Shown here piece by piece: positions 1-62,941 of a DNA stretch of 62,941 nt (its first letter is position 1; each line of letters opens with the position of its first letter). This stretch comes from a virus. Both the position numbers and the translations under genes were made by a program. The DNA lies in the IMG/VR virus record IMGVR_UViG_3300030098_002385, positions 1-62,941 of that record. One strand, given 5' to 3'. The notes under the pieces were generated by a model. The model made no database searches. It saw only the letters and a list, made by a program, of their open reading frames with translations, and was not told where the DNA came from.

Positions 1-100
1 GTGTTTGAAGCCTTACATAAATGGACTATGTTTGTTGGTCTTGGTTTGAATTTTACTGCAGCAGTAGGTAATATTGCTATTGGTAAATACAATACCTTTA
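1..100. repeat. Terminal redundancy, left copy (circular assembly)
   Basis: Bases 1-100 are repeated at 62842-62941. The only difference is at base 99 (T here, C at 62940), which leaves a Phe codon unchanged. The repeat lies inside one continuous reading frame, so it is best explained as assembly overlap of a circular or circularly permuted genome rather than a true terminal repeat. Confidence 0.93.
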
Positions 101-1098
101 GACAACAAGGGTTAAAGGATAAAAAGAACGGAGTTGGTTGGATTGTAGGTGAAAGAAGATATTTTGGTTTTGGGGTAAAAGGTTTTAATAAAACAAACGC
201 AGATAAAACGAGAGCTATTACAAAATACTTTGGATTAATCACTGATGCTCAAGCACAAGTTAGTGAGGATTTATTTGCTAGTGGTTTTGGTGAAATGGTA
301 TTTGCTTTTATGACTGGTTCTGAAAAGTATATACAAAGAACACAATTTGTTGGAATGATAAAAGAAAATCAATGGAATTCTTTTGAGGTAGTTGACGGTG
401 AGGTTAGGGTTATACCTGGCAAGGAAGCTGAGTTTAGAGCTTTAGAGAATCAAGCTGACGAAATGAAACAAAAAGTATATGAAGTTCAGGGTAAAGGTTA
501 TACAGCTTTAGACCAAAGGTTAATACAGCATTACAGTATACTTCATGGTATACTACAGTTTAAGAGATGGCTACCTACATTTGTTATGGATAGATTGGCT
601 TCAGAAAAAATAACAAGAAGTGGTAGGGGTTATATAGGTGCTTATAGAGCTTCATTTGATTTTTTCTTAGATGTTATGTATAATAAAAGAAAATTTGGAG
701 CAAGAGACTTTAAAGAAGAATACAGTAAACTGCCTAAACACAGACAAGAAGCTATATTAAGATTTGCTAGAGGTGCAGGTGGCTCTATGTTGGTTCTTTG
801 CATGATAGCCGCGTTAAAACCATTTGGAGAGGGTGATGATGAAACTGGAGTAGGTAAGTATTTAAATAAGTTATTTTGGGACATGAACTTATTGGTTAAT
901 GTAGATAAATGGAGGTACATGGCGTCTATGCCTGCTCTACAAACAGGAGAAAATATGGTATTTGGTATAAAAGAATTAGTATCAGGAGATGTTTATGAAA
1001 GAGATGCTAAATATGGAGAAGCAAGACAATCAAAAGCTAGGGGTAGATTAGCTAGGTTATTCCCTAGTGTTATAAGAGAGAGGTTTGCTAGAGACTAA
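1..1098 (+). CDS. C-terminal 365 residues of the giant 4,044-aa virion protein (continues from 62941)
   Basis: This is the end of the giant gene that starts at 51805. The GTG at position 1 is an internal codon, residue 3680 of the full protein, not a start. The segment contains a hydrophobic stretch near its beginning (Phe-Val-Gly-Leu-Gly-Leu-Asn-Phe) and another near residues 257-270 of this part (Ser-Met-Leu-Val-Leu-Cys-Met-Ile), within a mostly helical, basic sequence. Such features suit a protein that reaches or crosses the host membrane, as the ejected T7 gp16-type proteins do. It ends in TAA at 1096-1098 and is followed by a promoter-like box at 1121. The junction is inferred from the 100-base overlap and would be wrong only if the contig is misassembled. 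Confidence 0.9.
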   Translation: MFEALHKWTMFVGLGLNFTAAVGNIAIGKYNTFRQQGLKDKKNGVGWIVGERRYFGFGVKGFNKTNADKTRAITKYFGLITDAQAQVSEDLFASGFGEMVFAFMTGSEKYIQRTQFVGMIKENQWNSFEVVDGEVRVIPGKEAEFRALENQADEMKQKVYEVQGKGYTALDQRLIQHYSILHGILQFKRWLPTFVMDRLASEKITRSGRGYIGAYRASFDFFLDVMYNKRKFGARDFKEEYSKLPKHRQEAILRFARGAGGSMLVLCMIAALKPFGEGDDETGVGKYLNKLFWDMNLLVNVDKWRYMASMPALQTGENMVFGIKELVSGDVYERDAKYGEARQSKARGRLARLFPSVIRERFARD

Positions 1099-1120
1099 AA
1101 ACTCATATAATAAAATTTAG

Positions 1121-1128
1121 TATATTTG
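1121..1128 (+). promoter_or_regulatory. Bacteroidota-type -7 box (TATATTTG) upstream of 1152
   Basis: TATATTTG matches the TAnnTTTG consensus of the Bacteroidota primary sigma factor. It sits 23 bases before the ATG at 1152, in the gap after the giant gene, so it could start a separate transcript for the 1152-onward genes. I see no clear -33 TTTG at the usual distance, so this is a moderate call. Confidence 0.45.
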
Positions 1129-1151
1129 TATAATAATAAAATCAAAAGACA

Positions 1152-1628
1152 ATGGCGTATTCAACAACACCAAAAACAACAGCAACCATTACTTTAAATA
1201 GTACAGGGTTGACTTCAGATAATATTAATATCAGTCAAACATTCGAATTGACTGCTATTGATAATGTTACAGGATTAAAAAACACAACAGGGGTAAGAAG
1301 AATAGAGGCTGCAAATGGAGGTGTAGTAGTATTTGATGCTGATTTACACGGCGCTGCAGATGCAGCTGCTTGGATATGGATACATAATCCTAACACAACT
1401 ACAAATGGTAGTGTATACGTTACTATTACAGCAACTAATGCTTCTGCTCAAAATTGTGTTGTTGGAAAGCTTTGGGAGGGTAAAAGCTGTTTGATTCCTA
1501 TACAAGGACACACTGCAGCTTCAGATATAACGGTTACAACTGCAAACGCAGCTGATTTTGTTGAATATTGTATATTCGCAGAAACTGTAGATGCTGATTC
1601 AGCTTCAAACGAATTAGGTAAAGCTTAA
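1152..1628 (+). CDS. Putative virion accessory protein, paralogue of the next gene
   Basis: This 158-aa protein is acidic, rich in Thr, Ala and Asn, and has alternating beta-strand patterns with no signal peptide. It is clearly related to the product of 1642-2082. Both share an opening Leu-Thr-Ser strand, a Gly-Val-(Ser/Arg)-Arg motif, an Asp-Ala-Asp segment, an (Ile/Val)-x-Asn strand, a Trp/Tyr-Glu-Gly-x-x-x-Leu-Ile-Pro turn, a Gly-His, and an ending with (Tyr/Ile)-x-Phe-x-Glu. Phage proteins of this look are often capsid or tail decorations. The position directly after the ejection-protein gene supports a structural role, but the exact function is unknown. Confidence 0.75.
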   Translation: MAYSTTPKTTATITLNSTGLTSDNINISQTFELTAIDNVTGLKNTTGVRRIEAANGGVVVFDADLHGAADAAAWIWIHNPNTTTNGSVYVTITATNASAQNCVVGKLWEGKSCLIPIQGHTAASDITVTTANAADFVEYCIFAETVDADSASNELGKA

Positions 1629-1641
1629 AAAATAATATAAT

Positions 1642-2082
1642 ATGGCAACAAAATTAATATCACCAACAACAACAGTTAACTTATCAATTACATCTAATAA
1701 CTTAACTTCTAATCCACTTAGTTTAAACTGTAACTTTCAGTTAAAAAAAGCAGGAACTAGAACAGAAGGTTTAGATAACTTCTCAGGTGTATCAAGAAGA
1801 AGTCACGGTTCTACAACTGCTTTAAGAATTATAGACGAAGCAGACTTTGATGATGACAAGGCACACGTATTATATATAAAGAATTTATCAACAACATCTG
1901 GTGAATATTTAGAAATATTTGTAAAAGATGGAAACTCTCCTGATGATGCTAATAATTTATTAGGTAGAGTATATGAAGGAAATGCTTTTTTAATACCTTA
2001 TGCTGGGCATTTAGATGTGTTTGTTGGACAATCAAGTGGTAGCATGGAATATGAAGTGGCACTATTTAGTGAAGATAGTTAA
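1642..2082 (+). CDS. Putative virion accessory protein, paralogue of 1152-1628
   Basis: A 146-aa beta-rich protein that repeats the plan of its upstream neighbour, including the Tyr-Glu-Gly-Asn-Ala-Phe-Leu-Ile-Pro turn and the following Gly-His-Leu-Asp strand. The genes are 13 bases apart, with an A-rich leader in front of the ATG. Tandem duplication and divergence is the simplest origin. A similar beta-sandwich layout, without obvious close identity, appears in the pair at 26857-27824. It is probably a virion surface or tail-associated protein; no catalytic motif is visible. Confidence 0.75.
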   Translation: MATKLISPTTTVNLSITSNNLTSNPLSLNCNFQLKKAGTRTEGLDNFSGVSRRSHGSTTALRIIDEADFDDDKAHVLYIKNLSTTSGEYLEIFVKDGNSPDDANNLLGRVYEGNAFLIPYAGHLDVFVGQSSGSMEYEVALFSEDS

Positions 2083-2106
2083 TATTAATAATTAAAATAA
2101 AATATA

Positions 2107-2307
2107 ATGGGTAGTTTATTAGACCAAATTAAAAGCGCAAAACCAACTAAAGCACATGCTAAAGCTGGAGGTTCAAGAAGTAAAAGTAAAAGAACTAGTT
2201 CTGTAGCAAAATTAAGTTATAGAGTGACTAAAGACCGCAGAAGAGAAGGTAAGCCTGGTGTTGCCAGGAGAGGTAAGGGTGCTAAAGCGGCTATAGGTAG
2301 AAGTTAA
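2107..2307 (+). CDS. Small, very basic protein
   Basis: 66 residues, about a third Lys or Arg, with Ser/Gly/Ala-rich linkers (for example Gly-Gly-Ser-Arg-Ser-Lys-Ser-Lys-Arg). There is no hydrophobic core or signal peptide. It resembles in composition the basic proteins at 8434-9679. It may bind DNA inside the virion or bind RNA, but that is inferred only from charge. It sits between two pairs of structural-type genes and has a 10-base gap to the next ATG. Confidence 0.65.
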   Translation: MGSLLDQIKSAKPTKAHAKAGGSRSKSKRTSSVAKLSYRVTKDRRREGKPGVARRGKGAKAAIGRS

Positions 2308-2317
2308 AAATTAAAAT

Positions 2318-2917
2318 ATGGCTAGCAATAAAACATCTATTTATGATGGCTCTATTTTTTTAAATAACACTGTAGACCATTTAGATTTGTCTGGCTGGAT
2401 AAATAGAAAGGTGGCTGTGGCAAGCGCTAACGCTGGTATAAAGTCTTTGAGATTAAATGCTGACGTTAGTAGTTTAGTGTCAGTTGGAGATAAGTTGATG
2501 AAAAGTTTAACTAATGAATTAATAGGCACTGTTGAGTCTATAGATTCAAATCGTGTTAATTTTGCTGGTGAAGGAACGAAAATTCATTTAGTTGAAAATG
2601 ATTATGTTCATGTTTATCCTAAGTTTGAAATAGTTAAAATTGATTTCATAGGTAATGAAACATATTTATTAAAATTAACACCATCAGATAGAAGGTTTGT
2701 GGGTCAAGACTTGCCAGATTTGGACACATGGGCATCAAATACAGTAAATGATTTTGGAACTGTTAGTGCAGATGGGGTTTCAATGTATGACGGCGCTATG
2801 GTGATAGGCACCTCAATAGAGGGTAGGTTTAAATATGTTATGATAGACTGCAGTGGTCTTGGTGTGGACACGGAGTCTGCTATTTGTTATTTAAGAGCAA
2901 CCCCAACAATAATGTAA
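2318..2917 (+). CDS. Structural-type protein, first of a tandem pair
   Basis: A 199-aa protein that begins Met-Ala-Ser-Asn-Lys-Thr-Ser-Ile-Tyr-Asp-Gly. The same opening (Asn-Lys-Thr-Ser-x-Tyr-Asp-Gly) is used by the next gene. The two also share a Pro-Lys-Phe-Glu-Ile strand, an Ala-Asp-Gly-Val segment and a C-terminal Ile-Glu-Gly-Arg-Phe-Lys-x-Val followed by Ala-Ile-Cys-(Tyr/His)-Leu. The pattern is that of an all-beta virion protein. No enzyme motif is seen. It may be part of a tail appendage or head fibre. Confidence 0.72.
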   Translation: MASNKTSIYDGSIFLNNTVDHLDLSGWINRKVAVASANAGIKSLRLNADVSSLVSVGDKLMKSLTNELIGTVESIDSNRVNFAGEGTKIHLVENDYVHVYPKFEIVKIDFIGNETYLLKLTPSDRRFVGQDLPDLDTWASNTVNDFGTVSADGVSMYDGAMVIGTSIEGRFKYVMIDCSGLGVDTESAICYLRATPTIM

Positions 2918-2932
2918 TAAAAAAATAAAATT

Positions 2933-3562
2933 ATGCCAAGTAATAAAACAAGTTTATATGATGGTCAAGTCCACATATTAAATAGTACGCTAGATTTAAC
3001 AGGAAAACAAGCGTTAGTAAATAACGGTAGTAATATTGCTATGGGAGATACAGTTATAGCCTATGACAATGGTGATGTTTCTTTGTCTGCTGGAGACGAG
3101 TTATATGGTAGTGAGCCAACAGGAAGCGGGAGGATAAAACATATAGGAACTATTGATTCTGTAACAGAAAGTGGAAGTGCTGGTTCTTTTGCTGGCAATA
3201 TAACTTTAACTTCTGGCTCAAAAATAGCTTTAGCAGATGATACTTTTTTAATGAAAGACTTACCTAAATTTGAAATAGCTGCTATACAGATTGTGATAGC
3301 TGGTACTTTAACTGACTTAATACCTGCAGAAAATAGATTTCCAAGAACAATACAGGCTGATGGTGTTACATCTTTTGATGATACTCACGAGGTTAATTAT
3401 TATGGAGCTACAGATGGAAGTGCTGGAGCAGCTGTATCGGGAGTTATAGATGCTGGTATAACTATAGAGGGTAGATTTAAAAAAGTTACCATATCAAGTG
3501 GTGACTCTGCTATATGTCACTTAAAAGCAGTTGCTTACAGAGGTTTAAAAGATATGCCATAA
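2933..3562 (+). CDS. Structural-type protein, second of a tandem pair
   Basis: 209 aa, paralogous to the 2318-2917 product across its length, with an extra insertion in the middle (a Gly/Ser-rich Glu-Ser-Gly-Ser-Ala-Gly-Ser segment) and another near Gly-Ala-Thr-Asp-Gly-Ser-Ala-Gly-Ala. The C-terminal core Ile-Thr-Ile-Glu-Gly-Arg-Phe-Lys-Lys-Val ... Ala-Ile-Cys-His-Leu is shared. Its stop codon overlaps the next start by one base (TAATG), so translation of the following exported protein may be coupled. Function is inferred as structural only. Confidence 0.72.
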   Translation: MPSNKTSLYDGQVHILNSTLDLTGKQALVNNGSNIAMGDTVIAYDNGDVSLSAGDELYGSEPTGSGRIKHIGTIDSVTESGSAGSFAGNITLTSGSKIALADDTFLMKDLPKFEIAAIQIVIAGTLTDLIPAENRFPRTIQADGVTSFDDTHEVNYYGATDGSAGAAVSGVIDAGITIEGRFKKVTISSGDSAICHLKAVAYRGLKDMP

Positions 3563-4653
3563 TGAAAAAGACGTTTATACTAATAGTAGTTTTATTAATA
3601 TCTTGTGCTACTCCAAAAAAATGTTGCTCTCAAGAGATAAAAAACTTTTTTAAATACTCTACGTTCTATGTGTCAAGTTCTACAGGTTCTTCTACACTAG
3701 AAGATGGTATGTTTAAGATAGAAGACAAGGAGTTAATAGATATAACACAAGTTAATCCTTTTGATTACAACTACACTATAGGATTACGTAAGGTGGCTCG
3801 TTTTGATTACGAATACAAGGTTAAAACCTTTTATGATGGAACAGAGTCACAAATATCAAATAAAGCTCCTGTGGGTAACGCTAAAGGCTTTGAGTACCTT
3901 GCTAATATATCTTTAGTACGAGATAGAGGGAATGAGTTTATAAATCAAGATTATTTCCTACGTTATTTGAGTGATTCGTACCTTGTAAAAGCTCAATTTG
4001 TAGACAACCAGAAGTTTGATTTAAAGTATATGCTATCTGATATAAGATGGCGAAAAAGCTTGGGAAACTTTGATTTCTCAATGGGCGCTGCTTTTAGAAT
4101 GCACCCTACATATGGTTTTCTCCCAATATATGATTTTTGGGACCCAGCTGTAACGCCGTTCTCTGAGATTGCAGAGGACTTTGGGTATGTAAGTGAACAA
4201 TGGAGTCAAGCAGGATATGTAAACTATGATTGGTTTGATATATCTAGTGGAGATTCTGTACAGGTTGCTCATACTACGGGAGAATTTATGAAGCACTATT
4301 TTGGTAATGCTATAGATGAATTTAATGACAGAGAACTACGTAAGTTAGGCTTACAAAAAGAACTATCTGTTGTTGTAGGTGCAGCATACTATAAATGGTC
4401 TTCTAATTGGTGGTTACACGGCTGGATGAATGTTCTCCCTTACCACTTCGGTCTAGATGATTATAGCTTTGACTATAATGATGAAGATTGGGCTCAGGAG
4501 AGCATACCAGCCATAATAGAGTGGGATATGGGGCTAGTATTCGGTGTTAAGTTTTCTAAGAATCTAGGGTTCTTTATTGAAGGAACTCACCAAAGATTCT
4601 GGATGCGACCTGTTTACGAATTTAAGATTGGAATAAATTACTTATTTTTGTAG
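3562..4653 (+). CDS. Exported lipoprotein with outer-membrane beta-barrel character
   Basis: The ATG at 3562 overlaps the previous stop. An upstream in-frame start would remove the export signal, so this start is chosen. The 363-aa product opens with a basic tip, a hydrophobic helix and a lipobox-like Leu-Leu-Ile-Ser-Cys (Cys at about residue 15), typical of lipoprotein signal peptides. The remainder is rich in aromatic amphipathic strands (Tyr/Trp/Phe alternating with polar residues) and ends Tyr-Glu-Phe-Lys-Ile-Gly-Ile-Asn-Tyr-Leu-Phe-Leu, like the last strand of an outer-membrane barrel. A phage protein placed in the host outer membrane could alter the receptor surface or block superinfection. 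It could instead be a virion protein with a misleading N-terminus. Its neighbour at 4655 is also exported. Confidence 0.7.
   Translation: MKKTFILIVVLLISCATPKKCCSQEIKNFFKYSTFYVSSSTGSSTLEDGMFKIEDKELIDITQVNPFDYNYTIGLRKVARFDYEYKVKTFYDGTESQISNKAPVGNAKGFEYLANISLVRDRGNEFINQDYFLRYLSDSYLVKAQFVDNQKFDLKYMLSDIRWRKSLGNFDFSMGAAFRMHPTYGFLPIYDFWDPAVTPFSEIAEDFGYVSEQWSQAGYVNYDWFDISSGDSVQVAHTTGEFMKHYFGNAIDEFNDRELRKLGLQKELSVVVGAAYYKWSSNWWLHGWMNVLPYHFGLDDYSFDYNDEDWAQESIPAIIEWDMGLVFGVKFSKNLGFFIEGTHQRFWMRPVYEFKIGINYLFL
4643..4650 (+). promoter_or_regulatory. TAnnTTTG box exactly four bases before an ATG (candidate leaderless promoter)
   Basis: TATTTTTG ends four bases before the ATG at 4655. The box lies within the last codons of the upstream gene. 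The same geometry (TAnnTTTG, four bases, ATG) occurs before 23961, 25590 and 26564. In Bacteroidota the transcription start lies a few bases after this box, so the mRNA would begin at or very near the start codon. Confidence 0.45.
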
Positions 4654-4654
4654 T

Positions 4655-5392
4655 ATGAAGAAGTTATTAATATTATTATTATTTGTATTTGGTTATGGAT
4701 TTGCTCAAACAAATTGTGAAGATTGTGTGGAACAAGGTGGATTTTATTGTGGAGATGATACTTCTAATTGGACTCAGTATAGTCCTAATGGTTGCGTTCC
4801 TAATGGCCTTAATGGGCTTTACTATCTTAATGATGGGTGGGAAGATTGTGTGGACGCTTCAGATGAGCAAGACGCGGTACCTACAACGTTTGAGGAATGC
4901 GCTGAACCAGTTGAGGAATGTGACACGGTCTATGTAGATGTTCCTGTTTATATATATGAAACAATCTTCCAAACAGATACTATATATGATATAGAATATA
5001 TAACTCAAATTGTGATAGACACAGTAGAGGTAGAAACATTTGTTCCTGAATATATATACATAACAGACACACTAACTATATATGAAGATGTATTAGACAC
5101 TTTATTCATTGATGTTATAGAATATGTAGATGTGTTTGTTTTTGATACGATAGTACAAATAGAAACTGAATATGTAGAATTTTTTACTACAGACACTATA
5201 ATAGAGTATGTAGAAATTATAAACACAGAGTATTTAGATTGTGATACAGGCCTTCCTTGTACATCTAATCTACCTGATTTATTAAATCAATCAAAAGCAG
5301 ATAACAGAATTTATAACTTGTTGGGGCAAGCAATAAAAGAGCCAGAGGGACTTTATATCCAAGACGGTGTTGTTAAATATAAAATAGATTAA
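4655..5392 (+). CDS. Secreted protein with Asp-Thr-(Ile/Val) repeats and a T9SS-like C-terminal sorting tail
   Basis: 245 aa. Residues 1-18 form a signal peptide ending in Gly-Phe-Ala-Gln. Residues about 20-90 are Cys-rich and include Asp-Gly-Trp-Glu-Asp-Cys-Val-Asp-Ala-Ser-Asp-Glu, which resembles the calcium-binding end of an LDL-receptor class A repeat. Residues about 93-195 are an acidic stalk in which Asp-Thr-(Ile/Leu/Val) and Tyr-(Val/Ile) units recur about ten times. The last 30 residues contain Ile-Tyr-Asn-Leu-Leu-Gly-Gln and then Gly-Leu-Tyr-Ile-Gln-Asp-Gly, matching the final strands of the type IX secretion sorting domain used by Bacteroidota. It is likely displayed on the host surface or secreted. 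The alternative is a virion stalk. Confidence 0.7.
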   Translation: MKKLLILLLFVFGYGFAQTNCEDCVEQGGFYCGDDTSNWTQYSPNGCVPNGLNGLYYLNDGWEDCVDASDEQDAVPTTFEECAEPVEECDTVYVDVPVYIYETIFQTDTIYDIEYITQIVIDTVEVETFVPEYIYITDTLTIYEDVLDTLFIDVIEYVDVFVFDTIVQIETEYVEFFTTDTIIEYVEIINTEYLDCDTGLPCTSNLPDLLNQSKADNRIYNLLGQAIKEPEGLYIQDGVVKYKID

Positions 5393-5394
5393 CT

Positions 5395-5820
5395 ATGTAT
5401 AAAAAAAGAAAAAAAACAAGACGTTATGATGATGGCGGTATGGTAGATGATTCTAATCAACCAGACTCTTTAACTAATTATATAAAAGGACATGATATGA
5501 AAAAAAATAAAAAATACAGAATGGGTGGAATGACTAATGATGATGATAACTTTTCTAAAAGTGATTCTATAGCCGCTTATAACTATACAAAAGCAATTGA
5601 CAGTTTGGGTTATGACCCAGTTGATGCACTGACGATGAACAATCCTTTTAACAAGGAAGTTCCTTCCAAATTAAAGTTTGATAAAGAAATGTATAGAAAA
5701 ATAGGACCCTTAAGAGATGCTGATTTACCTGAAGGTTTTTTTGACACCAAGAAACACGGCGGAATGGTAAAAAAATCTAAAGGTGGTCATAGAGACTCAT
5801 TTACTCAACAATACGACTAA
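5395..5820 (+). CDS. Hypothetical protein with repeated Gly-Gly-Met motifs
   Basis: 141 aa, hydrophilic, no signal peptide. It has a basic N-terminus (Lys-Lys-Arg-Lys-Lys-Thr-Arg-Arg) and three Gly-Gly-Met units in basic or acidic settings (Tyr-Asp-Asp-Gly-Gly-Met-Val, Tyr-Arg-Met-Gly-Gly-Met-Thr, Lys-His-Gly-Gly-Met-Val). The same Gly-Gly-(Met/Ile) signature is spread through this phage's small basic proteins and the LysM protein at 46070. The gene starts three bases after the T9SS-like gene. The function is unknown; a minor virion protein is possible. Confidence 0.65.
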   Translation: MYKKRKKTRRYDDGGMVDDSNQPDSLTNYIKGHDMKKNKKYRMGGMTNDDDNFSKSDSIAAYNYTKAIDSLGYDPVDALTMNNPFNKEVPSKLKFDKEMYRKIGPLRDADLPEGFFDTKKHGGMVKKSKGGHRDSFTQQYD

Positions 5821-5830
5821 ATCTTAAAGT

Positions 5831-6067
5831 ATGAATATATTTAAAGACTCCAATGATTGGAACGAAAAGGCTGTAGTAGGTTTTATAGCTTTTCTAATTA
5901 TGGTTATTGTAATGATAATTGATTTAGTAACTGGTGCTGCTGGTTCTGATTTAGTTATTAATGAATTTGTGTACGACTCATTTGTATGGGTTGTTCTAGG
6001 CTGCTTTGGTATTAGTGGTGTAGAAAAATTTGCTGGAAACAATAAATGTAAAGAGTGTAAGAAATAA
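5831..6067 (+). CDS. Holin-like small membrane protein
   Basis: 78 aa with two predicted membrane helices, about residues 15-36 (Val-Val-Gly-Phe-Ile-Ala-Phe-Leu-Ile-Met-Val) and 50-66, and a charged tail ending in Cys-Lys-Glu-Cys-Lys-Lys. The Asn-Glu-Lys before helix 1 and Asp-Leu-Val-Thr-Gly at its end are common in small phage holins. The stop overlaps the next start by one base. The gene is close to an M15 endolysin and a second holin-like gene, so this region is the lysis cassette. The two-helix plan supports a holin or antiholin; it is not certain which of the two is the main holin. Confidence 0.65.
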   Translation: MNIFKDSNDWNEKAVVGFIAFLIMVIVMIIDLVTGAAGSDLVINEFVYDSFVWVVLGCFGISGVEKFAGNNKCKECKK

Positions 6068-6411
6068 TGGCTAAAGAGTTATCAGAAGACAGTAAATTTC
6101 AGGTTAGCGTAAAAACGTTAGTAGGTATTGCTGTAGGTATAGCCACTATTGTTTCTGCTTATTTTGGTTTAATGAGTAGTATAAACTCTAAGTTTGTAGA
6201 GTTAGAAGATAAAGTAGAAGAAGCTTTAGAAAAACCAAAACCAGGAACAGGTACTTACACAATAGATATGGGTGACCCTGCTGCTTCACAAACTTGGCCA
6301 CCAACTCGTATGGAGTTTAATATGAAAGATGAAATGGCTCGACAGAAAATTGATAATATAATAAAAGAGTTAGATGAACTTAAAGAAGATATAAAAGAGC
6401 TTAAAAAATGA
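6067..6411 (+). CDS. Membrane-anchored coiled-coil protein, possible spanin-like or lysis-associated factor
   Basis: 114 aa. A single membrane helix at about residues 16-38 (Val-Gly-Ile-Ala-Val-Gly-Ile-Ala-Thr-Ile-Val) is followed by a heptad region, a Pro/Gly linker, and a C-terminal coiled coil rich in Glu, Lys and Asp. One N-terminal helix plus a long periplasmic coiled coil is the plan of inner-membrane spanins and of some structural linkers. It overlaps neighbours on both sides by 1-4 bases, implying translational coupling with the holin-like gene. The role is inferred from context. Confidence 0.55.
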   Translation: MAKELSEDSKFQVSVKTLVGIAVGIATIVSAYFGLMSSINSKFVELEDKVEEALEKPKPGTGTYTIDMGDPAASQTWPPTRMEFNMKDEMARQKIDNIIKELDELKEDIKELKK

Positions 6412-6809
6412 TTCATAGAATAGACATATCATCATACTTATACATCTTAATGATGGTGTTTATGTTTATTTGCGGAACTACATTTAGTCAAGACTTTATT
6501 ACTTCTAACAACTTTAATAAAAAAATAGCCAAAGACATAGTAGTGGTAGAATTTTGGGCAGGTTGGAACGCTAGTAATGAGTTTAAAGAACTTATAAAAT
6601 TAAAAGACTGTGTGGTATATAGAGTTGATATTTCTGCTCATATGGATGTTCAAATGGATTATGACATTTCTGCGATTCCGACCGTTATCATTTTTGATAA
6701 TGGCGAAGAGAAAGAAAGATTCAAACCAAATGTAATGTTTCAATTAGATGCAGATAAAAAAACAATACAGAATTCAGTGGACACATTGACGTTAAATAAA
6801 TTTCAGTAA
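6408..6809 (+). CDS. Exported thioredoxin-fold protein lacking the CxxC motif
   Basis: 133 aa with an N-terminal hydrophobic signal (residues about 9-27, ending Thr-Phe-Ser-Gln). The segment Val-Val-Glu-Phe-Trp-Ala-Gly-Trp-Asn-Ala-Ser-Asn aligns with the thioredoxin Phe-Trp-Ala-x-Trp-Cys-x-x-Cys, but both catalytic cysteines are Asn (residues 54 and 57). The cis-proline strand is kept (Ala-Ile-Pro-Thr-Val-Ile-Ile-Phe-Asp-Asn-Gly, Pro 91). Thus the fold is probably intact while redox activity is absent. The gene starts four bases inside the previous gene and may act in the periplasm during lysis or as a binding scaffold. Confidence 0.75.
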   Translation: MIHRIDISSYLYILMMVFMFICGTTFSQDFITSNNFNKKIAKDIVVVEFWAGWNASNEFKELIKLKDCVVYRVDISAHMDVQMDYDISAIPTVIIFDNGEEKERFKPNVMFQLDADKKTIQNSVDTLTLNKFQ

Positions 6810-7315
6810 TGGCAAATACAGTAGTTACACATCAGGCACAAAAACTTAGAATAAAGTCTATGAGAAATAGTCACTTTAAGCTAGTTGTAAATGTAAAAAA
6901 TGCTGGTGGTGGTGATTATGATTTTACTAGTGATACCACAAACCCTACATTGGGAGATGAAGCTTTTTTAAGAATATTCCAAAGCACTGGTTCACCTTTA
7001 AATCTTTCCCTATCTGTTACTGAAGTTACATCAGCCCCTTCTGCTTTAGCTGTTACTAGCTATATGAACCTTACAACTGAAGATGGTAAAATAACTATAG
7101 AGTGGGATAACGAAAGTGGATATCCTTACGCACCTTGGCCTGGAAAATATCAATATACTTTATATACAAAAGATGCTAATGATAGATATTATGTATGGCT
7201 ACATGGAGACTGGGTTGTAGAGGACCAAAATATTGCCCAAAGTGGTATTACTTACACTTTCGCTCAACCAGAACCAGAACCAGAGCCAGAGCCAGAGCCA
7301 GAAGAAACCCCTTAA
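6809..7315 (+). CDS. Beta-rich structural-type protein with a Pro-Glu repeat tail
   Basis: 168 aa. The body has alternating beta strands, including a Trp-Pro-Gly-Lys-Tyr-Gln-Tyr-Thr-Leu-Tyr strand and Trp-Leu-His-Gly-Asp-Trp-Val-Val-Glu, reminiscent of baseplate or fibre attachment domains. The last 20 or so residues are a (Pro-Glu)n tract encoded by six-base repeats (CCAGAA/CCAGAG), a rigid acidic linker. It overlaps the previous stop by one base. It is probably virion associated. The simple repeat could vary in length by slippage, though six-base units would not change the frame. Confidence 0.65.
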   Translation: MANTVVTHQAQKLRIKSMRNSHFKLVVNVKNAGGGDYDFTSDTTNPTLGDEAFLRIFQSTGSPLNLSLSVTEVTSAPSALAVTSYMNLTTEDGKITIEWDNESGYPYAPWPGKYQYTLYTKDANDRYYVWLHGDWVVEDQNIAQSGITYTFAQPEPEPEPEPEPEETP

Positions 7316-7317
7316 TT

Positions 7318-7581
7318 ATGTCTGTATATTATACTTCAAATATAGACCCAATACAAATAGAGGGGGTAAGTTTTGGAGAGGTTACTATAACACTATCTGT
7401 AACAAAGCCAAGTATAAATGTAAAAATTCCTTCGTATATTAGTAATACAAAAGTTACTAATAGAACTTGTATATATGTAGATAGTCAAAAGCCTGTTATA
7501 CTAGACAATATAAAATCTGTGTCTGCAACCAATAGCGCGGAGGTTACATTACAATTAAAAACTAAACTTTTAAACGCATGA
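7318..7581 (+). CDS. Small beta-rich hypothetical protein
   Basis: 87 aa. The ATG at 7318 follows the previous stop by two bases; a longer in-frame extension upstream would overlap the Pro-Glu tract of the preceding gene and is not believable. The product is mostly beta strand (Val-Thr-Ile-Thr-Leu-Ser-Val-Thr and Ala-Glu-Val-Thr-Leu-Gln-Leu) with no cysteine motif or membrane helix. It overlaps the start of the endolysin gene by four bases. The function is unknown, perhaps a small virion protein. Confidence 0.6.
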   Translation: MSVYYTSNIDPIQIEGVSFGEVTITLSVTKPSINVKIPSYISNTKVTNRTCIYVDSQKPVILDNIKSVSATNSAEVTLQLKTKLLNA

Positions 7582-8048
7582 GATTAAGTAGAAACTTTAT
7601 GTTAAGGGAGTTTGTAAACAGCGCAACTGCGGCTAGAAAAGGAATAAGCAATAAGCCTACAGAGGTGCATTTAGCTAATTTAAAGAAGCTTATAGATAAT
7701 GTTATACAGCCTGTTAGAGATAAGATAGGTCCTATAAGAATAACCTCAGGGTACAGAAGCCCAGCTCTGAATCGTGCTATAGGGGGAAGTTCTCGCTCAC
7801 AGCATTCAAAGGGAATGGCGGCGGACATACAGTTTGTAAGGGACAATGAAATGGACAATAAAGTTATCTTTGATACTATATTAGAAATGGGTTTAGATTT
7901 TGACCAAATGATTAATGAGTTTGATTACTCTTGGATTCATATATCTTACAACCCAAAAAAGAATAGAAAACAAGTATTAGAGGCTTATAAAGATGATAAT
8001 AACAAAACAAAGTATAGAGAAGTACAAACCAATTTTAAAGGATTATGA
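7578..8048 (+). CDS. M15-family D-Ala-D-Ala carboxypeptidase/endolysin
   Basis: This 156-aa protein belongs to the peptidase M15A type that cleaves peptide cross-links of peptidoglycan. The zinc motif is visible: Ser-Gly-Tyr-Arg-Ser-Pro at residues 57-62, then Ser-Gln-His-Ser-Lys-Gly-Met-Ala-Ala-Asp with ligands His 76 and Asp 83, and the final Trp-Ile-His-Ile-Ser with ligand His 121. There is no signal peptide, so release through a holin is expected, in line with the holin-like genes at 5831 and 8045. The length is normal for phage single-domain M15 endolysins. It overlaps both neighbours by four bases. Confidence 0.93.
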   Translation: MRLSRNFMLREFVNSATAARKGISNKPTEVHLANLKKLIDNVIQPVRDKIGPIRITSGYRSPALNRAIGGSSRSQHSKGMAADIQFVRDNEMDNKVIFDTILEMGLDFDQMINEFDYSWIHISYNPKKNRKQVLEAYKDDNNKTKYREVQTNFKGL

Positions 8049-8431
8049 TAAAAGGAATTTTAAATAAACTTGTTGGTGATGCAGGGAACATCATAGACAA
8101 TGTGGTGACAACTAAAGAAGAAAAGATGCAATTAAAGAACGAGATGAAAAAAATGATTCTTGATTCTGAAAATGATTTACAAAAGAATGTAACAGAACGT
8201 TGGGTTGCAGATATGAAATCAGATAGCTGGTTGAGTAAGAATGTAAGACCTATGACACTTATATTTGTTCTTGTGTGTACTATGTTATTAATATTCATAG
8301 ATGCTGGAACTATAGAGTTTCATGTTGAAGAAAAATGGACAGATTTGTTACAACTTGTTTTGATAACAATCGTGGGGAGTTATTTCGGAGGAAGGTCCAT
8401 CGAAAAGCTTAAAAATGGTAAAAATAAATAG
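8045..8431 (+). CDS. Holin of the three-helix / gene-transfer-agent type
   Basis: 128 aa. An amphipathic N-terminus with a coiled segment is followed by Trp-Leu-Ser-Lys-Asn-Val-Arg-Pro-Met-Thr, a signature just before the first membrane helix of the 3TM holin family (Holin_3TM/GTA type). Helices are at about residues 72-88 and 99-115. The C-terminus is short and basic. It begins within the last codons of the endolysin gene, so the two are coupled. It probably permeabilises the inner membrane at lysis. Confidence 0.8.
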   Translation: MIKGILNKLVGDAGNIIDNVVTTKEEKMQLKNEMKKMILDSENDLQKNVTERWVADMKSDSWLSKNVRPMTLIFVLVCTMLLIFIDAGTIEFHVEEKWTDLLQLVLITIVGSYFGGRSIEKLKNGKNK

Positions 8432-8433
8432 TT

Positions 8434-8763
8434 ATGGCTAAATCACCTGCGTGGCAACGTAAAGAGGGTAAAAGTCCTAGTGGAGGTTTAAATAAAAAAG
8501 GGGTAGCTTCATATAGAAGAGCTAATCCAGGCTCTAAACTTAAAACCGCTGTTACCACAGACCCTAAGAAATTAAAAAAGGGTAGTAAAGCTGCTAAAAG
8601 AAGAAAGTCTTTTTGTGCTAGAATGAAGGGTATGAAAAAAAGAAGAACTAGTGCAAAGACAGCAAGAGACCCTAATTCAAGAATAAATAAATCATTAAGA
8701 AAATGGAATTGTGAATCTGGGTGTGTTACACCATCTGGAGGAATGTATTCGCAACACGATTAG
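8434..8763 (+). CDS. Basic marine-phage protein (DUF6321-like)
   Basis: 109 aa, about one third Lys/Arg. The start Ser-Pro-Ala-Trp-Gln-Arg-Lys-Glu-Gly-Lys-Ser-Pro-Ser-Gly-Gly-Leu-Asn and the following Ser-Tyr-Arg-Arg-Ala-Asn-Pro-Gly-Ser-Lys-Leu-Lys-Thr-Ala-Val are, to my recollection, the hallmark of the DUF6321 family found in many marine phages. Arg-Arg-Lys-Ser-Phe-Cys-Ala-Arg-Met-Lys-Gly-Met and a Leu-Arg-Lys-Trp-Asn-Cys end complete the domain. It ends Gly-Gly-Met-Tyr-Ser-Gln-His-Asp, a tail shared with two other proteins here. Molecular function is unknown; charge suggests nucleic-acid binding, possibly in the virion. Confidence 0.8.
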   Translation: MAKSPAWQRKEGKSPSGGLNKKGVASYRRANPGSKLKTAVTTDPKKLKKGSKAAKRRKSFCARMKGMKKRRTSAKTARDPNSRINKSLRKWNCESGCVTPSGGMYSQHD

Positions 8764-8765
8764 TT

Positions 8766-8939
8766 ATGGCAAAAAAAACTGTAAAAGCTCCAGCTGGTTT
8801 TCACTGGATGAAAAAAGGAAACAATACTTTCAAATTAATGAAACACACAGGTAAGTTTAAACCACATCCTGGTGGAAGTTTAACTGCTAGTTTTGATGTG
8901 CAAAAAGTACACAGAACTACTACAAAAAAGAAAAAATAA
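8766..8939 (+). CDS. Very small basic protein
   Basis: 57 aa from the ATG at 8766, two bases after the previous stop. It has the sequence style Pro-Ala-Gly-Phe-His-Trp-Met-Lys ... Phe-Lys-Leu-Met-Lys-His, then a basic end of five lysines. Such short proteins accompany the basic cluster in marine phages. The stop overlaps the next ATG by one base. Its function is unknown. Confidence 0.7.
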   Translation: MAKKTVKAPAGFHWMKKGNNTFKLMKHTGKFKPHPGGSLTASFDVQKVHRTTTKKKK

Positions 8940-9130
8940 TGGCAAAAGATGCATGTTATCATAAGGTAGTAAGTAGGTATGGTCCTAAAACATCAGCATA
9001 TAGAAGTGGTGCTATGGCAAAGTGTAGAAAAGTTGGTGTATCTAATTGGGGTGAAGGTGGTAAAAAGAAGAAGAAAAAAATGAAACACGGTGGTATGATT
9101 GGTTGTTTATTTGAATATCAAAAAGACTGA
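8939..9130 (+). CDS. Small basic protein with Cys-Tyr-x-Lys-Val / Ser-Ala-Tyr-x-Ser-Gly motif
   Basis: 63 aa. The motif Ala-Cys-Tyr-His-Lys-Val-Val-Ser-Arg-Tyr-Gly-Pro-Lys-Thr-Ser-Ala-Tyr-Arg-Ser-Gly then Lys-Cys-Arg-Lys-Val-Gly is a short conserved unit that I recognise from many marine phages and some giant viruses. Its function is not known. The tail includes six lysines and Lys-His-Gly-Gly-Met-Ile. It overlaps neighbours by one base at each end. Confidence 0.75.
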   Translation: MAKDACYHKVVSRYGPKTSAYRSGAMAKCRKVGVSNWGEGGKKKKKKMKHGGMIGCLFEYQKD

Positions 9131-9399
9131 TGGCTGTACGTAAAACTAAAAAAGGATTAGCTCTTAAGCGTTGGTTTAAAGAGGATTGGAGAACTCCTAG
9201 GGGTAATAAAGATTACTCTAAAGGAGAAAATACATTTAGACCTACTAAAAGAGTATCAAAAAAAACACCAAGTACATGGAGTGAGTTAAGTGCTTCTGAA
9301 AAGGCTCGTGCTAAAAAAGAAAAAAATACAAAGGGTAGAGTTAGTAGATATAAAAGAAAAAAGAAAAAAGGTCTTGGTGGAATAATACAACACAATTAA
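9130..9399 (+). CDS. Small basic protein with Leu-Lys-Arg-Trp-Phe-Lys-Glu motif
   Basis: 89 aa. It starts with Leu-Ala-Leu-Lys-Arg-Trp-Phe-Lys-Glu-Asp-Trp and continues with Phe-Arg-Pro-Thr-Lys-Arg-Val-Ser and Thr-Trp-Ser-Glu-Leu-Ser-Ala-Ser-Glu-Lys-Ala-Arg-Ala. This is a motif set I associate with a widespread uncharacterised phage/virus family (probably the DUF5872 type). It ends Gly-Gly-Ile-Ile-Gln-His-Asn, close to the tail of 8434 and 28358. The pI is very high. It may bind DNA; the role is unproven. Confidence 0.72.
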   Translation: MAVRKTKKGLALKRWFKEDWRTPRGNKDYSKGENTFRPTKRVSKKTPSTWSELSASEKARAKKEKNTKGRVSRYKRKKKKGLGGIIQHN

Positions 9400-9400
9400 A

Positions 9401-9679
9401 ATGGCAAGGAATACATTAGCAGGTAAAAGAAATGGTACTTCTAGAACAGCAAAGTTCTACGCAAAAAATAAAAAATCTAGAGATAAAAAGAAAGCATACG
9501 ATACCAAATATCATAGTTCTACAGAAAGAAGAAAATATAGAGCTTCTTTAAATAAAGCAAATAAAAAAAGTAAATTAAGTAGAAAAGGTGATAAAAAAGA
9601 CATGTCCCACACTCGTGGCGGAAGTCTTATATTAGAGGCTCAAAAAAGAAATAGGGCTAGAAATAGGGGTAAAAAGTAG
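9401..9679 (+). CDS. Small basic protein, possibly HNH-derived
   Basis: 92 aa and about 40% Lys/Arg. The C-terminal half, Ser-Leu-Asn-Lys-Ala-Asn-Lys then Gly-Asp-Lys-Lys-Asp-Met-Ser-His-Thr-Arg-Gly-Gly-Ser ... Arg-Asn-Arg-Ala-Arg-Asn-Arg-Gly, matches a recurrent phage unit in which Gly-Asp-Gly-Lys-Asp-x-(Ser/Asp)-His and Asn-Arg look like the remains of an HNH nuclease. Only one of the catalytic His positions is evident here, so nuclease activity is doubtful. It is the last of five basic genes packed head to tail. Confidence 0.68.
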   Translation: MARNTLAGKRNGTSRTAKFYAKNKKSRDKKKAYDTKYHSSTERRKYRASLNKANKKSKLSRKGDKKDMSHTRGGSLILEAQKRNRARNRGKK

Positions 9680-9761
9680 TAATTAACACTATTTTGTTAA
9701 TAAAACCACTATAATTATACACTTTTTTAAAAAAAAATTAGGATATTGGGTACGTTTTGTT

Positions 9762-10199
9762 ATGAAACCAAAAACACATTTAATAATAGCTGCTGTATTT
9801 GTTACAGAAAATAAATCAGATTTAGACCCAAAACTTAAAAATCTACCAGGCAAGTGGGACTTAATCAATACAGACGGCTCCCTATCTACCATAAACAATC
9901 CATCAGAAAACAAAGACGACGATATTTTAAAACTTGCCTATATAAAACCATTGAAACAAAATAACTTAGATAATAGAACATTTAAACAAGTGGATTCTAT
10001 GGAAGCTTACATTAAATACCATATACTAAGACACCCATCTATATATATATGCGATGTAAGCCTATTTTATAATAATTTAAAAGTAGGATTTAAAATAAAA
10101 AACTTAGCAGATGAAATGGGTATAGATGAAAGAAGTATTATGTTATTTTGTGAAGAAGAAATAAAAATACCAGATTATGAAGAAATCAGAAGAAGTTAA
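9762..10199 (+). CDS. Hypothetical protein preceding the metallophosphoesterase
   Basis: 145 aa, not recognised. It is rich in Lys, Asp and Asn, lacks a signal peptide or membrane helix, and has a C-terminal helix-turn-helix-like stretch (Leu-Ala-Asp-Glu-Met-Gly-Ile-Asp-Glu-Arg-Ser-Ile). It overlaps the next start by 23 bases, suggesting a two-gene unit with the phosphoesterase. The 82-base gap upstream is AT-rich and contains a TACGTTTTG string next to the ATG, one base longer than a standard TAnnTTTG box, so a promoter there is possible but not a clean match. Confidence 0.65.
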   Translation: MKPKTHLIIAAVFVTENKSDLDPKLKNLPGKWDLINTDGSLSTINNPSENKDDDILKLAYIKPLKQNNLDNRTFKQVDSMEAYIKYHILRHPSIYICDVSLFYNNLKVGFKIKNLADEMGIDERSIMLFCEEEIKIPDYEEIRRS

Positions 10200-11463
10200 A
10201 AAGTATTTACTAGAAAACCCTGACAAACAAAATGGAGACTATGCTAATACTGCTGCAATGTTTGGCACTAACTATGAACAAGTAAGAAGTATTGCAAGAA
10301 CAATAAGGGGTTCACATTCTAATAATAGAACTAAAAAGAAAGAGAAGTTAAGCATGGAAGAGGGTCCAGAAGGTAGATTTATAATAGCAGAAGATACAAC
10401 AAGAGTAAAGTCATTAGATGATTTGCTGAAAGCCTTTGATGTCAATGATAGTGAATGGGAAGTTGACTGGTACGACATTGGTACATACGAACAAACAGGT
10501 TTTGATAATGAAAGAAAACCAGTAACCATTACAATGTACCGTTGTAAAGCAAAATTAAAAAGAGCCAACCCATTTAAAAATCTAGAACTTACAAGAAGAG
10601 AGTTGATGGAAGACTTGTCGCAACATGTTAAAAGAGTTCCTCGGCACAAAAAAATAATTAAAGGACAAGATGAATCACCACACTTGTTAGAGATTGGCGC
10701 GTATGATTTGCACTTAGGTAAGATTGGTATCATAGGTGATGAGTATAGTATGGATATTGCAGAAGAAAGGTTAATGAAAGCTATAGACCATTTATTAATG
10801 AGAGCATCGTCATTCACTATAGATAAGATATTGTTTGTAGTTGGAAATGACTTGTTAAATACAGATGGAGATAAACCAATACCGCGCACTACTAAGGGGA
10901 CTCCTCAGTTTAATAGTGACCACCATATTGAAATGTATAAAAGAGCTAGAAGGCTTATGATAATGGCTATAGATGAATTAGCTTCAATATGCCCTGTTCA
11001 TGTGGTTGTTATGCCAGGGAATCACGATGAAGAATGTATAATGTACTTAGGGGACGCATTAGAGCTGTTCTACGAGCAGAATGACAATGTTCTAGTAGAT
11101 AACACTAGACCGCTAATGAAAGGTCTTAAATACGGTAAAAACCTTATTGCGTTTGACCACGGACATAAGATGAAAGCTGAGAAAGCTGTTCAAATACTAC
11201 CTCAAAGGTTTAAAGAAATGTGGAGTGATGTAGATTATGTAGAGCTACATAGAGGTCATTTACACGGAGTTCATCACAATAAGATTGGTGCCACTAAAGA
11301 GTATAGTGGAATCACTGTAAGGAACTTAGGTAGTATGTGCGCAACCGACCAATGGCATGATGATAAAGGATATGTGGGTAATATAAAAAGGGCGCATGGT
11401 TTTATATGGAGTAAGAACAATGGATTACAAGCAGAATTCTTTTACAATGTGCCTATAAATTAG
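10177..11463 (+). CDS. Calcineurin-like metallophosphoesterase with N-terminal DNA-binding-like helices
   Basis: 428 aa. Residues about 1-45 look like a helix-turn-helix (Asp-Tyr-Ala-Asn-Thr-Ala-Ala-Met-Phe-Gly-Thr-Asn). The catalytic domain follows from about residue 165, with the phosphoesterase motifs in order: Asp-Leu-His-Leu-Gly-Lys, Gly-Asn-Asp, Gly-Asn-His-Asp-Glu, Asp-His-Gly-His and Gly-His-Leu-His. These bind two metal ions and hydrolyse phosphoesters. Nucleic acids or nucleotides are plausible substrates in phages, but specificity cannot be read. It is the last rightward gene before the convergent hairpin. Confidence 0.85.
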   Translation: MKKSEEVKKYLLENPDKQNGDYANTAAMFGTNYEQVRSIARTIRGSHSNNRTKKKEKLSMEEGPEGRFIIAEDTTRVKSLDDLLKAFDVNDSEWEVDWYDIGTYEQTGFDNERKPVTITMYRCKAKLKRANPFKNLELTRRELMEDLSQHVKRVPRHKKIIKGQDESPHLLEIGAYDLHLGKIGIIGDEYSMDIAEERLMKAIDHLLMRASSFTIDKILFVVGNDLLNTDGDKPIPRTTKGTPQFNSDHHIEMYKRARRLMIMAIDELASICPVHVVVMPGNHDEECIMYLGDALELFYEQNDNVLVDNTRPLMKGLKYGKNLIAFDHGHKMKAEKAVQILPQRFKEMWSDVDYVELHRGHLHGVHHNKIGATKEYSGITVRNLGSMCATDQWHDDKGYVGNIKRAHGFIWSKNNGLQAEFFYNVPIN

Positions 11464-11530
11464 AAAAAAGGAACTTCGGTATTATGTTTTACGCAAAAAT
11501 CAATTTGCAACCTACGCATTCCTTTTTTTC
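11464..11530. terminator. Convergent-gene hairpin, likely bidirectional terminator
   Basis: AAAAAAGGAA at 11464-11473 pairs with TTCCTTTTTT at 11519-11528, enclosing a 45-base loop with a smaller GCAAA/TTTGC stem at 11493-11508. It lies exactly between the rightward gene ending at 11463 and the leftward gene ending at 11537, with T-runs on both strands. The long loop makes it a weaker terminator than usual. Confidence 0.55.
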
Positions 11531-11536
11531 TTGTTA

Positions 11537-11998
11537 TCACAAAGATAATAAACTTTTCTTAAATGATTCTACTAGCTTTAGTTCGTTTCTTAGTCTCTTG
11601 TTTTGACTACGCAAAGTAGATATTTCTATACGCAACTTATCTACTTCAGAATTCCTAACTACAGAAGAAGAGTCTACTTCATAACCCTCATCTCTTGCAA
11701 ACATTTTTAGTTCATTGTACATAGATGAATAGTATCTAAACTTAACTCTTGTAGAGTGTTCTTTTTCGTAGAAGTGTATAGTAGCATGGTCTCTGTTAAG
11801 TATTTCACCAACTTCTACTTGGGTTAAATCAAAGCATTCTCTTAATACTTTACCAACACAAACCCTAGCTTCTGCTACCTTAGCTGTTCTCGTAGAACCT
11901 AATAAATCGCTTACGCTAACTTTAGCAAGTCTACACGTTAATATTAACAGGTTGTCTATTGATTCATTACCTGTTGATTGTTCTTTAGTTAATTTCAT
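11537..11998 (-). CDS. DnaA domain-IV-like DNA-binding protein with C-terminal coiled coil
   Basis: 153 aa. Residues about 30-85 match the DNA-binding domain of the initiator DnaA: Leu-Leu-Gly-Ser-Thr-Arg ... Glu-Ala-Arg ... Val-Gly-Glu-Ile-Leu-Asn-Arg-Asp-His-Ala-Thr-Ile-His. Arg 69, Asp 70, His 71 and Thr 73 are in the signature position that contacts the DnaA box. No AAA+ ATPase domain is present; instead residues about 118-145 form a leucine-rich coiled coil that could dimerise. It could recruit or compete with host DnaA at an origin. A perfect DnaA box lies at 23296-23304. Confidence 0.78.
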   Translation of the reverse strand: MKLTKEQSTGNESIDNLLILTCRLAKVSVSDLLGSTRTAKVAEARVCVGKVLRECFDLTQVEVGEILNRDHATIHFYEKEHSTRVKFRYYSSMYNELKMFARDEGYEVDSSSVVRNSEVDKLRIEISTLRSQNKRLRNELKLVESFKKSLLSL

Positions 11999-12243
11999 TA
12001 TAATAATTTTAGATGGCGTTTTTTTACCATTAAGTTGAACTCTTTATTTCTTTCAGCTTTATCATGACAATCCCTGCACAAGGCTGCAAGATTCTCTATG
12101 TAATCTCTGTTTTTTGACCCCCCAATCCCACGTCTTTCAATGTGATGGATGTCAACAGCTTGTCTATTACATACCGTGCATGGTATGATATCGTCTAAAG
12201 CATAGTTAAAATATTTTAAATATATCTTAGTGTGCTTTTTCAT
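11998..12243 (-). CDS. HNH endonuclease-like protein
   Basis: 81 aa with a zinc-binding HNH core: Cys-Thr-Val-Cys, then Asp-Ile-His-His-Ile-Glu-Arg-Arg-Gly-Ile-Gly-Gly-Ser, Asn-Arg-Asp-Tyr-Ile-Glu-Asn-Leu and Cys-Arg-Asp-Cys-His. The double His and Asn-Leu are the expected catalytic and structural positions. Single-domain HNH proteins of this size in recombination cassettes act as junction or nicking nucleases. Start and stop overlap the neighbours by one and four bases. Confidence 0.82.
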   Translation of the reverse strand: MKKHTKIYLKYFNYALDDIIPCTVCNRQAVDIHHIERRGIGGSKNRDYIENLAALCRDCHDKAERNKEFNLMVKKRHLKLL

Positions 12244-12593
12244 TTATCTTCATAGTCTCCTGATTCTATTAGTACACCTGAATTATCATCATTAAAGTAT
12301 AGCCATGCGTGGTGTTTCTTTTTATTACCACGCACAGCTATCTTTTTTCTTGTGTACCAAGAAGGGTGACCTTCTAATAAATCTAACATTTCCAAAACAT
12401 GTCCAGATACTTGATATACTTCACCAAATATGTTAGACACCTTTTCATGTTCATTAACAAATGGTATACCAGTATGATACATAGCATACTTATCTTTTGT
12501 AAAACCATAGTCAATAAACTTTGAATCTTTTAAAAGCACATGATTACCGTGACCTTTTCGTAAGGTTCCGTATACAAATACTAACTCTGCCAT
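12240..12593 (-). CDS. Gamma-glutamyl cyclotransferase-like (AIG2/GGCT) protein
   Basis: 117 aa. The N-terminal Phe-Val-Tyr-Gly-Thr-Leu-Arg-Lys-Gly is the substrate-binding loop of the GGCT fold, and Leu-Leu-Glu-Gly-His-Pro near residue 73 supplies the catalytic Glu. These enzymes release 5-oxoproline from gamma-glutamyl amides. Amidoligases, class II glutamine amidotransferases and GGCT proteins have been reported together in bacterial and phage gene sets for making or removing amide-linked modifications. Here the partners are at 18633 and 19978, in a different operon. The role in this phage is inferred. Confidence 0.82.
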   Translation of the reverse strand: MAELVFVYGTLRKGHGNHVLLKDSKFIDYGFTKDKYAMYHTGIPFVNEHEKVSNIFGEVYQVSGHVLEMLDLLEGHPSWYTRKKIAVRGNKKKHHAWLYFNDDNSGVLIESGDYEDK

Positions 12594-12796
12594 TTTTCTT
12601 TTTCTTCTATTGCAGACATAATGATTTTATAGTATTTTTCATACATTTTATTGTAAGTATCCTTAACAACGTCATGCATTACTAAACCTCTAAACTCATC
12701 GTAGTTATTTCTGTACATAGCTTCTTCACCATATATATTTTTGGTTTCACTTAAAGCTAGTGCTTCTGAAAGTTTCTTTGGATTTATTTTTGTCAT
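12581..12796 (-). CDS. Small hypothetical protein
   Basis: 71 aa, helical and charged, with no known motif. It ends in Trp-Gln-Ser and overlaps the GGCT gene start by 13 bases, so it is probably translated in the same message. There is no signal peptide or membrane segment. I do not recognise it. Confidence 0.6.
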   Translation of the reverse strand: MTKINPKKLSEALALSETKNIYGEEAMYRNNYDEFRGLVMHDVVKDTYNKMYEKYYKIIMSAIEEKEKWQS

Positions 12797-12820
12797 AATA
12801 ATTTATTTAAGTTAATACAC

Positions 12821-13615
12821 CTACAAAGTATATATATCACCTCCATTATAATCAAGCATTTCTACTTCATTTGGACCAGCTAATATACTAGTGTAGTATT
12901 GCAACCCACTCATGTAAAGCTCTCTACCTTGTTTAATAATATTTTTACTAAGCTTGTAAGTACATATACAGTACGGTGCATCCTTCTCAATAGCGACAAT
13001 ATAATAATCGTCATACCCCAATGCATCAAGATAATACGCCGCCTGCATATGATACTTAGCATTCATAATTAATTCTGTAAAGTTTTCTGGAGAAGCATTT
13101 CTTGTAGTCTTTAAATCTACTATATACTTTTCCTTAGTGTTAACAGCATCAAACTTACCCTTACAAAGAATATCTATATCTTTATTCTCCCATAAATATA
13201 TCTTCTCTATTTCATTACAGTTTTCTATAAGGTGAAAGTTTTTATTCTCTGATAGCTCTGCATACATACCCATAGCTCTTAAGTTATCCTTCATAGAAAT
13301 AATTTGCCTACCGTTTAATGTTTTATTAAACTTTTCTAAGGTAACCTTACCTAATGTTGTTCTTTTGTCTACATCAGGTTCTTCAACATAATGTTCTTTG
13401 TATTTATCAACACCCTCTAAGGCAAGCATATGAAAAGCTGTTCCAAACTTCATAGCTGCCGAAGGGTTTAAAGGATTTTCTAGTCTATGAACATAATATC
13501 TAGGACATTTTTCCATAAACATTTTAAGCATAGAGTTAGACATATACATACAGTCTTCGTAGTAAGTTTTATCTGTAACTTCTGCGTCTTTTATTAATTT
13601 TATTTTTGGTCTCAT
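12821..13615 (-). CDS. PD-(D/E)XK exonuclease, RecE/Cas4-like
   Basis: 264 aa. The ATG at 13615 overlaps the upstream stop as ATGA; a longer upstream start would run inside the previous gene. Motifs of the nuclease fold are visible: Gly-Thr-Ala-Phe-His-Met-Leu, then Gly-Lys-Phe-Asp-Ala-Val followed by Ile-Val-Asp-Leu-Lys-Thr-Thr (the D...DxK metal site), and Tyr-His-Met-Gln-Ala-Ala-Tyr-Tyr. It likely resects 5' ends to make 3' overhangs for annealing with the Sak4-like ATPase at 15358 and the SSB-like protein at 14788. Confidence 0.85.
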   Translation of the reverse strand: MRPKIKLIKDAEVTDKTYYEDCMYMSNSMLKMFMEKCPRYYVHRLENPLNPSAAMKFGTAFHMLALEGVDKYKEHYVEEPDVDKRTTLGKVTLEKFNKTLNGRQIISMKDNLRAMGMYAELSENKNFHLIENCNEIEKIYLWENKDIDILCKGKFDAVNTKEKYIVDLKTTRNASPENFTELIMNAKYHMQAAYYLDALGYDDYYIVAIEKDAPYCICTYKLSKNIIKQGRELYMSGLQYYTSILAGPNEVEMLDYNGGDIYTL

Positions 13616-13836
13616 ACTAATGTGTATTTTGATACAGTGGTTGAACCACCCCATCTGTTGCTAACTTTAATATCTTCACTTTCTATATTATATCCATCAC
13701 TTCTTAGTGTGTATATAGTAGCTGATAATCTAGTGTTACCTAAATCTCTTATTGCATCTAGACTTGTTATGCTTTTAAATTGCTTTAAATAATCTAACAA
13801 TCTAGTATAGTGAGTATTACTTCTTCTCTTTGTCAT
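13612..13836 (-). CDS. Winged-helix protein of a recombination operon
   Basis: 74 aa of the phage helix-turn-helix type: Leu-Asp-Tyr-Leu-Lys-Gln-Phe-Lys-Ser-Ile-Thr-Ser-Leu-Asp-Ala, then Leu-Gly-Asn-Thr-Arg-Leu-Ser-Ala, Leu-Arg-Ser-Asp-Gly-Tyr and a beta wing with Asn-Arg-Trp-Gly. This small family often sits beside recombination genes in phages. It may regulate or load on DNA ends. It overlaps its neighbours by 4 and 20 bases. Confidence 0.8.
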   Translation of the reverse strand: MTKRRSNTHYTRLLDYLKQFKSITSLDAIRDLGNTRLSATIYTLRSDGYNIESEDIKVSNRWGGSTTVSKYTLV

Positions 13837-14215
13837 TGTTATTCGGTTTTATGGTGATTAATACACCTGGTTTAACTTTATTATATTCATAGGGTTCAAA
13901 TACAGGTAATAAGAATGTTGCGTTGTCATCTTCTATCCAATGATACTTAACCATAAGGTCTTGCACTGTTTGTAAAGGGTTGACATAATCAAACTTTCTT
14001 TTACTGTTTCTTATAAACTTAAATGATATTATATAAGGGGGTTCATACTTTTTTAACTCAGTTGTAAATGCTTTTCTTAGTCTTAGGTAATCATCTTTGG
14101 TTTCTTTTATATATCTCATGGTAGTCTTACTGTGTATAAGATACTTTCCTGTCCACCTTTTTCCATTCTTACTTGATGGAACATTACCTAGTATAAAAAA
14201 ACTATTCATAATCAA
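13817..14215 (-). CDS. RusA-like Holliday junction resolvase
   Basis: 132 aa. The RusA pattern is seen in Lys-Arg-Lys-Phe-Asp-Tyr-Val-Asn-Pro-Leu-Gln-Thr-Val-Gln-Asp-Leu-Met-Val and then Ile-Glu-Asp-Asp-Asn-Ala, which supply the acidic metal ligands, and a basic C-terminal tail. It resolves branched DNA made during replication and before packaging. The start could be the Met at position 1 or 3. It overlaps the neighbours by 20 and 14 bases. Confidence 0.78.
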   Translation of the reverse strand: MIMNSFFILGNVPSSKNGKRWTGKYLIHSKTTMRYIKETKDDYLRLRKAFTTELKKYEPPYIISFKFIRNSKRKFDYVNPLQTVQDLMVKYHWIEDDNATFLLPVFEPYEYNKVKPGVLITIKPNNNDKEKK

Positions 14216-14606
14216 CTTCGTTTGGGTCTGGTATATATAAACCTAATGTTGTAGACGCAAATCGTTTAACCTCTTCTATAAACTCATTCATTTCTTTGTG
14301 AGATAGCTTGGTTGTTGATTTAGTGCTGTCTACCCATACTCCCTTTATTTGATATCTTGTTCTAAGAAACATAGATTTTAACACCTCATGCATTTCATCT
14401 TTGTCGTATCCTGTTTCTTCAGATAAAAGCTTGACGACCACTGCCCAATAATACGAGTTGAGATTAAGACTACGTCTCTTTCTCTGCTCCCCCACTGTAA
14501 TAACTACAGTTCTGCCCTCGTAACTAAGCATGTGGTCATCAAACAATTCTTTGTTTTGATAAGTCACTTTACCATTTTTTATATATGCTAAGTGCTTACC
14601 ACCCAT
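14202..14606 (-). CDS. NinB-like recombination protein
   Basis: 134 aa. Arg-Ser-Leu-Asn-Leu-Asn-Ser-Tyr-Tyr-Trp-Ala-Val-Val-Val-Lys-Leu-Leu-Ser-Glu-Glu and Glu-Met-His-Glu-Val-Leu-Lys resemble the conserved core of the NinB/Orf family, which binds single-stranded DNA and recombination mediators. It lies between the RusA-like gene and a small gene in front of the SSB-like gene. The similarity is by eye and modest. Confidence 0.65.
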   Translation of the reverse strand: MGGKHLAYIKNGKVTYQNKELFDDHMLSYEGRTVVITVGEQRKRRSLNLNSYYWAVVVKLLSEETGYDKDEMHEVLKSMFLRTRYQIKGVWVDSTKSTTKLSHKEMNEFIEEVKRFASTTLGLYIPDPNEVDYE

Positions 14607-14777
14607 TTAACAAACACAATTTTTAGTTGCTATTCCTACATTTAATAGAACAAATTTGAAACACTTTCGTGATATATCAAACTTTAATTCTATAAAAGTA
14701 AATCCTAACATTCTAAATTCTAACTTGAACTTATCTAATTGTCTTGCATTTGAGGTAAAATAATTTACTAATTTCAT
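14607..14777 (-). CDS. Small protein of 56 aa between recombination genes
   Basis: An uninterrupted frame opens with ATG at 14777 and its TAA directly abuts the next ATG. The product starts Met-Lys-Leu-Val-Asn-Tyr-Phe-Thr and ends Asn-Cys-Val-Cys, with Phe/Leu-rich beta segments and three Cys. It fills the only gap in this densely packed operon, which is why I regard it as real. The function is unknown. Confidence 0.6.
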   Translation of the reverse strand: MKLVNYFTSNARQLDKFKLEFRMLGFTFIELKFDISRKCFKFVLLNVGIATKNCVC

Positions 14778-14787
14778 ATCTTAAATT

Positions 14788-15336
14788 TTAAAATGGTACT
14801 TCTACATCATCACCACCCCCTACACTTGAAAGACTTACAGCATCATCATATCTAGCTCTTTCTTCAGCTGACATAGGTTTGTTGTAACTATCCTTGAAAG
14901 TTATCTTTCTTCCGTGAGGACTGGCAAATTTGTATTCTACCCTTGATTTTATTTCTGGCTTATTGGTGTCTTTGTCTGTAGTCCAATACTCCCTTTTTGC
15001 TAAACACACTTCAACCTTATTGTTTAATATAGAATTACAAGCAATATGTGGGTCTGTGAAATTTATACAACCTGCTGCCGTTAGGAAAGACTTAAATATC
15101 TCTGTTCTAACTCTTGCAGCTGCCTCACTAGTATAGTTGTCTACACCTGTGAATTTTAGAAATGCAATACCAGAGTCATTACCTACCATAAATTCTGTAT
15201 ATGGTGTGCCTTGATGTCCTGGTACCTCATCACTAGTTTTAAACTTTCTAATTTCTACTGTGTGCGCTCCTGCACCTAAGTAATCTGACTTAGTATCAGG
15301 AGTCTTTAATTTGGTTTCATTCAATTTGGGAAACAT
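14788..15336 (-). CDS. Single-stranded-DNA-binding-like protein with SSB-type acidic tail
   Basis: 182 aa. The body is beta-rich with an N-terminal fold like phage SSBs of the DUF669 kind. The C-terminus is Gly-Gly-Gly-Asp-Asp-Val-Glu-Val-Pro-Phe, the acidic Pro-Phe tip that bacterial SSBs use to bind partner proteins. It lies between recombination nucleases and the Sak4-like ATPase, which is the usual partner arrangement. It probably coats single strands during replication and annealing. Confidence 0.72.
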   Translation of the reverse strand: MFPKLNETKLKTPDTKSDYLGAGAHTVEIRKFKTSDEVPGHQGTPYTEFMVGNDSGIAFLKFTGVDNYTSEAAARVRTEIFKSFLTAAGCINFTDPHIACNSILNNKVEVCLAKREYWTTDKDTNKPEIKSRVEYKFASPHGRKITFKDSYNKPMSAEERARYDDAVSLSSVGGGDDVEVPF

Positions 15337-15357
15337 TTTATTCGATTTTAGTTAAAC

Positions 15358-15993
15358 TTATTTATAATATTCTTCACACTTATCTATAACAGTTTTTAAA
15401 CAGTTATCTATGTGCAAACTATCAAACATACCCATAGGACTCTTTGCAGAATCTCTACCCGTAGTGTTTGTTCTAAATCTGTAGCTTACTTCATTATCTG
15501 TTTTTCTTGTATCAGTAAACAAGCACACTACAAACTCTTTCTCAACTCTTTTCTTCCATCTATTACCATCTACTGCAACATAACGCTCTTCAACACCATT
15601 ATCCCCATCATAAACGCTATCTATAGCAGTAAATACAACATACTTATTAGAGTTTTTAGACTTATCAAGTATCTTATCTATCTCTTTGTTGTAATAACTC
15701 CATACATCAAAGCCTTTGTATCTTACATCAGCTTCTCTAAATATGATTTCTATAAGAGAGGTAAAAGATTCTACGATTATAGTATCTACTTTATCACTTG
15801 ACATAGCTTTATCTAAAGCTGCGTGAAACTCTGCCACGCTTTTAATTGGAACGTTCATAAAGTCTTTTGCGTTCCTGAACGGTAACTGTTTTCTTTCAGT
15901 ATTAATAACAGCTGTTCTTTCTGGTTGTAAATTTCGTATTGAACTAGATTTACCTGAACCTGATGGTCCAACAATAATTATATTCGGTTTCAT
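15358..15993 (-). CDS. Sak4-like RecA-fold ATPase (recombinase)
   Basis: 211 aa. The Walker A motif Gly-Pro-Ser-Gly-Ser-Gly-Lys-Ser-Ser lies at residues 8-16, and Asp-Thr-Ile-Ile-Val-Glu-Ser is a Walker B-like strand near residue 75. The length and the neighbouring SSB-like gene fit the Sak4 family, a short RecA core that helps strand annealing. It overlaps the HU-like gene by four bases and shares its message. Confidence 0.78.
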   Translation of the reverse strand: MKPNIIIVGPSGSGKSSSIRNLQPERTAVINTERKQLPFRNAKDFMNVPIKSVAEFHAALDKAMSSDKVDTIIVESFTSLIEIIFREADVRYKGFDVWSYYNKEIDKILDKSKNSNKYVVFTAIDSVYDGDNGVEERYVAVDGNRWKKRVEKEFVVCLFTDTRKTDNEVSYRFRTNTTGRDSAKSPMGMFDSLHIDNCLKTVIDKCEEYYK

Positions 15994-16214
15994 TTGTCTT
16001 TCGTTTTTAAATTAAATAATTCGTTTTTTGTAATCGGTTTTTTCTTTTGCTTAGACTTGACAAATTTAACATAGCCCTTAAACATAAAATTTTTATCACG
16101 CTTAAGATTGTTTTCTATTTCATCAAAAGTTTTGTTAAGAACTTTCTTTACAAGCTCCTTACTAATTTTCAACTTTTTAGATAGCCTTTTTGCTGTGTCG
16201 TCAAACCTAATCAT
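15990..16214 (-). CDS. HU/IHF-like short DNA-binding protein
   Basis: 74 aa. Leu-Lys-Ile-Ser-Lys-Glu-Leu-Val-Lys-Lys-Val-Leu-Asn-Lys-Thr-Phe-Asp-Glu-Ile and Lys-Gly-Tyr-Val-Lys-Phe-Val-Lys fit the helical N-half and first strands of HU/IHF proteins, but the long DNA-wrapping beta arm is missing or replaced by a lysine-rich tail. It may act as a reduced architectural protein. It is the first gene after a clear promoter at 16222-16252. Confidence 0.6.
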   Translation of the reverse strand: MIRFDDTAKRLSKKLKISKELVKKVLNKTFDEIENNLKRDKNFMFKGYVKFVKSKQKKKPITKNELFNLKTKDK

Positions 16215-16221
16215 AGTTGTA

Positions 16222-16252
16222 CAAATCTACTAAATAAATACAAATATACAAA
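16222..16252 (-). promoter_or_regulatory. Host-type promoter: TTTG, 19 bases, TAGATTTG (leftward)
   Basis: On the minus strand TTTG (16252-16249) is followed after exactly 19 bases by TAGATTTG (16229-16222). This fits the Bacteroidota consensus with -33 TTTG and -7 TAnnTTTG at the ideal spacing. The ATG at 16214 is seven bases after the box, so the transcript would have little or no leader. It can drive the recombination operon from 15990 leftward. Confidence 0.72.
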
Positions 16253-16280
16253 AGAAAAAAACAAAATAATTTAGAAGTTA

Positions 16281-17582
16281 TTAAGTGTTGAATGTTGACA
16301 ACTCTTCAAACTTAGTTAGATAGTCTATGAATCTTAAGTACTTACTACCAATACCAATGTTTCTACCTTTAGCAAATATTATCTCAGCCATGCCTTCTAT
16401 ACTATTGCCATTGTCATCAGTCTTAAGTCCATAATATTCAGGTCTATAAACAAATGCTACAACATCTGCAGCTTGTTCTATTTCACCTGATTCTCTTAGG
16501 TCCGCTAGAGTTGGTCTACCTGTTTCTCTTTTACTAACATTTCTAGATAGTTGAGATAAGGCTACTACAGTTATATCTAATTCCTTGGCTATATTCTTTA
16601 ATGCCCTAGCAACTTGAGATACCTCCTGTTCTCTTGTCCTACCGCGCATACTATAAGATATTAATTGAAGATAGTCTACAACGACCATTTCAACTTTTTT
16701 TGCAACAACATATTGCCTTATTCTGTTTAGTAAATATTTTAATGATGTGTTTCTACATTCATCTATATACATATTAAGTTTTTCAAAACCACCTACACTT
16801 TGGTGTATTTTAACTAACTCATCTTCATATATAGTACCTTTAAGTAAATGTTTGTTATTAATATTAGTGTCACCACTTATCATACGCATAAGCATTTGAT
16901 TAACAGACATTTCATAAGAAAATATAACAACAGAATGCCCTATGTGGGCGGCATTAACAGCTACATTTAAAGCAAAACTGGTTTTACCCATAGATGAGGC
17001 ACCACCAATTATAACTAAATCTTGTTTTTGCCAACCACTTGTAAACTTATCAATAGATTCAAAGCCACTAGGTATACCAGTCATACCACTAGAATTCATG
17101 TTTTTTTCTAAATTCTTAAGCATACTGGGCATTTGCTCACCAATAGAAAATAATTCATTGTTATCAACACTACCTATTTTATGAACATTTTGTTCTATAT
17201 AGTCTACTGTATCAAATAAATCTTCATCATTATCTATCTTATCTATAGTTTGCATACAAATCATTTTAAGCTCTTTCTTTCTACTTAACTGATTGAGTAC
17301 CAATATGATAGACTGACAAGTAGAACCATCATAAGCCATTTCTGTGCATTTTTGTGCAACTTCAATGGCTATTGATGTATTTGAAAAGGACATATAAAAA
17401 TCTGTTAAATCTATTTTACCATTATCTTGGTATTGTTTGTCTAACAACTTAAATAATTTTATGTGGTCAGAGTTCTCAAATAGTGAGTGACTTAACAAAG
17501 AGTGATTATTATAATAATTTTCTGGATTGTTGATTAACTTACCAAGCAATATCCTTTCTAATTCTAATCTGTTAGAGTTCAT
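16281..17582 (-). CDS. dnaB: Replicative DNA helicase, DnaB family
   Basis: 433 aa, the usual DnaB length. An N-terminal domain (about 1-150) precedes a RecA-type motor with Walker A Gly-Gly-Ala-Ser-Ser-Met-Gly-Lys-Thr-Ser, the Walker B/H2 strand Met-Val-Val-Val-Asp-Tyr-Leu-Gln-Leu-Ile, the motif H3 Ala-Leu-Ser-Gln-Leu-Ser-Arg and the final Asp-Leu-Arg-Glu-Ser-Gly-Glu-Ile-Glu-Gln-Ala-Ala-Asp. It unwinds DNA ahead of a polymerase. No phage polymerase or primase is seen, so it must work with host enzymes. It overlaps the upstream gene by four bases. Confidence 0.95.
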   Translation of the reverse strand: MNSNRLELERILLGKLINNPENYYNNHSLLSHSLFENSDHIKLFKLLDKQYQDNGKIDLTDFYMSFSNTSIAIEVAQKCTEMAYDGSTCQSIILVLNQLSRKKELKMICMQTIDKIDNDEDLFDTVDYIEQNVHKIGSVDNNELFSIGEQMPSMLKNLEKNMNSSGMTGIPSGFESIDKFTSGWQKQDLVIIGGASSMGKTSFALNVAVNAAHIGHSVVIFSYEMSVNQMLMRMISGDTNINNKHLLKGTIYEDELVKIHQSVGGFEKLNMYIDECRNTSLKYLLNRIRQYVVAKKVEMVVVDYLQLISYSMRGRTREQEVSQVARALKNIAKELDITVVALSQLSRNVSKRETGRPTLADLRESGEIEQAADVVAFVYRPEYYGLKTDDNGNSIEGMAEIIFAKGRNIGIGSKYLRFIDYLTKFEELSTFNT

Positions 17583-17770
17583 AGTCCCAAAGCTTTATTT
17601 TTAATACTTATTTTGAACTCTAAATATTTTATGTATTTAATCATATGTTTTATATAAAACTGGTCATCTTGTTTTAACTCTTCCATTCTAAAGTTTTCAA
17701 AATATTCTATAGCATTAAAAGTTTCTATAGAATTTACTATTATTGCTTTATCTAATTTATCTTTCATCAT
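17579..17770 (-). CDS. Small hypothetical protein upstream of DnaB
   Basis: 63 aa from the Met-Met pair at 17770 (either Met may start). It is helical, rich in Lys, Ile and Phe, with no known motif, and overlaps both the loader-like gene and dnaB. The position suggests an accessory to helicase loading, but this is only context. Confidence 0.58.
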   Translation of the reverse strand: MMKDKLDKAIIVNSIETFNAIEYFENFRMEELKQDDQFYIKHMIKYIKYLEFKISIKNKALGL

Positions 17771-18062
17771 AATTTTTGTATTTAGGTTTAACATATACTG
17801 AATTGTTTAATGTTTCTTTTATATTTGGAACCTCATCTTCCCATCTTTCGTGTTTAAGCCACCTAATAGGGTGAGGAAATTCAGGACAAAAAACATTATT
17901 TGCATTACATATATCCTTATATTTCTTTTGCTTGTCTAAAGCAACCATCATAATAGTATATAATTCAGGAGAAGGTTTTAGTTTTTTCCAATACTCTTTG
18001 CATTGTTTTTTACCCACCTTCTTAGGGTATTTTTTCCAAAAATAATCAAATAACTTTTTCAT
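17757..18062 (-). CDS. Helicase-loader / replisome-organiser C-terminal-like protein
   Basis: 101 aa. Tyr-Phe-Trp-Lys-Lys-Tyr-Pro-Lys-Lys-Val-Gly-Lys-Lys-Gln-Cys and Pro-His-Pro-Ile-Arg-Trp-Leu-Lys-His-Glu-Arg-Trp-Glu-Asp-Glu make up a short module that recurs at the end of phage replication initiators and loaders. It stands alone here, next to dnaB. It probably links helicase to DNA or the host replisome. It overlaps its neighbours by 4 and 14 bases. Confidence 0.65.
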   Translation of the reverse strand: MKKLFDYFWKKYPKKVGKKQCKEYWKKLKPSPELYTIMMVALDKQKKYKDICNANNVFCPEFPHPIRWLKHERWEDEVPNIKETLNNSVYVKPKYKNYDER

Positions 18063-18229
18063 AATTTGTTATATATTTTATCTACTATTTTTCTCATGGT
18101 ATTATATCTTTTTTTATCACTATAATACATTGACATTTCATCAGCTGGTGTACTTATAGAGGTATCTATTAAAGTACTTAATTGTATAGCTTGATTACGA
18201 GTTAATTTAATTGTTATTGTTTTTTTCAT
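18059..18229 (-). CDS. Small 56-aa protein in the replication operon
   Basis: The frame starts with ATG at 18229 and its TGA overlaps the next ATG as ATGA, which supports its reality. The product starts Met-Lys-Lys-Thr-Ile-Thr-Ile-Lys-Leu-Thr-Arg and has Tyr-Tyr-Ser-Asp-Lys-Lys-Arg-Tyr near the C-terminus. It is basic and helical. The function is unknown. Confidence 0.62.
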   Translation of the reverse strand: MKKTITIKLTRNQAIQLSTLIDTSISTPADEMSMYYSDKKRYNTMRKIVDKIYNKL

Positions 18230-18231
18230 AA

Positions 18232-18468
18232 TTAATCATATTTTAATTTCATTGAATCTAGTTGAGCGCCTAATTCCATAACTTCTAACTCAAGTTGTTG
18301 TGCATAGTTATATTCAATAGATTCATGTAAACGTTCTATAAATAATTTTTGATTGTTATTTTGTTCCTGTAATGATTCTACAAGAAGAGATTTTTGACCA
18401 AGTTTAGTCAAAGTTATTAATAGACACACGCCTACTAATACAATAGATACTAGTATAATATTTTTCAT
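18232..18468 (-). CDS. Single-helix membrane protein with coiled coil
   Basis: 78 aa starting at ATG 18468; a longer frame extends through the promoter-like motif and is rejected. Residues about 2-20 (Asn-Ile-Ile-Leu-Val-Ser-Ile-Val-Leu-Val-Gly-Val) are a membrane helix; the rest is a leucine-heptad coiled coil rich in Gln, Glu and Leu. It resembles small inner-membrane anchors or spanin-like proteins, yet it heads the replication operon and may tether the replisome or regulate the host envelope. A TTCACTATCAT motif lies 53 bases upstream. Confidence 0.6.
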   Translation of the reverse strand: MKNIILVSIVLVGVCLLITLTKLGQKSLLVESLQEQNNNQKLFIERLHESIEYNYAQQLELEVMELGAQLDSMKLKYD

Positions 18469-18521
18469 GGTATGTAAATTTAAGTAAATAATTGTTAATA
18501 ATAAAATAAAGTTTTTAACAT

Positions 18522-18532
18522 ATGATAGTGAA
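18522..18532 (-). promoter_or_regulatory. TTCACTATCAT early motif, copy A (leftward)
   Basis: The minus strand reads TTCACTATCAT, an exact match to copies B and D. It lies in the 164-base non-coding gap and 53 bases before the ATG at 18468. It is followed by an AT-rich leader. I propose it as a phage-specific early promoter for the replication operon. Confidence 0.5.
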
Positions 18533-18548
18533 CAACAAAATAAAATAA

Positions 18549-18617
18549 AAAGGTGTGTGTTACCGAACACTATGAGTAACTAAGTTAACAGGACATTTAA
18601 CTTATACACACACCTTT
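18549..18617 (-). ncRNA. Structured RNA with a three-way junction, possible ncRNA or elaborate terminator
   Basis: On the minus strand a closing stem AAAGGTGTGT/ACACACCTTT (10 bp, up to 12 if one arm opens) encloses two arms: TAAGTTAA-8 nt-TTAACTTA and GTTAC-12 nt-GTAAC. The tail is TTATTTTATTTT. It follows the amidoligase stop at 18633 and precedes the leader of the replication operon. It is at least an intrinsic terminator. The perfect two-arm junction suggests a stable RNA. No tRNA features (TTCRA loop, CCA end) are seen. Confidence 0.55.
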
Positions 18618-18632
18618 CTAATTGAGCAGCGA

Positions 18633-19991
18633 TTAATCCTGCTTAAGGAACTTGTCTTTCCTCTTATTTATATATTCTAATAAGAACATACCGTCCTTAC
18701 CAAGACCTTCTGAGACTATGTCACGCAGAGTTACTCCACCTGATACTTCGTGTGGACGATGTCCATTTATCCACGCATTGTAAGATTCTATAATTTGTCT
18801 TGAATTATTTTCTACATACCTTACAAAGCACATACATATTAAAACCCAATTATAGATTTTCTCAAAGTCTTTTGAGCCACTATGACATCTAAATTCTATA
18901 GTGTCAGGACCAGTCTTTTCATAACTACAGTTGTTAAGGTTTAACCATTTATATCTAGAGGAACAATACCTACCGTATGGATGGTGACCTTTCTTGTTGT
19001 TACGAGAATCGAAATTAGAATCTTCTGCGTATACATATTCAGATAGAAGTTTAAGCATTCTTTTGTAAGTCCTTGGATACAACCTTTTGTTAACAGTTCT
19101 TAACTGATAAAACTTGTTAGGTATCTTTAGACAATAACTACTTTTACTTCTTGACTTGGGTAGCATAGAGAATATTTCATTTTCAAGCATGCTACCAAGC
19201 ATAATAGATAGTATACTAAATCTTCTATTGAAGTTAGCGCCACCTATGTGAACATGTATACCACAAGTAGAGTCCACGGTACAACCTGAGTCAGATATAC
19301 TTTTACATATATCCTGAAGTTGATTAACACCACTGTTACCTTTTAGGCAACCTGTAACATACTCCTTACCATCAATACTACCATCATGCACAGCTTTAAG
19401 GTTCAAATCTTTATTAAAATCCATATAACCATCGCATGTTTCTATTTCCACGCCAAAGGTGTACGGCATACCAAAGGTTTTATGAAGCTTTTTTTCATTC
19501 GTACCATTCCAAGTGTTATCCCATTCTGCACCGCCATCTCCATCTTCATCCTCATCCCAATCATCTTCGTGTATCCAATCTTCTCTGGCGTCTGAATATA
19601 TATAACCCATACGTTCTGCAATATATTCGGTCATAAAATACACATCATTATTGCTAGAGTATGAATAGTCAGCTCTTTCAGAAAACCAACCTTCTGAGCC
19701 TCGTTCATAGTAACCCCAAAGCATATTGTCAGTGAATCTATACACCTCATCATAGTGGTCAAACTCAATCTCAAAATCAGAATATTCATCTTCAGGGTAA
19801 TATTCCCCATTACAATCACAATATATAACTTCATCCTCATGCATCCAAAGACTGTCACAGTCACTACTAAGCATTACATAATCATCTTTATCTTTGTGAA
19901 CAAATCCACCGTTGTATAATTCATAACACTCATCTGCTGGATACCAATCACCACATACACATTCTTGCAATTCTTCTTTAATAGTACTCAT
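18633..19991 (-). CDS. Amidoligase with N-terminal cysteine-repeat domain
   Basis: 452 aa. Residues about 10-70 contain two Cys-x-Cys-(Gly/Asn)-x-x-Tyr-Pro-x-Asp-Glu units that probably bind zinc. From about 177 the amidoligase_2 core begins: Thr-Phe-Gly-Val-Glu-Ile-Glu-Thr, then Val-His-Asp-Gly-Ser-Ile, Cys-Gly-Ile-His-Val-His-Ile-Gly (243-250) and Thr-Ile-Glu-Phe-Arg. Its acidic and basic residues form the ATP/metal site of glutamine-synthetase-fold amide-bond-forming enzymes. With the glutamine amidotransferase just upstream (14-base overlap), it could form an amide on a small molecule, peptide or wall component. The substrate is unknown. The region between 70 and 160 is extremely rich in Asp, Glu, Tyr and Trp. 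Confidence 0.85.
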   Translation of the reverse strand: MSTIKEELQECVCGDWYPADECYELYNGGFVHKDKDDYVMLSSDCDSLWMHEDEVIYCDCNGEYYPEDEYSDFEIEFDHYDEVYRFTDNMLWGYYERGSEGWFSERADYSYSSNNDVYFMTEYIAERMGYIYSDAREDWIHEDDWDEDEDGDGGAEWDNTWNGTNEKKLHKTFGMPYTFGVEIETCDGYMDFNKDLNLKAVHDGSIDGKEYVTGCLKGNSGVNQLQDICKSISDSGCTVDSTCGIHVHIGGANFNRRFSILSIMLGSMLENEIFSMLPKSRSKSSYCLKIPNKFYQLRTVNKRLYPRTYKRMLKLLSEYVYAEDSNFDSRNNKKGHHPYGRYCSSRYKWLNLNNCSYEKTGPDTIEFRCHSGSKDFEKIYNWVLICMCFVRYVENNSRQIIESYNAWINGHRPHEVSGGVTLRDIVSEGLGKDGMFLLEYINKRKDKFLKQD

Positions 19992-20880
19992 AAGCCATAG
20001 TGTTTAAATAGTTATACAATTCCATTAATTTTGTAGATTCTTCATCACTAAATCTATCAGTGCAATACAAATCGTGAACAAAGCTTGCGTGTTCATTGAT
20101 TTCGTCAAAATGTTCTTTGTCTAAATCATCATCATCTTCAAAGTGATAGTTATCGTATCTAAGTGAGTTGTTGTAATAGTTATAACTCTTACTAGAACCA
20201 TAACTTCTCCAATCAGTATTTATAGAAACTTCAGATTCAATAGGCTTGTGTTTGATTTTTCTTGTGTTAACAATTTTACCATCCTCAAGCGTATATAACA
20301 CATTTTCAGTGACTTCCACTATTTTACAGCCTTTACCACCAATAGTTTTTAGACCTTCTTTCAAAGAGCTGATGTATATACCATCTTCTGTTTTTACATA
20401 ATACAATGGGTTGTCTCTACGATACATATACAATTTATTGTCACCTTTTGTAAACAATACATTCTTTGCACCACCAAATAATCCTAAGTTGTTATCATCT
20501 TTTGTCTGTGAAAGAACTTTGAATATCATTTGAGAGTCAACGGTAGTTTTCTTGATGTTAAACTTCTTACCCACTTCTTTATAGTTTGATAGAACACCAT
20601 TGTGAGCGCCTATAATATTACCATATTGATAAGGGTGAGCGTTCTCAACAGTGTGTTCACCGTGAGTTGCATACCTTGTATGTCCAATAAGAACACTACC
20701 TGTTGTACTTGTTTTAAGCATAGGTAATATATTCATAGACTCTTCAACAGTCTTGTATATTTTACCATTTGCAAGTAACCCTGTAGAGTGCCCACCTCTA
20801 CTATCGTTATCTGCTAATAAATGTAAAGCTTTGAACACACTAGTGTTAGCCTTACCATTAAATCCTACTAATCCACACAT
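19978..20880 (-). CDS. Class II glutamine amidotransferase (Ntn-type)
   Basis: 300 aa. It begins Met-Cys-Gly-Leu-Val-Gly-Phe, so Cys 2 becomes the N-terminal nucleophile after Met removal. His-Thr-Arg-Tyr-Ala-Thr-His-Gly, Ala-His-Asn-Gly and Val-Asp-Ser-Gln are the glutamine-binding and oxyanion motifs. It releases ammonia from glutamine for a partner, most likely the amidoligase next door, whose gene it overlaps by 14 bases. The C-terminal 90 residues are Asp/Tyr/Ser-rich and not part of the known domain. Confidence 0.88.
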   Translation of the reverse strand: MCGLVGFNGKANTSVFKALHLLADNDSRGGHSTGLLANGKIYKTVEESMNILPMLKTSTTGSVLIGHTRYATHGEHTVENAHPYQYGNIIGAHNGVLSNYKEVGKKFNIKKTTVDSQMIFKVLSQTKDDNNLGLFGGAKNVLFTKGDNKLYMYRRDNPLYYVKTEDGIYISSLKEGLKTIGGKGCKIVEVTENVLYTLEDGKIVNTRKIKHKPIESEVSINTDWRSYGSSKSYNYYNNSLRYDNYHFEDDDDLDKEHFDEINEHASFVHDLYCTDRFSDEESTKLMELYNYLNTMAYEYY

Positions 20881-21062
20881 TTTTTATATAATTTTTTAGT
20901 TAATAATTTTTCATCAGCAAAAGACTCTCCTTTACTGGTAACTTGATATGACACATCATCAGAGCAATGAAAGTAAAACCACTCAGGCTCCTCTAATATA
21001 TCATAGTAATCTTCAATAGCTTCCCAAGGAATACCATTGCGCATTTCATCATTTATTTTCAT
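20868..21062 (-). CDS. Small acidic protein of the amidoligase operon
   Basis: 64 aa. Trp-Glu-Ala-Ile-Glu-Asp-Tyr-Tyr-Asp-Ile-Leu-Glu-Glu-Pro and Phe-Tyr-Phe-His-Cys-Ser-Asp-Asp are visible; there is no known domain. It overlaps its neighbours by 13 and 14 bases, so it is translationally linked with the amidotransferase and a 178-aa protein. It could be an acceptor, carrier or regulator for the ligase; this is inference from coupling alone. Confidence 0.65.
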   Translation of the reverse strand: MKINDEMRNGIPWEAIEDYYDILEEPEWFYFHCSDDVSYQVTSKGESFADEKLLTKKLYKKCVD

Positions 21063-21585
21063 CTATATTATCTTTTAATATTTTTTTTGTAGCTTTTTTC
21101 ACAGCTTCTTCTTCAGCTATACGCCTTGAAAGCTCTCCATTAACTTTTGTTTGTATAGTAGTTAAGAAGTTTCTATGTACATCAGTTATATAATATTCAA
21201 GCGTATCTATTAAATTAAGAACAACCTCTTCTATTCTTCTATTTCTATCCCAACTATTAAAGTTTTTTATTAAAAGAGAGGCATAAATAGGAGAATTAGA
21301 TGTACAGTCTTTTAGGTTGGCTTTTATTGGAGGTGTTTCAACACCTTCTACAAAAGTTTTAAACAATTTATATATTTCATAACATTCAACATGAGCAGTA
21401 CCTGTAATAGTTTTAGGTCTATAGTTTTTATCAATAACTACAGCTTTATTATTAGCTAAGTCTTCAATTTGATATATAGTTTCTTGTACATCTTTTTCTT
21501 GGTACATAGAGCTACTGTCTATAGTTTTTCTGTATTCTTTTAAAGCTTCTATAAGAGTAGCGTGTCGTAATTCTTCTTTTGACAT
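21049..21585 (-). CDS. First gene of the amidoligase operon, helical protein of unknown function
   Basis: 178 aa, strongly helical, charged, with no cysteine motif or membrane helix. Glu-Glu-Leu-Arg-His-Ala-Thr-Leu-Ile-Glu-Ala-Leu-Lys-Glu-Tyr opens the protein, and the end is a Lys/Glu coiled stretch. I do not recognise it. It leads a four-gene set with overlaps of 13-14 bases. The leader is an AT-rich repeat of TTTAAAATT units. Confidence 0.65.
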   Translation of the reverse strand: MSKEELRHATLIEALKEYRKTIDSSSMYQEKDVQETIYQIEDLANNKAVVIDKNYRPKTITGTAHVECYEIYKLFKTFVEGVETPPIKANLKDCTSNSPIYASLLIKNFNSWDRNRRIEEVVLNLIDTLEYYITDVHRNFLTTIQTKVNGELSRRIAEEEAVKKATKKILKDNIDENK

Positions 21586-21618
21586 AATTTTAAATTTTAA
21601 ATTTTAATAATAAGTTAA

Positions 21619-21696
21619 CTAACAACCTAAGAACATAAAGATTAATACAAGTAATCCAAATGCCACGAAGGAGGCTTCAATAATATTCATTTCCAT
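21619..21696 (-). CDS. Possible 25-aa membrane micro-protein
   Basis: ATG at 21696 to TAG at 21619 encodes one hydrophobic helix (Ala-Ser-Phe-Val-Ala-Phe-Gly-Leu-Leu-Val-Leu-Ile-Phe-Met-Phe-Leu-Gly-Cys). It lies between a terminator-like hairpin and the amidoligase operon. Its size makes it uncertain, but small membrane peptides are frequent in phage early regions. Confidence 0.35.
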   Translation of the reverse strand: MEMNIIEASFVAFGLLVLIFMFLGC

Positions 21697-21717
21697 TCTA
21701 TAAAGTTTTAAGTAAAA

Positions 21718-21737
21718 AGGGGTAGATAAGTACCCCT
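21718..21737 (-). terminator. Hairpin terminator, leftward
   Basis: AGGGGTA (21718-21724) and TACCCCT (21731-21737) form a 7-bp stem with a six-base loop. On the minus strand it is followed by TTTTTACTT. It is a compact intrinsic terminator for whatever is transcribed through 21812-21986. Confidence 0.62.
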
Positions 21738-21811
21738 AATAATTATGTGTAAAAACTGACTGTTAAGTCACCATACTTACCTATGGCTCGCTATGAACGT
21801 TTAATAATAAA

Positions 21812-21890
21812 AGAGAGGCTCTCACGTGCTTAGCTGCAGCTTACACGTACGTCTGAGTGAATAACCGCTACTTACGACGAGCACCTCTCT
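21812..21890 (-). ncRNA. Second three-way-junction structured RNA
   Basis: Minus-strand closing stem AGAGAGG/CCTCTCT (7 bp) continues as CTC/GAG past a two-base bulge. Inside are two arms: CGTC...GACG, holding a GTAAGTA/TATTCAC stem with one mismatch and one G-U pair; and ACGTG...CACGT, holding the self-complementary AGCTGCAGCT. The tail is TTTATTATT. No open reading frame fits. The layout resembles the element at 18549-18617 although the sequences differ. It is a candidate small RNA. Confidence 0.5.
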
Positions 21891-21900
21891 AAAAAGTTTA

Positions 21901-21986
21901 ATAAGGAATTGGCTACAGGCTAGTATTATGAAATATTAACCTGACTAACAAAAAAAATGAACCAACCTGTAACCTAATATCCTTAT
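21901..21986 (-). other. Long stem-loop after the 21988 gene
   Basis: ATAAGGA (21901-21907) pairs with TCCTTAT (21980-21986). GGCTACAGG (21911-21919) pairs with CCTGTAACC (21966-21974) with one G-U pair on the minus strand. An inner arm GTTAG/CTAGC is possible. It starts right after the stop of the 21988 gene and may end or stabilise its message. Confidence 0.5.
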
Positions 21987-21987
21987 C

Positions 21988-22209
21988 TTATACTAATTCG
22001 TATGACGCTACTGAGTACACGTGCATACCTTCTTCAATAAGACGTTCTTCGTCTATTGATAATCTGTCTAATATTGATTGTAACGCAAGAATAGCGTCAT
22101 GAGCGTTTAGATATAATTTATTGTCTAATATTTTATCGTCTTTCATATCATCATCTATACTTATTCTGTACAAATGATTAGTAAATTGTATAGCAAATAC
22201 TGTATTCAT
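21988..22209 (-). CDS. Small early protein
   Basis: 73 aa from ATG 22209 (a longer frame upstream runs into the leader and is rejected). The sequence has Asp-Asp-Asp-Met-Lys-Asp-Asp and two amphipathic helices (Ala-Ile-Leu-Ala-Leu-Gln-Ser-Ile-Leu-Asp-Arg-Leu). It is acidic, with no known motif. The gene has its own TTCACTATCAT motif 80 bases upstream and a long stem-loop directly after it, so it looks like a single-gene transcription unit. A host-takeover role is possible. Confidence 0.6.
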   Translation of the reverse strand: MNTVFAIQFTNHLYRISIDDDMKDDKILDNKLYLNAHDAILALQSILDRLSIDEERLIEEGMHVYSVASYELV

Positions 22210-22289
22210 AATAATTATTTTTTTAGTTAAACAAAGGCAAAGCAGAACCAAAAAACAAAATAACAATAATTGGAAAATTACCGCGCATA

Positions 22290-22300
22290 ATGATAGTGAA
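22290..22300 (-). promoter_or_regulatory. TTCACTATCAT early motif, copy B (leftward)
   Basis: Exact 11-base match on the minus strand, followed by TATGCGCGG. It is 80 bases before the ATG at 22209. Just upstream on the same strand are small hairpins (GTTCC/GGAAC near 22364 and ACGGC/GCCGT near 22315) and a related TTCACTACATTA string. Confidence 0.5.
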
Positions 22301-22387
22301 TTCTTTGGGACGGCAATAATTTAGCCGTAATGTAGTGAAGGATAAATACATAAATCGTTCCGTAAGGAACAACCTTGTTGAAATAAA

Positions 22388-22405
22388 GGGAGACAAGTGT
22401 CCCCC
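22388..22405 (-). terminator. Hairpin terminator after 22422-22991
   Basis: The minus strand reads GGGGGACA then CT then TGTCTCCC, a stem with one G-U pair, followed by TTTATTTC. It begins 16 bases after the stop of the 22422 gene and fits a simple intrinsic terminator. The real loop is probably four or more bases, opening the inner A-U pair. Confidence 0.6.
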
Positions 22406-22421
22406 AATATTCAATATGTAA

Positions 22422-22991
22422 TTACTCTGGCAAAGCGTCTGTGCTAGTAGTAGCTGTGACAATCTTTTCGTTGTAATACTTAGTATCTACGAAGTTGATT
22501 TGTCCATTGTTACGCTTGTATTGAGCAAATTGTATAGGCACGCCACTGGCAATAGATTCCCAGAAGTTACTAGGAGTATAGCCGTTGGTTTTGATAATGC
22601 TGTATAGAGCCTTTGATTTGTCAAGAGGACTACCATCTTTGTGAGCATTAATCATTTCTTTGACCAAGTCATCAGATGTAGTGTTACGGAATATCATAGT
22701 ATAATATACCATTCTGTTATCATCTTTTGTAGTTGATGCAAAGTTCATTGCAAAGCATGGTAGTTTAGTATCAGTCCATTCGTTGTTGATTAATTTTCTG
22801 TTGACCAGAATAATATTAGCAGCGTCAAAGGATTGAGCAGGTGAACCATCTTTCATATGAAACCTAAAAGTAGGCTTGACAGACACCAAAGAACCTTCTT
22901 TGATACCTGGCGTTCTGTCTAAGTAATTGATTTGTAAGTTGTCGCTTACACCTTTAGTTTTTTCAGTAAGCGAAGTTAATAGTGTTGACAT
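22422..22991 (-). CDS. Early protein of unknown function
   Basis: 189 aa, beta-rich, with Val-Lys-Pro-Thr-Phe-Arg-Phe-His-Met-Lys-Asp-Gly and Arg-Met-Val-Tyr-Tyr-Thr-Met-Ile-Phe-Arg-Asn. It is soluble, with no signal peptide and no recognised motif. It is the largest unknown protein in the early block and is bounded by a terminator on its downstream side. It may bind DNA or a host factor, but nothing in the sequence decides this. Confidence 0.65.
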   Translation of the reverse strand: MSTLLTSLTEKTKGVSDNLQINYLDRTPGIKEGSLVSVKPTFRFHMKDGSPAQSFDAANIILVNRKLINNEWTDTKLPCFAMNFASTTKDDNRMVYYTMIFRNTTSDDLVKEMINAHKDGSPLDKSKALYSIIKTNGYTPSNFWESIASGVPIQFAQYKRNNGQINFVDTKYYNEKIVTATTSTDALPE

Positions 22992-23036
22992 AATATTTAC
23001 ATTTAATAATAATACTCGTTACAGGTGAGTACAAAC

Positions 23037-23153
23037 CTATTTGTATAAACCATTTTTAGTTTTACCATTGCTACCCCAACAAGCGTTCATATTAGATGAA
23101 GCACAAGATGTGAGCAATAGAGCACATAGTAATAGTAGTAATAACTTTTTCAT
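23037..23153 (-). CDS. Tiny lipoprotein, 38 aa
   Basis: ATG at 23153 gives Met-Lys-Lys-Leu-Leu-Leu-Leu-Leu-Leu-Cys-Ala-Leu-Leu-Leu-Thr-Ser-Cys, a textbook lipoprotein signal, followed by a 21-residue mature part with Ala-Cys-Trp-Gly-Ser-Asn-Gly-Lys. It is coupled to the 29-aa gene upstream by an ATGA overlap. Small phage lipoproteins often block superinfection or antagonise envelope sensors; this is inference. Confidence 0.68.
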   Translation of the reverse strand: MKKLLLLLLCALLLTSCASSNMNACWGSNGKTKNGLYK

Positions 23154-23239
23154 TTTTTTGTTTTTTTTACAGGATACTTGACATAACCATAGTCACGCAG
23201 TTGTTGTATTTCGTATTCTGTATACAGTGATTTGTCCAT
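23150..23239 (-). CDS. 29-aa early peptide
   Basis: ATG at 23239 encodes Met-Asp-Lys-Ser-Leu-Tyr-Thr-Glu-Tyr-Glu and ends with a basic Pro-Val-Lys-Lys-Thr-Lys-Lys. Its TGA overlaps the lipoprotein start. Copy C of the early motif lies 28 bases upstream. It is probably a leader or regulator peptide, or a small host-targeting protein. Confidence 0.5.
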   Translation of the reverse strand: MDKSLYTEYEIQQLRDYGYVKYPVKKTKK

Positions 23240-23267
23240 AGTATAATAATTTGGCACTATACTTGAG

Positions 23268-23278
23268 GTGATAGTGAT
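23268..23278 (-). promoter_or_regulatory. Early motif, degenerate copy C (leftward)
   Basis: The minus strand reads ATCACTATCAC, 9 of 11 bases identical to TTCACTATCAT. It is 28 bases before the 29-aa peptide gene. The core CACTATCA is fully kept. Confidence 0.4.
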
Positions 23279-23295
23279 TAACCTTAGATTATAGT

Positions 23296-23304
23296 TTATC
23301 CACA
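23296..23304 (+). other. DnaA box (TTATCCACA)
   Basis: A perfect match to the strong bacterial DnaA box in a non-coding gap. A related near-match, TGTGAATAT, is at 23701-23709. With the phage's DnaA-domain-IV-like protein and DnaB, this supports an origin in or near 23240-23960. Confidence 0.5.
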
Positions 23305-23346
23305 TCTCGGTGTCTTCAGTTGTTATTTAGGCTACTGACCAATCCT

Positions 23347-23487
23347 TTAGATAATATGTGTTACAGCATAACCAACACAACCAATGATGAATGTGAGGAA
23401 TAATACTGATAGCAATAATATTGTAACATATTTACTTGTGATGGCGTCAAGGAACTTACCTGACAACCTTTCTAGTTTTTGTAGCAT
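23347..23487 (-). CDS. Small membrane protein
   Basis: 46 aa from the Met at 23487; a longer start at 23541 adds 18 hydrophobic residues. The C-terminal half is a clear membrane helix (Leu-Leu-Leu-Ser-Val-Leu-Phe-Leu-Thr-Phe-Ile-Ile-Gly-Cys-Val-Gly). It overlaps the next small frame. It is likely an early membrane-acting peptide. Confidence 0.5.
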   Translation of the reverse strand: MLQKLERLSGKFLDAITSKYVTILLLSVLFLTFIIGCVGYAVTHII

Positions 23488-23554
23488 AGCAAAAGATTTT
23501 AATAATACGATATAAAATAACAAAACATACATAACACCCAAATAGTATACGCAT
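23456..23554 (-). CDS. Possible 32-aa membrane peptide
   Basis: The frame from ATG 23554 encodes a Cys/Phe/Ile-rich helix and a basic end (Thr-Lys-Thr-Arg-Lys-Val-Val-Arg). It overlaps the gene at 23347 by 32 bases. It could be a real peptide or an artefact of the longer start of the other frame. Confidence 0.3.
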   Translation of the reverse strand: MRILFGCYVCFVILYRIIKIFCYATKTRKVVR

Positions 23555-23757
23555 AGATATTACACACAAACGACACTTGACAATGTCAAAAATATTTCGT
23601 AACTTGGGCGGGAGTGGGACAACAAGTACATATAAACCACGCAAATCACCTAAACAATATACAATACAATATACACTACGAAACTACACTAGACACACAT
23701 TGTGAATATAGTGGAATAATGTGGTTCGTTAGAACGCAGATATACTTATCTACATAG

Positions 23758-23768
23758 ATGATAGTGAA
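23758..23768 (-). promoter_or_regulatory. TTCACTATCAT early motif, copy D (leftward)
   Basis: Exact 11-base match on the minus strand, followed by CTATGTAG. It lies 203-270 bases before the small membrane-protein genes at 23554/23487. It is the copy nearest to the transcription divergence. Confidence 0.5.
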
Positions 23769-23948
23769 CATCCTAGTTAGTTAATACAATATATAATAAC
23801 AATATTAACAATCCTTTTTACAGAGCTGTGAAGTATTTTGTTTTTAGTGTACGGTAGCTCGAAGAATGAGAGAGGGTGGGGCTATAACAGTATAAAGGTC
23901 CATACAACCGTTTGTATATTAAAAAAAAATATAAAAAAAATTTTTTCG

Positions 23949-23956
23949 TAGTTTTG
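23949..23956 (+). promoter_or_regulatory. TAnnTTTG box four bases before ATG (first late gene)
   Basis: TAGTTTTG, then TAGA, then the ATG at 23961. It follows a long A/T tract. Rightward transcription of the structural genes probably starts here, with an mRNA that has essentially no leader. Confidence 0.55.
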
Positions 23957-23960
23957 TAGA

Positions 23961-24311
23961 ATGGAAAAATATGTATATTTCAGAACTGTATCTGACGTGG
24001 CTGATGATGATGACCAAACCTCTTCTTGTTTATTTCCTTTAAGTAGTTTTATGGGTGGTTATACTGTAACCGCAAATTTGGTAGTATTACATTTTAAATG
24101 TATGCACGACTTTAGAACAAATTCTGCTTCTAGTAGGGATAATGTGGTATTAACTACAACAAGTGGTTCAGCTGGCTCTGTGTTTGAATCTATTATGAAA
24201 GAGTTTTCTACAGGTGAAAATTATTTTATAGAGATAGCAGATGATGTAAGTGGTAAATATACTACATCAGGAATTAGTAATGTTTTATCAATAACTGTTC
24301 AAATAGTTTAA
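23961..24311 (+). CDS. Small beta-domain virion-type protein, family member 1
   Basis: 116 aa. Met-Glu-Lys-Tyr-Val-Tyr-Phe opens a domain shared with 24311, 25590 and the C-half of 25889: a Leu-(Phe/Pro)-Leu-x-x-Phe-x-Gly turn, a Leu-x-Phe strand, then Val-x-x-(Ile/Leu)-x-Lys-(Glu/Leu)-Phe-Ser and a final Ile-Ser-x-Val strand. No enzyme motif. It is probably a repeatedly duplicated head or tail decoration domain. The stop overlaps the next ATG by one base. Confidence 0.68.
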   Translation: MEKYVYFRTVSDVADDDDQTSSCLFPLSSFMGGYTVTANLVVLHFKCMHDFRTNSASSRDNVVLTTTSGSAGSVFESIMKEFSTGENYFIEIADDVSGKYTTSGISNVLSITVQIV

Positions 24312-25051
24312 TGGAAAAATATATAAAATTAAATAAAAGCTCTACAGATTCTCAAACAGAAGGTTATTTAATATTACCATTAAATAATTTTACTGGTTCA
24401 AATCCCTCTGCTGATAATAAGTTATTGTTGTATTTTGTACCTATGGCAATAAATACAAGAAATTCTGGTGTAGACAATTTTGAGGTAGAGCTTACTATTA
24501 CCAACAACAAACACAAAGAAGTATTAGAAGATTTAACAAAAGAATTTGCTACAGGTGAGGAGATATATATAGATTTTGATAATGAAACATCTACATTTCC
24601 ATCGTCAGACATATCAGCTGTAGACTGGACTTTTAGTCTAAAATGTGTTTATGATAATGGTTGGCATGGTAGTATACAAAAAATAAAAATACTACCAAGA
24701 GATTTTATAGCAGATGATGTGGGTAGGCCTGTAATGATAGATGATACAGGTAGTGACAGGTGGGTGGAGTCTTTTTCAACCTCTCCACTATATGCCTCTG
24801 TACCTATACCATTTGGATTTAAAGCCACTGGTGTTACAATATATGGTAGCGCAACATCTGCTGTTACAGTATATGAGGCAGATATAGACAGTAAAACAGT
24901 TACAAGTAAAGGTACAGGAAATATAGGCACAACAATAAGTATTACAGAGGTCACTGCAGATATCACAAATTATTTATTAATAGAATTAGCACAGGCAAAT
25001 GGAGAGGAAGTATACGGAGGAGTTGTAACTATAGCCGCAGTATATGCTTAG
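24311..25051 (+). CDS. Two-domain virion-type protein: family domain plus marine-phage C-terminal domain
   Basis: 246 aa. Residues about 1-112 are the same domain as the previous gene. Residues about 130-246 form a second domain with Gly-Arg-Pro-Val-Met-Ile-Asp-Asp, Ile-Pro-x-Gly-Phe-Lys-Ala-Thr, Ile-Tyr-Gly-Ser and Gly-Thr-Gly-Asn-Ile-Gly-Thr, a pattern I have seen in many marine phages next to structural genes. The role is unknown but is likely structural. Confidence 0.72.
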   Translation: MEKYIKLNKSSTDSQTEGYLILPLNNFTGSNPSADNKLLLYFVPMAINTRNSGVDNFEVELTITNNKHKEVLEDLTKEFATGEEIYIDFDNETSTFPSSDISAVDWTFSLKCVYDNGWHGSIQKIKILPRDFIADDVGRPVMIDDTGSDRWVESFSTSPLYASVPIPFGFKATGVTIYGSATSAVTVYEADIDSKTVTSKGTGNIGTTISITEVTADITNYLLIELAQANGEEVYGGVVTIAAVYA

Positions 25052-25135
25052 TGGGTGGTATAAAAAAATTTTAAAACGCTTGCGCGTTTGGATAAAGAAA
25101 CACATTATAGATGACGCGCCGACAAATTTAGATAT

Positions 25136-25495
25136 ATGAAACTAGATAAATACAATTATAACGTAGAAATAAGTCGTGTGGTAGATGGCGACACAGTAGA
25201 TGTAATGATAGACTTGGGCTTTGACACGCATATTAAAAGACGTGTTCGTATGCACGGAATTAATGCGCCAGAGTCTAGAACAAGAGATTTAGAAGAAAAA
25301 AAGAAAGGTTTGGCTACAAAAGAAAGATTAAAAGAAATACTTGCTAGCGATAAGATTATTATGAAGTCTCACGGAAAAGGTAAGTTTGGTAGAGTGTTAG
25401 GTGAGTTATTTGTAGAAAAAGACCAAGAAATAAGTGTAAATCAAATATTAGTTAGAGAGGGGCATGCGGTAGAATATTTTGGCGGAAAACGTTAA
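25136..25495 (+). CDS. Staphylococcal-nuclease-like thermonuclease
   Basis: 119 aa. Asp-Gly-Asp-Thr at 17-20, Arg 38 with Asn-Ala-Pro-Glu (Glu 46), and Gly-Arg with Arg 86 match the SNase Ca2+ site and the two catalytic arginines plus the glutamate. The usual Asp 40 position is Asn 43. It has no signal peptide, so it acts in the cell or virion, perhaps degrading host nucleic acid. Standing alone among structural genes, it is bounded by a strong terminator downstream. Confidence 0.85.
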   Translation: MKLDKYNYNVEISRVVDGDTVDVMIDLGFDTHIKRRVRMHGINAPESRTRDLEEKKKGLATKERLKEILASDKIIMKSHGKGKFGRVLGELFVEKDQEISVNQILVREGHAVEYFGGKR

Positions 25496-25546
25496 AATTA
25501 TAATTCGTATATTTATAGTTCTTTTCTAATTCAGTTTTCATGGTTG

Positions 25547-25575
25547 GGAGGTCTATATGGCCTCCTATTTTTTTT
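25547..25575 (+). terminator. Strong intrinsic terminator after the nuclease gene
   Basis: GGAGGTC (25547-25553) pairs with GGCCTCC (25559-25565), with one G-U pair and a TATAT loop, followed by TATTTTTTTT. It separates the nuclease from the gene at 25590. Confidence 0.75.
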
Positions 25576-25577
25576 AT

Positions 25578-25585
25578 TATATTTG
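25578..25585 (+). promoter_or_regulatory. TAnnTTTG box four bases before ATG
   Basis: TATATTTG, then TAAA, then the ATG at 25590. It directly follows the terminator U-run, so the 25590 gene is a new transcription unit with a likely leaderless message. Confidence 0.55.
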
Positions 25586-25589
25586 TAAA

Positions 25590-25892
25590 ATGGAAAGATA
25601 TGTCTTTTTTCAGAATTCCGCTTCAGATTATATGCTGTTACCAGTTAGTAGTTTTGTGGGAGGGAAGTATTCTTCAAGTACACTTATAAATTTGTATTTT
25701 GAGAAAGCTCCTTTTTCTTATAAAGTCCCCCTAACAGTTGGCACATATAAGGGAGATGAGGTATTAAAAACAATAGGAAAGTTATTTAGTAGCTCTGTAG
25801 ACCCTATTATTGTATTTTCTGACACAGAAGAAAGGTTTGATGTTAATAATGTAACAGCTGTAGGAACTTTTAGTAAAATTGTTGTTAAATGA
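25590..25892 (+). CDS. Small beta-domain virion-type protein, family member 3
   Basis: 100 aa from ATG 25590; a longer frame would start inside the terminator and is rejected. Met-Glu-Arg-Tyr-Val-Phe-Phe, Leu-Leu-Pro-Val-Ser-Ser-Phe-Val-Gly-Gly and Glu-Val-Leu-Lys-Thr-Ile-Gly-Lys-Leu-Phe place it in the 23961/24311 family. It overlaps the next gene by four bases. Confidence 0.68.
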   Translation: MERYVFFQNSASDYMLLPVSSFVGGKYSSSTLINLYFEKAPFSYKVPLTVGTYKGDEVLKTIGKLFSSSVDPIIVFSDTEERFDVNNVTAVGTFSKIVVK

Positions 25893-26533
25893 AAAATTAT
25901 AATGCTATTTTTGTTTGTTACGAATCTATTAATATAGGTTTTATTAATCCATTTTCTACACCTAATACTCCAAATTTAGATAACACTAATTTCACTGAAA
26001 GGCCTTCTTATGTAGATTTTTCTACATTAAAATTAAAAAGAGGTGACCAAATATATTATAACAAAAAATTAAGAGATAGTGTAACTGGAGAAAAGCAAAA
26101 ACAAACTACACCAACTGTTATAGGTATTGTTAATGGAGAGCCAACAGCTTCTAGAATTGTTTTAGGCGCTAATGTCGGTCAAGATGTATATGATGATTTT
26201 TTAAATGGTGGAATAAAAGTTTACGCTGTAAGAAGAAAAAGTACAAGTGGCAGAAAAATATATTCTTATCCAATTAAAAATTATATAGGAGCTTGTGATT
26301 ACACAAGTTCTATAATATCTTTATTTTTTGAAAGAACAGCAGGTAAGATAGATGAGGTTAGATTAGATGTTCCTAAAGGAGGTGCTTATCAAGCTATTAT
26401 AGCTGTAAATAAAGCTTTTTATTCGGAAAGTAAGGGTGATATAATTTTTGATAATTCTGGTAGTACAACAGAAAGTAGTAAAATTGTATCAGTTAACAAA
26501 GTTATTTCAACTATAGCACAAAACAGAAATTAG
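25889..26533 (+). CDS. Virion-type protein with a C-terminal family domain
   Basis: 214 aa. The first 120 residues are a unique beta-rich region with Gly-Asp-Gln-Ile-Tyr-Tyr and Gly-Arg-Lys-Ile-Tyr-Ser. The rest, from Tyr-Pro-Ile-Lys-Asn-Tyr-Ile-Gly-Ala, then Ser-Leu-Phe-Phe-Glu and Ala-Ile-Ile-Ala-Val-Asn-Lys-Ala-Phe, is the fourth copy of the small beta-domain. It is coupled to the previous gene. A structural role is inferred. Confidence 0.65.
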   Translation: MKNYNAIFVCYESINIGFINPFSTPNTPNLDNTNFTERPSYVDFSTLKLKRGDQIYYNKKLRDSVTGEKQKQTTPTVIGIVNGEPTASRIVLGANVGQDVYDDFLNGGIKVYAVRRKSTSGRKIYSYPIKNYIGACDYTSSIISLFFERTAGKIDEVRLDVPKGGAYQAIIAVNKAFYSESKGDIIFDNSGSTTESSKIVSVNKVISTIAQNRN

Positions 26534-26551
26534 CATGTTATTAAAATTTCA

Positions 26552-26559
26552 TATCTTTG
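26552..26559 (+). promoter_or_regulatory. TAnnTTTG box four bases before ATG
   Basis: TATCTTTG, then AAGA, then the ATG at 26564, in a 30-base gap. This is the same spacing as at 4655, 23961 and 25590. Confidence 0.5.
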
Positions 26560-26563
26560 AAGA

Positions 26564-26857
26564 ATGTTAGAGCAAAAAACCAAATACGGTCGTATAAACA
26601 AATCTTTTAAAGGTGATTTATACCACGAAACTTTTTTTAAAAACTTTGAATCTATTCCAAAAAAAGAGGAAAAGATAGTAATGAATTTAATAGATAAAGG
26701 TTATAAAATAGAAGATAAAAAAATATTTTATGTAGGTGGAGGGCAATATCAGGGAGTAGAAACATTTTTAAATTACGACACAGGTGATTATGTTTCAGAA
26801 AAATACACTTATATAGAGCATGGGGTTTGGAAATTAAAATTTAAAATAAAAAAATAA
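26564..26857 (+). CDS. Hypothetical protein
   Basis: 97 aa, basic, with Gly-Gly-Gly-Gln-Tyr-Gln-Gly and several Tyr/Phe strands. It has no known motif and no signal peptide. It overlaps the next ATG by one base. The genomic position suggests a virion component or assembly factor. Confidence 0.6.
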   Translation: MLEQKTKYGRINKSFKGDLYHETFFKNFESIPKKEEKIVMNLIDKGYKIEDKKIFYVGGGQYQGVETFLNYDTGDYVSEKYTYIEHGVWKLKFKIKK

Positions 26858-27342
26858 TGGCTACATTAAGAGTTACACACACAGAAGACATTGTCCTAGA
26901 GGGAAGACAACAAGGAACTACTAGAACAATGAGATACGATAATATTACAGATATTTTTTCTAGAGTTATATCATTTGCCCAAGGAAGCAATATGGTTCTT
27001 TATGCTACAGTATCAACTCACGCAGAAATGGTTGCTGGTTATGTTTTAGATGATGGTTCTGTTAAATATGTTCGAATAACAAGTTTAGGTAACGAACCTG
27101 TTGTTATACAAATTCTTGGAGAAGATGATGGGAGTGATGAAATGAATTTTGCTTATGAATTACAACCAGGTCAATCTTTTTATCTTTACAACCACCAGTT
27201 AGCTATGAGGGTAGATGACACTAATGATATTACAACGACAGAGTGTAGAACTAGCTTAGTTGATATAGACCAAGTAAAAGTGGTTTGCCCTAGAGGGACA
27301 GGTAAAGTAGAACTTTTTGCTGCAAGTACTGATTCTAAATAA
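26857..27342 (+). CDS. Beta-sandwich virion-type protein, first of a pair
   Basis: 161 aa. It shares its plan with the next gene: a Met-Ala-Thr-Leu-x-Val opening, an Asp-Ile-Thr segment, a Val-(Lys/Glu)-Tyr-(Val/Ile)-Arg-Ile-Thr strand, a Phe-x-Leu-x-x-Gly-x-Ser-Phe turn and a Lys-(Val/Leu)-Glu-Leu-Phe-(Ala/Val) end. The proteins at 1152-2082 have a similar build at greater distance. It is likely a capsid or tail surface protein. Confidence 0.7.
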   Translation: MATLRVTHTEDIVLEGRQQGTTRTMRYDNITDIFSRVISFAQGSNMVLYATVSTHAEMVAGYVLDDGSVKYVRITSLGNEPVVIQILGEDDGSDEMNFAYELQPGQSFYLYNHQLAMRVDDTNDITTTECRTSLVDIDQVKVVCPRGTGKVELFAASTDSK

Positions 27343-27350
27343 TATAAACT

Positions 27351-27824
27351 ATGGCTACATTAACAGTTCAAATAAAGGAAACTTTAAATTTAAATGGTAA
27401 AGAACAGGGTTCTGTAAACACTAAAACAATATCCGATATTACACAGTGTTTAAAAACTATTGTAGAAGTTCCAACTTCTGAAATAAACTTATTAACATTT
27501 GCATCTGCTGCAGCTGGAATAACAACTTTAGACCAAGATGATGTAGAGTATATTAGAATAACAAATTTAGATACTACTAATTATATTACAATAGGTATAG
27601 AAAAAGAAAGTTCAACTGCTTCTGTTGCTGCTTTTAGATTAGATGCTGGTAGAAGCTTTATAGTTGCAACACCAAATACAACAACAGAACACCCTCAATT
27701 CTTTACAAGTGATTCTGCTCATGACTCAAGTGCTACACAAATAGACATAGAGACTATAACTGCGCTTGCTAATACAGATACTTGTAAATTAGAATTGTTT
27801 GTAGCGTTGAACACAACAACATAG
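27351..27824 (+). CDS. Beta-sandwich virion-type protein, second of a pair
   Basis: 157 aa, paralogous to the upstream gene over its whole length (Asp-Val-Glu-Tyr-Ile-Arg-Ile-Thr-Asn-Leu-Asp strand, Ala-Gly-Arg-Ser-Phe turn, Cys-Lys-Leu-Glu-Leu-Phe-Val-Ala end). It is more Thr/Ser-rich and lacks enzymatic motifs. Proximity to the packaging genes supports a virion role. Confidence 0.7.
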   Translation: MATLTVQIKETLNLNGKEQGSVNTKTISDITQCLKTIVEVPTSEINLLTFASAAAGITTLDQDDVEYIRITNLDTTNYITIGIEKESSTASVAAFRLDAGRSFIVATPNTTTEHPQFFTSDSAHDSSATQIDIETITALANTDTCKLELFVALNTTT

Positions 27825-27825
27825 T

Positions 27826-28353
27826 ATGTATTTACTAAACATTGACAAGCGGGGGGAAATTATAGAAACAGACGATGGTTTGTATGCTATTGAAGAGTTT
27901 AGAGAGGTGGTAGAAGAATTTGGGTTGAAAGGAATATTATGGGTGGCTTTAGTATGTGATTATGATTCACCATACAGACACTTTGTAGAAAGAGAACAAG
28001 TAAAGTCAGTTAGTAAAGCTGTGTTTAATACCTATAATTGGAAAGGAATTAGAAATGAAAAAATTGCTAATGCAATTAAAAGGTATAAGGAGTTGCAGTT
28101 TGACCCATTAGATGCGCAGTTAATAGCATTTAATGAAAAGATAGATGAATATACTCAGTTAATGAAAAATGTAAAAATTAACGAGGATAATGCGGAAAGT
28201 ATGCAGAAAATAATGATAGGTGTAGAGAAAGTATTAAACACTAGACAAAAATTATTAGATGCTATAGAAAGAAGAGGAGAGCGTAAAAAAATAAAAGGAG
28301 AAGCAAAAATGAGTTATTTAGAACAACAAATGAACATAAAATCTAAAATATAA
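27826..28353 (+). CDS. Packaging-associated protein, possible small terminase
   Basis: 175 aa, largely helical, with a conserved-looking Cys-Asp-Tyr-Asp-Ser-Pro-Tyr-Arg segment at about residue 49 and a Lys/Glu-rich coiled coil in the C-half. It sits two genes upstream of the large terminase, where small terminases often lie. No helix-turn-helix is evident, so the small-terminase call is only by position. Confidence 0.5.
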   Translation: MYLLNIDKRGEIIETDDGLYAIEEFREVVEEFGLKGILWVALVCDYDSPYRHFVEREQVKSVSKAVFNTYNWKGIRNEKIANAIKRYKELQFDPLDAQLIAFNEKIDEYTQLMKNVKINEDNAESMQKIMIGVEKVLNTRQKLLDAIERRGERKKIKGEAKMSYLEQQMNIKSKI

Positions 28354-28357
28354 AGTT

Positions 28358-28711
28358 ATGGCAAAAGATGGCAAAAGGTCAACACCGCAATCAGTTGGAA
28401 CATTTAACGAAGCTTTTAAACAAGCAAGAGAATCAGGTGTTAAAACATTTATGTGGAAAGGTAAAAAATACAACACAAAAACATTAGATGAGGTAAAAAA
28501 TACATCAACTAAAAAAACAAAAACAGATACAGGCGCATCTGCTTATATGACACCTAAGTATAAAGCTGGTGGTAAATTAAAAGCAGTTCCTGCTGGAAAT
28601 AAAGGTCTTTCTAAGTTACCAACTAGCGTTAGAAACAAAATGGGTTACATGAAAAAAGGTGGTAAAATTGATATTAGGTATAAAGGGGGAGGAATTGTGC
28701 AGCATGATTAG
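28358..28711 (+). CDS. Basic protein with a C-terminal Gly-Gly-Ile-Val-Gln-His-Asp tail
   Basis: 117 aa. Thr-Phe-Asn-Glu-Ala-Phe-Lys-Gln-Ala-Arg then Gly-Val-Lys-Thr-Phe-Met-Trp-Lys-Gly-Lys-Lys-Tyr-Asn-Thr is a motif found at the start of several phage proteins. Three Gly-Gly units follow. The end, Gly-Gly-Gly-Ile-Val-Gln-His-Asp, matches that of the 8434 and 9130 proteins. It may be a minor virion protein. Confidence 0.68.
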   Translation: MAKDGKRSTPQSVGTFNEAFKQARESGVKTFMWKGKKYNTKTLDEVKNTSTKKTKTDTGASAYMTPKYKAGGKLKAVPAGNKGLSKLPTSVRNKMGYMKKGGKIDIRYKGGGIVQHD

Positions 28712-28723
28712 ATAAAGACATGA

Positions 28724-30544
28724 ATGTCAAAAAGTATAAAAAAATATGCTCCTATAGTATATGAAGGAATACCAGACTTAGACCCCGAGTCGGTATCTTT
28801 TCAGGAGTATTGGGAGGAACAGATTCATAGATGTAAGAATGGCTATAAGCCAAAGGGGATGGATAAAATAACAGGTAAGCATTATTATTATCTAAATTTT
28901 TATAAAATATTAGGTAATAGTGGTGCAGAATCTGGAAATAGAAAAACTTTAATTGCTCCTTGGTATAGAGACTTGGATAAAGTTTATTTTGACACATTTG
29001 AGCAATGTAAAGATGAGCAAAAAGGAATGATTGTAATTAAAGCCAGAGATAAAGGTTTTAGTTATATGAATTCAGCACTATGTGCGCATGAATATACATT
29101 CTATCCTTATAATGAGGTGGGAATTGCTGCAGGACTACAGGTTACTGCAGATTCGTTCTTTGACAAAGTAAAAAAAGGTTTAAATGCACAGCATAATAAC
29201 TTTAAACATTCAGTATTGAAAGATACTTCGGATGTAGTTAAAAGTGGATATAAACAAAAAACAAAAGACGGTAAATGGAATATAGGTGGATATCAATCTG
29301 CTATACATTGTAGAACAATGTCTAATCCAGAAGTCTTTAAAGGTGAACGTTTGAGTGTAATGATATTTGAAGAAGCTGGTGAGTTTAAAGAATTGTTAAA
29401 TGCATATATGTCATCTAAAGCTTGTTTTATGGATGGTAACATACAGTTTGGTGTTCCTGTTATTGGTGGAACAGGTGGTGATATAGAAGCGTCTTCTAAA
29501 GATTTTATGGAAATGTATTACAATGCAGATTCTTTTAACTTAATTCCACTGTTTATACCTGCTTCTGTATGTTATTATGGTTTTTTTGATGTAAATACAG
29601 GTATTAGTGACGAAAGAGGTGCAAGAAAAGAGTTGTTAAAAGAAAGAGAAAAGTTAGAAGGTAGAGATAATAGCAAGGCTTATAACTTGCATATACAAAA
29701 CTATCCTTTAACTGTGGAAGAGGCTTTCTTAAAAACTAAAGGAAGTAGATTTGATTTATCACTTATAAATGCACAAAGGGGTAGGATAATGAGTTTTAAA
29801 AAACTAGAGAATCAAATACAAAGAGGTAGAATAGAATGGGTGTTTGATGATGAAGATGGGTTTACTGATAGAGTAGAGTGGATAGCAGATAGAAATGGTC
29901 CATACCAAATATTAGACCACCCTAATGAAGATTATGAAGGTTTAGATATAGGTGGTATTGACTCGTATGACCAAGACACAGCAGAGTCTACAACATCAAT
30001 GGGTAGCGCTATTATATTCAGAAGGTTTGTTTCACCAGACCTACCTAGTGATTATGTTGTTGCTGAATATACAGAAAGACCTAAAACAGCAGAAGAATTT
30101 TGGGACGGATGTCTTAAATTAGCTGTATATTACAATGCTAAAATGCTCATTGAGTATACAAAAATTGGGATTATAGATTATTTTAAGAGAAAGAAAGCTC
30201 TTAAATATATGAAAGAAAAACCCAAAACTGCACACGCGCCTGGAACCTTAACTAGAAATAGATTTGGTTTACAAATGAATAAACAAACAAAGGCCGTTAT
30301 GGAGCAGTACATGGACGATTATATTAAAACTAATGTTGATGATATATGGTTCATAGATTTGTTGAATGAGCTTGCTGATTATGGAACAAGAAACACGGAT
30401 AGGGCTATAGCTTTTGGTTTGTGTTTAATTCATAATATTGATATATTCCAGACTCAAGCAAGACAAAAAGAATTAAAAGATAAAAAACTTGGATTTGTTT
30501 ACTACAAAAGAGATGGTGGTAGATTAGTTCCATTTAAAGATTAG
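28724..30544 (+). CDS. terL: Terminase large subunit (packaging ATPase/nuclease)
   Basis: 606 aa. The ATPase half has a divergent Walker A, Lys-Ala-Arg-Asp-Lys-Gly-Phe-Ser (106-113) in place of the common G/K-rich loop, and Walker B with Val-Met-Ile-Phe-Glu-Glu-Ala-Gly (212-219). The nuclease half has Gly-Gly-Ile-Asp-Ser-Tyr-Asp and later Asn-Thr-Asp-Arg-Ala-Ile-Ala-Phe-Gly. This divergent style is like terminases of crAss-like and related Bacteroidota phages. It cuts and pumps DNA through the portal encoded next. The gap to the portal gene is three bases. Confidence 0.92.
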   Translation: MSKSIKKYAPIVYEGIPDLDPESVSFQEYWEEQIHRCKNGYKPKGMDKITGKHYYYLNFYKILGNSGAESGNRKTLIAPWYRDLDKVYFDTFEQCKDEQKGMIVIKARDKGFSYMNSALCAHEYTFYPYNEVGIAAGLQVTADSFFDKVKKGLNAQHNNFKHSVLKDTSDVVKSGYKQKTKDGKWNIGGYQSAIHCRTMSNPEVFKGERLSVMIFEEAGEFKELLNAYMSSKACFMDGNIQFGVPVIGGTGGDIEASSKDFMEMYYNADSFNLIPLFIPASVCYYGFFDVNTGISDERGARKELLKEREKLEGRDNSKAYNLHIQNYPLTVEEAFLKTKGSRFDLSLINAQRGRIMSFKKLENQIQRGRIEWVFDDEDGFTDRVEWIADRNGPYQILDHPNEDYEGLDIGGIDSYDQDTAESTTSMGSAIIFRRFVSPDLPSDYVVAEYTERPKTAEEFWDGCLKLAVYYNAKMLIEYTKIGIIDYFKRKKALKYMKEKPKTAHAPGTLTRNRFGLQMNKQTKAVMEQYMDDYIKTNVDDIWFIDLLNELADYGTRNTDRAIAFGLCLIHNIDIFQTQARQKELKDKKLGFVYYKRDGGRLVPFKD

Positions 30545-30547
30545 AAT

Positions 30548-32839
30548 ATGCCGTACACTAATTTTCCTAGGCAACTGCTTAGCGACGAAGAAAAAACAAA
30601 AGAATGGTGTGAGCAAAACTTAGATGCTATGGCACCTTATATTGCTCAATACAATAACAATCTATATATAAACGATAGATTTAAAGATATTAGAAATTAT
30701 CAAGCTTATCACGGTCACTTTGACCCAAAAGACTATGAGCATATTACTGACCAGTATGGAACACCTTTCCCTGCTAGAATGACCAACTATAATATTATAG
30801 CTCCTAAGATTGATTTATTAACAAGTGAAGAATTGCGTAGACCTTTAGAAACTAAAGTAAGTTCTATAAACAAATCTGCTGTTAATAGAAAAAAAGACGC
30901 TAAGGTTTCTATGGTTATGGAACAAATGTTAGGTGATATAAAAAAGGAAATAAACGAAACTATGGGAATGGATATCACGCAAGATAATGTTGATTTTGAT
31001 ATTCCAGACGACATAGAAACTTACATGAGATATACTTACAAAGAGGCAATAGAAGTTGTTGCTGAAAGTGGTATAGAGTATTTGAAAGAAAAATACAGAT
31101 GGAAAGATTTATTTAAAAATGGATTTAGAGACTTTCTTGTATTAGGTAAAGTTTTTTATAAAATAGATGTTAAGAATGGAGACCCTCATGTAAGGCGTGT
31201 TGACCCAAGAAACATAGCTTTTGATTCTTCTATAGAGAGTGATTATATTGATGAATCACAATGGGTGGTAGAACAAAGATGGTTAAGTGTTAATGAAATA
31301 CTAGACGAGTTTGGAGATGAGTTAACAAAAGAAGATGTTATGGAACTTGAGAATATGAGACAAATATCTTCAGGTAGTGAATTAGCTCATTATAACACAA
31401 GTATAGAATGGTTAAACTATGACGCTTCTACTGGCGTAAGAATAAGGCTTATACAAGGAGAATGGAAATCTATAAGAGCTATAAGGTTTAAAGTTTCTGA
31501 AAATAAATATGACCCAGATAATCCTTTTAGAAAAGTTGTTAATGATTCTTATAGACCAAGAAAAGGAGAAACTATAGAAACTAAATATGTAGATGATATT
31601 TGGGAAGGAACTAAAATAGGTGGTAGAATTACAACTAGATGTAGACGAAGACCAAACCAAGTAAGGTCTGTAGATGATGCAGGCTCTACTCCACTTTCTT
31701 ATGTTGGTTGTACTCACAATATGTCTGCAGGTAGAATTACAAGTTTAGTAGATGTTCTTAAACACATACAAACATTATACAATGTTGTAATGTATCATAT
31801 AGAACTTACGCTATCAAGAGCTGGTGGTAAAGCTGTGGTATATGATGTTTCTCAAATGCCTTCTAATATAGGTATGGATATGCAGACAGTATTATATCAC
31901 ATAAAAAATGATGGTATTATACCTATAAACTCTAGAGATGAAGGTCAAGACACAGCAAGGTTTAATCAATTCCAGCAAGTAGACTTTACTTTATCAAACT
32001 CAGTTCAACAATTAGTTAATTTAAAATTAATGTTAGAACAAACAGCTGGTCAGGTATGTGGTATATCACCACAAAGAGAAGGTGCTGTTGCTCAATACGA
32101 AGCTGTGGGTAATGTACAAAGAACTGTTATGCAGTCTAACTTAGTTACAGAAAATTGGTTCTTTCAACACTCTGAAGTTAAAAAGAGAGTTATCGAAAGA
32201 GTGTGTGGTTTAATGAAAATATGTTGGGCTCAAGGCAAAAGACTTGGATATGTATTAGGAGATGGCGCTTTTAAATTATTAGATATATTACCAGATATAG
32301 CTTTAAATGACTATGGTGTGTATATTAATCAAGGCGCTAAAGACGACGCTATTAAACAAGCTGTTACACAATTATCTCAAGCTGCACTACAAAGTGGTAG
32401 TATTACCTTATTAGATGTTATTAAAGTTTTAAAAGCTGATAGTCTTTCTGAAGCTGAACATGTTCTTGAGAATGGTATTAAAGAAATGCAGTCACAAGCA
32501 AAAGCTGCACAAGAACAACAACAATCTATATTACAAGCTCAAGCAGAACAAGAGCAAACTAAGATGCAACACGAAACTCAATTAAAACAAATGGATTCAG
32601 AAGCAAGGCTAAAAGTTGCTAAAGAAAACACAAGAGCTAAAATTGAGGTAGCTAATATACAAGCTGATTTAGAAGCTAATATGGTTAGTGATAGACTAAA
32701 AGGCGCTATACAAAGAGATGCTGCAAAATCTGAATATGATAAAACTGTTCGGGCAGATAAAATGAAAATGGAAGAAAAGAAAATGAAAGAAGATAGAGAT
32801 GAGAAAAGAAAAGATAGATTGGCAAAAACAAAAAAATAA
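30548..32839 (+). CDS. Portal protein
   Basis: 763 aa, large as in podoviruses of this kind. Met-Thr-Asn-Tyr-Asn-Ile-Ile-Ala-Pro-Lys-Ile-Asp-Leu-Leu and Asp-Pro-Arg-Asn-Ile-Ala-Phe-Asp match portal core segments. The C-terminal 120 residues are a Gln/Lys/Glu-rich coiled region that would form the barrel inside the head. It forms the dodecameric ring for DNA entry. Order terminase-portal-scaffold-capsid confirms it. Confidence 0.9.
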   Translation: MPYTNFPRQLLSDEEKTKEWCEQNLDAMAPYIAQYNNNLYINDRFKDIRNYQAYHGHFDPKDYEHITDQYGTPFPARMTNYNIIAPKIDLLTSEELRRPLETKVSSINKSAVNRKKDAKVSMVMEQMLGDIKKEINETMGMDITQDNVDFDIPDDIETYMRYTYKEAIEVVAESGIEYLKEKYRWKDLFKNGFRDFLVLGKVFYKIDVKNGDPHVRRVDPRNIAFDSSIESDYIDESQWVVEQRWLSVNEILDEFGDELTKEDVMELENMRQISSGSELAHYNTSIEWLNYDASTGVRIRLIQGEWKSIRAIRFKVSENKYDPDNPFRKVVNDSYRPRKGETIETKYVDDIWEGTKIGGRITTRCRRRPNQVRSVDDAGSTPLSYVGCTHNMSAGRITSLVDVLKHIQTLYNVVMYHIELTLSRAGGKAVVYDVSQMPSNIGMDMQTVLYHIKNDGIIPINSRDEGQDTARFNQFQQVDFTLSNSVQQLVNLKLMLEQTAGQVCGISPQREGAVAQYEAVGNVQRTVMQSNLVTENWFFQHSEVKKRVIERVCGLMKICWAQGKRLGYVLGDGAFKLLDILPDIALNDYGVYINQGAKDDAIKQAVTQLSQAALQSGSITLLDVIKVLKADSLSEAEHVLENGIKEMQSQAKAAQEQQQSILQAQAEQEQTKMQHETQLKQMDSEARLKVAKENTRAKIEVANIQADLEANMVSDRLKGAIQRDAAKSEYDKTVRADKMKMEEKKMKEDRDEKRKDRLAKTKK

Positions 32840-32845
32840 ATTAAC

Positions 32846-32853
32846 TATCTTTG
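32846..32853 (+). promoter_or_regulatory. TAnnTTTG box upstream of the scaffold gene
   Basis: TATCTTTG just after the portal stop, 27 bases before the ATG at 32881. It lies across a potential TTG start, which argues for the ATG as the real start. A TTG 24 bases further upstream is off the usual spacing. Confidence 0.45.
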
Positions 32854-32880
32854 TACAAAGCAAAGAGCAAAAATAAAATT

Positions 32881-33894
32881 ATGAGTGAAAAAGAAAAATC
32901 AGGTGAAGACCTAATTGAACAAGCACAAGATACTGCTGTTCAAGAAGAACAAAAAAATAAGGAAGAGATTCCTGCATTTGACCCAAAAGCGTTTACAAAC
33001 GATGAAGAGGTTAAAACAGAAGAAACTGAAGAGGTAACTGAAGAAACCGAAGCCTCTGAAGAAACAACAGAAGAGGGTGAAGAGGTTGACGAAGATGGTT
33101 TTGAGTGGGGTAGTGTAGAAAATGAACAAAAAGAAGCAAAGCCAGAGGAGGAAGATTGGGACCCAGCTCCAAAGCAAGAGGAGAAAAAAGAGTCTATTGA
33201 AGAGGCTGTTTATGATTGGGAGGCATTAGGAAAAGAGTTTGGTGTACAGGCTAAAAATGAACAAGAGTTTAAACAAGCTATAAATAAAGCTATTAAAACT
33301 CCTGCTCCAGTTAATGACACTATACAAAACTTACAAGATTATCTTAAGCTAGATGATAATTCACTAGTTAAAAGTGATTTAGAAGCTTCTGGTTTAGAAA
33401 AAGAAGAAGTTCAAGATACTCTTGATAGATTAAGTGACTCTGGGTTGTTAAAGAGAGAGGCTATAATGATTAGAAAAAATTTACAAAATTATATTGTAAA
33501 TGAAAGAGATAAACTAAGACATAAGCAAGCTCAACAAAGACAACAAGAAGAACAAGCAAACTTAAACACAAGAAGGTCTTTGCAAACATATATTAAAGGT
33601 AAAGAAGACTTTTTTGGAGGAAAAGTGAAAACAAAGGATAAGAAAGAATTATATAACTACATAACTTCTGGAGATTTTGCCGAAGAGGTGTATAGCGATG
33701 TGGCCAATGTTGCCGACGCTGCCTTCTTGTGGAAATACAAGGACAAAATTTTTAAGATGTTACGTGGTCAAGGAATGGAAAAAGGCAAAGCCTCAGTACT
33801 TAATAAGATTACTAATCCCGACCTTGGTAGAAGAAGTCAACATGTTGATGTCAAGAAAAAATCTGGCTTTGACCCTGTTGAGTTCATGAAGTGA
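32881..33894 (+). CDS. Scaffolding-like head assembly protein
   Basis: 337 aa. The N-terminal 110 residues are extremely acidic (Glu/Asp/Thr), the centre is helical and Gln-rich, and the C-terminus is basic (Lys-Lys-Lys-Ser-Gly-Phe-Asp-Pro). Charge layout and position between portal and capsid are those of scaffolds. It directs capsid assembly and then leaves or is cut. Confidence 0.8.
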   Translation: MSEKEKSGEDLIEQAQDTAVQEEQKNKEEIPAFDPKAFTNDEEVKTEETEEVTEETEASEETTEEGEEVDEDGFEWGSVENEQKEAKPEEEDWDPAPKQEEKKESIEEAVYDWEALGKEFGVQAKNEQEFKQAINKAIKTPAPVNDTIQNLQDYLKLDDNSLVKSDLEASGLEKEEVQDTLDRLSDSGLLKREAIMIRKNLQNYIVNERDKLRHKQAQQRQQEEQANLNTRRSLQTYIKGKEDFFGGKVKTKDKKELYNYITSGDFAEEVYSDVANVADAAFLWKYKDKIFKMLRGQGMEKGKASVLNKITNPDLGRRSQHVDVKKKSGFDPVEFMK

Positions 33895-33923
33895 TAAATA
33901 AAAATGCGATGCTATTTTATTTG

Positions 33924-33947
33924 TTACAATAAATTAAATTATTGTAA
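33924..33947 (+). other. Hairpin in front of the capsid gene
   Basis: TTACAATAA and TTATTGTAA pair perfectly (9 bp, loop ATTAAA). It lies between scaffold and capsid genes and could protect or set the level of the capsid message. No U-run follows, so it is not a classical terminator. Confidence 0.55.
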
Positions 33948-33970
33948 AACAAATTAAAAACATTTAAAAA

Positions 33971-35380
33971 ATGGCAAAAATATATACGGGTACGTATGGA
34001 AAAGACACTACTGATGAAACGGCGTTAGTGACCAACCTACTAAAATACCCAGAAATAGGCAAGAAGCTTATTCAACAATATCCACGTTTCTCTTTAACAT
34101 ATTTATTAGAAGCTGCAGGTAGAAATGCTGCAGAAAAAATCATTGGCGATTACGCTTTTGAATGGAAAATGATGGGAAGATACAGAAAGCCAGCTATAGT
34201 TGAAACTGGTGAAACTTTATCTGCTGCTGCTGGTGCTACAGAAACATTTGTTGTTGACCACGACCCAACTAATGGTATTCATGGTGATAACTTAAATGTT
34301 AATGACGTAGTTCGTTTTTCTGATGGAACTACTGCGCTTGTAACTAATGTTCCTTCTATTACATCTTCTGATACTACTAACACTATTACAGTAAGAGCTA
34401 TTGACGCTTTATCTGTTACTTTAGTTGCTGGTGATGTAGTTGGTACTATTGGTAGTGCTTTTAATCAAGGTTCATTAGCTTCTGAGGTTGGACAAAACTA
34501 TGCTTACCCAGATACATACAAGAACTGGTTAACTCTATCTCGTAAGAAAACAAAAATTATGGGTTCTGATTTAACTGATGTTACTTGGATTGAGTCTAAT
34601 GGTCACAGATTATGGTACTTTACTAAGGAACAACAAATGACTGACCAATTTATGTATGAGCTTGAAGCTCAAAGATGGTATGGAAAGAAAAGTATGTCTA
34701 ACGCTTCTGATTACCCTGGTGATACTGGAGCTGCTACTGCTGGACTTCCAATCATGGGTGATGGTATACTAGCACAAATTGATTCTTCTAACCAAGCTAC
34801 TTATACAGCTGGTGCATTAACAGAAGAAGATATCGTTAACTTTATAGGAACACTTTCTAAAAATGCTTTATCTGCTGAAGGTAATGTATTTACAGTATTT
34901 ACAGGAACACAAGGAAGAATAGATTTCCACAGAGCTATGAAAGATTTATTAGCTACTGTAGGTTCTGGAGCTCCTATGTTTGCTGGTAAAGGTGGTGGTT
35001 CTGTAGAATTAGGCGCTAACTTTACTGAGTACAATATTTTAGGAAACAAAATGATTCTATCTTACTGTCCAGTATTTGACGACCCTAACTTACATAATTC
35101 TATTTCTTCTACATTTGATTCTTCAAATGAGTCAGGAAAAATGGTATTTTTAGATATGGGAATGCAAAATGGCGTTGCTAATGTTGAGTTAATCGCTAAA
35201 GGCGCAGAAGGTTTTAACAGAAGTTTTGTTAAAAAATATGTACCTGGTATGGTAAATCCTTACGATTATAATTCAATGATGGCTGCTAATGGTGATGATT
35301 TCTTTGAGTGTCAAATTCTTTCAGAATCTGGTATTATCTTAAGAAACCCATTATCTTGTGGTATTCTTTCGAATGCGTAA
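33971..35380 (+). CDS. Major capsid protein
   Basis: 469 aa with the HK97-type plan. An N-terminal arm (about 1-75) is followed by an inserted Thr/Asp/Val-rich beta domain (about 80-165), then the main fold with Trp-Tyr-Phe-Thr-Lys-Glu-Gln-Gln-Met and the end Pro-Leu-Ser-Cys-Gly-Ile-Leu. Composition (Ala/Gly/Thr/Ser rich, no membrane) and position after the scaffold support it. No prohead protease gene is seen nearby. Confidence 0.88.
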   Translation: MAKIYTGTYGKDTTDETALVTNLLKYPEIGKKLIQQYPRFSLTYLLEAAGRNAAEKIIGDYAFEWKMMGRYRKPAIVETGETLSAAAGATETFVVDHDPTNGIHGDNLNVNDVVRFSDGTTALVTNVPSITSSDTTNTITVRAIDALSVTLVAGDVVGTIGSAFNQGSLASEVGQNYAYPDTYKNWLTLSRKKTKIMGSDLTDVTWIESNGHRLWYFTKEQQMTDQFMYELEAQRWYGKKSMSNASDYPGDTGAATAGLPIMGDGILAQIDSSNQATYTAGALTEEDIVNFIGTLSKNALSAEGNVFTVFTGTQGRIDFHRAMKDLLATVGSGAPMFAGKGGGSVELGANFTEYNILGNKMILSYCPVFDDPNLHNSISSTFDSSNESGKMVFLDMGMQNGVANVELIAKGAEGFNRSFVKKYVPGMVNPYDYNSMMAANGDDFFECQILSESGIILRNPLSCGILSNA

Positions 35381-35390
35381 ATTAATTTAT

Positions 35391-35414
35391 AATGGGGTGG
35401 GTAACTGCCCCATT
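35391..35414 (+). terminator. Hairpin after the capsid gene
   Basis: AATGGGG and CCCCATT form a 7-bp stem with a ten-base loop, followed by TTAACCTTT. It can partly terminate after the highly expressed capsid gene or stabilise its 3' end. Confidence 0.6.
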
Positions 35415-35435
35415 TAACCTTTAAAATATAAAAAA

Positions 35436-35741
35436 ATGAATGCAAGATTTATATATGCACGAACAGCAGCTAATGACGCAGCTTGTGTAAACATAGCTAA
35501 TATAAAGACAGTCGAAATTGATTCCGACAATTCTTTACATATTACGTTTACAAAATCAGATGGCGGAGCTGGAGAAATCCAATTTGCGTTAGGAACTGTT
35601 GACGATGCAACTGAAAAAAGCGTTGTGTTAGATGTTACTAGAGCTATAGCTGGACAAAACTCAGCAGTAATCGTATTGAAAGATGATGTTACTGGAGATG
35701 GTATGTCTGTATTAAGCTCAGTTGATACTATAACAACGTAA
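35436..35741 (+). CDS. Small head-associated protein
   Basis: 101 aa, beta-rich, with Thr-Val-Glu-Ile-Asp-Ser-Asp-Asn-Ser and Val-Leu-Asp-Val-Thr-Arg-Ala-Ile. It is placed right after the capsid gene between two hairpins. A decoration or capsid stabiliser is the natural guess; no known family was recognised. Confidence 0.65.
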   Translation: MNARFIYARTAANDAACVNIANIKTVEIDSDNSLHITFTKSDGGAGEIQFALGTVDDATEKSVVLDVTRAIAGQNSAVIVLKDDVTGDGMSVLSSVDTITT

Positions 35742-35757
35742 TAAATGATTAATGAAG

Positions 35758-35785
35758 GGAGAGTGTAACACTTAACTCTCCTTTT
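35758..35785 (+). terminator. Hairpin terminator between head genes
   Basis: GGAGAGT and ACTCTCC pair (7 bp) around a ten-base loop, followed by TTTTATTT. This fits an intrinsic terminator after the 35436 gene. Confidence 0.68.
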
Positions 35786-35830
35786 ATTTAAAAAATAATT
35801 AAGTGTTTAACTTTTTAAAATAAATAACAA

Positions 35831-36340
35831 ATGAATGAAATGTTTAACGTAAGACGTTCTCAAGATGGAGACCAAGTCTTAAAATCCTTAAACGGACAAT
35901 TTCAATCAGTAATACCAGTTACAACAGCAACTTATAATGTAGAAGACCACCAGTCTGGTACTATTTTTACATTAGATAGAGCTGCAGGAATTGCTGTTAC
36001 TTTACCAGCTGCAGAGGTAGGTTTAGTATATGAATTTTATATTACTTCTACTTTTACAGGTACGTGTACAATTACTGCTGATTCAAGCGCTGATACTTAC
36101 ACAGGTATGATAACTAAGATTGATAAAGATGAAAAAGGTTCTGTAGTAGCATTAAATGAAGACATAGATACAACTTGTTTTGATATACCAGCTGCTGCGG
36201 ATTATATATTAACATTAGACGCAGATACAGATGGTAGATTCCTAGGGGGACATCTAAAATTTGTATGTGTTTCTGATTCTAAGTGGAGTATTTCTGGAAA
36301 TCTTTTTGGAGACGGTACAGGTTCTCACATGTTTAGTTAA
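35831..36340 (+). CDS. Head-associated or fibre-like protein
   Basis: 169 aa. An N-terminal attachment-type segment (Met-Phe-Asn-Val-Arg-Arg-Ser-Gln-Asp-Gly) is followed by a beta domain with Ala-Val-Thr-Leu-Pro-Ala-Ala-Glu-Val-Gly and Trp-Ser-Ile-Ser-Gly, a common pattern in phage head decoration proteins. The gene is bounded by terminators on both sides, so it can be expressed at a different level from the capsid. Confidence 0.65.
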   Translation: MNEMFNVRRSQDGDQVLKSLNGQFQSVIPVTTATYNVEDHQSGTIFTLDRAAGIAVTLPAAEVGLVYEFYITSTFTGTCTITADSSADTYTGMITKIDKDEKGSVVALNEDIDTTCFDIPAAADYILTLDADTDGRFLGGHLKFVCVSDSKWSISGNLFGDGTGSHMFS

Positions 36341-36360
36341 TAACTAATTTATATACTTAT

Positions 36361-36376
36361 CCCCTCTTCGGAGGGG
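36361..36376 (+). terminator. UUCG-capped hairpin
   Basis: CCCCTC, loop TTCG, GAGGGG: a six-pair GC-rich stem with the very stable UUCG tetraloop. ATAC/GTAT can add an outer closing stem. There is no U-run, so it may act as an RNA stabiliser more than a terminator. Confidence 0.55.
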
Positions 36377-36390
36377 GTGGGTATTAAGCT

Positions 36391-36540
36391 ATGGGAAAAA
36401 TAATATTAAAATATAACCCTAAGACAGGGAAAGTAGAGGAACACTCCGAGTCTACACCAAAAGGTGGGAGTAATATATTGATAAAAAAAAGCGGGCCAGG
36501 TTTGAAATGGACTCACAAACACGGACAAAAATTAAAATAA
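36391..36540 (+). CDS. Small basic 49-aa protein
   Basis: ATG 36391 to TAA 36540. The product, starting Met-Gly-Lys-Ile-Ile-Leu-Lys-Tyr-Asn-Pro and ending His-Lys-His-Gly-Gln-Lys-Leu-Lys, is basic with a Gly-Pro-Gly-Leu-Lys-Trp-Thr-His strand. It fills the gap between head genes with an A-rich leader. The function is unknown. Confidence 0.6.
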   Translation: MGKIILKYNPKTGKVEEHSESTPKGGSNILIKKSGPGLKWTHKHGQKLK

Positions 36541-36546
36541 TAAATT

Positions 36547-37260
36547 ATGAGCAAAAATGAACATTTGGTATTTTACAGAAGTAAAAACCCTACAAAAATG
36601 AGTTATGTTTTCTTTGGAAACTATAAAGATAAAACTGGTAGAATGCATACATACACTGATGTAAATGGTGTAGCACACAGAGGATTTCCAAACACTCAGC
36701 CTGTAATAAGGTTAAATATTAATTTAGAACACCATAAACTAGTTGATGAGTTCTTAATGGACCACCCATTAGTTTTAAATGGTTCTTGGTTGAGAGATGA
36801 TGCTATTATAAGACAAGAGCAAGAAGCTAATGCAATTATGACTTCTGCTAATGCTGTAATGGAAGCTGCTAAATTAAACATGAAAGAAGTAAGAGACTTA
36901 TCTAGACTACTTGGATTAAACCTAGACTCTAGAGATGATATCTTAAAAGCACATGTTTTAAAAATAGCTGCTGAGCAACCAGAAAACTTTATGGCACTAT
37001 GGTTTGATGATGATAGACATTATAGACTGTTTGTTATGGAGGCACAAGAAAATGGTGTTATTAAGTGGGAAAAAGATACATTTAAGTATGGCTCACAAGT
37101 TGTAGGTATTTCTGAAGACCAAGTAATAAAATGGTTAAAAGACAATAAGGATATATATGCTTTATTAAAGTCACAAATGAGTGGTAATGGTAAAGTAGAG
37201 ATGGACTTAGTTGAGCAAAAGGAGGAAGCTACAACAAAAAAAACAAGTAAAAAAAAGTAG
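36547..37260 (+). CDS. Structural module protein of unknown function
   Basis: 237 aa. The N-half is beta-rich (Val-Phe-Tyr-Arg-Ser-Lys-Asn-Pro, His-Arg-Gly-Phe-Pro-Asn), the centre helical with Ala/Asn/Glu repeats, and the end a Lys/Thr-rich tail. It lies between head and connector genes, and may be a head-completion or chaperone protein. I do not recognise the family. Confidence 0.65.
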   Translation: MSKNEHLVFYRSKNPTKMSYVFFGNYKDKTGRMHTYTDVNGVAHRGFPNTQPVIRLNINLEHHKLVDEFLMDHPLVLNGSWLRDDAIIRQEQEANAIMTSANAVMEAAKLNMKEVRDLSRLLGLNLDSRDDILKAHVLKIAAEQPENFMALWFDDDRHYRLFVMEAQENGVIKWEKDTFKYGSQVVGISEDQVIKWLKDNKDIYALLKSQMSGNGKVEMDLVEQKEEATTKKTSKKK

Positions 37261-37266
37261 TAATAC

Positions 37267-38211
37267 ATGGCAATAATTGAAAGTGTAAACGATTTATATA
37301 ATAGAGTTAGAACTATTTTAGATAAAGGGGATACTCCTTGGATGTCTAATGAAGAAATAGATGACTTTATTTCCATGGCTGGAAGTGAGTTTACACAGGA
37401 GAGAGTTGATAAGTTTGGAGCTACACAGAGATTAAGAGATGATTTAGGTGCATTTGTTAGAACTTTAACTTATTTTGATGCTTACAATTCAAGTCTTTTT
37501 CAAGAAGCGTTTCTGTTACAAAACGCAGCAATGGACGGGGGTCAAATGGACTGGGGTCCTATAAATTGGTTAGGTGGCCTTTTTAATCCATCTCCAACAG
37601 GTTTTGGCTCTGAAGTTTGGTCTATAACATATAACGCGCATCCAATGAGCAAACTATCTTGTGACATGAGGTTCACTGGTCCTTATTTTGCATTAGGGGC
37701 AGATAGTTCTGTTGAATGGAATAATTTTATTGATGAAGGAGATAGGCCAGACGTAAATACTGTAATATCAATTGATATACATTATTTTAATGTTCAAAAT
37801 GTAAATACTCCAACTATTTCAACTAATGGCCCTGGTTTTATTAAAAAGGTTAAAACAGAGCCTGTTAAGATTATTAGCATTGATGATTATCAGGGCTCTA
37901 TAAATGACCCTTTTAACGCTCCTAACTCAGGTAATCGTGTTGCTATAAGAACAGGTGATTATTACAACTTTCTTCCAGATTTAGATTTATCTCCATTTGG
38001 ACTTAATTTAGCTGCTGGAGGAGAAAGTAATTTTGGTATGATTGTTTTTAATTATGTTTCGGGAAAATGTACATCTGAAAATATTGTTACACATATGCCA
38101 AAAAGTAGTGTAGAAGAAATTTGCCAAATTGCTGCTAGAAAAATACTTGGAACAACAGCTGATGAAAGATATACCGTTGGTAACAACGAGATAAATCAGC
38201 TTAATATATAA
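37267..38211 (+). CDS. Head-tail connector/ring-type protein
   Basis: 314 aa. The helical start (Val-Asn-Asp-Leu-Tyr-Asn-Arg-Val-Arg-Thr-Ile-Leu-Asp-Lys) and the acidic Met-Ser-Asn-Glu-Glu-Ile-Asp-Asp segment are like adaptor proteins that dock under the portal. A beta-rich middle and a helical end (Ala-Ala-Arg-Lys-Ile-Leu-Gly) follow. The position between head and tail genes supports the call. Confidence 0.65.
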   Translation: MAIIESVNDLYNRVRTILDKGDTPWMSNEEIDDFISMAGSEFTQERVDKFGATQRLRDDLGAFVRTLTYFDAYNSSLFQEAFLLQNAAMDGGQMDWGPINWLGGLFNPSPTGFGSEVWSITYNAHPMSKLSCDMRFTGPYFALGADSSVEWNNFIDEGDRPDVNTVISIDIHYFNVQNVNTPTISTNGPGFIKKVKTEPVKIISIDDYQGSINDPFNAPNSGNRVAIRTGDYYNFLPDLDLSPFGLNLAAGGESNFGMIVFNYVSGKCTSENIVTHMPKSSVEEICQIAARKILGTTADERYTVGNNEINQLNI

Positions 38212-38287
38212 AAAATTTGCTCCCTGCTTTGTGATGAGAGGTTAGTGTTCGCCCTGCCTCTTGTCTAAAGCAAAAAAAATAAAAAAT

Positions 38288-38998
38288 ATGACACTAAACG
38301 AAATAGCATATAACATTAAAAACATACTAGAAGGGGGTGCTGCTACATTAGATTCTAACATATCTATTAGACAAATACAAGCTATGATACATTATCATAG
38401 AGCGCAATTACTTTTAAAGTATACAGATGGTGGTAGGTATATATCAAGCGCTATAACTTCAAAAATAAATGAAGCTATAGACGAGAATGGATTTGGTTTT
38501 ATTAATATTCCTCCATTATTAGGATTCTCAAACAATAGAGCAATAGTTTCTATTGAAGTAGAAATACAAGGAGAAAAACAATCTGTTCCACTATGTTATG
38601 GTCCAGATAAAGAATTTTTCTTTGAATCTAGATTTGGGCCCTCTACAGAAAGAATTATAGCTGTTATAGAAGATGATGTAGATGAGTCTGAAGACAGACG
38701 TATATATTTTTATTCGGGACAAAATGAAACCTTAACCGATGGGGTTGTAAGGGTAAGGGCAGTTTTATCACAACCACAAGACGGTCCTAATGGCTATCCT
38801 ATACCAGATGAGTTAATACCTACTTTAACGCAAACTGTTTTAGCAAAAGAGTTTAACATGATGTTAACTGTAGGTAAAGATTATACAAACAACACTGTAG
38901 ATGATAATATACCAGGCATAGCAGCTGCAAATATAAAGCGTGGAATGCAGGCCGCACCTTCAGCTAAAGCTAGGTCAACAAGGGCAAAAACAAGATAG
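38288..38998 (+). CDS. Head-tail connector/ring-type protein
   Basis: 236 aa from ATG 38288; a TTG start 27 bases upstream is less likely because the leader AAAAAAAT before the ATG fits this phage. Leu-Asn-Glu-Ile-Ala-Tyr-Asn-Ile-Lys-Asn-Ile opens a helix bundle, then a beta domain with Leu-Pro-style turns and Pro-Ile-Pro-Asp-Glu-Leu-Ile-Pro. It resembles ring proteins of crAss-like tails. Confidence 0.65.
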   Translation: MTLNEIAYNIKNILEGGAATLDSNISIRQIQAMIHYHRAQLLLKYTDGGRYISSAITSKINEAIDENGFGFINIPPLLGFSNNRAIVSIEVEIQGEKQSVPLCYGPDKEFFFESRFGPSTERIIAVIEDDVDESEDRRIYFYSGQNETLTDGVVRVRAVLSQPQDGPNGYPIPDELIPTLTQTVLAKEFNMMLTVGKDYTNNTVDDNIPGIAAANIKRGMQAAPSAKARSTRAKTR

Positions 38999-38999
38999 T

Positions 39000-39425
39000 A
39001 TGGAGCTAAGGAAATATAAAGATAAATACGTTCTATTAAGGGATGTATTTAACAATATAAAAAAAGACATAAAAGTAAAGGGAACAAAAAGAGATAGACA
39101 ACTTTCTTATACTGAATATAGAGGTATAGTAAGTGAGTTTTTTAATTTATTGATAGAGGATGTTGCCGTAAACAGAGATAAAGTTAGGCTTCCTAATCGT
39201 TTTGGAACTGTTTATATGAAAAAGTGTAAAAACAAAAGAGCTTTTCATATTAGACTTGATATAGCAGAAAGTGAAAGAACAGGAGAAATAGTTAAATATA
39301 AAGTTCCTATATTAAATGATTACTACAACAAATTAGTGTGGTTAAGACCAGGTAAGTTTAAAAAATGTAAGGTTCTTCCTTTGTCTAGATTTAAAAATGT
39401 TATTAAAGAAATAAGAGAATACTAA
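39000..39425 (+). CDS. Connector-region protein with HU-like fold features
   Basis: 141 aa from ATG 39000, which overlaps the end of the previous stop region (TAGTATGG); a longer frame runs out of phase over the previous gene. Tyr-Arg-Gly-Ile-Val-Ser-Glu-Phe-Phe-Asn-Leu-Leu then Val-Arg-Leu-Pro-Asn-Arg-Phe-Gly-Thr-Val-Tyr looks like the helix-strand turn of HU/IHF proteins. crAss-like phages carry IHF-like genes in this region. The role here is not known. Confidence 0.6.
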   Translation: MELRKYKDKYVLLRDVFNNIKKDIKVKGTKRDRQLSYTEYRGIVSEFFNLLIEDVAVNRDKVRLPNRFGTVYMKKCKNKRAFHIRLDIAESERTGEIVKYKVPILNDYYNKLVWLRPGKFKKCKVLPLSRFKNVIKEIREY

Positions 39426-39426
39426 T

Positions 39427-40083
39427 ATGAACGGACAAGCTGGAAAACGTGTAAGTGTAAAACGAGTAGTTGCTAATGTTATTAGGAACATGGACATACC
39501 TGATGCTTCTAGAAACTTTAATGCCTTTGCGGAATGGGCCTTTGAAGCAGAAAGAAAAATAGGAAGTTATAAAACTTTTGTTAAAAAAACAGAAACATTA
39601 ACTATAACAAATAAACAAGCAGCTTTACCTGATGATTTTTTAAGTATAATAGATGTTAAAAAAGGTGGTAGTAATAATAATGATTATTTAGAACAAAGCT
39701 CTGCTACTTTTCCTTCTGATGTAGATAAACAAAATATGTTTTATTTTACAGAGGATACTTTAAATGTTTCTACAAATGACATTGGTTCTGTAACTATAGT
39801 TTATTACGCCGTAGATACAGATGACGAAGGATACCCTACGATTGCAGCAAACCATGAAGATGCTGTATCTGCATATTTAATGTACAAGTATAAGGCGAGA
39901 GATTATTGGAACGGTAAGTTACAAAGATATATTTATGTTGATTTAGAAAGAAATTGGTCTAGGTTGTGCGCCCAAGCAAGAGGAAATGACAATATGCCTA
40001 GTCCATCAGAAATGAAAAAAGCAGCTCAAATATGGAACACTTTGATTCCTATCAAGTCTAACAATGGATTACTTAATGTATAA
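39427..40083 (+). CDS. Tail-tube/ring adaptor (T7 gp11-like or crAss-like ring)
   Basis: 218 aa. Ile-Gly-Ser-Tyr-Lys-Thr-Phe, Ala-Ala-Leu-Pro-Asp-Asp-Phe-Leu-Ser-Ile and His-Glu-Asp-Ala-Val-Ser-Ala-Tyr-Leu-Met-Tyr-Lys-Tyr-Lys then Gln-Ala-Arg-Gly match the tail-adaptor plan of short-tailed phages. It overlaps the tail gene that follows by one base. It joins the portal complex to the nozzle. Confidence 0.75.
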   Translation: MNGQAGKRVSVKRVVANVIRNMDIPDASRNFNAFAEWAFEAERKIGSYKTFVKKTETLTITNKQAALPDDFLSIIDVKKGGSNNNDYLEQSSATFPSDVDKQNMFYFTEDTLNVSTNDIGSVTIVYYAVDTDDEGYPTIAANHEDAVSAYLMYKYKARDYWNGKLQRYIYVDLERNWSRLCAQARGNDNMPSPSEMKKAAQIWNTLIPIKSNNGLLNV

Positions 40084-43000
40084 TGCCAACAAAAGGAAAA
40101 CCAAATACGTTTTTTAAAGGAATGAAGTCTGACTTAGAGAAATCTATGCAGTCAAAAGATTCTTATAGATATGCAAAAAATGCAAGGGTTACTAGTTTAG
40201 ATGGTGACAATGTAAGTGTACAACCCTATCCTAGTGATAGATTAGCTTTAACATTTAGAGGTGAATCTAGTTTTGTAAATGGAGTTCAAACTCTTTCTTA
40301 TACACAGGCTTGGACACAAGGTGAGACTGTAATAAATACTATAGGTGATGTTTTAAATGAAATGAATTATCAGTGGCCACCACAATATTCAAGTTTAGAA
40401 GATTTATGGGGGCCTATTGAAATACCAGGTGAGTTTACACAATTTATAGCTGGTAATGACAATCCAGTTAGTGTTACAATAGAGTTAGTAACAGTAGATG
40501 GTAATACTATAGAAATTACAGAAGACATTACTACTGCTTATCTTTTAACAAACCAAATGAATGTTCCTTTTGATGTAGATAATTTGGTTGCTGGTATTAT
40601 AAATGAATCTCAAAATGGTATTTTAGCAACAGCTACAGTAAATGGAAATATAGGAAATTCTCAAACAACAACAAATTGGGTGTTTATAAACACAGAAGAT
40701 TCTTCAGATTATGTATCTTCCTTTTCTGTTACCGTGACTGGAACGGGTAGTTACTCTATAGCTAATCAAGATTTAATGCAACAAGGTTTAATAGCCTCTT
40801 TACCTCCAGTGCCAGTTCCTACAGGTAATGGCATTGAAGAAATTATTGCTTATAACTTAGCTTTAGCGTTTCAACAAGCATTAGTAACATCAATAGTGAA
40901 TGCTTTAACAGATTATTATAACACTTTAGCGCAAACACCAATTAATTCAACTGTAATTAATGGCGCAGAATTATCACCAACTGGATTAAGTGTTTTTGAA
41001 CAAGTTGCAGAAAGTATTGGTTTTTCACCAAGTCAACCAGGAATACAAGTGTTGGGAACATATAGTTTTTCTGACCAATTAATTATATTAGCTAAATGGC
41101 CTTTAATGGGAGCTCTACAAGCTGAGGCTGGAAGTCCAATAGCATGTGATATGGTTATAAAAGTAAGACAGGCAGCAGATGGAACTTTAAATGGAAATGG
41201 ACTAGATGGTTTTGGGGACTTTATACCCTTTGATGAACTAGGTACTTTGTATACTATTTATTTTACGGGTAACTTAGAGTTTACATTAGGAAAAAAAATA
41301 AAAATAACAGGTTCTGAAGAATCTGGAAAAACAAGGAGAATATATTTTACAGATGGATTGTTTCCCTTAAAAACTATGAATGTTGGACTAGACCCAATAC
41401 TATACACACCTTATTTTAATACACCTGAGTATTTTAATATTTTTGCACCAGCTGTGTTTGCGCCTACAAAAGTAACTGGATTTTTAGAAGGCGGTAATTT
41501 AAGCTCAAAGGCTTATTCTTATGGTTTTAAATATAAGACTGTAGATGGAAGAACTAGTAAGCTGTCGCCACTAAGTAATCCAGCAAGTTTACCTAAAACA
41601 TCCTCTTCTACTGAAGGGCCTTTTATAAAAGGAGCCAAGTCAGAAGAATCTACAGGAAAAACTATGACAGGTGAAATAAGAAACTTAGACACAAGGTATG
41701 CTAAAATACAATTAATATTTGTTCCTTATGAAAACAATGCTCCAGCTGGTCCTGGAATAATTTTTAATGAATACCCCGTACCTTCTGTAAATGATAATGA
41801 TGACGAGAATGTTGTATTTTGGAGTCACACAGGAACTGAAGAGCCAATAGGTGAGGTTCCATTGGCAGAGTTAAATGACAACCAAGTTAGTTGGGACACT
41901 TGTCAAGCTTTAGAAACTAAAGATAATAGATTATTTGTAGGTAATTTAAGTAACAGTATAGAAAGTATAGATACTGATTTTAGAGTTGTATCGTATAATA
42001 AAGAAAATCAACCCCATAATGTTGATACTGGAAACCCACATTTGTATAACGACTTATTATACTCTACAGCTGGAGTTATAGTTAATCCCGAAAACCAACA
42101 GGCCCTTCCTGTGGAGCAAATAACTGAGGCTTACCTAGGAGCATACGTTGATGAATATATTGTTGAAGGCACCAATTTTGTTCCTATGTTTAGATATATA
42201 AAGGGTCCTACAAATAATTCAGCTTTATACAATGGAGAGCTTTTAGGTGTTCAACAACAAAGAGGAATATTTGGGGCTCAAAGTAAAGGTTTTGACGAAC
42301 CTAATGATGATGGTGAGCTTGAGGGAATAAGAGTTACTTTTAGAATATTAAGTGAAGAATCTTCTGATGGCACATTTCCTATTGATTTAGATAGAGATTC
42401 TAGGTTAATTCAATCTAGTGGAATAAAAGCTTTACCTCCATACTATAATTTACCTGCAGGTCAAAATAATTATTATAATAACTATTCTAATCCTTTATAC
42501 AACTCAAACTATGTAGGGTATAGAAGAGGCGAGATATATAGATTTGGATTACTTTTTTATGATAAACTAGGCGCACCTATGTTTATAAAGCCTATAGGTG
42601 ACATTAGAATGCCAGAACACAGTGCAGAATATGTAACACCTATATATAACCCAACAAGTGAAAATGGGGAAATAACTGGATTTAAACATGAATGGCCGTA
42701 TTATTATCAAACAGCTAGAAGTGCTAAAGACCGTGGATTTCAAAATATTGGAGATTATATAAATAAAGAAGGTGTAAAAGGATGTGTTTTATATCCTTAT
42801 TTTGAGGTTAAACTATCTTCAGCAACAACTAGTAAAATAGGTGGATACTCTGTAGTTAGAGTTCCTAGAGATTCTATCAATAGAAGTATAGTTACTTCTG
42901 GTATATTTTCAAGAGCAATAGCTTATAAAAATGACAGCTTTGGTAATTCAGAGTTAGACGGTAAGTTGGGTAATAGCACATTTCCTTTGTGGACAGAGTT

Positions 43001-46000
43001 AAGACAAAAACAAGACTACAGAAGATTTAATGGGGAAGGTGATAACGCATCAAGGGTGTACACACTAGATTCTCCAGATGTGTGTAGTGATGGAGATTTT
43101 GTTTATAATTTCTCATCTTCTGATAGAATAAAACTTACAGAGTCAGGATTTTGTTTGAAACAAAATGTTCGTTTAATAGATGCAAATGGAGAAACTGATA
43201 CAGAAGGTATACAAAAGTTTTTATCTATAGATTTAGCTGACCATTTATACAACCCTTCAGATATAAATCAAAATTTACCAGCGTATACATTACAACCTAA
43301 ATCATTAAATTTGTTTTCATGTGTTGTAAGTAAAGACAAACTAAATAACAGCCCTGTTCAATTTAATGAACAAGAATACGAAACAGGAACTTGGAATTAT
43401 AAATTTAGTGATGACGCTCAAAACTATTATGACTTTGAAGATGATGGTATATTTCAGAATATTATTGGTAATGATTATAATAATTATGGATTTAGTTCTC
43501 AGTACGACCTTGTTAGTAATGATGATAATGTAGAAAAACATGTAGGGTATTTTACTAAATACTATTCTAAAAGAATATCTTGTTACCCCCAATATGTTAT
43601 GAGAGATACAACAGTTGGAACAGGCGGAGAATTCAATGACTCTGTGGGAACTGGCGTTGGATTTAATATAGCAAGCCAACAACAGGCTTTACGATTACCT
43701 TATGTGAACCTATCTAATCCAGACGCACCTAATAGTTTTAATATAAACAACCCAAATATATCAGAGTTTTTTGCTTTTAATAATTCAGAGGGTTTACAGC
43801 CAGGTCAATTTTTTGAAACTAAAATACATTATGCTCAAATATTAAATCCAGAACAAGAAATAAATTCAGGTAATATACCAGGAAATTCTCCTAGTTTTAG
43901 AAATGCTCATCACTTTCATGAGTTGTACCCACCAACACAAACAAACTTTGATAAAAGACAAGCTAATGACCAAGAGAGTCAAAACGATTATTTTCAAAAA
44001 GCCAATAGAGCATATGCTCACAATTCTAAAACTATTGGTATTGTATTAGAAAAACCAGGAGGAATGCCTGTGGTTAGACAGAACTTAGCAGCAAATAATT
44101 ATTCAGAAGGAATTACAAGAAGAATAGGTGTATCAAAAGCTGGTGGTGAAGGTAATCCAGGCGGTAATTTTTCACCAGAGGTTACTATCGCGTCAATAGT
44201 AAGGGCTCAAAGTAAAGAAACTATGTATGGCGGATTTACAGAAGGGGATTTCTCTAGAAATATATTTCAATCAACAGGACAATTTAGACCTGTAGTATTT
44301 AATTTTCAAAACCCTGGTGATGCAGTTGGACAAAACAATGTTGGTGAAAATGGTAATGCTGTATTTGGTGGAGATACTTACATTGGTTATCACAAATTAA
44401 AGAAAACATTTAAACCTAGTTCAGGCACAAACGGAGAAGATGAGTCTTGTGTGTTATTTGCCTCTATGGTTCCTTTGGAAACTAATTTTAATTTAGAACT
44501 TAGACATGGTTGGAATTACTCTAATAATAGTGATTCTATACCAAGGTTTATAGAAGATGAATATTTGTATAATGAATCTTTTGATTCTGAAAACAATGGA
44601 TTGGCTTATAAAACAAAACCTATAGATTTTGAAGAAGTTAATCACTGGCCATCAATGATAGCTTTTTCTGAACAAAAAATACCAGGTGAGGTTGATGATA
44701 ATTATTCAATTTTTCCTGTAAACCAAATAAAAGATTTAGATTACGAGAAAGGTCCTATTACGCAAATGTTTATGTTATCTAATGAAATGTACGCTTTGCA
44801 GTATTATGGAACTAGTAGGTTAAGTATTAACCCTAGAGTGTTAATTCAAGCAGAAGATGGTAATGCTATACAAGCGCAAACTGGAACTGATAATATATTA
44901 GAAAGATATGACTATATAAGTGAAGTGTATGGTTCGCAACATTTTCATGGATTAGCTGTTTCTGATAAAGCAGCGTATTTTTACGATGATGATAATTGTA
45001 AGTTTTTAAGACTAGGTAGAGGCGAAAAGGGTAAGTTTGGCGTAATGTCTTTAGGTGAAAATTCTTTTATGCAAAATTATTTTAATCAAAATAAAAATAG
45101 AACTTTAAATGATAACCCTTTGACCATTAGAACTTATACAAATGAAGCGCTACCTCCTTCTCCAACTTATGATATAAATAAACTACTTATATATCAAGGT
45201 ATTCAAGAAGAAGATTTAGGTGGCGTATCTATAGGATTTGACCCTGAACATTCAGAGGTTTTATTAACAACTATGTTTAGTGATAAAGGAGTGTACTTAC
45301 CGCCAGAAACTATTGTGTTTAATGAAAACTTAGGCGCTTTTACTAGTTTTATTTCTAAAGCAGCAGGACATTATTTTAATCATCATGGTAGACTTTACAA
45401 TGTGTATAATAAATACTCAACTAATGTTGATGACGCAAGCTCTTTGAATAATGGATTAGATGAAATATACATGTCAAATGGATATGAAGAATTTCCTAAC
45501 TCTGAATTAGACTCTTTTCCTGCAAAGTTTTTAAACTTTGGAGATGTAGATTATTATATATGGGAACAAGATACTGAACAACAAGGTGTTCTTCCTGTAT
45601 ATAAAGAGCCCTTTGAGATTGAAATGGTTATAAATGATGCCCCAACTGAAAGTAAAATATTTGACAAAATACAGTTATCAATGAACTCTGAAACACTTGA
45701 AGGAACGAGATATATTTATTTTCGTAAATTTGCATTTGAGGGTTCTGCAAATACAGCACCAATCATTCAAAATGATACAAACATATTGGGAGAAAATTAT
45801 TCTAGTATAGATAATTTAGAACCAGGTGGAAATAGAAATTGGTACACTGTAAGGGATAATTTACATTTTGCACCAATGAGAAGTTTGAATGGCTTAGAAG
45901 TTAATCAAGGGGGTAAAACAAGGGGTACGTACGCTACTGTAAGAATGACAATGGGGTGGGCAATAGATAATGAACATCCAAGTGGGTACGATAGAATTAA

Positions 46001-46058
46001 AAATGAAAAGTTTAATATATTCTCCGCAGTTCCTTTCTTTAGGGCTTCAAGAATTTAA
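40083..46058 (+). CDS. Giant tail nozzle / stabilisation-type protein
   Basis: 1,991 aa. It starts with Lys-Gly-Met-Lys-Ser-Asp-Leu-Glu ... Asp-Ser-Tyr-Arg-Tyr-Ala-Lys-Asn-Ala-Arg-Val, a feature of crAss-like stabilisation proteins and related to T7 gp12 nozzles. The rest is beta-rich with many Asn/Gly/Pro turns. It probably forms the tail tube tip and contacts the host. At about 2,000 residues it is one of the two dominant proteins of the virion. Confidence 0.8.
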   Translation: MPTKGKPNTFFKGMKSDLEKSMQSKDSYRYAKNARVTSLDGDNVSVQPYPSDRLALTFRGESSFVNGVQTLSYTQAWTQGETVINTIGDVLNEMNYQWPPQYSSLEDLWGPIEIPGEFTQFIAGNDNPVSVTIELVTVDGNTIEITEDITTAYLLTNQMNVPFDVDNLVAGIINESQNGILATATVNGNIGNSQTTTNWVFINTEDSSDYVSSFSVTVTGTGSYSIANQDLMQQGLIASLPPVPVPTGNGIEEIIAYNLALAFQQALVTSIVNALTDYYNTLAQTPINSTVINGAELSPTGLSVFEQVAESIGFSPSQPGIQVLGTYSFSDQLIILAKWPLMGALQAEAGSPIACDMVIKVRQAADGTLNGNGLDGFGDFIPFDELGTLYTIYFTGNLEFTLGKKIKITGSEESGKTRRIYFTDGLFPLKTMNVGLDPILYTPYFNTPEYFNIFAPAVFAPTKVTGFLEGGNLSSKAYSYGFKYKTVDGRTSKLSPLSNPASLPKTSSSTEGPFIKGAKSEESTGKTMTGEIRNLDTRYAKIQLIFVPYENNAPAGPGIIFNEYPVPSVNDNDDENVVFWSHTGTEEPIGEVPLAELNDNQVSWDTCQALETKDNRLFVGNLSNSIESIDTDFRVVSYNKENQPHNVDTGNPHLYNDLLYSTAGVIVNPENQQALPVEQITEAYLGAYVDEYIVEGTNFVPMFRYIKGPTNNSALYNGELLGVQQQRGIFGAQSKGFDEPNDDGELEGIRVTFRILSEESSDGTFPIDLDRDSRLIQSSGIKALPPYYNLPAGQNNYYNNYSNPLYNSNYVGYRRGEIYRFGLLFYDKLGAPMFIKPIGDIRMPEHSAEYVTPIYNPTSENGEITGFKHEWPYYYQTARSAKDRGFQNIGDYINKEGVKGCVLYPYFEVKLSSATTSKIGGYSVVRVPRDSINRSIVTSGIFSRAIAYKNDSFGNSELDGKLGNSTFPLWTELRQKQDYRRFNGEGDNASRVYTLDSPDVCSDGDFVYNFSSSDRIKLTESGFCLKQNVRLIDANGETDTEGIQKFLSIDLADHLYNPSDINQNLPAYTLQPKSLNLFSCVVSKDKLNNSPVQFNEQEYETGTWNYKFSDDAQNYYDFEDDGIFQNIIGNDYNNYGFSSQYDLVSNDDNVEKHVGYFTKYYSKRISCYPQYVMRDTTVGTGGEFNDSVGTGVGFNIASQQQALRLPYVNLSNPDAPNSFNINNPNISEFFAFNNSEGLQPGQFFETKIHYAQILNPEQEINSGNIPGNSPSFRNAHHFHELYPPTQTNFDKRQANDQESQNDYFQKANRAYAHNSKTIGIVLEKPGGMPVVRQNLAANNYSEGITRRIGVSKAGGEGNPGGNFSPEVTIASIVRAQSKETMYGGFTEGDFSRNIFQSTGQFRPVVFNFQNPGDAVGQNNVGENGNAVFGGDTYIGYHKLKKTFKPSSGTNGEDESCVLFASMVPLETNFNLELRHGWNYSNNSDSIPRFIEDEYLYNESFDSENNGLAYKTKPIDFEEVNHWPSMIAFSEQKIPGEVDDNYSIFPVNQIKDLDYEKGPITQMFMLSNEMYALQYYGTSRLSINPRVLIQAEDGNAIQAQTGTDNILERYDYISEVYGSQHFHGLAVSDKAAYFYDDDNCKFLRLGRGEKGKFGVMSLGENSFMQNYFNQNKNRTLNDNPLTIRTYTNEALPPSPTYDINKLLIYQGIQEEDLGGVSIGFDPEHSEVLLTTMFSDKGVYLPPETIVFNENLGAFTSFISKAAGHYFNHHGRLYNVYNKYSTNVDDASSLNNGLDEIYMSNGYEEFPNSELDSFPAKFLNFGDVDYYIWEQDTEQQGVLPVYKEPFEIEMVINDAPTESKIFDKIQLSMNSETLEGTRYIYFRKFAFEGSANTAPIIQNDTNILGENYSSIDNLEPGGNRNWYTVRDNLHFAPMRSLNGLEVNQGGKTRGTYATVRMTMGWAIDNEHPSGYDRIKNEKFNIFSAVPFFRASRI

Positions 46059-46069
46059 AAAAAATAAAA

Positions 46070-47653
46070 ATGGCAAACGGTAACGACAAAGATAAAAAAT
46101 CAAAAAAGTATAAAGTAAAAAAAGGTGACACTTTATCACAGTTAGCAGAAGAATACGGCATGACTGTTGAGGATATTTTAAAACTAAATCCACAGTATGA
46201 AAATAATCCAGATTTAATAATACCTGGTGAAGAAATACAATTAAATATGGGTAATTTAGATTCTGCTAAAGAAGCCCTTAATACATTTATTGATAGCGCA
46301 AAAGATATTTTAAAGGGTGATAAAAAATTAGAAGATACTAAGTTAGGTCAATTTTTTGGAAAAGGAAAAGAATTTAAAGACACTAAGCTAGGAACTGCAC
46401 TAGGAGGTGGAAAGTCATTTGAAGAAACTGGTGTAGGTCAGTTATTAGGTGGTGGTAAACCATTTAAGGACACTAAGGTTGGAGATTTTATTACATCAAA
46501 AACACCTCTTATTGGAGAGACCCCATTAATCTTTGGACCTAACAGTAAATCTAAAATAAAAAAATTTGCAAAGAATTTGGCTGGAAAAGATTTTTACACT
46601 ATGAACTCTTCCGAGTTTGGGCCAGATACAGAATTTACTGTAAGTAATAAAAGAACTAAACTTAAGGGTCCAGAAGGCTCTAGAGTTGTTACGGGTTCTG
46701 AAAAAGAAGAAATAGATAATCTTCTTAAAACTGCTTTTCCTACACAAAAAAGGGGAGGGGGTTTATTAAAGAAATATGATGATGGTGGTATATTTGGAGA
46801 TGTTGCTAGTTTTTTCTCAGACTTTAAAGAAACAGGTGTTGGTGAATATTTAACTAGTGATGAGGGAAAAGAAGATATTGCTGGTTTGCAAAGTTTTGCA
46901 GGAGATATGCAAAATATGGGACAAGCTAAAAAGGGAGAAACTGAAAAAGAAAGATTAGAGAGGTTAGCAGAAAAGTCTGATGCTGGAGATGTATTTAATT
47001 ATGCTGTTGATATGGGTGATGCTGGTGTTGATTTAATATCTGGCGATATTCCAGGAGCTGTTCTTAAATTTGGAAAAACTTTATTTGAAGGGTTTAAAAA
47101 GAAAAAAATGAGAAAAGACGCTAGAAAAGAATTAAAAGAAATTGGAAAACAAGAAGACATAATGGTAGACAACCCTATGGGTTCTGATTTTTCAACAGAA
47201 GTTTTAGCTCAAGAGCAACCAGTAGATGTTCCAGAAGAAGGCCTTATGTACTCTATGGCTAGAGGGGGAATGATAAGCCCAGATGTTATGCCATTCTTAT
47301 CAGACTCTTATAAGAGATATTTATCTCAACAATATGGCGCAGGAGGAAATGTAAGAACAAGGGTTCCTTCTAAAAACAAAAGAAGACCAGAGTATTTAAA
47401 ATACGCACTAAAAGGTGGAGGTATGGTTAAAGGACCAAGCCACGAAAAAGGAGGTGTTAAGTTTAATGTTGGTGGAGAGGTAGTTGAGTTAGAAGGGGGT
47501 GAAGCTGTTATAAACAAAAAGTCTACAGAAATGTTTAGACCTATTTTGTCTAAAATGAATCAAGCAGGAGGTGGTGTTAGCTTTGCTAGAGGTGGTATAG
47601 TAAACCCAAATGTTCAGAAAATGGTAAACAGATTAATGCGTAAAAGTAGATAA
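46070..47653 (+). CDS. LysM-containing virion protein with tandem Gly-Lys repeats
   Basis: 527 aa. Residues about 12-58 are a LysM domain (Tyr-Lys-Val-Lys-Lys-Gly-Asp-Thr-Leu-Ser-Gln-Leu ... Leu-Asn-Pro ... Pro-Gly-Glu), which binds peptidoglycan. Residues about 85-145 hold four tandem units of about 16 residues of the form Phe-(Lys/Glu)-(Asp/Glu)-Thr-(Lys/Gly)-x-Gly. The rest has four Gly-Gly-(Met/Ile) units and a Pro-Ser-His-Glu-Lys-Gly-Gly-Val segment. It likely helps cross the cell wall during DNA entry. Confidence 0.75.
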   Translation: MANGNDKDKKSKKYKVKKGDTLSQLAEEYGMTVEDILKLNPQYENNPDLIIPGEEIQLNMGNLDSAKEALNTFIDSAKDILKGDKKLEDTKLGQFFGKGKEFKDTKLGTALGGGKSFEETGVGQLLGGGKPFKDTKVGDFITSKTPLIGETPLIFGPNSKSKIKKFAKNLAGKDFYTMNSSEFGPDTEFTVSNKRTKLKGPEGSRVVTGSEKEEIDNLLKTAFPTQKRGGGLLKKYDDGGIFGDVASFFSDFKETGVGEYLTSDEGKEDIAGLQSFAGDMQNMGQAKKGETEKERLERLAEKSDAGDVFNYAVDMGDAGVDLISGDIPGAVLKFGKTLFEGFKKKKMRKDARKELKEIGKQEDIMVDNPMGSDFSTEVLAQEQPVDVPEEGLMYSMARGGMISPDVMPFLSDSYKRYLSQQYGAGGNVRTRVPSKNKRRPEYLKYALKGGGMVKGPSHEKGGVKFNVGGEVVELEGGEAVINKKSTEMFRPILSKMNQAGGGVSFARGGIVNPNVQKMVNRLMRKSR

Positions 47654-47654
47654 T

Positions 47655-49958
47655 ATGCCTGAAGATAAAAATAAAATAGATTATAATAATCGTTTAATAA
47701 ATAAAAAAATAGATGATTTTTTCTCTCTTTCTGGAGGAAGAGAATATCAAAAATCTGTACTGAGCAAAGAAGAAAAAGCTGAATTAAAAGAAGAAATAAA
47801 TATTGCTACTACTGCTATTTTAGAAGAAATATATGACGCCCCTTATCCAGATAAAGATGACCCAAATAGAGAAGAAAAATTAAAAAAATACGAATACTTA
47901 ACTTCTGATAATTCTCCTAGGAAAAATACAGAAGAATTTAATAAATATTTTTACCAACAACTAAAAGAAAAATTAGAATTAGATAAATATGATGTAACTA
48001 ATGTAGAACAATCTCAAAAGTTAAATGCAATAGCATTACATGTTTCTAGAGTTCTTGACGACTATGACGCTAGAGTTAACACCACAAATGAATGGGTTTT
48101 AGATTCTAGAGGTGATATTCAAGGAAATTTTAAAAATCCTAAAACAGGTCTCTATCAGGCAACGAATACAAAAACTCTTGATGGTAAGACAGGAGTAACG
48201 AACGCATACCGTAATGTAGACAACGGACCAGCAGCTATTGCAATTCGTTTAGGAGCAAGTCCTACAGGTAATTTTAGCCAAGAGCAATTAAAGGCTTTTA
48301 AGGATGACCCTGATATTGGTAAACATATTTATTCAGAGTTTATAGCGTCTACTGGTGAGACTTATTATTGGTTTGGAGAGCATGAAGGTGACCAAGAGTT
48401 TGAAGGTGTAAAATATATTTTTTCAGGGTCTAAATTTGTGCCAAGTTTAATTATTGATAATGAAAATTATACACTCCCTACAGGAGGCTCAAACATAAAA
48501 GAGATGACAGAAGATGGACATCCATCAAAACCCACAGGTAGTCCACAATCTGGTAGAAAACCAAAATTACTTACACACCAGCTTGTTATATCAAATCTAT
48601 ATGATGACATGAAAGTTGAGGAACCTAAACCTCAAGTGGGTGACTACTTTAAAGCTTTAGGTCCAAATAGAGATGATACAGGAAAAAACGCTACTGTTTA
48701 TTACTATGGTAAAGATGGGGTTGAGGCCTTTAGTAATATAGCTGAATTACAAATTCACATGAAACAAAATCATCCAGAGTTACTTAAGGATGTAAATTTA
48801 ATAAAAGAAGGTGAGCCCGCATCAACATATTCGGAGGTAATGGATGCTAACAAAACTTTTCTAGCAGATAATTTTGTTGATTTAGCTATTAAAGACTTTG
48901 ATTTAGAAAATTTTGAACAAGAAGAGAAAGATGTTTTAAATACTGTATATGAATCTAAAGTAAATCCTGAAACAGAAACAGGGGTCTCATCTATAACTGG
49001 AGGCTATCTAGACCAAGGTGAATATGTAAGTGAAGATTATGACCCTAAAGGAGATGAGTCTGGTTATACAGGTAAGGCTAAAAAAGTTAAAAAACCTGGA
49101 GTTTATTTTGACGCTAAGGACCCTAAAACATTTTCATGGCAGTATGAAAAAGTAAACGAAGATGGAACAACATATTATGAAACTGCACCTATAGGAGATT
49201 TTGAAGTAGATGAAAATGCTTATAAAAAATTTGAAGAAACCCTAACTACCCCTCCTCCTCCTGATGGTAATAAAAAACCAGCAAATTCAGATGCTAATAA
49301 AGATAAAAGGATGGGTGAAGAGTTAGGAAGTGTAGTTACAGCATTAAAAGCTGGAGCTGGGATAATTGGCTTAGGTAAGGCTATGAAAGATATACCTATA
49401 GGGGAAAACCAAGAACTGTCTGATTCTTTTAAAGCTTATATGCAAAAGTCTAAAGAGTTGTCAGAAAGTGGTTTGACTGCTGCAGAAAAAGCTTCTATAA
49501 GAACTGATTTATCTAATGCATATACCTTAGGTGCTAAAAATGTTTTAAGAGCTTCTGGTGGAAACAGGGGAACTTTTTTATCTAATATGGGTATGTTAAA
49601 TACAAATAGAGTTAATGCATTAATAAAGATGGGAGAAATAGATGCAAAAATGCAGAGACAAAATATGGAAGCTTACGGAAAAATGCTTACCTTTCAAGAA
49701 AAGTTTAAAGCAGAACAAGGCGCTATAGGGAGAGAAATGGCATACAAAGAATCTTTAAGGAAATCAAATTTATATGGTGGCTTAGGCTCGTCATTAATAG
49801 GTAGTGCTATTAGTGATTTAACATACGCCCAACAAATGAAACAAATGGAACCATATATGAATGAGTGGGCAAGAAACATGGGACTTACAACAACAGCAAC
49901 AAATACAGGTAGTGACGCTGACGATGATGCGGCATTATTTGTAAATACAGAAAGTTAA
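47655..49958 (+). CDS. Ejection/internal virion protein, T7 gp14-like position
   Basis: 767 aa. The N-half is soluble with charged helices and Pro-rich loops. The C-half has a hydrophobic patch near residue 575, then Gly-Ala-Lys-Asn-Val-Leu-Arg-Ala-Ser-Gly-Gly-Asn-Arg-Gly-Thr-Phe-Leu and a glycine-rich Gly-Gly-Leu-Gly-Ser-Ser-Leu-Ile-Gly segment. These are features of ejection proteins that insert into the outer membrane. It stands first of the soluble trio before the giant gene. Confidence 0.65.
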   Translation: MPEDKNKIDYNNRLINKKIDDFFSLSGGREYQKSVLSKEEKAELKEEINIATTAILEEIYDAPYPDKDDPNREEKLKKYEYLTSDNSPRKNTEEFNKYFYQQLKEKLELDKYDVTNVEQSQKLNAIALHVSRVLDDYDARVNTTNEWVLDSRGDIQGNFKNPKTGLYQATNTKTLDGKTGVTNAYRNVDNGPAAIAIRLGASPTGNFSQEQLKAFKDDPDIGKHIYSEFIASTGETYYWFGEHEGDQEFEGVKYIFSGSKFVPSLIIDNENYTLPTGGSNIKEMTEDGHPSKPTGSPQSGRKPKLLTHQLVISNLYDDMKVEEPKPQVGDYFKALGPNRDDTGKNATVYYYGKDGVEAFSNIAELQIHMKQNHPELLKDVNLIKEGEPASTYSEVMDANKTFLADNFVDLAIKDFDLENFEQEEKDVLNTVYESKVNPETETGVSSITGGYLDQGEYVSEDYDPKGDESGYTGKAKKVKKPGVYFDAKDPKTFSWQYEKVNEDGTTYYETAPIGDFEVDENAYKKFEETLTTPPPPDGNKKPANSDANKDKRMGEELGSVVTALKAGAGIIGLGKAMKDIPIGENQELSDSFKAYMQKSKELSESGLTAAEKASIRTDLSNAYTLGAKNVLRASGGNRGTFLSNMGMLNTNRVNALIKMGEIDAKMQRQNMEAYGKMLTFQEKFKAEQGAIGREMAYKESLRKSNLYGGLGSSLIGSAISDLTYAQQMKQMEPYMNEWARNMGLTTTATNTGSDADDDAALFVNTES

Positions 49959-49959
49959 T

Positions 49960-51798
49960 ATGGCACAAGATTATTTAAATATTATAGGTAATTGGAACTC
50001 AATGGCTCAACAAGGGAGAGAGAGAGCTAATGCCGCGATGGAAACTAAGTTAAAAACATTTGAGCTACAAGCTAAGAATCAAATGTTACAAAAACAAAAT
50101 GAAGAAGCTGCTGAAGCTAGGATAGCTAATATAACACAGCAAGCAGAATATTTATCTAAGTTTTATAGACCAGGTGATTTGGAAAAAATGCAAACTATAG
50201 AACAAGATGCTAAAGCAAAGTTAAAGGAGCAACTTAATATGTACAATGATGATATAGTTGCTTTTATGAGGGGAGGTGGAAGACAGTACATAAATGAATA
50301 TAGAGACTCTATTTTAAATAGTGAAGAAGCTCAAATAATAAGAAACAATCACAGTTCTCTTGTTAAGTATTTAGACCAGTCTGATGAAGATGCAACTTTA
50401 ATATCTAATAGAGATAGAGAAAATTACCTTAAATGGAAAGTTGGTGACATAGATTCTTTTACTTGGAGTGGTTCATACATGAAGTTACTTACTCCCACTG
50501 AAGAAGAATTTCAAAATGCTAACAGTCCAGCAGAAGCTTATTTAAACAAAGCCAATCCAAATGGTGAAGATAATTACAGTAGAGTTTTGCATAACTATTT
50601 AATAGACACAGGGATACAGTTTGGTGCAGATGGTAGGGGTCCTGAAGAATATTATCAAGAGTTATTAATTTATCAAAACAGCCAACTTAGACCAGACCAA
50701 ATAAGTACAGCTAAGAAAAGCTTATCAGAGTCACAAGCTTCTAAGAAAAGTTATAGTAGTAATATACAATCTATATTTAATTCTATAAATGGTGGTTATC
50801 AAGGTAACTTTGATGGATTCTGGTCAGACCCAGCTAATAATTCGGCTTTAATTAATTTAGAAAACTTAACTTGGATTCAACCTTACAATGTTGAAAGTGG
50901 AAGAAACAAAAGATTATATGGTCAACAAATATTAGGAGGAGAAGAAATGGCTATAGCAAAAGAGTTTTTCCCTAATATGGAAAATGGTAAAGTAGACTTT
51001 GATGATTTAACAGCTATGCAATCAAACCTTGGTGCTGGTGGTGTATATGATGAAGATGGATATCTTATACCTCCTGGCGTAGAAGATGATAATGATGCCT
51101 GGTTTAATCCTAATGACAATTGGAGTGTTAACGCTCTTGAATTAATGTTTGAGGTTAAATTAGATGACGGTAAAACAAAATTAATGTCAATAGAAGATTT
51201 AGATGAAAATGAAAATCTTAGAGATAGAAACAAAACTGCTGTTATGGTTATGTCTTTTAGTGAGAATGATGGCTATCAACTAGGTCTTAATCCAGATGAC
51301 TTTAGATACATGAAGTTAAATCTTGAGTCTCCTAGGGTGGCGCAAAAAATAGATAAGGTTTTAGGAAAGGTTGAATACACTGCTAAACAAAATGTAGCTA
51401 ATGCTCCTAAGACTTATAGATATGTTCCAGGTGAAAGATTTGATTATCTACCAGAAAATGTAAATGCTTTAGTTCCATCTTTAGACCCATATGTAGGTCA
51501 AATTTTAGGAACTGAAAACATGTCAGAAGATGATTTAAATGCCAGCTCTTTATTAATGGCTACAGCTATGTTAAACCATGAGCAACAAAACCCTTACCAA
51601 GTCCTTAAAGACTTTATGGGTACAACAGACCCTGATGAAAAGTCTTTAATTGATGCTCTAAAAAACTATGACTATGATGCTTATTACAATATATTAAGCC
51701 AACAAGGAGCCACTGAAAGAGATTTAAGAGAGTTAGCTGTTAATACAGAAAGAATTAGAATGGGATATTTATTATATGGAGAAAGAAAAGAGAATTAA
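49960..51798 (+). CDS. Ejection/internal virion protein, T7 gp15-like position
   Basis: 612 aa, helical and charged, with a Gln/Ala/Lys-rich coiled N-terminus (Met-Glu-Thr-Lys-Leu-Lys-Thr-Phe-Glu-Leu). No membrane helix. It lies between the gp14-like gene and the giant gene, as gp15 does before gp16 in T7. It probably forms the periplasmic part of the ejection conduit. Confidence 0.62.
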   Translation: MAQDYLNIIGNWNSMAQQGRERANAAMETKLKTFELQAKNQMLQKQNEEAAEARIANITQQAEYLSKFYRPGDLEKMQTIEQDAKAKLKEQLNMYNDDIVAFMRGGGRQYINEYRDSILNSEEAQIIRNNHSSLVKYLDQSDEDATLISNRDRENYLKWKVGDIDSFTWSGSYMKLLTPTEEEFQNANSPAEAYLNKANPNGEDNYSRVLHNYLIDTGIQFGADGRGPEEYYQELLIYQNSQLRPDQISTAKKSLSESQASKKSYSSNIQSIFNSINGGYQGNFDGFWSDPANNSALINLENLTWIQPYNVESGRNKRLYGQQILGGEEMAIAKEFFPNMENGKVDFDDLTAMQSNLGAGGVYDEDGYLIPPGVEDDNDAWFNPNDNWSVNALELMFEVKLDDGKTKLMSIEDLDENENLRDRNKTAVMVMSFSENDGYQLGLNPDDFRYMKLNLESPRVAQKIDKVLGKVEYTAKQNVANAPKTYRYVPGERFDYLPENVNALVPSLDPYVGQILGTENMSEDDLNASSLLMATAMLNHEQQNPYQVLKDFMGTTDPDEKSLIDALKNYDYDAYYNILSQQGATERDLRELAVNTERIRMGYLLYGERKEN

Positions 51799-51804
51799 TA
51801 ACTT

Positions 51805-54800
51805 ATGTCTATATTTAAAAAAATACTAAGAGAGTCAAAATCTATAGGCGTTGATACACCAAGCGAGGGGGTGGAATTATACGACAAGGGATTGCAAACA
51901 GAAACATCATCGCCTGATGTAAATGTTTCTAATGTGCCTACACAAAACTTTGCTGCACCAAGAGAACAACAGACATATGGTTTTGTTGATAAATCTGCTT
52001 TTGGTGCACCCCCACAAGAACCTCAGCCTTATATGGGATACACAGAAGGTCAAGCTTTTATGAAAGAATATGAGCAAAGAACTAATGTGTTAGACTTTAT
52101 GGAGCTTCCTCAAGAAGCTGGAGAGATAGCTAAAACTGCAGCTTATAATTCTAGCATATCTGTTAGAGATTACTCTGTAGCTGGAGAATTCTTAAGAAGT
52201 TTTGCTGCTGGTACTGGACAAGTTTTAATTGGGTTTGCTGATACTATAGATTGGCTTAATTCAACATCAACAAACTTAACAAGTTATGCTTATAAAAAGG
52301 GTCTTGAGTCTGCTGGATATGAAGGGGATGTAGCAGATTATGCATCAAAACAACTTGGAGATGTTGCTCCCACTCCTCTTGGTGCAGCCTCTTTAGATTT
52401 TGGCCCACTACTTGGGGTAGATATGGACCTTTCTTTTACTGGGGCCTTAAGAAGCTTAGGTGAAGAAATGGAAAGCTGGGACGATAAAATAGATATGTCT
52501 GGATTAGAAGAAGGTTCTTATAAACAATTACTTAATCCTAAGTTTTACTATACTAAGTTAGTTAAACAAATTCCTAACTTATTAACCTTTTTAATACCAG
52601 CTTCAGGTGGAGCTAAGGTGGCTAGAGGATTGGCGAACTCTACTAAATTTGGTAAAGCCACTGTATTTAGTTCAGACAAATTAACAAAAAATATTAAATA
52701 TTTTGGTAATAAAGGTGGGGGTAATGCTTCTAGATTAGTTATTAAAGGAGAAGATGTTGCTCAGTTTTTTGGAGGAGCAATAGGAGGTAACTTTGCTGAA
52801 GGAGCCATGCTTGCTGGTCAAAGTTATAGAGACGCATTAAAAGGTGGAGCAACAAAAGACCAAGCAGCAATGGCTGGATGGAATGTAATGAAAGACAATG
52901 CTAAATGGATAATTGTAGATGGTCTTCAATATAGTATATTAACAAAAGGTGTTGGCGCAATAGGTAGTAAATTAAAACTTAAATCAGGTGTTAACTTTAA
53001 AAATGCAGCTTCAGACCTTTTAATAGGCTCTGGTGTTGTTGTCAGTGATGGTAAACTTGAAGAGTTACAAGAGGTTTATCAAGACTGGAGAGTTAATAAA
53101 AGAGTGGCTGAGGCAACAGGAGAAGATTATGATGTTGGTTATTGGGAGTATTATAATAGTCCAGAAGTTGCAGACACAAGGGTTATATCTTTTGCTATGG
53201 GAAGTATTGGTGGTGGTGCTGGTGTTGTTTATAATGCATTTAAAGATGGTATTAATATTGCTGCAGAAAGAAACTTTGCTTTAGATGAAAAGATAGAAAG
53301 CACCCTTTTAACTGATGATACTGGCTCTTCAATGGTATTTGCTAAAGCCGCTGAAATAGTAAGACAAAAAGGTTTTCAAAGCGGTATAGATAGCAAAGCA
53401 GAATCAGAAATACATAAACACGAACAATACAAACAAGACCTTATTGCTAATATAATAGGTAATGGAGAGAAAGACCTTGGTAAAGCTAACATAGAAAAAG
53501 AAGTTGCAGCAGGTAGAATAACTGAAAAAGAAGGAAAACATTTAATTGAGACAATGGACTCTATGGCAGATTCTTTTTCTCAAATGGGTTTTGCTCCAAA
53601 ATCTTTATCACCACTAAGCCCTAGGGGTAGACAACAATTAGTTAAGTTATCCCATGTAATGAGACACTCTAGAGAAGAGCTAGCTGATAGTAATGATTTT
53701 TATGAATCACAAATACAAGGATGGGAAAGTAAAAGAGAACAGCCTGAGTATAAAAACAGAAAAGATTTTATTGACGCTCAAATAGAATCTATAAAACAAG
53801 AACAACTTCAAACCAATCAGGCTTACCAACAAGACATTGAAGGTATTACAGGCGCTATGCAAGAGGTGTTTACTTTAGAGCAGCAAAATGTAATAAACCA
53901 AAAAGAAGCTTTAAGTGCTAAGCAGGCTGGAATGAGAGAAACTATGGCTAGAGAAAAAGAGGTCACTACACCAACTGCTGTTGAACAAGCTCCTGCTACT
54001 GAGACTAAAGCAAAGGGGACTAGAGAAAGTTTTACAAAAGCATCAGAAGTTTTTATGAAAGAGACTAATGATAAAAAAACATTAGACTCTGTAAAAAGAA
54101 TTAATAAAAAAGAATCTGCCCCTTTAACTAATAAAAAAAGTAGATTAAATAACAAGCAGTTAAAAGACGCTCTTAAGTTTTGGACAAACACGGGTAATGC
54201 TATTGCTCCTTTATTAAGACACGTAGCTAGTAAACAAATAGCTGGAGAAACTCTTACAAATCAAGAAATAGCTGTTTTATCAGAAAACACTAAAACCATT
54301 GAGCCTTTACTTCAAGAGCATAAGAAAAGAGAAGGTGCTAAAAAAAGAATAACAGAGATAGACCAAGAGATAAAAAAAATTAAAGAAGGTAAGCAACCAT
54401 TAGGTAAGATAGTTCCTACTAAAGCTCCTTTAAAAATGGAAGGGCGTATTAATAAGAGAGAAATATATAAGGGCAAACAAAAGGGTGATGATGTTACAGT
54501 TATGATTAGCTATGATGAAAAGGGTAATGTAATTGATAGTCAAGTAATTGAAAGAAATGGTAAAGATGATAGACTTCTTATAGAAGTAAATAAAGGAAAA
54601 AATGAAAGCATGTCAGATGCTTTAAACAGGTCTCTTGACTCTGCATCTAATTTAAAAGAAAACTTTACTTTATCTGAATCAATAACAGATGTTAATAGAC
54701 TATATTCTAAAAGGGCAATAGAAAAATATGGTTTTGTTAGGGAGGGAGATACTGGAACTGATACAATTAAAACTCTTGAAAAAGAAAAAGCAGAATTACA

Positions 54801-57800
54801 AAACACATCATTAAAACTAGGTTCTGTAGGTAAAGTAGAAAAAGCTATGTCTGGTAAGCCAGCAGAAAGAAATATAGCACAGGAAAAGGTTATCATAAAA
54901 ATGCTCAGGAAAAAAGGTATTAATCCTGTTGTGGCTGACTATATGTTTAGAACAGACGATTCTAAAAAATATTATGGTATGGCTCAAGGTTTAAGTATTT
55001 ATTTAAACAGCAATACTGCTACACAAGAAACTATATTCCATGAGCTTAATCACATCTATGTAAATGAAATGTGGTATGAAACAAATAAAGATGGTACATA
55101 TAAAGTAGATAGCAAAGGAAATAGGGTAGTTAATCCTATAATAAAAGAAGCTATTGAGTTAGTTGTTAACCAACCTTTGTTTAAAAAGAAGATGTCTAAC
55201 CCTAGTTACACTAATCAATTATTGTTACAAGACTCTAATGGTGTAGTAAAAACTCTTAATGACTTAATAAAGTTTGACGGCATCCTAAGTTTTACTGCTT
55301 GGGCAAAACAAACAGATAGTGCAGATAAATCAATAAATGGTTATTTAGAATACTTAAAACCAGAAGCAAAGAAGTTAGGCTTTACTTTATTGCCAGATGT
55401 AGAACAAAGAATTATTCTTGAAGAGGTAATAGTAGACCTTATGTCTAAAACAGAAGCTCAAGAAACTAATGGGGATATATTAAAAAAAGATGATAAGAAA
55501 AGAGATAATATAGCTAAAAGGTTTTATTCTAAGATAAAAAGTAGGTTTACTAAAAAAGAATCTAAGACTATACTAGAGAACACTGGTAATGCAGAGCTTA
55601 CTAAACTAGACAATGTTATTGACACCCTCATAAAAGACTCTAGAAAAGAAAGACCTGCTTATAATATAAGAAGAGATAGACTGGGTAGTGATAAAATGTT
55701 TCACGTAGAAGACTTAAACTCTACTATGTTAACTAATCAAATATCCTCAGACATATTAGGTTATTTAGAAACCTTAAAACAAGAGTCTAAATTAGATAAT
55801 AAACTACAAGGTCCTTTATATAGAACTAAAGATGGAATGTTAACTGTAGCTGGTAAAAAATCTGTGTCTACTTTTATATCTGAAAACAGACAAGAAGTAA
55901 ACTCTTTTATAAAAGAATTATACCCAGAAGGTAGCAATGAATTAAATCACTACAACAACAATAGAAATGATATTTTAAATACAGCCTTTAAAGTACTTGC
56001 TTTTAGTAATGCTCAAAAAAGTATTGGTTCAACAGAACAAGAATTAGAAGAAGATGAGTACAATTTATTTGACTTTGACAACAGAAATGGGGTAAACGAA
56101 AAGATAGGTAAAGATATATCTTCTTATATTAAGTTAGGAGAAAGTGTACAGGGTATACCTGTAACACACGGACAGATAAAGTCATCCTTGTACAACAAAA
56201 TTTTTAAATATAGAAACAACCCTAAAAGTTTTGAGCAAGAAATTAATGATAACATAAGAGCGTTAACTTTGTCTCCTAAGCTTTTAAGTAGAGAAGAAGA
56301 GTTGTTAGCTAGATACTTTGTTTATATGAATGAGGTGTATGCATCAGAAGGTATGAGTTTAGCTAGTCCAATCTTAGATTACCACCATGAGTTTTCTTCT
56401 TATAAACAAATAAACTTTCATAATATAAATGTATTTAAAAATAAGAAAGGAGAAGTTATAACAAACATTAAACAAACATTTGGTGTAGATGCTAGCACTA
56501 TAAAAACAGATATAGAAAAAAGATTTAGACAGTCTATAACTGTTGATAAACCTAAAGATAGTAAAACATTAAGCTCACAAGAAATCAGTAAAATAAAATT
56601 TTTATCTTCTATTATTACTTTGAGTGATTCGTTAAAGGAAGCAAAGAATCCTAGTGAATCTAAGAAAGCTGTTATTAAGTTTTTAACAGATAATTATTTA
56701 AGTGAATATAAGGACGATATAAATGTAGACTTAATAAGTAAAGACTTTGTTGATAAGTTTGTAACTAAAGATAAGGAAACAAACAAAACCTTGGTTGACC
56801 AATTAATAGAAGACCATGGTATGATTGAAACTTATAAATTAAATGGCAAAAAAGCTGGTTGGCAAGCTGGTTTTAGCGCTGAAAGATTTAACAAAGAAAG
56901 TGTTAAAGCTTGGAGAGCTTGGGAATCAAGTGAAAAAACACAACAAGCTTTACAAGATGAGCTTATATCCAAAGAAGATATCATTAGTATAGGTAAGTTG
57001 ATTAGAAGGTCTGGGGTTATTAAAGAGGGTAATATCAATACTCAAGCTAGAGTTTTCTTAAATGCAGATGGCACTATACAGCTTCATCAGGGTGGTGGTC
57101 TAAAATTCTCTAATAGATACAAGGCTCAAAATATTATTACACAATACTTATCATCAGAGATAGCTCTTGGTGATTTTTCTTCTCAAATACTTACACCTGA
57201 AGGTAATAAGAAAAACTTTATATCTAAAAGACATCAAGCAGATGTTTTGGTAGAAGAACAACTACCATCTATGAGTGACGAAGAAATAAAAGATATGTTT
57301 GGTGACAATGTGTACACTAATAACTATATACTTAATAGAGAAGAAAAGATTAATGTAGCTCAAATAAATGGTTCGGTTGTGCTTGGTAAGGGTATAGACT
57401 CAGGTAATGAAACTGCTAATGAAAAAACAATACTAGAGGTTAGCTTAATAGCTCAAGCTATAGTTAATGGTAATGAAACATATAGTCAGTCAGTATCTAT
57501 TGTGGCTGATAAAGACATAAACCTTCATGTTACTAACACTAAATTGTTAACACTAGAAGAGGCTAGGGCTATTAAAGATAAGCTTAATCAAGATGGCGTT
57601 AAGTTTACAAATGGAGACGCATATTTTAATTTTACAGACGCTGATATACAAAGAGATGTAAAAGGTTTACAAAGAATAATTAAAGGTTCGAAAGACACTT
57701 CTTTGAAGTCTTTAGCTAAAAACACTAAAGCTTTAGAACAAATAGTCCTAAACAATGCTATAAACAAATATTATGCCAAAGACCTTTTAATTGGTAAGGC

Positions 57801-60800
57801 AGAATATTTTAAAAATAATGACGACTATATAAAAAGAGCAGCGGGTTCTGTTGCTATGAATGTAAATCACGGAAGAAGATTTGAACCCTTGATGTTAAAA
57901 GATGAAACATTAACCATAAAAGATAAAGATGGTAAGTCAAGAAAGATTAACAGAACAGATGCTCCGTCGTTTATTTTACCAGAGGACTCTCAAATAGTTG
58001 GTGCTAGTTATGGGGGTAGAAGAAATGTAGGTAATCACCATAAGTTTGTTTACTATGGACAAAACGTAGATAACAAAACATTTGAGGGTGTGGTGGGCAA
58101 GCGATACCCTTTTTATTTAAAGACTAATACATTTGTGTTATCTAATTCATTTTTAGAATTAAACCCTAATTTAAAACCTATTGCTGAAGCATTAAAATTA
58201 AGAAAAAAAGAAGGAGTGATTCCTATGGCCGCTTTTAGCTCTGCAATGAAAGTTCAATCTAATAAGTTTAAAAATCAATTAATTGACATGAACAAATTAG
58301 TTGAGTTAAATAAAGATGGTGGCTTTGCTTTAAATGAACATCAAGATAGGTTATTTAAATACAAGGACCTTAATGGTTTAGATGGAAAATATTTAGGCGT
58401 TCAAACAGAATTAGATAGAAAGCACACTACATCAATAGTAAGTAAACAACTTATTTTAAATTTACTATCTAATCCAGAAACACAATCTGAAGGTTTAGCT
58501 GTGTTAGAGAGCTTAGAGATATTTTCTAAAAAAGAGTTAAGTAAATTTTCTAAGTTCATGTCTGGGAATGGTGAGGTTAGTGTAGAGGCTGTTAATGAAT
58601 TAAGAGAGGAGTTAATAAAAGAAACAGATGTAGATATATACGGAGAATCTGCAATGGCTTTATTAAAAGATGGTAGTTACGACAGTGGTTCTGTAGAGAT
58701 ATTAAGAAGTAAAATAATATCTATTGTTAAGAAAAGGTTATTAAGAATTAGAACTCCACAGGGTTCTGGTACTGTTGGTTACCAAACAACAGACTTTGGT
58801 TATGGAACAGAGATAGAAACAGGAGATATATCTGAATCTGCTGGACTACAAAGTTATTTTGATAAAGAAGGTAAACCAAGGTTAGATGAAAATGGAAACC
58901 TTGAGCCTGCAGAAGTTGCTTTAGATGCAAGTTTAGGTTTTAAAGAGGGAGATAAGATTATATTAACTAGAATACCTAACTCTAAAATGGGAGATAACAT
59001 ACCAGCTGTTGTTACATCTGTATTTAGAGGAACTGGTAGTGTTGTACAAATACCTTCAGACCTATCTGATATTATAGGTTCTGATATGGACGGAGACTCT
59101 TTACATATAATGGGTAGGTCTAAACAGGCTAAACAATACAATGATTCGTTTGATAAGATGTTTAACTTCCTTACCCTTTCTGCTAATATCGAACACATGC
59201 AAGAAGCTGTTGACTTTGAATCATTTGCAGATGGCGCAGAAAGAGCTCTTGTAAAAGCTGGATTAAAACCTATAGAGGCAACCATAAATGATTTAAGCTT
59301 TTTAGGTGACAACCTTAAGTATCGTTCTAACATAATGGGTAGAGGTAATATAGGTACATCAGCTTCTATTAATACTTTCCATAAGATATTAAGCACGCAT
59401 AATGTTCAGGTTCCTGATTTAAAAGTTAATGTAGGTAAGAATGCTTTACAAAGTAGTTACAAAGATAATAACAATGCGTGGATTTCTTTAGCTCGTATAT
59501 TAAACATATTCTTAGATGAAGCAAATAAAGGTAGGGGAGCTAGATTAAACATGAATTCTGTAACAGTAGGTCCACTAACAGAGCTTGTTATGAGAGGTAT
59601 TTCTTTTAATGATGCTGTAGTATTAATTAACTCTCCATTTATGAAAAGAGCAGTGTCTGCTTTTCAAAACAATGGAACCACCTTAAATGAGTTTATAAAA
59701 AATGAAGTAAATGGAGAAGTAAAAGAGCTTAGTGAGGTTTCTGATATAGATATTAGTAAAGTTGCAGATGGTAGTCAAGATGTTGCAATTAGAAATCTTT
59801 TTTACAACTTCAATAAATACAACTCACCTTCTTGGACTTTAAGAAAACTAATTAACTTAGAGAGCTTTATACCTGAAACACACACAGAACAGAAACAACT
59901 ATTGAAAGATATTGTTTCTTTAATGAAGAATAGAAACATAAATGTTGCAGGCTTAGTTACCTCTATTAAGACCCCTAAAGAACTAAATGAACTTATAGAC
60001 AAAGGTCAATACACAACCTTTGTTAACTCTTTAAATATTAAAAACCCTATCTTAAGAAGAAATGTAAATGCTCTTGCTGCAAGTTCTAAAATGCTTGAGG
60101 TAATGGACCCAGCAAACTCTCAGGGTTATAATAACATTGTAGAGAAATACAAAAAAGAAAACATTAAACAAGTAGAAAGCTTAGTTCGTTCTTGGAGATT
60201 AGCTCAAGACGGTTCGTATCAAATTAATTTAGACGCTATGCCTAGGGTACTTCAAGACTCTCAAGACTTTATAGACTCTTATGGTTCTATGTCTTCTATT
60301 AAGACAATACTTAAGCAAGACTTAGAACAAATAGAGGTAGCTAAACACCCATTTATAAACAAGTATTTTAAAATACAAGAGACTAAAGAAAGTAACTTTA
60401 TAACAAGAAAAGATAAAAAAGGTTCTTCTACTCCTGTTGAGGTCTCTAAACAAGATGGTGAGTATGTGTTTACACCAACTAACTTAGTAAAGAAAAAGTC
60501 TACTAGTAAAAATCTAGTTCCTACTAGCGCTTTAAGAAATGCAAACGCAAAACAAGTTGCCAAAGACTTTGATGCTTTACCAAGATATGTACAAGACTAT
60601 TTATTATTATGGGATTTAGTAATGAATAATCATAGTGGTCCTAATGCTATACTACCATACTTAGGTAGTCGTACAAATAAGATATCTAAAAAAAGCCAGT
60701 CTCACGTTAAAAAACAAAGACCTAAATTTCTTTCAGAAGCTTATAGAAAACAAGTAGAAGATTATGTAAACTTTAACATAAGACAAGAAGCTGAACCATT

Positions 60801-62941
60801 AAGTGTAGAAAACAATGGAACAGTAACATCTGAAAATGGTGTATTGACTGTGCAAAAAGGTCTTAGTAACATACCAAGTGGTTCTGTTAAATCTATAGAA
60901 CTGTCTAATGGCGTAACAGCTATATATAAAGTTAGTCAAATAGAAGGGGGTTCTACAGTTTTATATCCTATTGAAGCTAGCTTTACACACGATTCGTTAC
61001 TACCAAGTGAGTCTAGCTTACTTGAACATAATACAGATATAGAGTATATAAACTCTGCAGAGGAGGTTCAAGTAGAAGATGATGTTAATGTTGAAGGTCT
61101 TAAAGAAGAAGGTTACGAATACTCTCATGTTGATTTAGATACAGGTAATAAAATATATGTAAAGAAAGAGGGTGATATATACAAAGCAAAAGAAGTTATA
61201 AATGGAGATAAGATAGTAGACTATAACGGTAAGTTTGCGTCTAAATATATGTACATGTCTAAGGATATGTCAGATTATTTAGACTTCCAAAGAGAAATGA
61301 CTTTCCAACAATATGTTAACAAGGGTAAAACAAAACTAGTAGACGCATCTCTTTTAGGTGAAAAAGAACGAAAATTTCTTTTAGAACAACATGAAAAATA
61401 TAAACAAGATTTACGTACAGCTAACGAACTTTCTGCTAAATACTTATCACCTAATGAATTTGGTGTATTAGAAATAGAGTCAGATAAATACACTGCCTTA
61501 CAGTTAGAGCAAATAATAAAAAATGAACTTAGACCTTTAGACACTGAGGCTAGAGCTAAGGTTTATCAAGCCTTCCTTAAAGTGCTTGGGGCTAAAATTG
61601 GTTTAGAGGCTGTTAATGATAACTTAAGTAAGGCAAAGAAAAATAGATTAGGAGAAAAATTGATATCTGAATTAGAGGCAGCTAAAGCAAAATACAGAAA
61701 CCCTGATTCTTTAAGAGAAGATGTTGGTAGGGGTGATATGTATTTAAATCCAGATATAACTAGCCCTGAAAGAGCTGAGGTTGGCGCTGTTCTTAATAGA
61801 CTTAGTGAATCTGAAATATCTTATCAACAAGATATGGCTAAGTTAAATAAGAAAATGGACACAGCTTTTCAAGCTTTATTAAAAAAGAAACTTAGTAAAG
61901 TACAGCGTTTATTATATAGATTTGGACCAGCTGTTATTAAATACTACTATAACAGAAAGTTATTTGAAAACATAACTTTTGTACAAGAAGAATTAACTCC
62001 AGATAATGAATATGTAAAAAGACATTTAAGATTAAAGAATGATAAAGAAATAGCTGCTATAAAAGATAAACTTACACAAGAAGAGTTAGCTTATAGAGAG
62101 ATGTTTATGGAGATGACTGGAATGGTTAAGAATCATTTAAATCAAAAGATAGGTGAAGATGGTAATATTGTTTTACCAAAAGAACAGGATAAAGGAAAGA
62201 CTTATGTTCCCCATTTAACTGCTTCTATAACAGAAATGGCTCTTGCTAGAAACCTTGTGGCCTCTTATATAATGCACAATTACTCTCATAAACTAAAAGA
62301 TGTTTATGTGCTAGAAGAAGGTAAAACAGAAGCAAGACCTTTGGGTGAGATTATCAATGAATATATGGCAAGACAAGCTAATAAAAGAACAAGTAAATCA
62401 GATATTGCCGTAAGAAGAGAGTTAAGGAAACTAATTAAACAAGCAAATCAATATGTAGAAAAAGGTACAGATGCTATAGGTAACCCTATTGTTACAGCAG
62501 ATGACACTTCAAACATAACTCAACCAGAGGTTATAGATAGATATTTAAGTCAGCGTTCTTTTAATTCTGGCTTTGGTGCAACCATTGATTTACACAGGTC
62601 GTTAACTACATATGTAAATAAAATGGTATTTAACTATGGGTTAGATAGTCAAGAGGGCTTTAAACACCAAGGTATTATAGAACAAATACCTGCTATTGAT
62701 GCTGCCATATCTTATGCTTCTTTTAAGAACAACCCGAATGCTCAAAAATGGATTAAAGAATTACTACTAGAAAAGTATGCTAGAAAAACTGGTAGAAAGT
62801 CTTTATTTGGAAAAGACGGAAAAAGACATTGGTCAGATGATGTGTTTGAAGCCTTACATAAATGGACTATGTTTGTTGGTCTTGGTTTGAATTTTACTGC
62901 AGCAGTAGGTAATATTGCTATTGGTAAATACAATACCTTCA
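51805..62941 (+). CDS. Giant 4,044-aa ejected protein with zincin and RNA-polymerase-like motifs (N-terminal 3,712 residues; ends at 1098)
   Basis: The frame opens at ATG 51805 and I followed it in the lines checked without a stop to the window end, then to 1098 across the circular join (12,135 bases, about 19% of the genome). Residues about 170-420 are Gly/Ala-rich and hydrophobic, suiting membrane passage. Residues 1079-1083 are His-Glu-Leu-Asn-His, a zinc-protease signature, with a downstream Glu-Glu-Val-Ile-Val-Asp (1206-1211) as possible third ligand. Residues 2386-2391 (Ile-Leu-Thr-Arg-Ile-Pro) and 2426-2432 (Ser-Asp-Met-Asp-Gly-Asp-Ser; D2427, D2429, D2431) match the active-site barrel of RNA polymerase beta-prime. 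Ser-Ala-Met-Lys-Val (Lys 2149) may be part of the second barrel. It resembles the virion RNA polymerase of crAss-like phages fused to a gp16-type ejection protein. Confidence 0.85.
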   Translation, partial: MSIFKKILRESKSIGVDTPSEGVELYDKGLQTETSSPDVNVSNVPTQNFAAPREQQTYGFVDKSAFGAPPQEPQPYMGYTEGQAFMKEYEQRTNVLDFMELPQEAGEIAKTAAYNSSISVRDYSVAGEFLRSFAAGTGQVLIGFADTIDWLNSTSTNLTSYAYKKGLESAGYEGDVADYASKQLGDVAPTPLGAASLDFGPLLGVDMDLSFTGALRSLGEEMESWDDKIDMSGLEEGSYKQLLNPKFYYTKLVKQIPNLLTFLIPASGGAKVARGLANSTKFGKATVFSSDKLTKNIKYFGNKGGGNASRLVIKGEDVAQFFGGAIGGNFAEGAMLAGQSYRDALKGGATKDQAAMAGWNVMKDNAKWIIVDGLQYSILTKGVGAIGSKLKLKSGVNFKNAASDLLIGSGVVVSDGKLEELQEVYQDWRVNKRVAEATGEDYDVGYWEYYNSPEVADTRVISFAMGSIGGGAGVVYNAFKDGINIAAERNFALDEKIESTLLTDDTGSSMVFAKAAEIVRQKGFQSGIDSKAESEIHKHEQYKQDLIANIIGNGEKDLGKANIEKEVAAGRITEKEGKHLIETMDSMADSFSQMGFAPKSLSPLSPRGRQQLVKLSHVMRHSREELADSNDFYESQIQGWESKREQPEYKNRKDFIDAQIESIKQEQLQTNQAYQQDIEGITGAMQEVFTLEQQNVINQKEALSAKQAGMRETMAREKEVTTPTAVEQAPATETKAKGTRESFTKASEVFMKETNDKKTLDSVKRINKKESAPLTNKKSRLNNKQLKDALKFWTNTGNAIAPLLRHVASKQIAGETLTNQEIAVLSENTKTIEPLLQEHKKREGAKKRITEIDQEIKKIKEGKQPLGKIVPTKAPLKMEGRINKREIYKGKQKGDDVTVMISYDEKGNVIDSQVIERNGKDDRLLIEVNKGKNESMSDALNRSLDSASNLKENFTLSESITDVNRLYSKRAIEKYGFVREGDTGTDTIKTLEKEKAELQNTSLKLGSVGKVEKAMSGKPAERNIAQEKVIIKMLRKKGINPVVADYMFRTDDSKKYYGMAQGLSIYLNSNTATQETIFHELNHIYVNEMWYETNKDGTYKVDSKGNRVVNPIIKEAIELVVNQPLFKKKMSNPSYTNQLLLQDSNGVVKTLNDLIKFDGILSFTAWAKQTDSADKSINGYLEYLKPEAKKLGFTLLPDVEQRIILEEVIVDLMSKTEAQETNGDILKKDDKKRDNIAKRFYSKIKSRFTKKESKTILENTGNAELTKLDNVIDTLIKDSRKERPAYNIRRDRLGSDKMFHVEDLNSTMLTNQISSDILGYLETLKQESKLDNKLQGPLYRTKDGMLTVAGKKSVSTFISENRQEVNSFIKELYPEGSNELNHYNNNRNDILNTAFKVLAFSNAQKSIGSTEQELEEDEYNLFDFDNRNGVNEKIGKDISSYIKLGESVQGIPVTHGQIKSSLYNKIFKYRNNPKSFEQEINDNIRALTLSPKLLSREEELLARYFVYMNEVYASEGMSLASPILDYHHEFSSYKQINFHNINVFKNKKGEVITNIKQTFGVDASTIKTDIEKRFRQSITVDKPKDSKTLSSQEISKIKFLSSIITLSDSLKEAKNPSESKKAVIKFLTDNYLSEYKDDINVDLISKDFVDKFVTKDKETNKTLVDQLIEDHGMIETYKLNGKKAGWQAGFSAERFNKESVKAWRAWESSEKTQQALQDELISKEDIISIGKLIRRSGVIKEGNINTQARVFLNADGTIQLHQGGGLKFSNRYKAQNIITQYLSSEIALGDFSSQILTPEGNKKNFISKRHQADVLVEEQLPSMSDEEIKDMFGDNVYTNNYILNREEKINVAQINGSVVLGKGIDSGNETANEKTILEVSLIAQAIVNGNETYSQSVSIVADKDINLHVTNTKLLTLEEARAIKDKLNQDGVKFTNGDAYFNFTDADIQRDVKGLQRIIKGSKDTSLKSLAKNTKALEQIVLNNAINKYYAKDLLIGKAEYFKNNDDYIKRAAGSVAMNVNHGRRFEPLMLKDETLTIKDKDGKSRKINRTDAPSFILPEDSQIVGASYGGRRNVGNHHKFVYYGQNVDNKTFEGVVGKRYPFYLKTNTFVLSNSFLELNPNLKPIAEALKLRKKEGVIPMAAFSSAMKVQSNKFKNQLIDMNKLVELNKDGGFALNEHQDRLFKYKDLNGLDGKYLGVQTELDRKHTTSIVSKQLILNLLSNPETQSEGLAVLESLEIFSKKELSKFSKFMSGNGEVSVEAVNELREELIKETDVDIYGESAMALLKDGSYDSGSVEILRSKIISIVKKRLLRIRTPQGSGTVGYQTTDFGYGTEIETGDISESAGLQSYFDKEGKPRLDENGNLEPAEVALDASLGFKEGDKIILTRIPNSKMGDNIPAVVTSVFRGTGSVVQIPSDLSDIIGSDMDGDSLHIMGRSKQAKQYNDSFDKMFNFLTLSANIEHMQEAVDFESFADGAERALVKAGLKPIEATINDLSFLGDNLKYRSNIMGRGNIGTSASINTFHKILSTHNVQVPDLKVNVGKNALQSSYKDNNNAWISLARILNIFLDEANKGRGARLNMNSVTVGPLTELVMRGISFNDAVVLINSPFMKRAVSAFQNNGTTLNEFIKNEVNGEVKELSEVSDIDISKVADGSQDVAIRNLFYNFNKYNSPSWTLRKLINLESFIPETHTEQKQLLKDIVSLMKNRNINVAGLVTSIKTPKELNELIDKGQYTTFVNSLNIKNPILRRNVNALAASSKMLEVMDPANSQGYNNIVEKYKKENIKQVESLVRSWRLAQDGSYQINLDAMPRVLQDSQDFIDSYGSMSSIKTILKQDLEQIEVAKHPFINKYFKIQETKESNFITRKDKKGSSTPVEVSKQDGEYVFTPTNLVKKKSTSKNLVPTSALRNANAKQVAKDFDALPRYVQDYLLLWDLVMNNHSGPNAILPYLGSRTNKISKKSQSHVKKQRPKFLSEAYRKQVEDYVNFNIRQEAEPLSVENNGTVTSENGVLTVQKGLSNIPSGSVKSIELSNGVTAIYKVSQIEGGSTVLYPIEASFTHDSLLPSESSLLEHNTDIEYINSAEEVQVEDDVNVEGLKEEGYEYSHVDLDTGNKIYVKKEGDIYKAKEVINGDKIVDYNGKFASKYMYMSKDMSDYLDFQREMTFQQYVNKGKTKLVDASLLGEKERKFLLEQHEKYKQDLRTANELSAKYLSPNEFGVLEIESDKYTALQLEQIIKNELRPLDTEARAKVYQAFLKVLGAKIGLEAVNDNLSKAKKNRLGEKLISELEAAKAKYRNPDSLREDVGRGDMYLNPDITSPERAEVGAVLNRLSESEISYQQDMAKLNKKMDTAFQALLKKKLSKVQRLLYRFGPAVIKYYYNRKLFENITFVQEELTPDNEYVKRHLRLKNDKEIAAIKDKLTQEELAYREMFMEMTGMVKNHLNQKIGEDGNIVLPKEQDKGKTYVPHLTASITEMALARNLVASYIMHNYSHKLKDVYVLEEGKTEARPLGEIINEYMARQANKRTSKSDIAVRRELRKLIKQANQYVEKGTDAIGNPIVTADDTSNITQPEVIDRYLSQRSFNSGFGATIDLHRSLTTYVNKMVFNYGLDSQEGFKHQGIIEQIPAIDAAISYASFKNNPNAQKWIKELLLEKYARKTGRKSLFGKDGKRHWSDDVFEALHKWTMFVGLGLNFTAAVGNIAIGKYNTF
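62842..62941. repeat. Terminal redundancy, right copy (circular assembly)
   Basis: Identical to bases 1-100 except C at 62940 in place of T at 99. The codon remains Phe. The single difference may reflect mixed strains in the sample. Confidence 0.93.

Follow-up and report, generated by a model that had tools for sequence, protein, structure and literature searches.

What is made from a single gene that takes up 19.3% of a viral genome? The window (the whole stretch of 62,941 nucleotides analysed here) holds such a gene, which the initial annotation, putting its share at about a fifth, had read as a fusion of a gp16-type ejection protein, a zinc protease motif, and an RNA polymerase active site. 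Profile comparisons and structure modeling indicate, with a probability of about 0.9, that a small crAss-like phage uses it to make, in one chain, the RNA polymerase that it packages in the virion and ejects. Reading from the N- to the C-terminus, the order would be a region like gp67 of phage phi14:2, a zincin-like HExxH region, a two-barrel polymerase, and a gp65/gp49-like region.

An intact gene across the circular junction

The giant gene and its motifs were confirmed as genuine, in the form first described. The circular genome measures 62,841 bp, and the final 100 nucleotides of the window (62842..62941) copy its first 100 with one mismatch, a direct repeat attributed to assembly overlap in a circular or terminally redundant genome. 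Joined at this end repeat, the frame runs uninterrupted for 4,044 codons on the plus strand (as do all window features below unless noted). Codons 1-3679 occupy 51805..62841, beginning with the ATG at 51805, and residues 3680-4044 with the stop occupy 1..1098, the last codon ending at 1095 and the stop lying at 1096-1098. The predicted product has a mass of 454 kDa. An independent contig, L113, with about 95% identity, spans the junction without interruption, and the join is therefore real.

HELNH lies at residues 1079-1083 (55039-55053), ILTRIP begins at residue 2386, and SDMDGDS spans residues 2426-2432. In shuffles of the same composition, HExxH is expected 0.046 times per protein (about 5%) and DxDGD 0.056 times, while the compound pattern R[IVLM]P-x30-40-G[SA]DxDxD occurred in none of 3,000 shuffles. 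Each of the 26 non-redundant complete relatives has both HExxH and DxDGD at matching positions, except that one carries HEFTGH in place of HExxH. This variant, with one residue inserted, was seen in the 3,983-aa relatives of contigs L178 and L181.

The phage and its clade

All four Crassvirales markers (capsid, muzzle, portal, and terminase) are present in the window. The capsid protein matched Pfam Crass_capsid (E 6e-36), the 1,991-aa muzzle protein (40083..46058) matched Pfam crAss_MUZ (E 6e-116), which places the phage with the crassviruses, and the portal and TerL matched the corresponding PHROGs (E 3e-119 and 2e-87). Portal identity was below about 30% to every annotated crAss-like phage among the matches listed, and in a portal tree the window clade stood well apart from the sampled members, on long branches. 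Portal and polymerase searches of IMG/VR yielded many relatives. The polymerase profile matched 14 of the 21 portal-found records, in most cases inside an open frame of 3,400-4,150 aa, and the seven unmatched records were incomplete contigs (17-44 kb). Contigs of the window clade reach about 62-68 kb at the longest, and the crAss-like phages of this clade share the fused giant gene.

Between the muzzle gene and the giant gene lie three genes (46070..51798) encoding proteins of 527 aa with a LysM domain, 767 aa, and 612 aa. They stand where crAss001 has the cargo genes gp45/gp46, and no homology to known cargo proteins was detectable; judged solely by position, their products are the likelier candidates for ejection-channel proteins. 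The LysM protein (46070-47653) directly follows the muzzle gene, and no relative of it was found among the open frames adjoining the giant gene in related contigs. Elsewhere in the window (18633-20880, minus strand), an amidoligase gene adjoins a class-II glutamine amidotransferase gene, and a similar pair occurs in phi14:2 (g040/g041).

A two-barrel RNA polymerase

Single-sequence searches of Pfam, PHROGs, PDB, and INPHARED with the giant protein returned no significant match, and a profile built from only four known crAss polymerases proved too weak. The empty Pfam, PHROGs, and PDB searches would suit a DMDGD that arose by chance in a plain structural or tape-measure-like protein, but that explanation is contradicted by the profile, fold, and invariance results that follow and is very improbable. 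A family profile of 36 sequences, covering residues 1700-2800 of the window protein (56902..60204), matched phi14:2 gp66 (PDB 6VR4) with an E-value of 6.6e-36. A profile restricted to 11 sequences of the window clade, with no classical crAss members, still matched 6vr4_A at E 4.2e-16. This was the only strong PDB profile match of the region, the next polymerase being P23-45 gp96 at E 0.06, and when profiles were compared with each other, three known crAss polymerases were matched at 99.7%.

The AlphaFold2 model of residues 1700-2800 (pLDDT 79.9, pTM 0.77) contains both double-psi barrels near DMDGD whose absence had been named as grounds for rejecting the assignment. Its best PDB match in Foldseek was 6VR4 (E 4e-24, TM 0.66), followed by QDE-1, itself a two-barrel polymerase, and the P23-45 RNA polymerase; because the TM-score over the model is 0.66, domain orientations may differ from those in 6VR4. 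The best fold matches among viral models were crAss-like giants, and phi14:2 gp66 was also matched. The model shows two barrels rather than the T7-type single-subunit fold of the N4-type virion polymerase. The strands of the first, beta-type barrel were assigned by DSSP to residues 2018-2149 (57856..58251), which include the conserved Lys2080, Lys2106, and Lys2149; Lys2106 and Lys2149 align with the phi14:2 sequences TYLK and VKVGA. The second, beta-prime-type barrel (residues 2322-2437; 58768..59115) carries Arg2389 and the predicted catalytic residues Asp2427, Asp2429, and Asp2431 (59083-59097), which align with Asp1361, Asp1363, and Asp1365 of phi14:2 gp66. Lys2080, Lys2149, Arg2389, Pro2391, Gly2425, and the three aspartates are among 18 positions that are invariant in the 36 sequences. 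Purifying selection is evident in the polymerase, where contig L113 differs by 86 synonymous and 29 amino-acid-changing codons. By profile, model, and invariant residues alike, the proposed RNA polymerase active site is right, and the region belongs to the crAss-like two-barrel virion-type polymerases of the phi14:2 gp66 family. Public records give misleading names, "exonuclease V" or "DNA helicase", to the giant polymerases of gut crAss phages (e.g., L012:16381-31221).

Counterparts of three virion proteins in one chain

Segment profiles built from the 26 non-redundant complete relatives were each set against individual known proteins, and reversed and block-shuffled versions served as controls. 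The polymerase segment matched phi14:2 gp66 and crAss001 gp50 at E ~1e-13. Residues 238-484 (52516..53256) aligned by hhalign with residues 154-403 of phi14:2 gp67 (E 1.2e-4, probability 55%; controls 0.098 or worse), and Glu419, Gln422, Glu423, Gln426, and Trp428 are invariant in this N-terminal region. At the other end, residues 3679-4034 aligned with residues 974-1399 of phi14:2 gp65 (E 2.3e-10; controls 0.068 or worse) and with residues 906-1329 of crAss001 gp49 (E 1.5e-7). In phi14:2, gp67, gp66, and gp65 are consecutive, abutting genes. Since the N-terminal, polymerase, and C-terminal segments match them in the same order, the giant gene is, on this sequence evidence, a single-chain version of the phi14:2 gp67-gp66-gp65 virion block. 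Mass spectrometry detected the crAss001 counterparts (gp47, gp49, and gp50) in virions (PMC10172136), and by analogy this strongly suggests that the window protein is also a virion protein.

The idea that the polymerase is joined to other virion proteins in one chain was upheld, but the gp16-type partner was not. Neither gp16 nor transglycosylase homology was found for 31 N-terminal regions (PHROGs, Pfam) or for their profile (PDB), no member's N-terminus matched an ejection family, and the sole relative found was phi14:2 gp67. An AlphaFold2 model of residues 151-1300 was poor (pLDDT 57), and Foldseek returned only noise with no fold match. Residues 501-1000 and 2750-3250 are poorly conserved. 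The 3,694-aa virion protein gp18 of Elemovirus, a 60-kb Flavobacterium phage (L008:34852-45936), was considered as a sister of the giant protein and rejected: despite the same gene position, it has neither the polymerase motif nor a significant profile match. It carries HEIFH at residue 1543.

The HExxH region

The zincin-like region was delimited to residues 1019-1268 (54859..55608). His1079, Glu1080, His1083, Tyr1135, Gln1201, Glu1206, and Glu1207 are invariant in 24 aligned sequences, the 23 others being about 15-39% identical to that of the window in this region. The Glu1206/Glu1207 pair would fit the third zinc ligand of a zincin with a glutamate ligand, and in the low-confidence model HExxH and the Glu pair both sit on helices. 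The zinc protease motif of the initial annotation is thus real and conserved together with the downstream Glu pair, but searches of the region against families, PDB profiles, and folds gave no match. Across the N-terminal and HExxH regions (51805-55764), amino-acid-changing codon differences from L113 outnumber silent ones, unlike in the polymerase; in the HExxH region, the counts are 33 and 23. These two regions change fast around fixed motifs.

Similar motifs occur in other crAss-like phages. HEAFH lies ~1,400-1,620 residues before DxDxD in cr118, cr272, L101, L103, L105, L110, and L111, compared with ~1,200-1,490 residues for HExxH in the window clade, and profile comparison places HExxH on HExxH, weakly (E 0.0014). 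In crAss001, HEAFH is found near the end of gp47, just ahead of where the separate polymerase chain would begin. Since the motif also occurs in cr118, cr272, other giants, and crAss001 gp47, the element is probably older than the fusion in the window clade. Phi14:2 has no HExxH before its polymerase and has HEIMH in gp65 instead.

How the region acts can be read in several ways. One possibility, short of probable, is that the chain is a polyprotein, in which the HExxH region, as an active metallopeptidase, releases gp67-, gp66-, and gp65-like parts either within the virion or following entry; the working polymerase would then match that of phages in which the genes are separate. The invariance of HExxH and Glu1206/Glu1207 within an otherwise fast-changing region favors cleavage of this kind, as does the position of HEAFH in crAss001, and the two poorly conserved stretches could hold the cut sites. 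However, no cut site is recognisable, the peptidase fold found no match, and HExxH persists in phages whose genes are already separate and which require no such cut, so that the target may be another. Self-cleavage of the chain is nonetheless plausible. The retention of HExxH in fused and separate versions alike would be accounted for if an active metallopeptidase were directed against the host envelope, a host defence, or a scaffold protein while the chain stayed whole. This reading, likewise a tentative one, gains from the unrelated N4 virion RNA polymerase, which has an HExxH in its C-terminal domain (PMC12633501), and is opposed by phi14:2, where the motif is missing from this place and one is present in gp65. 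That the HExxH helix is a non-catalytic structural relic would agree with the failure to match any fold or family, but the catalytic Glu and every presumptive ligand stay unchanged in sequences as divergent as these, and this explanation is improbable.

Comparison with known systems

In better-known crAss-like phages, the equivalent parts are divided between two or three virion proteins. A close likeness is to phi14:2, in which two barrels lie in one chain with RIP...GSDxDxD and the same region order is found, although it is spread over three abutting genes there rather than the one gene of the window. In crAss001, gp50 and gp49 match by profile, but the genes are separate, gp49/gp50 lie on the other strand, and the N-terminus of gp47 is not clearly matched to that of the window protein (E 0.025). 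The crAss001 cargo was identified in virions, whereas the window protein is known from metagenomic sequence alone. Partly fused giants are found in cr118_1 (gp14, 4,946 aa, with gp15), cr272_1 (gp23, 6,386 aa, with gp22), and Fpv2 (gp33, 4,401 aa), all with the polymerase fused to large regions. In cr118 and cr272, HExxH also lies upstream of DxDxD, but a further gene related to gp65 remains separate. The genomes of these partly fused crAss-like giants are 89-99 kb, compared with 63 kb for the window.

More distant systems show parallels. The 3,500-aa virion RNA polymerase of N4 (Schitoviridae) is likewise giant and ejected with an HExxH in the same chain, but it is an unrelated T7-type single-subunit enzyme, and its HExxH follows the polymerase rather than preceding it. 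In P23-45 gp96, a virion polymerase with two barrels is likewise joined to a second giant virion protein (PMC10770324); the partner there, however, is a long-tail tape measure, and similarity is weak (E 0.06-0.2).

Proposed mechanism and implications

Packaging, exit ahead of the DNA, and early transcription have been proposed for the crAss cargo (PMC10172136, PMC10136315). The frame of the window gene is intact, three of its four segments are homologous to and collinear with three discrete virion proteins from cultured phages, and the catalytic residues and fold of the polymerase are in place. By the same scheme, the chain would most likely be packaged in the capsid, thread its way down the tail in advance of the DNA, and refold in the host, where it would transcribe early genes. 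The N- and C-terminal regions may serve packaging or passage, the HExxH region may be a metallopeptidase that trims the chain, and fusion would fix a 1:1:1 stoichiometry and the order of exit. A bolder proposal, and a rather unlikely one at present, is that a single self-processing polyprotein constitutes the complete virion transcription machine, with a built-in zinc peptidase that frees the RNA polymerase after tail passage. If true, built-in peptidases would be a recurring way to eject giant enzymes, as the unrelated N4-type giant polymerases also carry HExxH.

Giant crAss polymerases of up to ~6,000 aa, as well as fusions to large proteins of unassigned function, have been published (PMC10136315, PMC7886860, PMC10770324). 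As far as the literature surveyed shows, what is new is that one gene carries the whole N-HExxH-polymerase-C fusion and that a clade of small crAss-like phages retains it throughout. The invariance of the HExxH/EE set also appears to be new, but may have been noted before, for example by Yutin 2018 or Drobysheva 2021; these founding papers aside, no description of a zinc protease in crAss polymerases was found in the literature surveyed.

These findings define a clade of crAss-like phages whose genomes are small (about 62-68 kb) and in which the machine has a compact form. Three crAss cargo proteins that are packaged separately elsewhere can be produced as a single chain and may also function that way, and this single-chain form limits models of how the cargo is arranged and ejected. 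The HExxH element stays beside the polymerase whether the genes are fused or split, and its role is directly testable by one point mutation.
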